Below, piece after piece: positions 1 through 37,078 of a stretch of 37,078 nucleotides of DNA. Every line of letters begins with the position of its first letter. The first letter of the stretch is position 1. A program made the translations under genes and the position numbers. Origin of the DNA: Opitutales bacterium (GTDB taxonomy: Bacteria; Verrucomicrobiota; Verrucomicrobiia; Opitutales; JAFGAQ01); contig JAFGAQ010000167.1 of NCBI GenBank assembly GCA_016933595.1, forward strand, positions 1 to 37,078, read 5' to 3'. A model generated the notes under the pieces. The model saw only the letters and a program-made list of their open reading frames with translations. It was not told the DNA's origin and did no database searches.

Positions 1-624
1 ACTGTCATTGCCGTTATAGCGATTTTGGCCGCTATCATCATCCCATCAGTCGGCAAAGTCAGAGAGAATGCAATCCGGGCGAAATCAGCCACCAACATGA
101 GGTCGGTTGCCCAAGCCTATCTCACCTTCTCGACCACAAACGGACGATCCCGCGCCATTCCAGCATCGACGCCAACGGTTCATGACTGGGCAGGCCACCT
201 GGCAAGGGAAGTCGACTTGAACGATGCGAGCCTGTACTACGTCGACTCCGATCCAATCGTAGCTCAGGCAGCATCCCTCCCCCTCGTGGTCGGGAGTGGT
301 AAAGGCTCAACATTCAGCATATCGGAAGAATTCCGCGCCCTCAATCCCAGCTATGCGGTGGTGGCAGGGATAGCTCCAAATGCCCCCACCACAACGACCC
401 CCCTGATGTTCACCCGCGGCCTGAACCCGGACGGCACATGGGAGCCCACCTCTCCATGGGGCGGCGAGGGCGGACACATTGTCTTTCTGGACGGACATGT
501 CCGCTTCTTCACTGACCTTGCGGAGAACGGAGGCGAGCTGGTTAACTACCAAACACAAGAACGCACATCCGACATCCGCCTTGCAATCAGTCCCGGCGCG
601 GTGATTCTGAACAATACACCCTGA
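1..624 (+). CDS. Pseudopilin-like protein, 5'-truncated by the window (type II secretion GspG-like, H-X9-DG C-terminal motif)
   Basis: Frame 1 is open from base 1 (TVIAVIAILAAIIIPSVGKVRENAIRAKSATNMR, prepilin hydrophobic helix); C-terminus GGHIVFLDGHVRFF fits the H-X9-DG pseudopilin signature. Confidence 0.8.
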   Translation, partial: TVIAVIAILAAIIIPSVGKVRENAIRAKSATNMRSVAQAYLTFSTTNGRSRAIPASTPTVHDWAGHLAREVDLNDASLYYVDSDPIVAQAASLPLVVGSGKGSTFSISEEFRALNPSYAVVAGIAPNAPTTTTPLMFTRGLNPDGTWEPTSPWGGEGGHIVFLDGHVRFFTDLAENGGELVNYQTQERTSDIRLAISPGAVILNNTP

Positions 625-706
625 GCACCAAGCCTGAAGGGAAGAAACCACTGCGACCCGGACCTCATCCAACGCAGCCAATTCCGGAACATCCGGTCAA
701 GACGCC

Positions 707-925
707 CTATTCTCCCGCAGTCTTGCTCACCTCAGACTCACCCTCTGCCACAAGCTCTGCTGCACTACCGGACACCTCTTTCGCTTTGTCCACCGACTTT
801 TTGAGATAAGTGCTCTCTCTGGGCTCTTCAGACTTGGTCGATGCGGGAGGATTCCCACACGCTCCCAGACAAAGTGCGGAGACGACAAAACACAGACCGA
901 TCATTTTGAGGAAGTAATGCTTCAT
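707..925 (-). CDS. Small putative lipoprotein
   Basis: MKHYFLKMIGLCFVVSALCLGACGNPPAS: signal peptide with LGAC lipobox; start placed at internal ATG. Confidence 0.6.
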   Translation of the reverse strand: MKHYFLKMIGLCFVVSALCLGACGNPPASTKSEEPRESTYLKKSVDKAKEVSGSAAELVAEGESEVSKTAGE

Positions 926-1134
926 AACAGATAACGTTTTGAGAACAACGATGTTTAAACGAATCATGGTAACCGATCACCGAGGCCCATGCAAGCCGAC
1001 ACAGGCTTTTCAATGAAGACGCCTAGGCATCGAAGAGACGTGGGAACACGCCATGGATGCGAAACGATTCAAACTACCCCGGAGAACCCCGTTCCCGGCT
1101 TGCACCGGTAGCGGCATCTCTCATATTGAATGCC

Positions 1135-2826
1135 ATGCCCGGAGAATTCCACTCGATCGAAGACACCATTTTTGTAATCGGACATAAGAACCCCGATACC
1201 GACTCCATCTGTTCTGCAATCGGATACGCTGCCTACAAACAGGCGACCGGAGAATCCGGCTACGTGGCTGCACGGTGCGGCAACTCCAACCCGCGCATCG
1301 ATGCTGTCCTGAAGCGCTTCGGAGTGCCACTTCCGGTTTTCATCGGTGATGTCACGCCAAGAGTCCGGGACATTATGAAGCGCAAGCCCCACTGCGCCAA
1401 GCTCTCTGACACCTGCTCCGAAGCACTTGAAGCCATGGATAAGTATGACTTTCGCGCGCTTCCGGTGGTGGACGAAGCCGATCATCTCAAGGGACTGATT
1501 TCGATCTTTCATCTGGGTCAGTATTTCACGCCGCAAGTGCGCAATCCCCTTGAGATGCGAAGGGTCCGGAGCAGAGTTTCCGATATCATCCGGGCGCTCA
1601 AAGCCATGGTGATCCATTCCATTGACACGGAAAGGGAAGAGGAGCTGTTTGTTCGAGTGGGGGCAATGGACATACGTTCTTTCGATCTGTTCCACGACGA
1701 AAAGACCATTCCTGCGAAATCGAGTATCGTCGTGGTCGGAGACCGCTGGGACATTCAGGAAAAGAGCATTCAGCTCGGAGTGAGGTTGCTGGTGATCACC
1801 GGAAACCTCAAAGTGGAAAAAGACATCATAGAACGTGCCATCGACAAGGGCATCAGTCTGGTGGTGAGTCCCTACGACACCGCAACGACATCCTGGATCA
1901 TCCGTTCGGCGACCAGCATACGGCACATCGCGGACCCAGTGGCGCACTCATTCCGCGAGTCGGACACGCTGAGCATGGTCAAACGAAGGATTCTGGAGCA
2001 AGTGGCTCCGCTTTACACCGTGATTGGAGAAGACGAAAGGCTCATCGGGGTATTCTCCAAATCCGACCTATTGCGCCCCGTCAAGACACGTATTGCCTTG
2101 GTTGACCACAATGAAATGAGTCAAGCCGTTGATGGAGCCCGTGAGGTTCAGATCGTAGAAATCATCGACCATCATCGCCTCGGAAACCCGGGAACGGAGC
2201 AACCCGTGCTGTTCATCAATCAACCGGTGGGGTCCACCTCGACAATCGTTGCCGATCTTTTCCGGCGCAGCGGATTGACGCCTGATCCGGCAACTGCCGG
2301 GCTATTGATGGCTGGATTGATTTCCGACACCCTTCACCTGAACAGCCCGACTACAACATCCACGGATCGGGATCACCTATCCTGGCTCTCGGAGATCGCG
2401 AAAACCGATCCATCCGAGCTTGCCCAGCTCATTTTCAATTCCGGAAGCGTGTTACTTGAAGACGATCCAGAGAAGATCATCCTCATGGACTGCAAGACCT
2501 ATGACCATGGAAACCTGAGATTCTCCGTTTCGCAGATCGAAGAACTCGGTTTTGACAATCTCTGGAAACGCTACGATATCCTGATGCGCACACTCGAGAG
2601 CTACAGGAGAAAGAATAACCTGACCTTCTCCGGGCTGCTGGTAACGGACATTAACCATCAGGATTCCCTCTTCCTTGTCACCGGCGACGCATCTCTTGTG
2701 GAATCGATTTCCTATCCCAGGGCCAAGGAACACGGAGTATTTGAGATGAAGGGCGTAGTAAGTCGTAAAAAACAATTGATCCCCTACCTCAGCAGTTGTA
2801 TGAAAAGCATTGGAATACTGCTTTGA
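1135..2826 (+). CDS. ppaC: Manganese-dependent (family II, DHH) inorganic pyrophosphatase with CBS/DRTGG regulatory insert
   Basis: FVIGHKNPDTDS, IIDHHRLGN, QPVGSTST and C-terminal SRKKQLIPYL motifs; about 240-aa CBS-like insert (RDIMKRKPHCAKLSDTCSEALEAMDKYDFRALPVVDE); the ORF is open from 1057 but ATG 1135 fits family N-termini. Confidence 0.9.
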   Translation: MPGEFHSIEDTIFVIGHKNPDTDSICSAIGYAAYKQATGESGYVAARCGNSNPRIDAVLKRFGVPLPVFIGDVTPRVRDIMKRKPHCAKLSDTCSEALEAMDKYDFRALPVVDEADHLKGLISIFHLGQYFTPQVRNPLEMRRVRSRVSDIIRALKAMVIHSIDTEREEELFVRVGAMDIRSFDLFHDEKTIPAKSSIVVVGDRWDIQEKSIQLGVRLLVITGNLKVEKDIIERAIDKGISLVVSPYDTATTSWIIRSATSIRHIADPVAHSFRESDTLSMVKRRILEQVAPLYTVIGEDERLIGVFSKSDLLRPVKTRIALVDHNEMSQAVDGAREVQIVEIIDHHRLGNPGTEQPVLFINQPVGSTSTIVADLFRRSGLTPDPATAGLLMAGLISDTLHLNSPTTTSTDRDHLSWLSEIAKTDPSELAQLIFNSGSVLLEDDPEKIILMDCKTYDHGNLRFSVSQIEELGFDNLWKRYDILMRTLESYRRKNNLTFSGLLVTDINHQDSLFLVTGDASLVESISYPRAKEHGVFEMKGVVSRKKQLIPYLSSCMKSIGILL

Positions 2827-2896
2827 TTGGACATTCAATCCTACGGGACGTTATTCCATCGCACCTCTCGATCAGGCACCCCAAAAAAGGATTCTT

Positions 2897-3364
2897 GTGA
2901 CCCAACAGACGGAAAGACAGATGATCATCGGTTACGGCATATCGGTTGAAGGCCGTATCGAAAACTGTGAACGACTGGTTCTGGACGGTAATCTCTCCGC
3001 CGAACTGGCAGATGTGCAAAGCCTCATCATCAACGAAACCGGCTCATTCCGGGGCAACGGGTCCGTCAAACATGCCGAAATCGGGGGACGCTTTGAAGGA
3101 GAGTTGATTGTTGAGGATCACATCACCATCCTATCGACTGGGCGAATCGATGGAAAAGTCACCTACTCCTCCATTGAGATAAAACCCGGTGGAAAGTTCA
3201 CTGGTGAGATTATCCTTAGGGATGCTGAACCGGAACCGGAAACCATGACGAGCAATCCGCACATGGATGGCAGTTTTGAAATCCCTTCCGGCAACGACGA
3301 CGATCAGGAAGACTATATTGACCGGGCACTCAAAAACCGGATCGCCCAAAGACCGGATCTCTGA
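2897..3364 (+). CDS. Bactofilin (polymer-forming cytoskeletal protein)
   Basis: Beta-helical repeat pattern IIGYGISVEGRIENCERLVLDGNLSAELADVQSLIINETGSFRGNGSVKHAEIGGRFEGELIVEDHITILSTGRIDGKVTYSSIEIKPGGKFTGEI; GTG 2897 is a plausible start (ORF open from 2810). Confidence 0.85.
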   Translation: MTQQTERQMIIGYGISVEGRIENCERLVLDGNLSAELADVQSLIINETGSFRGNGSVKHAEIGGRFEGELIVEDHITILSTGRIDGKVTYSSIEIKPGGKFTGEIILRDAEPEPETMTSNPHMDGSFEIPSGNDDDQEDYIDRALKNRIAQRPDL

Positions 3365-3460
3365 CAACCGGCCATTTTGCTTGAAACCCCGCTTCTGGTC
3401 TGCATACCTGTTCAAAAGCCAGTAACGGGCCAACTCGAATAACTCGTGTAACATACGGGG

Positions 3461-6457
3461 ATGCCAAAACAATTGATCTACACCAGCTACCCAACCGGGA
3501 TTCTCTCCGGACGCTCTGGTTTTCAGACAGTTGCCGCATCTCCAGGGGTGTCAGGAGCGCTTTCGACTCTCCTGGAAAAAGAAAGCTCCTATGATTTCGG
3601 GAAGGCGGCCAGTCACCGGCCGGTAATCCATCGTTTCTGGTCCTGTACGCTCGGAGACGGAATACACCACATTCTCACCCGCATTGGACCCTCGGGCAAC
3701 GATGCAACGGGACGGCCCAATCACATTGCCCACCACCTCATCTTCGATCCCGCCGAATTGCCAGCATGCCCGCCATCGGCGATATTCCTATATTGGAATG
3801 GCTGGGTCAGGCACTGGTCCGGGATCACAAACTGGGAGGAAACCCGGAACCCGTTACCGGCAAAGGCCATATCCGAACCCTTTGGATTTATCGCCAAAGC
3901 CGAACCAGCCTCCGGATGGAAGAAACTCCAAGGCGAACAGGCCAATCCCAAGACTCCATTCAATCTTTCCGGCCCTCTTGTATTCCCTTTTCCAGCCGGA
4001 CAGGAAAACACGTTGCTTCAGGTGTTTCTCGAAAGCCAGGCAACCCTCAATCCCGCGCTGTATTGGGCCTATCCATTCACCACCTGCCTCTCCGAAAGCG
4101 ACAATCCGACGATGTTCACCTGGATTGGATGGATACAAGATCCTATGATCCCGGCCATGCCGCTTCCTGAGGGTTGGGCACACCAGATTGTTGATTTATT
4201 CAACCCCGGCAGCCGTCCGGCGACCGAAGCCCCAAGCCCGGAACCCAAGCCTGCCATCGTCAGAACGACCACGGTCCGACTCACCCCCGTGGAGGATCCG
4301 CCACCCGATTCTTCCGTAAAAGAACCACATGCGGCCACTGATTCCGACCAAGATTCGACCCCTATCCTACAAGGGGATCTGGCAGATGGGTCCGCCCCTC
4401 CCCGACACCTCCATCCGGAGGGAATCCTGGACGACATCTTTGCCAAGGATGAATCGACTGAGCCGCCTATTATCATTCCTGAAGTCAACTTCGACGAATC
4501 CTCAGTTGATCTTCAGCAACGTAAGCCCAAGCCGTTTCTCGCCATTGCTCTCGTAATGGCGGGGATTTTGATGGCCGCTTTTCTGGTCATTTCCTTTCCC
4601 CGGGTTTTATCCTTCATCAACCAATCCCGTTCACCGGTATCCGTAAAACGTGTAGCCAGGCCGGTCGAAAACACTTCAGTTTCAACGGAAGCGGAACCCG
4701 CGTCAGGCACCACGGCCCCTGCCAATCCACTGGATGAAATAGGCGCGATTCTCGCCGGCAATGAGTTCCTACCCGCAAGAGCCTATCTCCTCCAAAATCA
4801 GAACAGCCCAACAAAAGCCCTCAATGAGGATGTGGCGATTCTTGCGGAGTGGGTCAAGACCCAACAAGGACTCCTAAGGGATCTGAACGTCACGCTGGCC
4901 AAGCTCGAAGGAGAAGTGATGGCCCGACAATTGATACCCGGCTTTGAGGAGCGCATCCGATCCGTTCGGGATGAAATGGACAAATTGGCTATTGACCTGA
5001 GGCAAAACACCTCCCTGCGTCTCGAAAAGGCCGAAACCTCCTATCGGGAGTGGCTTGCGGCCTCCAGGCTTCCGATCGCTGAAGCCCCCATTTACTTTCT
5101 TCAGTATTCCCCTACAGGAGAGCGCCCCACCCACACCTTCCAAAACACCCATCCCATCATGCTCAAATGGATGGAGAATCTGAAAGAAACGCTCACAACC
5201 TCGCAAATCGAGCGCATTCAGGTCGACATCATTCCTTTCAGGGGACTCGGAGATGTGGCGTTTCCGACCGACAACCGTTTACCGTTGAGTTTCTGGAAAA
5301 AGTCCGACCGCTCATTCGTATGCTCGATGGACAAGTCGATCGAAATCCTGCAATTCAAAGCATCTTCAGAAGATGGACGGACCATGGATTTTGAATGGCT
5401 GTTTGACTATAGGGGATCGGTCACATCCGGAAACCAGTTGATCCGGTTTCCGTCTCCCCCCCTGTTGGTCCGGTTCCGCAACACCAACACCGGTCAGGTG
5501 TTTTTTGTCATCTGCAACAGTGCGAACGTCGTTCCATTCAACAATCCCCCCGACATCCCGTTCTCACTGCTCAAGTATGATGCATCCACAGCGTCCTTTG
5601 CGCTCCTCGATCCTGTTCTTGCCCGCAAGCTGCGCCTGATCTCGCTCCCTGACGGGTTGTTCCTGCGCATGAGAAGTGGAGATGACCGGTTCCACTTCGC
5701 ATGGGATCCTGCGACCGCAACATTCCATCTGTTTGAGACCTGGGATTTCGAGATCCAAAGTGTTCAAGGCGTCCAGGAAGCCATCGCAAGAGAATTCGGA
5801 GAGCTACGGCACCTTCAGCGGATGCAGCTGGTTCTGAACACATGGAAGGAATTCAAGGCATCCGCCTTCTGGGACATGGGCAAACGCCTTTTGGAACCGA
5901 TGGAAATGCCACCCGAATTGGGGAATTTCGAAGCCTTCAGCAAAGACCGGCCGGTCACCTACCTCGATTACATCCGGGCCATTCTCTCCTACTACGCGAC
6001 CGAAAAAACAATGGTCCGTCCTCAGATTCTTGAACAGTGGATGGCATTCGATGATGCTCAAGGCCCGGACCGCGATGGCCGAATTATTGCTTACCGGGAT
6101 TTGCTAACCCGCTCCGCCAGGCGCTTCCGGACGTTGCTCAAGTCCGAGCAACCCGACAATGTCGAACACTGGAGGCAAATGGTCACCACGCTCGAATTCC
6201 ATCTGCTGGGCCATCAGGAAGCGTTGTTTCTGCAGATTGCCAGCCTAAGCCCTGGGGAAATTGTCCTCGCTGAGACCGGATCAATCAGCGACCCAACCGC
6301 CTCAATCGCTCGCATTGAGGAGCAAATCGCCGCCAGAAAGCTTGAGTTGGACGCGGCAAGTAATCTCGACGACATTCCAGGTATTTCCGAATGGCTTCTG
6401 GATGTCTGCTCACTGGCACCTGAACACACGGCGTTTCCGCTTCTTCGTTTCAAATGA
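3461..6457 (+). CDS. GAP1-N2-like GTPase-associated protein with one TM helix and a large C-terminal coiled-coil/unknown region
   Basis: N-terminus MPKQLIYTSYPTGILSGRSGFQTVAASPGVSGAL and GDGIHHILTRIGPSGNDATGRPNHIAHHLIFDPAELP resembles the GAP1-N2 family; TM near 4534-4600 (FLAIALVMAGILMAAFLVISF) after a Pro/acidic linker. Confidence 0.75.
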   Translation: MPKQLIYTSYPTGILSGRSGFQTVAASPGVSGALSTLLEKESSYDFGKAASHRPVIHRFWSCTLGDGIHHILTRIGPSGNDATGRPNHIAHHLIFDPAELPACPPSAIFLYWNGWVRHWSGITNWEETRNPLPAKAISEPFGFIAKAEPASGWKKLQGEQANPKTPFNLSGPLVFPFPAGQENTLLQVFLESQATLNPALYWAYPFTTCLSESDNPTMFTWIGWIQDPMIPAMPLPEGWAHQIVDLFNPGSRPATEAPSPEPKPAIVRTTTVRLTPVEDPPPDSSVKEPHAATDSDQDSTPILQGDLADGSAPPRHLHPEGILDDIFAKDESTEPPIIIPEVNFDESSVDLQQRKPKPFLAIALVMAGILMAAFLVISFPRVLSFINQSRSPVSVKRVARPVENTSVSTEAEPASGTTAPANPLDEIGAILAGNEFLPARAYLLQNQNSPTKALNEDVAILAEWVKTQQGLLRDLNVTLAKLEGEVMARQLIPGFEERIRSVRDEMDKLAIDLRQNTSLRLEKAETSYREWLAASRLPIAEAPIYFLQYSPTGERPTHTFQNTHPIMLKWMENLKETLTTSQIERIQVDIIPFRGLGDVAFPTDNRLPLSFWKKSDRSFVCSMDKSIEILQFKASSEDGRTMDFEWLFDYRGSVTSGNQLIRFPSPPLLVRFRNTNTGQVFFVICNSANVVPFNNPPDIPFSLLKYDASTASFALLDPVLARKLRLISLPDGLFLRMRSGDDRFHFAWDPATATFHLFETWDFEIQSVQGVQEAIAREFGELRHLQRMQLVLNTWKEFKASAFWDMGKRLLEPMEMPPELGNFEAFSKDRPVTYLDYIRAILSYYATEKTMVRPQILEQWMAFDDAQGPDRDGRIIAYRDLLTRSARRFRTLLKSEQPDNVEHWRQMVTTLEFHLLGHQEALFLQIASLSPGEIVLAETGSISDPTASIARIEEQIAARKLELDAASNLDDIPGISEWLLDVCSLAPEHTAFPLLRFK

Positions 6458-9400
6458 GTCCCAACCCCAAGGCTTTGATTCGGGATATCCTGACCATTCT
6501 CGAGGCGGGGGAACCCGGACTGGAAGGTGTGAGGATTGCTACGGAGTATAGGACACACTGTCAATCGATTCAGGAACGCATCGATCGTTTCATGGAGCTC
6601 TCCCAGGCGGGTCACATCTACGCGGCTCTGGATATCGCAAGAGCTCACCCCCCGCTGCTGGTGGCAATTGAGCAAACCCAGTTCCCGAAAGAGAAGGAAT
6701 GGGCCGAATTCACTTCCCGAAGGGGTCTTCCGACCTTTTACGGATTCAAGCATGAGCATGTCGAACGCATCCGTATGCTTTCAAGCGAAGGCTTCAATGT
6801 TCAGGCCCCTGGATACCGGGCATTCCGGAAGGCCATGCTTGTAAAGGATCGGGCAGCTGCGGCTCAAGCCCTCCAGTCGATCATTGCATCCAACCCCGCA
6901 GAACCAAATGCTCCTGTAGAACTCGCCCGAATTGAGAGACAGGATCTGAACATGATGATGGAGCAGCTCGGGGAAGCCCTCTCCGGTGACGATCCAGCAG
7001 CAATCGAATCCTTGGTGAATTGCATTCACCATCGCGAATGGAGCATCCCGGTTGCTTCGCCCGTTCTGGACCGCGCACTGCGGCGCCTCAATCACAGCCA
7101 AACGGCAAAAGCCCCCACCACAGGGAAATCAACGACCGCTGCCGTTTCGCACCCACCGGATTCGAAGCCATCTGAGCAAGCAGTCGCTCTGGAGGCTGCG
7201 CCGATTGCGCCCCCACCCCCGGTCGACATGCCGCCGGATCCGGGCTTGTCAAAACTCGTATCCCGTTTGACAGTTATTCGGCGGGTCGGATTCTGGAAAG
7301 ACGCCGAAGCCCTCATCGAAGAAGGGAAAACGCTCCTGAAAAGCCCACCGTCTTCTGCTTCCAACCAAACCCTGATCGACCAACTCAGGGATCATTTGAG
7401 CTGGTATGAAACCGAATACAAAAAGGAGCAGCAGGCTGAACAACGGAAACATCTGGTTTCGGCATTCTCCGCACGCATTGCTGAAGACAGCATTCGGACA
7501 GAGCTGGAGCCACTGAATGCGCGTGAGATCAAACGCTTCCGGAAAAGGTTGGTGCAAGAATGGAAGCAAATCCAGTCCTCCGCCCCGGAAGAATCCGCAT
7601 GGCTGAGTGTCACCTTCGGAACTGCACTCGAGACAATAAGCTCCAGTCTTGCCGAACGCAAAGCGAGGCAGGGAATCACTTTCTCCGTCCGGCCCCAGCT
7701 TATTGGATTCCGCCGCATGTGGGCCGTCCCCTTGGCCGCTTTCCTGATCCTCGCCTTCGGGATCGGGATCCACGAGCGGCAGGGAGATATCGCCAGGCGC
7801 GCTGACTTGTTCCGGGTCAACCTTCTGGAAAACGACACCAGAGGTATCCTTAAGGAATACGACTCATACGTTGGAAAACCGCTTCCACGCCTTTTCAAAA
7901 AGTTGAATTCATCCGCGGAGCGCTCTGTCAAACAAGCGCGTGACTGGTTATCCGAAATCGACAACCGGAACGGCAAAATTGAACAGATGATCACCGAGTG
8001 CGAAAGCCTGCTCGCTTCGTATTCGCCGGATTCTGATGAGACAATCCGATTGAACATCGAAACCGCGAAAGACTTCGCCAATCGCTCTTCGAATGACGCT
8101 GCACCCGGTTTGCTAAAGAACCTCAATGCCCTTTCGGTTCGACTCACGAAGGCACGTGAGGCATTTATTGACGACATGCGCAATTCTGTCGAGGAAGACT
8201 TCGAAAAGGCGCGGAGTCTGCTCTCATCGAGCCTGCATTGGGGCATTTTAGACCCCGACGAACTCAGGGAACCCCTCGCAGCCGTCAACGGGCATTTGGC
8301 GGGCCTTGAAACAATCATGATCGAAAAACGGGCGGCACAGTTTCTTCCCGATCTCGACAAAGACTACCGCGACCTAAGGGAATCGATCCGCGAGTTTGAG
8401 ACATCAGCCGCACGGTATCGTCTTCTCGAAGCTGAGCTTGAGATGGCATCCACTCTCGATCAATACCTTACAAAAATTGATGCTTTGGCCAACCTCCGCT
8501 TCGAACGCCTACCGCTTTGCGTGGCGGCCCGGACCATCAGCGCCGACCGTTCGAAGCTGCAAGACCCGCTTCGATACATGTTCATGCCGGAGGACGAGCA
8601 GGGATGGGACCACCTTCTCTCCCACAGGGACATTCCACTCATCCCTATTGTGGCAACGCCCCGGGAGAAAACTGCATTCCAAAGGATCAGCGGTTATGAA
8701 CCACTCTTCTCGATATACGCCTATGAAGTGCAAACCTTTGAAAACGGCCAGCCCGTTTCAGAACCACGCAACATATTCTGCTTGTATCAAGCGGACGTCG
8801 AAAGCATTGAACTCCCTTCCAGCAGACGTCTCCTTCAGACCGTTCAGGTGTATGATTCCGGTTCGGGATCCGACAAACCCTTTTCCAACGAGGTATTCAT
8901 ATGCACAACCGACGTGAATGGAGTTCCCATGGATGGCGACCACCTCCAACTTGATCGCCTGCTTCCGGAATGCGCATTCTTCTCCCAGCTGCGCACCCTT
9001 GCGATGTTTGATGAAAACAACGGGACCTTCGAAAAATCCCTGATGGAGGTCATGGATCTTGTCGCTGCCGACAGTTTTATTGACCCGATATTCAAAGCAT
9101 TCCTCATGCAGGAGCTTTATGCGTTCATGTCGGTCAGACCGTATGACTGGGGCCTGAACCTCAGTCCCTTCGTATCTGTCCATCAAAGAAGAATCCGGGC
9201 ATTGGCCGGTCGTATCAAACCATTTGACTGGCTGGACGATTCCAAACGCGAGAGAATTTCCCCTGCGTTGCGGGCATTGTTTGAAGAAAACTCGAGACTA
9301 TCCTATTTCAAACAGGCCCTTGCGATGCGTTCCCTCATGATAGAGTGTCTCGATCAACCGGTTCTGTATGCCGGCCATCTCGATCGTGAAGGGAAATGGG

Positions 9401-9672
9401 TTCCATCCTCATCGGATCCGATTCAGAACCGTCTATTCGGATTGGACTCCATTGGCGACATTCAAGGAATCCTATCGGTTCAGATCGAGAAACGGCAAAC
9501 CGAAATGCTTGCTCAAGGGAAACCGCTCTCCCCGCTTCTGCGGTTCAAGGACACCCCCGATACCCTTTTGAACAGGGTTATTGATGCCACGGGTCTTGAT
9601 CTTACCAAAGACCCACATCGGACCCTCCTTCCCTCCATATTCCTACCCTCCATCCGGGCTTCCCTGCCCTGA
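6454..9672 (+). CDS. Large single-TM, coiled-coil rich protein of unknown function
   Basis: 1072-aa ORF; ATG overlaps the upstream TGA (ATGA); TM AVPLAAFLILAFGIGI near 7717-7770; charged helical segments on both sides; Pro-rich linker PIAPPPPVDMPPDP. Confidence 0.8.
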   Translation: MSPNPKALIRDILTILEAGEPGLEGVRIATEYRTHCQSIQERIDRFMELSQAGHIYAALDIARAHPPLLVAIEQTQFPKEKEWAEFTSRRGLPTFYGFKHEHVERIRMLSSEGFNVQAPGYRAFRKAMLVKDRAAAAQALQSIIASNPAEPNAPVELARIERQDLNMMMEQLGEALSGDDPAAIESLVNCIHHREWSIPVASPVLDRALRRLNHSQTAKAPTTGKSTTAAVSHPPDSKPSEQAVALEAAPIAPPPPVDMPPDPGLSKLVSRLTVIRRVGFWKDAEALIEEGKTLLKSPPSSASNQTLIDQLRDHLSWYETEYKKEQQAEQRKHLVSAFSARIAEDSIRTELEPLNAREIKRFRKRLVQEWKQIQSSAPEESAWLSVTFGTALETISSSLAERKARQGITFSVRPQLIGFRRMWAVPLAAFLILAFGIGIHERQGDIARRADLFRVNLLENDTRGILKEYDSYVGKPLPRLFKKLNSSAERSVKQARDWLSEIDNRNGKIEQMITECESLLASYSPDSDETIRLNIETAKDFANRSSNDAAPGLLKNLNALSVRLTKAREAFIDDMRNSVEEDFEKARSLLSSSLHWGILDPDELREPLAAVNGHLAGLETIMIEKRAAQFLPDLDKDYRDLRESIREFETSAARYRLLEAELEMASTLDQYLTKIDALANLRFERLPLCVAARTISADRSKLQDPLRYMFMPEDEQGWDHLLSHRDIPLIPIVATPREKTAFQRISGYEPLFSIYAYEVQTFENGQPVSEPRNIFCLYQADVESIELPSSRRLLQTVQVYDSGSGSDKPFSNEVFICTTDVNGVPMDGDHLQLDRLLPECAFFSQLRTLAMFDENNGTFEKSLMEVMDLVAADSFIDPIFKAFLMQELYAFMSVRPYDWGLNLSPFVSVHQRRIRALAGRIKPFDWLDDSKRERISPALRALFEENSRLSYFKQALAMRSLMIECLDQPVLYAGHLDREGKWVPSSSDPIQNRLFGLDSIGDIQGILSVQIEKRQTEMLAQGKPLSPLLRFKDTPDTLLNRVIDATGLDLTKDPHRTLLPSIFLPSIRASLP

Positions 9673-9687
9673 TGTCAGACTTGGCAG

Positions 9688-11220
9688 ATGGCCCAGCCCG
9701 AAAACATGAGGAGCTCCAGTGGTTCCACGAAATGGACCGCCGCCGATCTGGTGGATTTCGAATGCGCGCTCTCCATCGACCGTCGGCAACCCTTTGAGTC
9801 CCTGATTGACAGGGACAAAGCATTTCTAATCTCCAAACCCCGCGACACAGCCAATCGATCCAGTCTCTTTCTCGAATGGATCCGATTCAGAAGAAAGGCG
9901 GATTCAGGGTATTCGTGGCCTGGGCAGACGCTATCCGAAACCTGGTCCATCCTCAAGTGGATCGTATGGATCGGATCGGCTATCTTCGGGGCCGCGGCCG
10001 CCACTTCTCTTCTCGTCTATAATGGGACACATCCGATAAATGTCGCATGGTTCCTCGCAATTCTGGTGATGCCTCAGGTATTGTTCTCCCTCATCTCCCT
10101 GACCTTCACAGTCGTTGTTCATCCTTTTGGCTGGGTTCCAAGGCCATCTGCGACGCTCGCCGGACGAATCATGCTTCGCCTTTGGAGCGTATTCCTCCTC
10201 CGGAAAAATGCCGCCCCGCATGAAGAGGATGCTTCTCCCGGAAAAGAGTTGGTTGCAAGAATGGCAACACACCGCAAATGGCTGGGCTGGAAGCTCTACA
10301 CATTTTCCCACATCTCCGGAGTGGCATTCAATCTGGGAATTCTCTGTGCCACGCTGTTTCTGATCACCTTCAGTGACAGGGCATTCGGATGGCAGTCCAC
10401 CATCCGGGTCGACGCAAGGCATGTACACATGTGGGTTGAACGCATTGCGTTTCCATGGGCCGCCATCTGGGAGGAAGGTCAAGGCTATCCGACCCTTTCC
10501 GGAATCGAGTCGAGCCGGGTCAATCTAAATGCCCCCCCCGACCAAAGGGATCCTCAGGCATTGGCATCCTGGTGGAGCTTTCTCGTCCTATCGATCGCGT
10601 TTTACGGGCTCATTCCCCGCGTAGTATTCGCGATCTATGGGTCCATACGCACCCGGGCCGGCATGGCTTCTCCATTCTTTGACTATTCGGATGCGGAGGA
10701 TCTATGGAATCGCCTCCATTCCGATCGGGTCGGATTCCGCCCAACTCACTCCGAAAAACAGGCATCTTCGTCAAACGCTCCCCTCCTGCAAAAGAAATGG
10801 TCTAAAGTATCCGCCAGCTCAATTCCAATTACCTCCGGTGGAATCCTCCTCGCACCGCCTGATGTCATTCGCCTGCTGGGGGAATCCCGACTGTCCGATG
10901 CAGCCGAAACCGCGCTTGGAACTACTTTCTCCAAGGTCATCCCCTTTAAGGTCGAGTCCGTTCCGATAGCTACGGATACATCCCACACTCTTATCGTCGA
11001 GGCATGGGAGCCTCCGATTGAAGAGTCGCTCCAATCCATCCGGCAGTTTGCCGAAGGGTTGGGTTCCATGCCCCTTCATATACTGTTTACCGGCATGGTG
11101 ATACCCGACGGCCCACTTACAAAACCCGCCGAAAATGACCTTGAAATCTGGACGAACAGCCTAAAGAAACACCGAATCAAAACAACCTCAATTCACACGC
11201 CTTTGGAGACGGCTTCATGA
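9688..11220 (+). CDS. DUF2868-like multi-TM membrane protein
   Basis: TSLLVYNGTHPINVAWFLAILVMPQVLFSLISL, GWQSTIRVDARHVHMWVERIAFPWAAIWEEGQGYPTLSGIESSR; always seen next to a DUF3482 GTPase in my recollection, as here. Confidence 0.75.
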   Translation: MAQPENMRSSSGSTKWTAADLVDFECALSIDRRQPFESLIDRDKAFLISKPRDTANRSSLFLEWIRFRRKADSGYSWPGQTLSETWSILKWIVWIGSAIFGAAAATSLLVYNGTHPINVAWFLAILVMPQVLFSLISLTFTVVVHPFGWVPRPSATLAGRIMLRLWSVFLLRKNAAPHEEDASPGKELVARMATHRKWLGWKLYTFSHISGVAFNLGILCATLFLITFSDRAFGWQSTIRVDARHVHMWVERIAFPWAAIWEEGQGYPTLSGIESSRVNLNAPPDQRDPQALASWWSFLVLSIAFYGLIPRVVFAIYGSIRTRAGMASPFFDYSDAEDLWNRLHSDRVGFRPTHSEKQASSSNAPLLQKKWSKVSASSIPITSGGILLAPPDVIRLLGESRLSDAAETALGTTFSKVIPFKVESVPIATDTSHTLIVEAWEPPIEESLQSIRQFAEGLGSMPLHILFTGMVIPDGPLTKPAENDLEIWTNSLKKHRIKTTSIHTPLETAS

Positions 11221-12647
11221 CGACTCCTATTTCAACCGGCATCCGCAACAGTCCACTCACGCTCGCTGTAGTGGGACACCCCAACGAAGGGAAGTCCTCG
11301 GTTCTCGCCACTCTCGCTGAAGACGACGGAATCCGGATCAGTTCCTTGCCTGGTGAAACACAGTCCGTTGAAATGATTCCGGTTTCCCTCGACGGAGTCG
11401 AGTTGTTCCGACTCGCCGACACTCCAGGCTTCCAAAATCCTGAAGCAATAGCGGAATGGATTCGCAAGAACACCACTCCCGAATTTTCCGGTAAGGCGCT
11501 CTTCGAATGGTTCACGGCTGAATTCGCCGGATTACCCCGATTTAATCATGATCGAGAACTCATACGCGGTCTGATTGGCGCCTCCGCCCTCCTTTACGTC
11601 ATCGACGGATCCCGGCCGGTCCGGAGTTTCGACCTCGCTGAGATGGACATCCTGAGGATGTCGGGCCTTCCAAGAGTAGCCCTCATCAACTCAAAGTCCG
11701 GGGTGCCCCGGTTTGCAGATGACTGGAAGAAAGTCCTCAACCTTCACTTCAGTTCAATCCGCTTATTCGACGCCCATAGGGCCAGGTTCAACGACCGGAT
11801 CGCACTGATCGAGACACTGCGTTCGATTCAGCAGGATTGGGAGCCACTCCTCGGGTCAGTCGCCGCCGCACTCAAGGACGACTGGGAACGCCGTATCCGT
11901 GCCTGCGCCACATGCGTAATGGATCATCTCGTCGACACAGTAGGTTTGAAGATCGTGAGGCAATATCCAATCCATGGGAACCCTGAGCCTGCCAGGCAAA
12001 AGGCACGCGGATCCTATTTCAATGCAGTGGAGCGCCGTGAGGCACGTTGCTTCGACCAGATGCGGCATCTATTTAAACACAGGATCACAGACTTTCCGAT
12101 GCCACCCCATCCGATTCTGGACGAAAGCCTCTTCTCTGCCAATACGTGGAAAATGCTGGGTTTATCGAGGCGCCAGCTCGCGTTGGGTGCCGCAGCTGCT
12201 GGAGCGGCTGGCGGAGCTGCATTGGACGTGGCATTCAGTGGAATCACCTTTGGAGTCTTTACTGCGGGATCCGCGCTCATTGCCGGATCAAGTGCCTACA
12301 TGCGCGGCGACAGGCTCGCCGAAGTAAAGGTCCTAAGGACTTCTCTTGGGCACGGGGAAGTCCAGGTTGGCCCGAACCGCAATCCCAATTTTCCTTTTGT
12401 CTTGTTGGATCGTTGCCTGCTCCTCTTCGATACCATCAGCCATTGGACCCACGCGAGGAGGGATCATCCGAATGTTTCCCATCCACAATCAGCCGGCTAT
12501 ACAAGCGAGTGGACAAAGGAAACCATCCAATCCATCCATCGGCTCACCAAAGCCATTCGGAAGGATCATCAGCAGGAGTTGGATAACGCAAGGCTATCTC
12601 TGGAGAGCTTTCTCTCGGACGAGCTTCAGCGCATCGCTTCCCGTTGA
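11217..12647 (+). CDS. DUF3482-like GTPase
   Basis: Walker A GHPNEGKSS, G3 DTPGF, C-terminal Gly/Ala-rich hydrophobic segment LALGAAAAGAAGGAALDVAFSGITFGVFTAGSALIAGSSA; ATGA overlap with the upstream gene. Confidence 0.8.
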   Translation: MTTPISTGIRNSPLTLAVVGHPNEGKSSVLATLAEDDGIRISSLPGETQSVEMIPVSLDGVELFRLADTPGFQNPEAIAEWIRKNTTPEFSGKALFEWFTAEFAGLPRFNHDRELIRGLIGASALLYVIDGSRPVRSFDLAEMDILRMSGLPRVALINSKSGVPRFADDWKKVLNLHFSSIRLFDAHRARFNDRIALIETLRSIQQDWEPLLGSVAAALKDDWERRIRACATCVMDHLVDTVGLKIVRQYPIHGNPEPARQKARGSYFNAVERREARCFDQMRHLFKHRITDFPMPPHPILDESLFSANTWKMLGLSRRQLALGAAAAGAAGGAALDVAFSGITFGVFTAGSALIAGSSAYMRGDRLAEVKVLRTSLGHGEVQVGPNRNPNFPFVLLDRCLLLFDTISHWTHARRDHPNVSHPQSAGYTSEWTKETIQSIHRLTKAIRKDHQQELDNARLSLESFLSDELQRIASR

Positions 12648-12892
12648 GCCACAATCCGTCCTCCGCGTCAGGGTGACCCAAGCCAGGGGCGCAAGAACCA
12701 ATCGTGCCATATTGGCGCTTTTATTTCTATCCGCCCTTTGATGTGTCATTATGGCGCTTTCGTTAAATGAACCCCGCTTTCGTAGGTATCTGATAATCTG
12801 CAACTTACCGCGCATGCCAACTTGGCGCAGCACCTGCATAAGAAGGGTTGTTGAACCAAAAACACTTTAACAACAGACAAGGAGGCATAATC

Positions 12893-13312
12893 ATGAGACT
12901 GATCAAATACGACAACCGAAGCGTTAATCCGTTCGCCGAACTCGATCGCCTTTTCAGCGAGGCCCTCTGGGGAGGCAACCGCTATGGATGGGAACGCATG
13001 TTTGAGTCGCCTACCGGTTCACTCAGGGTGAACCTGTATCACGACGACGACGCACTCTACGTAACCTCGGAACTTCCCGGCGTGTCCAAAAAGGATGTGT
13101 CGATCCAGCTCGAAAACGCTGTGCTCACGATCCGCGGAGAACGCAAGATGAAGGAAGATAAAACCGAATCGAGCGTCGCATTTGAGCGAGCCATTACCGT
13201 GGGCGAAGACATCAACGCTGACAAAATCAAGGCCACGCTCGAGGATGGAATCCTCACCGTTACGCTCCCGAAAGCAGAACACCGGAAGCCCAAGGCTATT
13301 ACGGTTTCGTAA
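12893..13312 (+). CDS. Hsp20/alpha-crystallin family small heat shock protein
   Basis: LYVTSELPGVSKKDVSIQLENAVLTIRGERK..., GILTVTLPKAE; AAGGAGG Shine-Dalgarno upstream of ATG 12893. Confidence 0.92.
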   Translation: MRLIKYDNRSVNPFAELDRLFSEALWGGNRYGWERMFESPTGSLRVNLYHDDDALYVTSELPGVSKKDVSIQLENAVLTIRGERKMKEDKTESSVAFERAITVGEDINADKIKATLEDGILTVTLPKAEHRKPKAITVS

Positions 13313-13366
13313 TCCTGGCCGGATCTATCCTAACCCTATTGAGAACCAACAACCCTAAATCAGCTT

Positions 13367-13747
13367 ATGAACACCACAATTGCCAAACAGGAAAACGCCC
13401 AACCATCCACCACCAAGCGGATGGAATTCCGGAGCCCACGCTACGAGGTCATCAACTTGGATGACGCCTACCGGGTGGACGTGTATGTCCCAGGCGTCAA
13501 GAAAGACCATACTCAGATTACGCTGGAGAAGGACACTCTTACCATATCCGCGTCCAGATCGGATCAAGCGCCATCCAAATGGGAAACCCTCCACCGGGAG
13601 TATGACCCCGTCGACTTCCAGTTGAGCCTCAACCTCAACGTCGATGTTGACGCTGACCGGATCTCCGCAAGGACCGATAATGGAGTGCTTTCCATCACCC
13701 TTCCCATCGCGGAAAAAGCCAAGCCGAAGACCATCTCCGTTGAATAA
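13367..13747 (+). CDS. Second Hsp20/alpha-crystallin family protein
   Basis: YRVDVYVPGVKKDHTQITLEKDTLTISASR..., NGVLSITLPIAEKAKPKTISVE. Confidence 0.9.
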   Translation: MNTTIAKQENAQPSTTKRMEFRSPRYEVINLDDAYRVDVYVPGVKKDHTQITLEKDTLTISASRSDQAPSKWETLHREYDPVDFQLSLNLNVDVDADRISARTDNGVLSITLPIAEKAKPKTISVE

Positions 13748-13793
13748 ACCGACGACCGGAGTCGATTGACTCACGGTTCAAACCAAAGCAAAA

Positions 13794-13824
13794 GCCGGAC
13801 GTGCCGCCACGCCCGGTTTTTTTT
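13794..13824 (+). terminator. Rho-independent terminator after the hsp20 pair
   Basis: CCGGACGTG-CCGC-CACGCCCGG stem-loop followed by TTTTTTTT. Confidence 0.75.
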
Positions 13825-13896
13825 CGGTCACTCACTCCATTTACGACCCCATATTCACCTCAAATCATTTGCGACCCCGACTAGGCGGCACTGTAC

Positions 13897-13928
13897 AAAA
13901 AAAAGGGAGCGGATGAATCCGCTCCCTT
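13897..13928 (-). terminator. Rho-independent terminator of the TonB-dependent receptor gene
   Basis: AAGGGAGCGGA-TGAA-TCCGCTCCCTT 11-bp perfect stem; on the minus strand it is followed by a run of eight Ts. Confidence 0.85.
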
Positions 13929-13960
13929 GGTCACGACTTGACTTACTGAGAATCAGAACC

Positions 13961-16405
13961 TCAGAAATCAACCCCAAATGTCAGACTGTAACGGGGTTCG
14001 GTTGGAACCTTGTAGCGCTCTGTAGCAATCACGCTAGCGTTTCCGGTGTCGACCCATCCTACGAAGTCATCCTGCGAGGTGATGTTCTTCGCGTTGAGCT
14101 GAACCATGGCATCGAGGCCCATCAGGTCGAAACGATAGGTTGCAAAGCCTTCAAGGTAGAAGGTGCTTGGGTTGTAACGGGCAACTCCATCGTAGTAGCC
14201 AATGAGCTTTTCATCCGCCCACTTACCGCCAAGACCCAGGGACAGCCCTTCAGCTGCACCTTCAGTGAAGGTGTATTTGGTGAGGAATGCGATCTGGTTT
14301 TCGATCAGCCCTTCCACGCTCAGGCCTTCGAGAGAAGAATCGATCGCTTCAGTGGTTTCCTGGTCGGTGTGAGCCAAGCTCAAAACCATCTGCCAATTCG
14401 CATTGGGAGAATAGACCAGGTCAGCTTCAATACCTTTGGCTTCCTGCGTGCCACCCGGAACATAGTCACCGGCGAGGTCCATGCGGCTCTGCCCCGGGAA
14501 CTCGAGTTCGCGCTGCTCAGGAGTCATGCTGTCCCACATCCGTGTATCCAGATTCTCCGCATTCGGATCGGTCTGAGTTCCACCGGATTGCTCGATGATG
14601 TAATAACTCAAGGTTCCGCTCAATTTGCCATCCATCATCTCGATCTTGGCACCAACTTCATAGCTCTTACCTTCAATCGGAGGCATTTGTTCCATGAAGT
14701 CGTTCTTGTCCGTGTTCGGGAAGAGCGAAGTTGAATACAGGGCGAACAGCGAGATCTCTTCGGTGATGTCAAACATACCACCGATCATTGGAGACCACTG
14801 ATCTTCCTTGGTTTCGTTCACCTTTTCCCAATAGGAATTCGGATCCTCGCCGGTCTTGTTCAGCAGCTTGAGGTTCAAATCAGTGCGGTTAACACCAACG
14901 TTGGTCCTCAGACGATTATCTAGAGCAGACATCTGCCAAGTCACAAAGTAGTACGTATTTGCACTGTTTTCGCGTTCGTTGCCCGGACGATCCCAGAAGT
15001 AGTCGGCGGGAGGCCCTGTGGGTAGACGAAGATCGATACCAGCCTGAACCGGGAAATAGATCAGATTCGGAGAATCACCCGGCTGGGTGGCCTTCTTCGA
15101 ATTGAACTTTTCGTTCCAAGTGTGGGCACCGGCGGTGAAGGTGTTATTGATTCCACCCATGTCGAGGCGATAAACGGCCGTCGCGCCCAAGGCGTTGTTG
15201 GCATTTTCCCAGTGACGGTAATGGTACTGCAGTGCAATGCGTTCCTGCGGAGTGTTCGGATTCAGCCAGCCCGTGACGTTTCCACCACGCGATGCCGACC
15301 ATCCCAAGTCCCAACCAGCGGCTGCTCCGGTGTTACCGTTTGCATCCCAACCATCGCTGTCCACATTCGTGCGCCGCAGATATTGGTAGTATGCGGTCAC
15401 ACTGAAGTTGTCGCCCACGCTCTGGGTGATGTCAGCGCGATAGTAATCCACTTCGCTGCTGCGCATGTTGTCCACGGCCCAGTTCCATTCCCATGGAATC
15501 TCGGGATGATGAATCTGAAGGGGAACTTCCGCTCCGGCGCCCGTTCCGCCAATTGTGAAGAATCCGAGGCCATTCGGCTTTTCGCGGTATCCCTGTTCAG
15601 CCGTGAATTGGATCTTGGTTCCTTCAACCGGAATCCATCCCACATTCACCAACTGGTAATCAACCTTCCCCTTGGAATGATCGCGGTAGTCACGGCTCTC
15701 AGTCTTGGCTCCGTTGAAACGAACACCGACCTTACCGATCTTGCTGTCATTCACTGCGTTGGCGTCGATCGTAGCACGCCATTCGCCTTCACTTGCGCCC
15801 ATCAGACGGACTTCGGTGAAGCTATTAAAGAAGTCGACTTGCTTGGTCACGCTGTTGATAACGCCACCGGGATAAGTCACACCATACAGGGCGGCGGCCG
15901 GCCCCTTTACAACTTCCACGCGGGCAAGACCCTGGGAGTCGATCGGGTCATAGGTGCGAACACCGTCACGCAGACCCCAGTTCTGGCGGAATCCGCGAAA
16001 AATGAACTGCTGGTGGGCCTGCTGAATGTCGTTCGATGAATGGACGTCGGCGCCTCCGTTGATCAACGCCGAATTGTAGCGCGTCATTTCGAGCTGGCTG
16101 CCCATCACCAAGTCATCGGAAAGATCCTTGGTGAACACCTGAATGTTCATCGGGATCTCGCGAATCGGTGTGTTGGTACGAGTACCTGCGATAGAGTTGG
16201 ATGCAGTATAGCCGGTGTCCTGTTCAGCCGTAATCGTGAACGGGTCCATTACGTACACTTCATCGGTCGTCTCCGACTGTGCGAAGGCCGCTGTTGCGAG
16301 CAACGGCAGTCCGAGAGCGAGCCTCGGGATCAGATGCCAACGGCTGGAAGGCCTTTGGCTCATGGGGGTTGTCGTCATATCTGATTTCTGTTGGTTTGGG
16401 TTCAT
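13961..16405 (-). CDS. TonB-dependent receptor (outer membrane, siderophore/FhuA-like class)
   Basis: Signal peptide LALGLPLLATAAFAQ, plug region VYVMDPFTITAEQDTGYTASNSIAGTRTNTPIREIPMNIQVFTKDL, VEVVKGPAAALYGVTYPGGVINSVTKQ, terminal YSLTFGVDF. Confidence 0.9.
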   Translation of the reverse strand: MNPNQQKSDMTTTPMSQRPSSRWHLIPRLALGLPLLATAAFAQSETTDEVYVMDPFTITAEQDTGYTASNSIAGTRTNTPIREIPMNIQVFTKDLSDDLVMGSQLEMTRYNSALINGGADVHSSNDIQQAHQQFIFRGFRQNWGLRDGVRTYDPIDSQGLARVEVVKGPAAALYGVTYPGGVINSVTKQVDFFNSFTEVRLMGASEGEWRATIDANAVNDSKIGKVGVRFNGAKTESRDYRDHSKGKVDYQLVNVGWIPVEGTKIQFTAEQGYREKPNGLGFFTIGGTGAGAEVPLQIHHPEIPWEWNWAVDNMRSSEVDYYRADITQSVGDNFSVTAYYQYLRRTNVDSDGWDANGNTGAAAGWDLGWSASRGGNVTGWLNPNTPQERIALQYHYRHWENANNALGATAVYRLDMGGINNTFTAGAHTWNEKFNSKKATQPGDSPNLIYFPVQAGIDLRLPTGPPADYFWDRPGNERENSANTYYFVTWQMSALDNRLRTNVGVNRTDLNLKLLNKTGEDPNSYWEKVNETKEDQWSPMIGGMFDITEEISLFALYSTSLFPNTDKNDFMEQMPPIEGKSYEVGAKIEMMDGKLSGTLSYYIIEQSGGTQTDPNAENLDTRMWDSMTPEQRELEFPGQSRMDLAGDYVPGGTQEAKGIEADLVYSPNANWQMVLSLAHTDQETTEAIDSSLEGLSVEGLIENQIAFLTKYTFTEGAAEGLSLGLGGKWADEKLIGYYDGVARYNPSTFYLEGFATYRFDLMGLDAMVQLNAKNITSQDDFVGWVDTGNASVIATERYKVPTEPRYSLTFGVDF

Positions 16406-16749
16406 ATTTCAGTTGTTCCAGGGGGCATCGGCATATTCGAATACACGAACATTCCAATACCTTTAGGAAATAGTCCAAAAATTGGGATGATTGAGGTCAA
16501 CCTGAAGCCACCGTTTCGGGGATCGGGAAGATTCAATGTCAGATCATGGATTATGCCAGGGGTTGAATGGTAGGATAGTGCAAGATTGGGAAAAATATCA
16601 TAAATCTCCCCTCAAAGCGCCATTCCATTGTCACTCATCCATAAGAGTCGCCACTGGAAAAGCGTTAGGAATCTTAACAACGGAATGCATCCGACACCAA
16701 ATGCAGCAATTTGCACCAGATACTTCTGGCCTGAAGGGATATTCACCCG

Positions 16750-17421
16750 CTATTTCCTGAAACGCTTCACCAGCGACAACGAATCCGCACACATTTGCGT
16801 GAGTGAGGACCAATCCTTCTGTGAAAGTATTTGTTTGGTAATGAGCTGCGAACCCATGCCAACGCAGCAAACACCCGCGCTGAACCAAGCGCCAAGGTTC
16901 GCTTCAGTGGGTTCCACGCCTCCGGTCGGCATGATCATCGTCCATGGCATGGGACCCTTGACCGCCTCTACAAATTTCGGCCCACCCACTTGGGCACCCG
17001 GGAAAATTTTGATGAGATCCACGCCATACTCCTGAGCACGCACTATTTCGGATACCGAACCGCAGCCAGGTGAATACGGAATCATCCGTCGATTGCAGGT
17101 CTTCGCAGTTTCCTCCACAAAACCCGGAGATACCACAAAATCGGCCCCAAGCTGAATGTAGAGATCAGCCGTAGCCGGATTGATAACCGATCCAACGCCC
17201 AAAGCCATCCCATCGAGCTCCCGCTGGACAGCACGACTGACTTCTGAAAAGGTTTCGTGGGCGAAATCGCCCCGATTCGTAAACTCAAAAGCCCTTATCC
17301 CACCTGCGTAGCACGCACGGATCACATCCAAACACAGAGATGCATCCGAATGAAAAAACACCGGAATTACTCCGGTTTCGAATATAGTGGATAGGACTTG
17401 GTGTTTTTTGTAACGCGACAT
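16750..17421 (-). CDS. eda: Bifunctional KDPG/KHG aldolase family protein
   Basis: GVIPVFFHSD, GGIRAFEFTNRGDFA, LGVGSVINPATADLYIQLGADFVVSPGF, IKIFPGAQVGGPKFVEAVKGPMPWTMIMPTGGV. Confidence 0.85.
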   Translation of the reverse strand: MSRYKKHQVLSTIFETGVIPVFFHSDASLCLDVIRACYAGGIRAFEFTNRGDFAHETFSEVSRAVQRELDGMALGVGSVINPATADLYIQLGADFVVSPGFVEETAKTCNRRMIPYSPGCGSVSEIVRAQEYGVDLIKIFPGAQVGGPKFVEAVKGPMPWTMIMPTGGVEPTEANLGAWFSAGVCCVGMGSQLITKQILSQKDWSSLTQMCADSLSLVKRFRK

Positions 17422-17463
17422 ATTATTTGTTCTTTGGGGATGATTCAGTCCGAGCGGATTCTG

Positions 17464-18882
17464 TCAACTTCCTCCCCGCTCGGGAAACCCGAAATAGCTC
17501 CGTGCATTTTCGTGGCATATGCCCCTTACCAACTGACCCAACCCATCGATGTCATTCGGGATGAGACCGTTTTCAACATCATCTCCGATCAACTGACAAA
17601 GCAAGCGCCTGAAGTATTCATGCCTGCAATAGGACAAAAAGCTTCGGCTATCGGTCAGCATACCCACAAAACGACTGAGCAAACCAAGGTTTGAGAGCGC
17701 GTTCATCTGCATCGTCATGCCTTCGATTTGATCGAGAAACCACCATCCACTTCCAAACTGGATCTTCCCGGGAACCGTTCCATCCTGGTAATTCCCCGCC
17801 ATCGTTGCGAACAGATAGTTATCGGCAGGATTCAGGTTGTATAGGACTGTCTTCGGAAGCCAACCCTTGGCTGCCAAACGGTCCAAATACCCAGCCAGTG
17901 ACAGCCCTTGATTCCAATCTCCAATCGAATCAAAGCCGGTGTCCGGACCAATCGATCGGACCATGCGCGAGTTCGTGTTGCGCATCGCTCCCAAATGCAA
18001 CTGCTTCGCCCAGCCTTTTTCAGCGTCCATTCTCCCGAACTGAAGCATCATGTAACCTGCAAAACCCACACTCTCGTCTGCGTTCGGAACACGCCCTGAC
18101 CGGAGCTCCTGATACAACCGGGCGGCTTCTCCATCGTCCATGTAACGGTCTGGGCACACTTCAAGCCCATGGTCGGAAAGCCTTGCGCCCATCCCATGGA
18201 ACACATCGTGTCTCGCCTGCAAGGCGCGGATGAACCCATCCAGTGATGAGCATCCAATCCCGCTTGCCGACTCGAGACGGGACACCCAAGGGTTCCATTC
18301 CTCCGGATTACCGGTCTTCATCGCCTTATCCGGACGATAGGTTGGATACACTCCCGTAGATAATGGACTGTCTTTCAATTTGGAATGCCAGACAAGATCA
18401 TCCACCGGATCATCGGTTGTGCCGACGACCTCCACCTTGAATTTCCTCAGCAATCCCCGAGCCGAGAAATCAGGGGCAGCCATCCGCTCCGCCGTAATCT
18501 CCCAAATGCGTTCGGCATTGGACTCATTGATGATGAGATCACAGTCGAATACACGCTTCAACTCCAGATGGCACCAATGATACATCGGATTCCGGACCGC
18601 ATAGGGCACGGTCCGGGCGAACGCCATGAACTTCTCTTTTGGAGACGCATCCCCGGTGCAAAATCGCTCCGGGATACCGTTCGTACGCATCAACCTCCAT
18701 TTGTAGTGATCCCCCTCCAACCAGATTTCATAGAGATTATTGAATCTCCGGTCCTCGCAAACCTCCTTCGGAGAGAGATGGCAATGGTAATCGATGATCG
18801 GCAAATTCTCCGCGTAGTCATGATACAAGGTGCGGGCGATGGGGTTCCGCAAAAGGAAATCGTCATGGATAAATGGTTTCAT
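17464..18882 (-). CDS. uxaC: Glucuronate isomerase
   Basis: MKPFIHDDFLLRNPIARTLYHDYAENLPIIDYHCHLSPKEV, RTVPYAVRNPMYHWCHLELKRVF, GMLTDSRSFLSYCRHEYFRRLLC are classic UxaC motifs. Confidence 0.95.
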   Translation of the reverse strand: MKPFIHDDFLLRNPIARTLYHDYAENLPIIDYHCHLSPKEVCEDRRFNNLYEIWLEGDHYKWRLMRTNGIPERFCTGDASPKEKFMAFARTVPYAVRNPMYHWCHLELKRVFDCDLIINESNAERIWEITAERMAAPDFSARGLLRKFKVEVVGTTDDPVDDLVWHSKLKDSPLSTGVYPTYRPDKAMKTGNPEEWNPWVSRLESASGIGCSSLDGFIRALQARHDVFHGMGARLSDHGLEVCPDRYMDDGEAARLYQELRSGRVPNADESVGFAGYMMLQFGRMDAEKGWAKQLHLGAMRNTNSRMVRSIGPDTGFDSIGDWNQGLSLAGYLDRLAAKGWLPKTVLYNLNPADNYLFATMAGNYQDGTVPGKIQFGSGWWFLDQIEGMTMQMNALSNLGLLSRFVGMLTDSRSFLSYCRHEYFRRLLCQLIGDDVENGLIPNDIDGLGQLVRGICHENARSYFGFPERGGS

Positions 18883-18910
18883 GGCTTTGCATGTCTGGTA
18901 TTTCCAACCA

Positions 18911-19711
18911 TCAAATGGTCATTGAAGCGTATCCCCCATCCACCACCAACTCGTGTCCTGTGATGAACGAACCGGCTTCGCTCGCGAGCAACAAAGCAGC
19001 ACCGACCAACTCCCGCGACTCCCCGAATCGGCGCATCGGAGTGTGACCCATGATGGATTCAATCCGATCCGGCGTCAAAACCTTGCGGTTCTGCTCAGCC
19101 GGGAAGAAGCCTGGAACCAGAATATTCACCCGCACGCCGCTTGCAGCCCATTCGCGGGCCAGGTTTTTGCTTAGGTTATGCACCGCTCCCTTGGACGCCG
19201 AATAGGTGAAAACTCTTGAGAGAGGGGTCAGTCCACTCGCACTGCCGATATTGATGATGCTTCCACTTCCCTTCGACACCATATGGGATCCAAAAACCTG
19301 ACACGAAAGGAACACCGACTTAAAGTTAACCAGCATGATACGGTCGAACTCATCTTCACCGATTTCCAGGAATGGAGTGGCGGAATTGATGCCGGCTCCA
19401 TTGACCAGAATATCGATCTGACCGAGTTCATCGACCACCTTGCGACACACCTCATTCAGCGAAGCGCGTGTCGAAACATCAGCGGGAATAAACCGTCCCA
19501 TACCCCCTTCTGTCTTAATCCGGTCCAATTTCACCTGAGCTTTGACAGGATCACGGCCCACCAAGACCACCTCGGCACCCGCTTGGGCCAACCCAACGGC
19601 AATCGCTCCACAGAGTTCGCCAGTCCCGCCAATCACAACAGCCACCTTTCCCCTGAGGGAAAAGAGAGAATTCAGGTAATCATTCATCATTTCCAATTCT
19701 GAACCAATCAA
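18911..19711 (-). CDS. SDR family oxidoreductase, likely D-mannonate/fructuronate oxidoreductase type
   Basis: [27 protein letters not shown] Rossmann motif, [20 protein letters not shown] catalytic motif, [17 protein letters not shown]; position next to uxaC supports the substrate. Confidence 0.8.
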
Positions 19712-19737
19712 AACACTATGGGATTCTCCGATCTGCC

Positions 19738-20835
19738 CTACCGTACCACGCGCGCTCCGCCTCCAGCCATCACCTTTTCGACTTCCTTAACGGTCGCCAT
19801 CGAAGTATCACCTGGGGTGGTCATCGCCAATGCTCCATGAGCCGCACCGCAATCGACTGCCCACTGCGGGTCACCCTTGGTCAAAAAACCGTATATCAGA
19901 CCACTCGCAAAACTGTCTCCACCGCCCACACGATCGAGAATTTCAAGCCCCGGATAGGACCTACTCTGGTAGAACTTTCCACCCATCCACACCATCGCGC
20001 CCCAATCGTTAACAGTAGCGGTCTTAACCGTCCGAAGTGTGGTGGCCGTTGCTTTGAAGTTCGGAAACTCCGAAACCGCCTTTCCTATCATGCGTTGGAA
20101 ACTTTCAACCTCAATATGGGAAATGCTTTCATCCACGCCCTCCACTTCGAAGCCAAGGCTCGCGGTATAGTCTTCCTCATTCCCGATCATCACATCGACA
20201 TGCCGGGCAATTGCACGATTGACCTCCTGTGCTTTTTTGAGTCCACCAATGCTCTTCCAGAGGCTCGGACGGTAGTTAAGGTCGTAGCTCACGATCACTC
20301 CATGCCGATGGGCCGCCTCGACCGCTTCAATGGTCAATGCAGCCGCGGTTTCACTCAATGCGGCAAAAATACCACCCGTATGGAACCAGCGCACCCCTTC
20401 CTTTCCAAAAAGGTGATCCCAGTTCACATCGCCCGGTTTCATCTGGCTCGCGGCAGTATTCGCACGGTCCGGAACCCCAACCGCGCCACGGATTCCAAAA
20501 CCCCGCTCCGTAAAATTCAGTCCATTGCGCACCGACCGACCAATACCGTCGTATGGCACCCACTTCACATAGTCTGTGCACACTCCACCCTGCATCATGA
20601 AGTCTTCGATCAAACGCCCAACTTCGTTGTCTGCAAAGGCGGTAACTGCCGCACCGCGCAAACCAAAGCACTTCCTCAATCCACGGGCCACGTTGTATTC
20701 TCCTCCGCCTTCCCATGCTTTAAATGAACGTGCGGTACGCACACGCCCTTCTCCTGGGTCCAAGCGCAGCATGATTTCTCCAAGCGATACGATATCGAAG
20801 CGGCAAGCTTCTGCAGGTTTTATCTTAAGACTCAT
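19738..20835 (-). CDS. kdgK: PfkB-family sugar kinase, likely 2-keto-3-deoxygluconate kinase
   Basis: [27 protein letters not shown]-terminal [19 protein letters not shown] anion-hole motif; neighbours eda and uxaC. Confidence 0.85.
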
Positions 20836-20900
20836 GATTAATCCTCCAATATGATGTTATTGATACCCGAACTGATGTGTCCTCCAAACCAGCTTCCCGC

Positions 20901-22061
20901 TCATTCCGCACGGGACAACGCATGCTTGTTCCATTCCGGTTGCCCACACTCTCTGGCTATGGCGTTAAACGCATCAATCTCAGCATCGGTGAAGAGCAAA
21001 CCTCCGCAGCGGTCACTCTGCTTCGCGGCTTCCGCCTCAATTTGCCCAGGCAAAATACAATTGCTGTTCCCGTCTTTCAAAATGTCGCGAATCACCGCTT
21101 CCACGTTTTCTTTCTGGTTTCGACCCATCGCAAAATCCCCACTGCTCATCGCCTCCGGGTGAATGACCTGAAAATAGAAACACGGGGTATGTTTTTCCTC
21201 CGGACGTTGATCCCACCGGCTACGGATGGTTGGAATCGACCCGCCCGTGTAGGCCGCGGTCAGTTCATTGATCAGGCTCAACCCATAGCCTTTGTGGGCA
21301 CCGAACGGCAGCAATGCCACCGCTGCATTGGGATCGGTCGTCGGATTCCCTTCCCGATCCACCGCTGCATTGGGAGGGAGGCTTTTCCCTTCCCGCGCAA
21401 ACTGCTGAACCCTTCCCATCGCCACAACACTGGTCGCCCAATCCACTACAATCGGGAACCCGACCGCGTCCTGAGTTGGGAAACCCCAACTATGGGGGTT
21501 CGTTCCAAGTTTTGGGGTCTTGCCCCCAAAGGGCACCACCTCCGCTAGTGCTGCGGTACAATTGGTATAGGCAATGTATCCGCGTTGGGCGGCATCCATC
21601 ACATAACCGCCCCCCCATAGATAATGGAAAGCATTGTCCACACAGACAATCCCGACCCCGTATCTGTCGGCCAATGCGATCGCCGCATCCAAAGCCGCGT
21701 AGGCCGTGGCTTGCCCCAGTTTCCGGTTCGCATTCCAAACCTCCACTGCGCCAAAGCGTCCAGCCCGCTTCTCGATCTTGGCGCCCGGCACACAACCCCC
21801 GGCTCCACTCCCGAACAGGTGATCCAGATGTAGCGCCTTAATCGCATTGTGGGTGCGGATTCCGTGGCGTGCCGCGTAGGCACTGAAACGGGCGGCCGCC
21901 TCAGCCTCCGACCCATCGAACCCCCGATGGGAATAGGCGGCGCGAACCAAAGCGTTGTGTTGTTCTTCAGAGACCAGATAATACGATCCGGACATAGCTA
22001 ATTGGGTAAGTCGACGATGATTGATGAGTTCAAAAGGCAACTCCGGAAGGATATCCCGCAA
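20901..22061 (-). CDS. Ldh2 family (malate/L-lactate/ureidoglycolate/2,3-diketogulonate) NAD(P)-dependent oxidoreductase
   Basis: SAYAARHGIRTHNAIKALHLDHLFGSGAGG, VCVDNAFHYLWGGGYVMDAAQRGYIAYTNCTA, PFGAHKGYGLSLINELTAAYTGG; start codon uncertain. Confidence 0.8.
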   Translation of the reverse strand: MRDILPELPFELINHRRLTQLAMSGSYYLVSEEQHNALVRAAYSHRGFDGSEAEAAARFSAYAARHGIRTHNAIKALHLDHLFGSGAGGCVPGAKIEKRAGRFGAVEVWNANRKLGQATAYAALDAAIALADRYGVGIVCVDNAFHYLWGGGYVMDAAQRGYIAYTNCTAALAEVVPFGGKTPKLGTNPHSWGFPTQDAVGFPIVVDWATSVVAMGRVQQFAREGKSLPPNAAVDREGNPTTDPNAAVALLPFGAHKGYGLSLINELTAAYTGGSIPTIRSRWDQRPEEKHTPCFYFQVIHPEAMSSGDFAMGRNQKENVEAVIRDILKDGNSNCILPGQIEAEAAKQSDRCGGLLFTDAEIDAFNAIARECGQPEWNKHALSRAE

Positions 22062-22179
22062 TCGATGAAGGTGAGATTCCTGCCGGGCTGTCTTTCATTC
22101 TGGATTTGATTCGAAATGGGATCCTGAAGGTTAATCCTGCGGACATCTCAATGCATCCCAGGATGAACTTCCGACGAAA

Positions 22180-23157
22180 TCAGGCAACGGGAGGGATGGG
22201 GACCTGGTTTACCTGGGCCAGCGGCTTGTTACCAGCCATGGCCAGTCGAAGGTTTTCGACGCACATCGTGGCTTGACGCAACACACTTTCATAAGTGCGT
22301 GAACCCACGTGCGGAGTCACAATGCAACGGGGATGCCGAAGCAAGGGATGGGCGGCATCAGGAGGCTCAACATCAAGGACATCCGTACCGTAGCCGCCAA
22401 TCTGACCCGAGTCCAATCCAGCCACCACATCTACGGTTTTCACAATTTCCCCGCGCGCGCAGTTGATCAAAACCACGCCTTTTTTCATTTTGGAGATGCT
22501 CGCCGCACACACAAGATCGCGTGTCTCTGCGCTCAAGTTAACGTGGAGACTGATGACATCCGCCCGCGGCCAGAGCGCATCCAACGATTCCACACGTTCC
22601 ACCTGATGGGCTTCAGCAAACGCAGCGTCCCAGTATAGATCATAGCCCAGCACTGTCATCCCGAACGCTCGCGCGCGCACGGCGACTTCCTTGCCGATGC
22701 GTCCCATTCCAAGGACCGCGATAGTCTTACCCCAAATCTCATTTCCGGTCTTACGCTTCCACTCACCCTTGCGCGTGGCATCGATGTGGAAAGGCAAGTG
22801 CTTGGCCAAAGCCAGCATCAGCAGAAACGAGTGCTCGGCGACAGTCGTATGATTCACCCCGGGAGTGAACAACACCGGCACTCCCATTTCTGTGGCGGCA
22901 TTCACGTCGATCTTGTCCACCCCAATCCCGTACTTGCTGATGATCCGCAGCCGGGGCCGGGCTTTTTCCAGAACCTTCCGGGTGATCATGTCATCACCAC
23001 AAATGAGGGCATCCACATCTCCCACAAGCGCCAGAATCTGCTCCTCATTCAACGGGCCCCGGGCGGTGAGGATTTCCCATCCAGTCGACGCCAGCAAGTC
23101 GTGGTGATCTCCGGGTGTATCCTGAAATGAAGTAGTCGTTATCAATACACGTTTCAT
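22180..23157 (-). CDS. D-2-hydroxyacid dehydrogenase (phosphoglycerate dehydrogenase-like)
   Basis: MKRVLITTTSFQDTP..., KTIAVLGMGRIGKEVAVRARAFGMTVLGYD, VLINCARGEIV, DVLDVEPPDAAHPLLRHPRCIVTPHVGSRT. Confidence 0.85.
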   Translation of the reverse strand: MKRVLITTTSFQDTPGDHHDLLASTGWEILTARGPLNEEQILALVGDVDALICGDDMITRKVLEKARPRLRIISKYGIGVDKIDVNAATEMGVPVLFTPGVNHTTVAEHSFLLMLALAKHLPFHIDATRKGEWKRKTGNEIWGKTIAVLGMGRIGKEVAVRARAFGMTVLGYDLYWDAAFAEAHQVERVESLDALWPRADVISLHVNLSAETRDLVCAASISKMKKGVVLINCARGEIVKTVDVVAGLDSGQIGGYGTDVLDVEPPDAAHPLLRHPRCIVTPHVGSRTYESVLRQATMCVENLRLAMAGNKPLAQVNQVPIPPVA

Positions 23158-23185
23158 AATGTTGTTCGAAAAAATACAGAACCCG

Positions 23186-24481
23186 TCAAAGCCCCAGAAG
23201 TCGAGGCAACCAAAGCGAAATCGACGGAAGATAGGTAATGAGCAGCAGCCCGATAACCATCGCTCCAAACATCGGGATCAAGGGACGGATGACCTTGGAT
23301 AAGGGAACGCCTCCAACACTACATCCAATGAAGAGGCACGTCCCGACCGGAGGGGTGCACAAGCCGATACAGAGGTTTGCGATCATCACGATTCCAAAAT
23401 GAACCGGATCGATCCCCATGCTCATCACCACCGGAAGAAAGATCGGGGTGAAAATCAGGACGGCCGGCGTCATGTCCATGAAAGTTCCCACGACCAATAA
23501 CAGGCAGTTGATGATCAGGAGGGTGACGATCGGGTTGTCGGTCAGGCTGAGCAAACCGCTGCTCACCATTTGTGGAACGTTCTCATAAGCCAGCACCCAA
23601 CTCATGGCTTGGCTGGCCCCCACCAGAAACATCACGATCGCTGTGGTCTTGGCCGATCGGAGAATCAGCGGCGCAAGATCGCTCCACTTGATTTCCCGGT
23701 AGACAACAACTCCCAATAGAAGAGCATAGGCCACCGCAATAGCGGACGCTTCAGTAGCGGTGAAGACACCGGACAGAATGCCCCCGAGAACTATCACGAT
23801 CAGGAACAGACTGAGTATCGCACTACCAAAAGCCTTAAACAATTCCCCCAGCTTAAGACTGCCTTTCTGCCTCGCCGGAGCAGCCCCCCTGACCGTGAGA
23901 CGGGACGCCAACATGATGAGCCCACCAACCACAACCCCCGGCAGGACACCTGCCATGAAAAGACCCGCCACCGATACATTGCCCGCCACCACAGCATACA
24001 GGATCATGATGTTGCTCGGGGGAATCAGGAGGCCCGTGGTTGCCGAGGTGGTCGTCAGCGCCACACTGAAAGGCTTCGAGTAACCATTGCGCTCCATTTC
24101 CGGAATCATGAAGCCCCCAATCGACGATACAGCCGCCCCTGCTGACCCCGAAACCGCACCAAAAAGCATGCAGGTAAGTGTGTTGACATAGGCAAGTCCG
24201 CCTTTGAATCCGCCCATCAACGCATTCGCGAAGGCCATCAGCCGCCGGGCCATTCCGCCCTCACCCATCAAAACCCCTGAAAAGACAAAGAAGGGGATCG
24301 CCAACAAGGGAAAACTCGCAATCCCGCTGGACATGCGCTGAGCCACCACGTAACTGGTGGGAACGTTGCCCAATGACAGAACCGTGAAAAAAGTCGCAAG
24401 ACCAATCGCAACCGCAATCGGCACATTGAGAGCCAGTAGGGCGAAAAAGGAAACAACCAGGAGCAATACTTCGATTTCCAT
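23186..24481 (-). CDS. dctM: TRAP transporter large permease (DctM subunit)
   Basis: Many TM helices; GVLMGEGGMARRLMAFANALMGGFKGGLAYVNTLTCMLFGAVSGSAGAAVSSIG, TPPVGTCLFIGCSVG; start set at MEIEVLLLVVSFFALLALNVPIAVAIG. Confidence 0.92.
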   Translation of the reverse strand: MEIEVLLLVVSFFALLALNVPIAVAIGLATFFTVLSLGNVPTSYVVAQRMSSGIASFPLLAIPFFVFSGVLMGEGGMARRLMAFANALMGGFKGGLAYVNTLTCMLFGAVSGSAGAAVSSIGGFMIPEMERNGYSKPFSVALTTTSATTGLLIPPSNIMILYAVVAGNVSVAGLFMAGVLPGVVVGGLIMLASRLTVRGAAPARQKGSLKLGELFKAFGSAILSLFLIVIVLGGILSGVFTATEASAIAVAYALLLGVVVYREIKWSDLAPLILRSAKTTAIVMFLVGASQAMSWVLAYENVPQMVSSGLLSLTDNPIVTLLIINCLLLVVGTFMDMTPAVLIFTPIFLPVVMSMGIDPVHFGIVMIANLCIGLCTPPVGTCLFIGCSVGGVPLSKVIRPLIPMFGAMVIGLLLITYLPSISLWLPRLLGL

Positions 24482-24488
24482 AATCCCA

Positions 24489-24998
24489 TCACCCTTTCTG
24501 ATCCACTTCACCGGCCTTCGCCGCAAGCGTTGCTCCCATATGCCCCAACCCAAACAGCACGAAAAACACGCCACTGATCGGAACCGCCATGTACACATAT
24601 CCCATCGGGATTCCCAGTGCGGTTGAGACCTGCCCGGCTTTCAGCGTTTCGACCACCAGAACCCAACCACCATAAACTAACACCAGAAGCGAAAACACCA
24701 TCACAATGAGGTCCACCATGAGGCTGGCCCATCGCTGCGCATATACATCCAGCTTGCCCACAAAATAGTCGACCCCCAGATGCGCCTTTTCTTCATAGAC
24801 AACAGCCGCACCAAGCATCGAAACCCAAATCAGGAGAAACAACGCGAGCTCCTCCGTCCACCGGCTTTGATGCCCGAGCACATAGCGTGAAGCGACTCCC
24901 CAAAGGACGTCCAAAACCAAAAGGGCGAAGGCCACCACCAGGATCTGCTTCAGCAGCCATACCGGACCTTGGATGAGTTTCTGGTATCCCGCGCTCAT
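24489..24998 (-). CDS. dctQ: TRAP transporter small permease (DctQ subunit)
   Basis: Four-TM pattern with VLDVLWGVASRYVLGHQSRWTEELALFLLIWVSMLGAAVVYEEKAHLGVDYF. Confidence 0.9.
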   Translation of the reverse strand: MSAGYQKLIQGPVWLLKQILVVAFALLVLDVLWGVASRYVLGHQSRWTEELALFLLIWVSMLGAAVVYEEKAHLGVDYFVGKLDVYAQRWASLMVDLIVMVFSLLVLVYGGWVLVVETLKAGQVSTALGIPMGYVYMAVPISGVFFVLFGLGHMGATLAAKAGEVDQKG

Positions 24999-26080
24999 TC
25001 GGCATCCTCCTGTTCGGGCATACCAACCACACGGATGCGTTCCGCCAATTTTCCCACCGGCGTATTCGCCACGGCATCATACATCGGCTTCACCGCCTCC
25101 TGAAACGCGGTCTTATCCGGATGAACGATCTCGATACCGCCCTCAGCCAAACGCTTCAGCGTCTCTTCCGTACTCTGTTTCCAAAGATTCCGCTGGTATT
25201 CCACGCTTTCGTCAGCGGCCTGCTGAATCCAGCCCCGTTCCTGGTCACTGAGCGAATCCCACACAATCCGGCTCGCCAACACCACATCCGGGACCCGGAC
25301 ATGCTCATCGAGCGAGAAATATTTCGCAACCTCGTAGTGGCGGCTGGTATCAAAACTGGGGGCGTTGTTCTCCGCACCATCCACCATGCCCTGCTGAAGC
25401 GCGGTGTAGAGCTCACCCCAGGGAACCGAAGTCGGAGCTCCGCCCATTATCGAGACCATATCCATCAGCGTCCGGCTCGGAAGCACGCGTATCTTCATCC
25501 CCTTCAAATCCGAAGGCTGCATCACCGGCTTGCGAACCGTGTAGAAACTCCGGCTTCCCGCATCGTAGTATACGACCCCCTGAACACCAACACTCCGGCC
25601 GGCATCCAGCAACTCTTTGCCAATCTCCCCCTCCAGCACCTGCCAGTAGTGATCCTCATCCCGGAAGAGATAGGGCATGCTGTAAACCGCCATTTCCGGC
25701 ACAAATCCCTCAAGTGCGGCTGTGGACGTCTTCACAAACGCAAGAGCTCCCCGTTGCACTTGTTCCGTGCATTCCGGCTCGGAACCCAATTGCCCATTGG
25801 GAAAAATCTGCAATTCGACTTTTCCTCCAGACAATTCCCGCAAGCGTTTTGCCCAATGCAGCATTGCGGCATGCACCGGGTGGTTCTGATCCAACCCATG
25901 GGCCAAACGCAACTCGCGCGCACTCCCCCCTCCCGTGCTGTTGGCCCGGTCACTTCCAAGTTTCCACGCGAACAATCCGCTCGCGATGATCACACCAAAT
26001 GCCATTCCCAACAAAATGTAAGGCAACACACGGGGTTGAGACTTGCCGGAAACTCCGGATGATTCAATCAATTCGCTCAT
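24995..26080 (-). CDS. dctP: TRAP transporter substrate-binding protein (DctP family)
   Basis: LRLAHGLDQNHPVHAAMLHWAKRLRELSGGKVELQIFPNGQLG, LKGMKIRVLPSRTLMDMVSIMGGAPTSVPWGELYTALQQGMVDGAENN; 4-bp overlap with dctQ. Confidence 0.92.
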   Translation of the reverse strand: MSELIESSGVSGKSQPRVLPYILLGMAFGVIIASGLFAWKLGSDRANSTGGGSARELRLAHGLDQNHPVHAAMLHWAKRLRELSGGKVELQIFPNGQLGSEPECTEQVQRGALAFVKTSTAALEGFVPEMAVYSMPYLFRDEDHYWQVLEGEIGKELLDAGRSVGVQGVVYYDAGSRSFYTVRKPVMQPSDLKGMKIRVLPSRTLMDMVSIMGGAPTSVPWGELYTALQQGMVDGAENNAPSFDTSRHYEVAKYFSLDEHVRVPDVVLASRIVWDSLSDQERGWIQQAADESVEYQRNLWKQSTEETLKRLAEGGIEIVHPDKTAFQEAVKPMYDAVANTPVGKLAERIRVVGMPEQEDAE

Positions 26081-26119
26081 AAGGGTATCTGGGGTTGATC
26101 AGTTACTGCATTCGCAGAT

Positions 26120-27094
26120 CTAACAAGAGAGTCGCCGCAGAAGCGGGCAGTAAACATATTCGACTCCAATCTCGAAGTCGCCCTTCCCGATCCGCTCCAC
26201 AATGCGTTCCACAATCGAAACCACCGGCTGGGCAAAAGTCGTGATCGGCGGATAGATCTGACGTGAAACCGCAATATCGTCAAAACCGGTCACCTTAAGC
26301 TGGTCCGGGATACGAATCCTTCGGCTCAACGCACCATGGATCACACCAAGGGCAATGAGGTCAATCGCACATACCACCGCATCCGGCAAGGCATTTGGCT
26401 TCAGGTGTTCCGTTGCCATCCAGAAACCCGCTTCGAAGTTCCTCAACCCTTTGGGGGCCACAATCGATTCAACCCGAAGTCCCGCCCCTTCCAAGGCCCG
26501 CCTCATCCCTTCGATACGACGCTCGAGAATCGGCGACACATGCCGGACACACATCACATTGGCAACCTGACGCTCCTTCAGATACGAAGCCAACTCCGAG
26601 GCCGCCCGCTCCTCATCCGCCGTGTAGCATATCGTGGACTCTCCAGGAAAACCCACCCCAATACGGAAAACAGGCACATGTTTAAGGCGCTCAAACACAT
26701 TACCAGTTAGGTCACTTCCCACCACAATCACGGCATCCAACGCACGCTGCAGCAAAGGCGACAAATCCTGTGTATCGATCTCGCGATCCGTGAAACCCAC
26801 AATCACGGTTGAATATCCGGCACTGTGAACAATCCGCTGCAAATGCCCCACAAGATCGCTGAAGAACGAGTCCTGAAAGTCATAGACCACTACTCCAACC
26901 GTCCGTGAGGGTTTACCCCTCAAGGTTTGGGCCGCCAAATTGGGAACATACCCCATTTCTTCAGCGGTTTCCATCACTCTCTTTCGTGTTTCCTCCGCCA
27001 CACCAATCTCATCTGCCCGACCCGACAACACCCGACAGACGAGTGAAACCGAAACTCCGATTTTGTCCGCTATACTTTTCTGGGTTACACGCAT
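26120..27094 (-). CDS. LacI family transcriptional regulator
   Basis: N-terminal HTH MRVTQKSIADKIGVSVSLVCRVLSGRADEIGVAEETRKRVMETAEEMGYVPNLAAQTLRG. Confidence 0.92.
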   Translation of the reverse strand: MRVTQKSIADKIGVSVSLVCRVLSGRADEIGVAEETRKRVMETAEEMGYVPNLAAQTLRGKPSRTVGVVVYDFQDSFFSDLVGHLQRIVHSAGYSTVIVGFTDREIDTQDLSPLLQRALDAVIVVGSDLTGNVFERLKHVPVFRIGVGFPGESTICYTADEERAASELASYLKERQVANVMCVRHVSPILERRIEGMRRALEGAGLRVESIVAPKGLRNFEAGFWMATEHLKPNALPDAVVCAIDLIALGVIHGALSRRIRIPDQLKVTGFDDIAVSRQIYPPITTFAQPVVSIVERIVERIGKGDFEIGVEYVYCPLLRRLSC

Positions 27095-27228
27095 GGCTGA
27101 TGGGCTGATGTGGATTGAGTGTTAGGCGTTCCCCATTTCACAGGACATGATCCCAGCAGTGAAAGAGGGTCGGTTCTAATGGCAGCATGCAAAATTCAAA
27201 TCCTTCGAAAGAAAAAGACAAGGAAAAT

Positions 27229-27244
27229 GCTCAAACGTTTGAGC
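27229..27244. promoter_or_regulatory. Candidate LacI-family operator
   Basis: Perfect 16-bp palindrome GCTCAAACGTTTGAGC with central CG, in the divergent intergenic region upstream of the lacI-type gene. Confidence 0.7.
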
Positions 27245-27391
27245 GTTCCAAACGTGACAACACCTCCAAACACCCAACCCGATCCCGAAGTATCTTCATT
27301 TTCTCAACTATGGCGTTTACAACGATTCCATAATCGATTTCACTAAGGGCGTCCGTATCACACTATTTACCAAACATCAAGGAGGCTTTCC

Positions 27392-28918
27392 ATGCAGACA
27401 CGTGTCTACTTATCGATTCTGCTTTTTGTTTCAGCTTTGACCTTCACCTTTCACGCCGCAAGCGCGGATGAAGCCGCCCACGTAAGATCCGCAAACGATG
27501 GGCTCCGGCAATCCCAGAACGCCATGTTCTCCCGGAAATTCGACGAGGCCTTGCAGAAGCTCTCGATCGCGGAGGAAGCTATCGCCGCTTTGGAAGCCGA
27601 AAACCCGGAAAACACGCAGTTGAAGACACTCCGGAACAAAGCTTCAAAGATGAAAACTGACCTTGAACGGAAGAGTGCCTCATCCACGCCGAGTCCAAGT
27701 GCATCGGCCGGGGCAAAACCTTCTGTCGGCTCGACACCTGCCCTCCCCCGCGACACGAGAGAAGCCCATCGCCTTTTGGAAAAAGCTATCCAATCCCTTG
27801 AAACATCTCAGAAAAAACGTCTCGAAAAGGTCATTTCCGGCGAGTCGACAGAGGGCGGAGCAAGCTTTGTCGCCCAGTCCGTTGAACGAAAAATCAAAGA
27901 AGCGAGTGATTTGGCCACTGCGCTTGAGGAAGCCGCAAACAGGGACAACGTGATCCACCATCCAACTGTGGTGTCCGCGATTGCCCAAACCCGATCCGTT
28001 ACCAAAGCAACGGAGGCTCTTATCCGGACGGTGCTCTCAACAGAGCAAGCTCCGGAATTGGACGCATCCAGCCTCACCGCCATGCCTGAACTCCTCGAGC
28101 GCTTCCGGACCGAATGGCTCAACCCCATCGTCAACGCCGCCTATGAGCAGGACTTTGCGAAAACACAGGAAGCATGGAAAAAGCTCGAACATTTCAACAA
28201 AGCGGTTCGTCCATCGATTCAGGCGCAGATTGATACCTTCGCCGCCAAATACGGTTCCGATCGCGATGCCATCGAAAAGGCGTTAGGGGATTCCGCACCC
28301 GGAATCGCATGGGACGACCTCCGGAGGGAATTGAAGCGACTCGATGGACTCCCATCTGAGATCCATACCCGTGTCATGGATCAACTCCGGAATATGATTA
28401 CGGCTCTGGACCGCAACCATGACTTCTTCCGGATCGAACAACAGCAGGACACGCTTGCCGTATACGCCATCGCTTTGGCTACCGCTACCGATCCCGCCAC
28501 AGTGCCTGATGTCCCCGCAATTATTGAAGCGGACACAAAGGCCTACATGGACAAGATCAGCCAAGTCGAGTGGCCCGAATGCATCGGCGATTCCGAAACA
28601 CGAAAGGGTGCCCGATCCTATCTTTTGGAACACTGGGAAAAGGATCCAAAACACCACTATACGCTTCTTGGCTTCTCGATCACCGGAGACTGGTCGGTCC
28701 AGACCCAAAGCCTGGGCTCACCCACTTCATACGGAATCCCTGTTCAGGTGGCACTGCAGGAGCCGCAGGACAAGGAGGCTGGACTCGCACGGGTATTTGA
28801 TATCACGCTACGCACTGCGGTGAGCGACAAACCCGGAAAAACACCTCCATTTGTATCCGATACCGTTGGCAACAGCTGGCATATCCGTGCATCCAAGGTC
28901 ACCATGCCAACTGAGTAG
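27392..28918 (+). CDS. Secreted/periplasmic protein of unknown function, helical
   Basis: AAGGAGG Shine-Dalgarno; signal peptide MQTRVYLSILLFVSALTFTFHAASA; long helical charged region, then a distinct C-terminal segment. Confidence 0.8.
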   Translation: MQTRVYLSILLFVSALTFTFHAASADEAAHVRSANDGLRQSQNAMFSRKFDEALQKLSIAEEAIAALEAENPENTQLKTLRNKASKMKTDLERKSASSTPSPSASAGAKPSVGSTPALPRDTREAHRLLEKAIQSLETSQKKRLEKVISGESTEGGASFVAQSVERKIKEASDLATALEEAANRDNVIHHPTVVSAIAQTRSVTKATEALIRTVLSTEQAPELDASSLTAMPELLERFRTEWLNPIVNAAYEQDFAKTQEAWKKLEHFNKAVRPSIQAQIDTFAAKYGSDRDAIEKALGDSAPGIAWDDLRRELKRLDGLPSEIHTRVMDQLRNMITALDRNHDFFRIEQQQDTLAVYAIALATATDPATVPDVPAIIEADTKAYMDKISQVEWPECIGDSETRKGARSYLLEHWEKDPKHHYTLLGFSITGDWSVQTQSLGSPTSYGIPVQVALQEPQDKEAGLARVFDITLRTAVSDKPGKTPPFVSDTVGNSWHIRASKVTMPTE

Positions 28919-28962
28919 ACCACCTATCGGCGGCTGGACCAGTTTTTTTTGCCCCGAAGGAA

Positions 28963-29649
28963 TCAGGAATTCTTCTCCTCACGTTTGCGCCGGGACTCTT
29001 CAACAGCCTCCCGGCCAAGACGCAGCATTTCACCGAATGATGGAGGATTTCGATTGAATGGATCCGGCTGATGCTCCCCTTCGACCGGGCGGTCCTCAAT
29101 GCCCACGATGGTCTCAATCTCCCGTTCAATGAAGAGCGCGTGATCTTCAGATTCAAGCGCCTTGACCAAGACAATTTCCTTTTGGTTCTTGTCCAGAGCG
29201 ATCAAGCGGAAAACATGTCGGGTCCCATTCTTGGTTCGGACCATTACACGCCTCACAAAAACCTGATCGAGCTGGTATACAGGGATGGAGCGCTTGCCAG
29301 GCCAGGGGAACGGGCCATGCCGCACCACCACCTCACGGTAAGATACCGTAATCCGAGTGCGGTTGAAAAGCCGCAGCAAGACCGAATAGAGGATGCCAAT
29401 TCCCACGGCAGCATGCAGCGAACCGAACAAGAGAATCTCGTGCTGCCCCTCCGCGAGGGCCTGCCAGAACATCACCGCCATCATCCCGTTCCAGATGACG
29501 CAGAAAAACACCAACGGAACCACCGTCCAATTCCTCCAGCTGCGGACAATGGTCAATTCACCACCCGATGCCTCAATGGAAAGTCCAGGCGGTGGATCCT
29601 TTACCACGCGTTTGACGGAGGACCGTGAGGCAGTATCATTTTCGGGCAT
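28963..29649 (-). CDS. Small membrane protein, two TM helices with possible PH-like beta domain
   Basis: GGELTIVRSWRNWTVVPLVFFCVIWNGMMAVMFWQALAEGQHEILLFGSLHAAVGIGILYSVLLRLFNRTRITVS followed by a beta-rich region. Confidence 0.65.
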   Translation of the reverse strand: MPENDTASRSSVKRVVKDPPPGLSIEASGGELTIVRSWRNWTVVPLVFFCVIWNGMMAVMFWQALAEGQHEILLFGSLHAAVGIGILYSVLLRLFNRTRITVSYREVVVRHGPFPWPGKRSIPVYQLDQVFVRRVMVRTKNGTRHVFRLIALDKNQKEIVLVKALESEDHALFIEREIETIVGIEDRPVEGEHQPDPFNRNPPSFGEMLRLGREAVEESRRKREEKNS

Positions 29650-29747
29650 ACCTCAATGCAATCCCTCCCATTGCGACAGTCAAATCCCATCACAAAATGT
29701 CTGCTTTCGGATCGACCAAACGCCATCGATGGCTCACAATACCCACC

Positions 29748-30533
29748 ATGAACCCCTACCTCACCCACCTGTTTGTTCTCGTTGCAACCGCGCTTATCGC
29801 AAACGGAGCGTCTCACATCCATCAGTATGCCACAATCGACAGCCTGCTCGCCGGCGGCTATGACAGCGATTTCCCCTGTTCGCGTCTGGTCAGGCCCGGG
29901 CATTATGGAATAGGCACCTTTCATCAGCTCGATGGCGAAATGCTGCTGCTCAACGGAGAACTGTTTCAGATCAAGGCCGATGGCTCGATCACCCGGCCCA
30001 AACCGGATTCCATCACCACCCCCTTTGCAACCGTCATGGACTTCGATGCGCTCGACATGATTCCGATCAAACAGCCGAAAACGCTGGAAGCACTCGAAGC
30101 CACCATTGAGAACGCGTTTCTCTCGCTCAATCACCTTTACGGGATTCACATAAAAGGCACCTTCAGCCGTGTTGTCACACGCAGTGTCCCCCCACAGGAA
30201 GAACCCTACAAGCCACTCGTCGAAGTGGTTCGCAATCAACAAGTCCGTTTCGAAAAGGAAACTGTCACAGGCGAAATCTTCGGTTTCTGGGTGCCCGAGT
30301 ATCTCGAAGGCGTGAATGTCCCCGGTTTTCACCTCCACCTGATATCGGATGATCGCAGCTTCGGAGGGCATCTGCTGGATCTCGTGATGGAATCCGGCAC
30401 CGTATCATGGGAACCCGCCATGGCTTTCACCCTGCATTTTCCCGATCCGGAATCCGATTTCGCGACCATCAACCTCCTTGAGGAACGCGAAGCCGAGCTC
30501 CGAGAGGTCGAACTCGGTGCCCCGGCCCAATAG
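29748..30533 (+). CDS. Alpha-acetolactate decarboxylase with predicted N-terminal signal peptide
   Basis: HQYATIDSLLAGGYDSDFP, GTFHQLDGEMLLLNGELFQIKADGSI, VPEYLEGVNVPGFHLHLISDDRSFGGHLLD are family motifs; N-terminus MNPYLTHLFVLVATALIANGASH. Confidence 0.88.
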   Translation: MNPYLTHLFVLVATALIANGASHIHQYATIDSLLAGGYDSDFPCSRLVRPGHYGIGTFHQLDGEMLLLNGELFQIKADGSITRPKPDSITTPFATVMDFDALDMIPIKQPKTLEALEATIENAFLSLNHLYGIHIKGTFSRVVTRSVPPQEEPYKPLVEVVRNQQVRFEKETVTGEIFGFWVPEYLEGVNVPGFHLHLISDDRSFGGHLLDLVMESGTVSWEPAMAFTLHFPDPESDFATINLLEEREAELREVELGAPAQ

Positions 30534-30705
30534 CCACTTGCCAGTTCCGCTCGCGTGGATCCTTTTGAAACCACAATGGACCCACAGGAACCCGCTTCGC
30601 GATACCCGCGGCAGTCGAACCCCGGATCACCGGGCATGCATTCAAAGCGAATTCCCGCTTTTTGATTTGCCGACCAGGGGAAACCTGAAGTATCCTCATC
30701 ACACT

Positions 30706-31032
30706 ATGCTCGACGTTATCAAAAAAACACTTCTAGCAGGACTTGGGGCAACCGTTGTCACTGCGGAACGGGTGGAAAAAAGCCTCTCCGAACTCGTCGA
30801 AAAAGGCAAACTGTCGGCTGATGAAGCCCGCAAAACCGCCCAAAAGGTCGTCGAAGAAGGACGCCAGGAATGGGAGCAATCCCGCACTGAGCTCGCCAAA
30901 ACCTTTGAGGATCTGTTAAAAAAGGCCAAGCTCGCCCGCCAGGAAGACCTGAAGGCGCTCGAAGCCCGGATCGCCGCTCTCGAAGCCGCCGCAGCAAAGC
31001 CGGCGACGAAACCAAAAAAATCGGAAGATTGA
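30706..31032 (+). CDS. Phasin-like / PhaF-type helical protein
   Basis: MLDVIKKTLLAGLGATVVTAERVEKSLSELVEKGKLSADEARKTAQKVVEEGRQEW; Ala/Lys-rich coiled coil C-terminus. Confidence 0.75.
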   Translation: MLDVIKKTLLAGLGATVVTAERVEKSLSELVEKGKLSADEARKTAQKVVEEGRQEWEQSRTELAKTFEDLLKKAKLARQEDLKALEARIAALEAAAAKPATKPKKSED

Positions 31033-31087
31033 GCCCCGGGGGATGTCAATCCAACCGACCTTCACCATCCCACCCTGACCCAATCCT

Positions 31088-32740
31088 TTGAAACCGTTTT
31101 CCCTCTACCGCGACGCCGTCCGGGCAAAGGAGATCGTGACGGTGTTGATGCGTCATGGCTTCGGCAGTCTGTTGGATCAGATCAACATCCCCGCAAGCTG
31201 GTTTGATCGTTTTGCACCGCGGCGGGAAGATCCGCACACCCCATGGACGCGCATCCGCATGGTGCTGGAGGATCTGGGACCCACTTTCATCAAAATCGGC
31301 CAGATTCTCACCACCCGGCCCGACATCCTCCCGCCCGCCCTCATTGACGAGCTTAAAAGCCTGCGGGACCAAGTGAGACCCGAGCCCTTCGAGAGCATCA
31401 GCCGCACCCTGAAGAATGCCTTCGGCGATGAGCTCGAAAAGGTGTTTTCATCCATCGAGCCCGAGCCCATTGGCAGTGGATCCATCGCCCAGGTTCATCT
31501 GGCCAGGCTCCGGTCCACCGGCGAGACCGTTGCCATCAAGATTCAACGACCCGACATCAAACCAGCCCTCACTTCCGATCTCGAAATCATTGGATGGCTC
31601 GCACGTGAGCTTCACGAAAGGGTCGACACCTATCGTCCCTACAACCTGCCCGCAGTCGTCGACACCCTAAGGAAAGGGCTCCTTTCCGAGCTCGACTTCG
31701 AGCAGGAGGCGCGGAACGCCACCCTTTTCAATGCCCGGAATCCACATCCGGAAAAGGTCTTCGCGCCGAGCGTTTACAAAGAAATCAGTTCACGCTCCGT
31801 TCTGGTGACGGAGCATGTGGACGGTATCTCGCCAGACGAAATCGACGCCCCTTCCGATATCCGGAGATCACTCGTTGAATACGGCGGAGCCTCCGTGTTT
31901 CATCAGATGTTCTCCGTCGGTTTTTTCCATGCGGATCCCCACCCGGGCAATATCCTCATCACGCCGGACCATCGCATCTGCTTCCTCGATTGGGGAATGG
32001 CAGGCCAGCTCACCAAACGCATGCGGCACGACCTTGCGGATTTGCTCGCCGCGGTCGCATCGAGCGATGTCGAGCGCATTGCCCGCCGGGCCATCAAGAT
32101 GATGGACAGCAACCGGATGGTGGATGAACAGCAGCTCGAGATGGAAATCACCCAGGTTCTCGACCGCTACGGAGGCGAGCTCAACCTCGACGACGCCGGA
32201 TCCGTCATCCTCGACCTCATCTTCGTTTTCGGATCCAACGGAATCGACGTGGCCCGCGACTACGTCCTGCTCGCCAAAGCCGTCCTCTCACTGGAAAAGA
32301 CCGGCGACGCACTCGACCCCACCTTTTCGATCGTCTCCACCGCCACCCCTTTTCTTACTGCACTCACCAAGGAACGCTGGGCCCCCGAGTCCCTCTTCCG
32401 TAACCTCGTGTGGAAGCTCGAGGAGAGCCTCTCCTGCCTCAACGCACTTCCCGCAGACAGCCTTCGACTCATCCGGCGGATTGAAAATGAAGATATCGGG
32501 ATACGCCTCCACCACCGTGGCCTCGAAGACCTCAATCGCACCTTTAACCGTTCGGCGAACAGGCTGGTGCTCGCGATCATCATCGGCGCCCTTATCATGG
32601 GTTCATCCATGGTCATCACAACCGGCGTCCAACCCCTCCTTTGGGGCTTCCCTGCCCTCGGTATTCTCGGCTACCTCATCTCCATGGTCTTCGGCTTCTG
32701 GATCATCGTCGACATCTTCCGCAGTGGCGGCCACCGGTAG
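31088..32740 (+). CDS. ABC1/AarF/UbiB family atypical kinase
   Basis: LGPTFIKIGQILTTRPDILPP, GSIAQVHLARLRSTGETVAIKIQRPDI, FFHADPHPGNILITPDHRICFLDWGMAGQL; two C-terminal TM helices; TTG start. Confidence 0.92.
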   Translation: MKPFSLYRDAVRAKEIVTVLMRHGFGSLLDQINIPASWFDRFAPRREDPHTPWTRIRMVLEDLGPTFIKIGQILTTRPDILPPALIDELKSLRDQVRPEPFESISRTLKNAFGDELEKVFSSIEPEPIGSGSIAQVHLARLRSTGETVAIKIQRPDIKPALTSDLEIIGWLARELHERVDTYRPYNLPAVVDTLRKGLLSELDFEQEARNATLFNARNPHPEKVFAPSVYKEISSRSVLVTEHVDGISPDEIDAPSDIRRSLVEYGGASVFHQMFSVGFFHADPHPGNILITPDHRICFLDWGMAGQLTKRMRHDLADLLAAVASSDVERIARRAIKMMDSNRMVDEQQLEMEITQVLDRYGGELNLDDAGSVILDLIFVFGSNGIDVARDYVLLAKAVLSLEKTGDALDPTFSIVSTATPFLTALTKERWAPESLFRNLVWKLEESLSCLNALPADSLRLIRRIENEDIGIRLHHRGLEDLNRTFNRSANRLVLAIIIGALIMGSSMVITTGVQPLLWGFPALGILGYLISMVFGFWIIVDIFRSGGHR

Positions 32741-32742
32741 TT

Positions 32743-32768
32743 GCGGGACCATCCTTGCTCACGCCATT
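32743..32768. repeat. REP-like stem-loop, TCCT loop (copy 1)
   Basis: GCGGGACCA-TCCT-TGCTCACGC imperfect inverted repeat; shares sequence with 32916-32940. Confidence 0.5.
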
Positions 32769-32815
32769 TGTTCACTTCCCGAAACGGCACGCATTCGCCC
32801 GCCCACGCCTGAAAT

Positions 32816-32862
32816 CCCCACACCCGGTAGGGCGAATTGTCCTCAATGAACCTCTTTTACAT
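32816..32862. repeat. REP-like stem-loop, TCCT loop (copy 2)
   Basis: CCCCACACCCGGTAGGGCGAATTG-TCCT-CAATGAACC; same framework as 33261-33300. Confidence 0.5.
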
Positions 32863-32915
32863 TACCTTTCTTGGGTTTCGGGAATTTCGTGGTTCACTTT
32901 CGTCCACCCATAGTA

Positions 32916-32940
32916 GCGGGAGCATCCTTGCTTGCGCATT
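32916..32940. repeat. REP-like stem-loop, TCCT loop (copy 3)
   Basis: GCGGGAGCA-TCCT-TGCTTGCGC imperfect inverted repeat. Confidence 0.5.
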
Positions 32941-33017
32941 CTCCAATTCCATCCTCATCAACTGGCAAGTATTAGCTCCCCCGACTCTTTGTCACATCCA
33001 GTGAGCCCTCGTCCGGA

Positions 33018-33039
33018 GGGCATGGCTGAAGCCATACCC
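33018..33039. repeat. Additional intergenic stem-loop
   Basis: GGGCATGGC-TGAA-GCCATACCC, eight of nine positions pair. Confidence 0.4.
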
Positions 33040-33260
33040 TAAAGTCGAGGCATAATTTGCCACGCCGAACAAGAAGTCGAATGGGCTTCATCATGAGCAT
33101 AGTCGAATGTCTGAAGCCGCTTCCTCCGGCTCCTCACCCCTACCACGCGTTGGCCGCTGTCAATTTCCCACTAAGACCCACAACGCCAATCTCTTGCGAC
33201 CGCATTCTCCCCAACGTTCTATCCAACCCAGCATCCGAAACCCTCGAACAGTGTGCAACG

Positions 33261-33300
33261 CCCCGCACCCAAGGTAGGGCAAGGTGTCCTCACCGAGCCG
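33261..33300. repeat. REP-like stem-loop, TCCT loop (copy 4)
   Basis: CCCCGCACCCAAGGTAGGGCAAGGTG-TCCT-CACCGAGCCG. Confidence 0.5.
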
Positions 33301-33410
33301 CTCATTTTTTCAGCGCTCATTCCGTGGGGCTGAACAGGCGATAATCGTCTCCCATCGAAACAGAATAACGACAAGGATGAATAACGCACTCGAATCACAA
33401 CACTTCCCAG

Positions 33411-34979
33411 CTATTCCGTACCCGTTGCTGAAAATGCCAATGGGTCGTTGTCCGGGTCAGTCGCCTCAACTGTGATGCTCAACGGATTTCCTGCCTCTAC
33501 AGAACGATTCCCGATCCGGGAAAGCATAGGCGGGCGGTTGATCCCATAGGCAGCCCACATCTGATTCACAAAAGGATCCCATGCCTGCCCTTGGCGACCG
33601 AAACCGGCAGAGTAGTCACGTCCGGTTGCGGACAAGATGGTTGCCACATGCGAGGTGTCATCCTCTGTCATCCAACGGTTCACATAGGCAAAGAACGCGG
33701 GATGGTTCCACAGGGATTCGGCGCCGATCAGGCGGGCCGCGAGTGCCTGACCCACCCATGCAATGCTGGTGCAGCAGCGGCGATAGTCCTCACCGATGTG
33801 CCAGTTGGATTCCCCTGCGAACGCCACTGGCCACTGCGATGGGTGCATATGCTCATAGGGACCCCAGCTCAGACGGGAACTCACCGGCGATCCATCCCAG
33901 ACGCCTTGATGCCCGGTGTAAACGGCATCTGCGCCGGTCCAGCAGGAGGCAAAGTCCGTGTGCATATCCTCGCCAAAGCGCAGATCCGGAAAAGTCGCGT
34001 TCGGATGCTTCATCTCGTCATCGCCCAGCATGATTCCAGCAAACAGAATTGGCCATTTGCGTCCGGAACCGTGCCCGCCATGAGCCGGCCAACCGGGGTA
34101 ACCCGCCTTTGCCAACCCCCACAAATCGATTCCATACTGGATGAAATTGACCAAGAGGGATTCTTTCTGGGCCGGGGTGAAATCGAGCATGAGCAAGAGC
34201 GTGGCCATACCTGCCGCCCGTCCAACCTCACGTCCATAAACCGCCTGATACTCAACTGCTGCGTCGAATCCGAAATAGCACACCTCAAGCCACGGGCGGC
34301 TGAAGTGAAAGGCCATGATCTCGACACTCGGCACACTCGCTACCTTTGGCAGGGTAGGAAGCAAGGCCCTGTTGATGTCATCCGCATAATACAGATGCTG
34401 GGTGCGATCCACGTAAGCCGGCCGGAAGGCATCCATCCGAACCGGGAATTCCAGACATGTGAGAACCGATACCGATCGCACATAGCTTTCCGGAGTTTCG
34501 TAGCCTTCCCGCATCCAAGCAGGAAACTCGCCTCTCGAACCGATACTGATGGACGACATCAAGGTGTCGCCCGGATTCATGTCAAAGGGCGGATAGACCC
34601 GGTATTCCGGCTTGTACCGGTTGCCGGTCACCCGACTATCGAATGGACTGATCGCATTGTTGCTTCCCGGCATATTGAGCACCGAGCCATGGCGTCCATT
34701 CGCTTCGGTTGGAAGCGGATCGATATTCGTGATGGTCACCGGACCAAGCACGTAGTAATCGCCGTTCACAAATGTTCCGACACGGACGGGTTCACTGAAG
34801 GTCCAGGTGATGCCGTCTTTGGTCAAACTTGTGTGTATCGGAAGATCCTCATGCGCAGGGATAGTCCCGGCAGTCGCGAGCAAGACGGAGAACGCCAGCA
34901 CCAAACAAAAGCCAACAACTGTGGACATGCGATTCACGAGGTTCTCGAAACGGGCATCATCCATCTCATAACCTTTCAT
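33411..34979 (-). CDS. Secreted protein of unknown function (paralog 1 of array), C-terminal half Ig/cadherin-like module
   Basis: Signal peptide STVVGFCLVLAFSVLLATAG; DGITWTFSEPVRVGTFVNGDYYVLGPVTITNIDP shared with the next gene; C-terminus NRPPMLSRIGNRSVEAGNPLSITVEATDPDNDPLAFSATGTE; exact start uncertain. Confidence 0.75.
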   Translation of the reverse strand: MKGYEMDDARFENLVNRMSTVVGFCLVLAFSVLLATAGTIPAHEDLPIHTSLTKDGITWTFSEPVRVGTFVNGDYYVLGPVTITNIDPLPTEANGRHGSVLNMPGSNNAISPFDSRVTGNRYKPEYRVYPPFDMNPGDTLMSSISIGSRGEFPAWMREGYETPESYVRSVSVLTCLEFPVRMDAFRPAYVDRTQHLYYADDINRALLPTLPKVASVPSVEIMAFHFSRPWLEVCYFGFDAAVEYQAVYGREVGRAAGMATLLLMLDFTPAQKESLLVNFIQYGIDLWGLAKAGYPGWPAHGGHGSGRKWPILFAGIMLGDDEMKHPNATFPDLRFGEDMHTDFASCWTGADAVYTGHQGVWDGSPVSSRLSWGPYEHMHPSQWPVAFAGESNWHIGEDYRRCCTSIAWVGQALAARLIGAESLWNHPAFFAYVNRWMTEDDTSHVATILSATGRDYSAGFGRQGQAWDPFVNQMWAAYGINRPPMLSRIGNRSVEAGNPLSITVEATDPDNDPLAFSATGTE

Positions 34980-36925
34980 TCGTTCTGCCCTCCGGTGGCG
35001 GAGTATTCCACAGGAGTGCCATCGGGATCGGTGGCGTTAATTTGGAGCTGGAGGGGTAGGCCTGCATGGGTGGACCGATGTCCAATAGGGGTGAGGACAG
35101 GCGGACGGTTGATCCCATTGTGAACGATGATCTCAACCGAGGCCGAAAGGAAGGAATTTCCCCGCTGATCGGTGGCACGTGCCTGAACGGCATAGGTGCC
35201 GTCCGGCCATGCGCTTGTGTTCCAGTCATATCGGTAGGGAGGCGTCCGATCCGACGCATAGTCAGAGACCGGCTCAGAGACTGGAGATCCAACTGGATCC
35301 CCATTGAGAAGAAACTGCACCGAACTCATGCCATGCACGGCGTAGGCGCTCACTTCAAGCGGGACTGAGGAATGAACGCGGGTGCCATCCAGCGGGAATA
35401 TGATCGTCGCATGAGGAGGGGTTTCGGGATCAGGCGTGTAGTAGGTATCCCAGAGTTTCTTCACATATCCGGATTGCGCTCCTCCATCTCTGTAGGTACC
35501 ATGCAACAAAGGGAAACGCCCCACTCCATTTTTGATGCAGTCCCCCGGACTGTTGGGGTCGGGTCCATAGGTGATCCCCCGATTCGCAGGATTGCCATCG
35601 TATGGGGCGCAGGGATCAGGCAAGGTCCATGTTCCATGGTACACCCAGCGCTGCACGTACGTTTCAAGCGGCGGATGATACCACACCTCCTTCATGGCCG
35701 GAAACAGGTTAAACACCAGCACCATTCCTTTCCACCAGCCTGAGGTACAGCAATTCTGATAGAAGGAACCCGGAGTAGGCTGTCCGTCAATGTGTCCATA
35801 TGGGTCGGCTGTGGTCGTCGAGCCAACCCCCGTATCAATCTTGGACCAGTATGACGCCTCTCCATTGTCATTCCCAAAAAGCGGACGCTCCTGTTTCCCA
35901 ATCTGAATCGTATGGTCCTCGTATGGAAGAGCATCATCATCCGATTGTGCAACTGCTGAGAGGATCATTTCCTTGAGCGAACTATCGGTAGATAATGTGG
36001 CTGCGAATACCGGAACGAGAATGCCACCTGTCTGTTCTCCGCTACCCCTCGGGAAATGGTATCCATGGTTGAACAAACCGATCCAGTCGATGCCATGTTG
36101 GATCAGGTGGATCGCCATCTCCTCCCGCCTATCGCGATCATAAGTGGTCATAGCATAGAGTATGGCATTGGTGAACTCGCCCGTGGCATAGGGCAAATAT
36201 CCCTCCATACTGAGCATTGGTCGGGAGCGCTGCCCGGATCCTTTGGCAATATGTTCAAACTTAAGGCGGCGCTGACGTTCGAGTGCTGCTTCAAATGTCG
36301 ATTGTGAGGGAACCTCCGTGCTGATCACGCTCGGGAGCCGGTTCAAATCCACCTGAGCCATGTCCAGGATCAGCTTTTCTGAAGGATCTCCAATATAAGA
36401 GGGTCTGAACTGTGTGGGAAGAGGAGGAGAGGTAACCACCGTCAAAACCGCCGCAACGTTGAGACAGGGACGACAGGTTCCAGTGCAGTCAAGTCCGATC
36501 ACCTTGACCACAGAAGTGTTGTGTTCCGTGATCGTTACGGGAAGAGAAGGTATCTTGTCTGACGAAAAACTGGGGAGTAGGCTGTCATACCCTTGGGTTT
36601 CTCCATCGACCACCACCTTACGTGGATTGATCTCCCATCCATGCATGTGCCTGGCAGGTGAATACGCATGGTAACTCCCGTCCAAATCCGTGAAACCATC
36701 CATCACACCAAAATCAGGGGAAATGCGGGTGATGGTAACCGGACCAAGCACCCAGTAGTCGCCATTGACGTATGTGCCGTAGGAATAGTCCCTGTCAAAG
36801 TGCCAAGTGATTCCGTCTTGGCTTACCGCATTGGTGGTACCCAGTTGTTGAGCCTGAATGGAAACAGGCACCCATACAGAACACGCAATTGCACAATGCA
36901 GAAGGATAGAGGCAGTGAATTTCAT
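34976..36925 (-). CDS. Secreted protein of unknown function (paralog 2 of array) with an Ig-like domain and a C-terminal half Ig/cadherin-like module
   Basis: Signal peptide MKFTASILLHCAIACSVWVPVSIQA; DGITWHFDRDYSYGTYVNGDYWVLGPVTITRISP; C-terminus NRPPVLTPIGHRSTHAGLPLQLQINATDPDGTPVEYSATGGQNE. Confidence 0.8.
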   Translation of the reverse strand: MKFTASILLHCAIACSVWVPVSIQAQQLGTTNAVSQDGITWHFDRDYSYGTYVNGDYWVLGPVTITRISPDFGVMDGFTDLDGSYHAYSPARHMHGWEINPRKVVVDGETQGYDSLLPSFSSDKIPSLPVTITEHNTSVVKVIGLDCTGTCRPCLNVAAVLTVVTSPPLPTQFRPSYIGDPSEKLILDMAQVDLNRLPSVISTEVPSQSTFEAALERQRRLKFEHIAKGSGQRSRPMLSMEGYLPYATGEFTNAILYAMTTYDRDRREEMAIHLIQHGIDWIGLFNHGYHFPRGSGEQTGGILVPVFAATLSTDSSLKEMILSAVAQSDDDALPYEDHTIQIGKQERPLFGNDNGEASYWSKIDTGVGSTTTADPYGHIDGQPTPGSFYQNCCTSGWWKGMVLVFNLFPAMKEVWYHPPLETYVQRWVYHGTWTLPDPCAPYDGNPANRGITYGPDPNSPGDCIKNGVGRFPLLHGTYRDGGAQSGYVKKLWDTYYTPDPETPPHATIIFPLDGTRVHSSVPLEVSAYAVHGMSSVQFLLNGDPVGSPVSEPVSDYASDRTPPYRYDWNTSAWPDGTYAVQARATDQRGNSFLSASVEIIVHNGINRPPVLTPIGHRSTHAGLPLQLQINATDPDGTPVEYSATGGQNE

Positions 36926-36963
36926 TGGATTATTATCTGAGTCGATTGCTGCGGCAGCCAGTA

Positions 36964-37078
36964 TCACCCACCCGAAGCGGAGAATGTGAGCGGACCACCA
37001 TCCGGGTCGCTGGCTTTGATCCGGAATTCAAGTGTATGACCCACGGGAGTGGATTTCGATCTGATCGGGGAAAGCTCA
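36964..37078 (-). CDS. 3' end of a third gene of the array, truncated by the window edge
   Basis: Minus-strand translation ELSPIRSKSTPVGHTLEFRIKASDPDGGPLTFSASGG followed by TGA; same terminal module as the two downstream genes. Confidence 0.7.
   Translation of the reverse strand, partial: ELSPIRSKSTPVGHTLEFRIKASDPDGGPLTFSASGG

Follow-up and report, generated by a model that had tools for sequence, protein, structure and literature searches.

The closest described relatives of the locus analysed here are the GTPase systems with a GAP1-N2 domain and the pairing of DUF2868 with DUF3482. In the available part of Kaur et al. 2020 (PMC7159879), GAP1 is presented as the co-evolving partner of the DO-GTPases, GAP1-N2 is tied to GTPase-centred conflict systems, as the earlier sequence-only reading of this locus had rightly stated, and GYF-domain proteins are reported for planctomycetes. 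No literature on the function of DUF2868 (PF11067) or DUF3482 (PF11981) was found, and one paper lists both domains as being of unknown function. The YcjX/YcjF pair of the Psp envelope-stress regulon, a P-loop GTPase with a multi-pass membrane partner, has the same general plan as the DUF2868/DUF3482 genes studied here; no membership is claimed, and no other family of GTPase/membrane pairs was matched in the Pfam scan.

The window, a stretch of 37,078 nucleotides from an Opitutales bacterium (genome G000), carries four adjacent genes of these two kinds. The account that we regard as the probable one is that two independent modules, a dispersed GAP1-N2-type system (genes 1 and 2, module A) and an independent DUF2868/DUF3482 pair (genes 3 and 4, module B), are arranged head to tail in a single genus of the Opitutales, where they are probably co-transcribed.

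Layout, domains and selection

Four consecutive plus-strand open reading frames occupy positions 3461-12647 of the window, and their coordinates, both ATGA overlaps and the gap of 15 bp were all confirmed from the sequence at the positions first assigned to them (Table 1).

Table 1. Features of the four-gene locus; positions are those of the window, and membrane segments and hydrophobic stretches were predicted from hydropathy.
Feature	Position	Strand	Description
Gene 1	3461..6457	+	998 aa; GAP1-N2 domain aa 3-120, acidic/Pro-rich linker, one TM aa 359-377, C-terminal part of ~600 aa predicted periplasmic
Gene 2	6454..9672	+	1072 aa; helical N-terminal half, one TM ~aa 416-438, long helical region, mixed alpha/beta C-terminus
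Gene 3	9688..11220	+	510 aa; DUF2868, four predicted TM segments
Gene 4	11217..12647	+	476 aa; P-loop GTPase domain (GHPNEGKSS, DTPGF) fused to DUF3482; Gly-rich hydrophobic stretch aa ~321-360
ATGA stop/start overlap, gene 1/gene 2	6454..6457	+	Same 4-bp overlap in G002, G003 and G004, all three other family genomes with a readable junction
15-bp spacer, gene 2/gene 3	9673..9687	+	Equal length and one substitution in G001; sole junction between the modules
ATGA overlap, gene 3/gene 4	11217..11220	+	Kept in G001

The Pfam scan bore out the domain assignments made on first inspection, both for gene 1, with GAP1-N2 (PF20013) at 66 bits against a cut-off of 24, and for the membrane protein-GTPase pair of genes 3 and 4, with DUF2868 at 142 bits in the former and DUF3482 at 198 bits together with MMR_HSR1 at 43.8 bits in the latter. 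Beyond GAP1-N2 no Pfam family was matched in gene 1, where the middle and C-terminal domains of GAP1 may have diverged too far for a match; no family scored above its cut-off in gene 2, and FNIII found no Pfam match in genes 1-4. The description of genes 1 and 2 as two large single-TM proteins was right by hydropathy. Both genes end in a PLLRFK-like motif. Homology between the two, considered from these ends, received no support from profile comparison. Relatives of solved structure were for gene 4 solely the G domains of known GTPases such as Der, MnmE and EngB, and for genes 1 and 2 just helical or low-significance noise. The AlphaFold models of genes 1 and 2, with 3-4 sequences as input, were too poor for a fold search (pLDDT 51 and 57, respectively), so that topology and genomic context are the basis of the mechanism proposed below.

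All four genes are under purifying selection and maintained, as documented by dN/dS values of 0.09, 0.10, 0.21 and 0.14 for genes 1 to 4 between the window and the congener G001, with protein identities of 97, 94, 90 and 93 %, in both cases over the parts available. The four-gene region of G001 is spread over three contigs. L124 (C277) has the same upstream genes as the window, followed by gene 1 as far as codon 710. L063 (C76) runs through the second half of gene 2, the spacer of 15 bp, gene 3 and the ATGA into the beginning of gene 4, and L032 (C531) has the remainder of gene 4.

The GAP1-N2/gene-2 pair and its probable GTPase

Genes 1 and 2 are a widespread, strongly conserved pair of the Verrucomicrobiota that normally adjoins a DO-GTPase gene. 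A search with gene 2 found relatives of about 1,000 aa throughout the phylum, and the gene-2 profile matched in 79 of 390 phylum genomes, 68 of them strongly. Sixty-three gene-2 neighbourhoods were examined, with genes called in the relatives by a simple longest-ORF procedure, and the 54 with at least 3.5 kb of upstream sequence were used for counts. GAP1-N2 was encoded within three genes upstream of gene 2 and on the same strand in 47 of the 54, and DO-GTPase plus GAP1-N2 upstream in 42. The GAP1/gene-2 junction is usually tight, being an exact 4-bp overlap in 14 of the 46 measured, the window and G002-G004 included. The identity of the DO-GTPases is based on the motifs GAPSSGKS and YDNAGEHF and from PF19993 scores of 29.1 bits (L100) and 31.4 bits (L101), above the cut-off of 27, and of 26.5 bits in L035, just under it. 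MotA/ExbB-like proteins are often encoded downstream of gene 2, and many related operons combine a MotA/TolQ/ExbB-like channel with two small proteins whose TM segment has an acidic residue in it or adjacent to it; GYF-domain proteins also occur in related operons. Only in the window and G001 did DUF2868/DUF3482 stand beside gene 2. The sole search beyond the phylum, a scan of genome contigs with two short gene-1 patterns, matched only three Opitutales/Puniceicoccaceae MAGs. Gene 2 is now defined as an unnamed family that is the constant partner of GAP1-N2 across a phylum, and it is a candidate for a third core component of the GAP1-N2 systems of that phylum.

All five sampled genomes of the window's family have exactly one DO-GTPase and exactly one GAP1-N2, at different loci; no DO-GTPase gene lies next to GAP1 at the window locus, and the two are equally dispersed in every family genome. 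A search with PF19993 alone missed the family DO-GTPase, which a profile search found. In the window's genome it is located at C403:8975-10174 (profile E 1.7e-138; PF19993 29.1 bits, cut-off 27), beside glycosyltransferase and ketoacyl synthase genes on contig 403. Its G-domain motifs GAPGSGKS and YDNAGEHF are intact, the zinc-ribbon cysteines are degenerate and the N-terminus is shorter in G000 and G001 (479 vs 622-632 aa), so that its role could have changed. Profile searches of the family genomes gave no credible match to c4, a companion gene of module A in many relatives, and a single match of the MotA/ExbB type, confined to G001 and perhaps an ordinary ExbB. Absences in the window's genome weigh little, since its completeness is 77.65 %. 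A swap, by which the DUF3482 GTPase replaced a lost DO-GTPase, is weakened by the presence of the DO-GTPase at another locus in 5/5 family genomes.

As the only DO-GTPase and the only GAP1-N2 of the window's genome lie apart, that GTPase is the most likely partner of gene 1, acting in trans. Module A would then supply the membrane component of a GTPase system of the GAP1-N2 type. Judged from predicted topology, the products of genes 1 and 2 would both be bitopic in the inner membrane, having cytoplasmic N-termini and large periplasmic parts; the cytoplasmic GAP1-N2 domain would dock the DO-GTPase supplied from the other contig, and the two TM helices may link the GTP state or turnover of the latter to the periplasmic parts, as in an envelope sensor or switch complex. 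This scheme agrees with the membrane-proximal role proposed for GAP1-N2 systems in the available part of Kaur et al. 2020 (PMC7159879).

The DUF2868/DUF3482 pair and the adjacency of the modules

Genes 3 and 4 are a separate stand-alone pair. DUF3482 was found in 31/390 phylum genomes and in 15/370 genomes of the order. Thirty-one DUF3482 neighbourhoods outside the window's genus were read (L033, L034, L104-L123, L176-L184), and by simple ORF calling DUF2868 and GTPase-DUF3482 genes were adjacent in at least 21 of these as well as in the window. DUF2868 is a recurrent neighbour of DUF3482, and in the first 22 neighbourhoods no other family recurred as immediate partner beside it. In module B a separate GTPase would insert its Gly-rich segment into the membrane and have the four-TM protein as its partner, and the pair is presumably transcribed here together with module A.

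The sequence-only reading had taken the four genes for one system whose order should be conserved outside close relatives. None of the 31 neighbourhoods contained a GAP1-N2, gene-2 or DO-GTPase gene, nor any relative of gene 1 or gene 2, and within the family all four genes are together only in the window's genus g1 (G000 and G001), so the claim of a four-gene system is not supported. The sister genus g2 (G002 and G004) has genes 1 and 2 at one locus and DUF2868/DUF3482 at another, and G003 of genus g3 (97 % complete) has genes 1 and 2 and no DUF3482; in these three genomes the 4-bp overlap of genes 1 and 2 is kept with no GTPase gene alongside. Over the 390 genomes, a draw from the phylum in which rare four-gene operons elsewhere could be missed, gene 2 and DUF3482 were found together in 5 genomes where chance alone would give 5.4 (Fisher p = 1.0, odds ratio 0.90). 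The fallback of that reading, that a failure of the order would leave only the DUF2868/DUF3482 pair, holds as far as this pair remains, but genes 1 and 2 are a conserved pair too.

The limitation of the arrangement to one genus and two sampled species, and the separate modules of the sister genus, would also suit a fortuitous adjacency, in which rearrangement made neighbours of two modules that share no function and perhaps lack even common regulation. This is unlikely, however, as gene 3 is very likely reached by read-through from gene 2 across a same-strand spacer of 15 bp, and the spacer has been kept in G001 although synonymous sites have diverged by 0.18-0.28. Rather improbable is also a recruitment in this genus of the DUF3482 GTPase and DUF2868 as second or replacement GTPase of the GAP1-N2/gene-2 complex, making one machine of four proteins. 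The close packing in two species (15-bp spacer and ATGA overlap), the purifying selection on all four genes and a cognate DO-GTPase that is out of the operon in the whole family and truncated in this genus speak for recruitment, but the DO-GTPase persists with both G-domain motifs intact, genes 1 and 2 are kept in G003, which lacks DUF3482, and in G002 and G004, where DUF3482 is at another locus, gene 2 and DUF3482 lack co-occurrence across the phylum, and the DUF2868/DUF3482 pair has no dedicated third partner elsewhere. An anti-phage or conflict function of the locus as a whole is very improbable, for although GAP1-N2 systems are proposed as conflict systems on comparative grounds in the available part of PMC7159879, no known defence gene was recognised nearby, PADLOC gave no system and nothing past one weak LeoA match of 27 bits confined to the G domain, the neighbours are a pyrophosphatase-like protein, a bactofilin, an HSP20 and a sugar-acid cluster, and module A is present in 5/5 and module B in 4/5 sampled family genomes with no recognisable variable effector at the locus.

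Comparison with known systems

The preferred picture of two modules replaces the claimed four-gene machine with one that can be tested, and locates the missing GTPase. In view of the MotA/ExbB-like channel and the two small TM proteins encoded in many related operons, the verrucomicrobial GAP1-N2 systems may be envelope machines that are driven by ions and controlled by a GTPase, which provides a concrete hypothesis for systems whose activity is proposed from comparative genomics only in the literature found. The boldest extension, which we regard as speculative and improbable as a whole, is that in this genus a GAP1-N2/gene-2 envelope complex and a second, unrelated GTPase (DUF3482 with DUF2868) form a two-GTPase machine, and that more broadly gene 2 is a hitherto unrecognised third core subunit of verrucomicrobial DO-GTPase/GAP1-N2 systems, many of which have a MotA/TolQ/ExbB-like channel and the two small proteins with an acidic residue and may constitute GTPase-gated, ion-driven envelope complexes. 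The phylum-wide core of DO-GTPase, GAP1-N2 and gene 2 with its MotA/ExbB-like neighbours is a by-product of more interest than the genus-specific juxtaposition.

In the available part of PMC7159879 neither DUF2868 nor DUF3482 occurs, no mention was found of gene 2 or of the MotA/ExbB-like module of its relatives, and the names MotA and ExbB do not appear. The locus differs from the GAP1-N2 systems described there in that the DO-GTPase is not beside GAP1 in this family and that genes 1-4 are without FNIII by Pfam. It resembles them in the GAP1-N2 domain of gene 1, the fusion of GAP1 to a TM segment, the DO-GTPase in the same genome, the verrucomicrobial host and the GYF-domain proteins of related operons. 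Genes 3 and 4 correspond to the DUF2868/DUF3482 pair in scoring well above both cut-offs and in having the usual order and a short overlap, and depart from it in that GAP1-N2 and gene 2 precede them only in this genus. At the window locus, two modules of known kinds are thus neighbours in a way that is specific to this genus.

Surroundings of the four-gene locus

The four genes lie between an upstream pair of genes and a downstream HSP20 gene, followed by a sugar-acid catabolism cluster (see table). This cluster encodes KDPG aldolase, UxaC, a short-chain dehydrogenase, a PfkB kinase and Ldh_2, together with a TonB-dependent receptor-like protein, a TRAP transporter (DctM, DctP) and a LacI regulator. 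In the congener (G001) the cluster is kept and adjoins gene 4, and the gene order upstream of gene 1 (locus L124) is identical to that in the window. The 508-aa ORF at window positions 27392-28918 gave zero matches in a Pfam search at E 1e-5.

DO-GTPase and DUF3482 variants

Compared with its relatives, the DO-GTPase of the window's own genome lacks the N-terminal region and has degenerate zinc-ribbon cysteines; its G-domain motifs are intact. A divergent DUF3482 subfamily was observed in family f33, at loci L121, L122 and L123, with scores of 45-70 bits. Among the genomes harbouring it, G227 and G239 carry an intact DO-GTPase/GAP1-N2/gene-2 operon at another locus.

Genes adjoining gene 2 in relatives

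A MotA/TolQ/ExbB-family protein is encoded downstream of DO-GTPase, GAP1-N2 and gene 2 in many Verrucomicrobiota (23 of 63 gene-2 neighbourhoods), matching PF01618 with up to 41 bits and showing weak similarity to ZorA in PADLOC. Two small proteins follow, whose N-terminal motifs at the TM segment, FSFQDIIT and SLELLLDTMCNTFGG, recall the ExbD/TolR/MotB partners. The three proteins look like an ion-driven stator joined to the GTPase system.

In another branch (family f54), gene 2 is directly followed by a PilM/FtsA/MreB-like actin-fold protein (PF11104, 28 bits) and preceded by a shorter GAP1-N2 protein of about 300-340 aa.

Locations of the genes discussed
Feature	Location	Remark
DHH/CBS/DRTGG pyrophosphatase-like gene and overlapping bactofilin ORF	window 1057-3364	upstream of the four genes
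HSP20	window 12848-13312	downstream of the four genes
Sugar-acid catabolism cluster	window 13961-27094	minus strand
DO-GTPase	L100:8810-10249	window's own genome
MotA/TolQ/ExbB-like protein and two small proteins	L035:5152-7858; L045:2443-5098	example loci
PilM/FtsA/MreB-like protein after gene 2	L043:12580-15314; L044, L047, L051, other f54 loci	PF11104
GYF-domain fusion proteins	L050:12148-13788; L040:376-1119; L035:7875-8522; L045:5111-5929	weak GYF matches

Other proteins adjoining gene 2 carry putative GYF domains, weakly matched, fused to trypsin, DUF805, DUF4190 or TM2 regions. These fusions are similar to the GYF/trypsin and GYF/TM variants that Kaur et al. (PMC7159879) report from planctomycetes.
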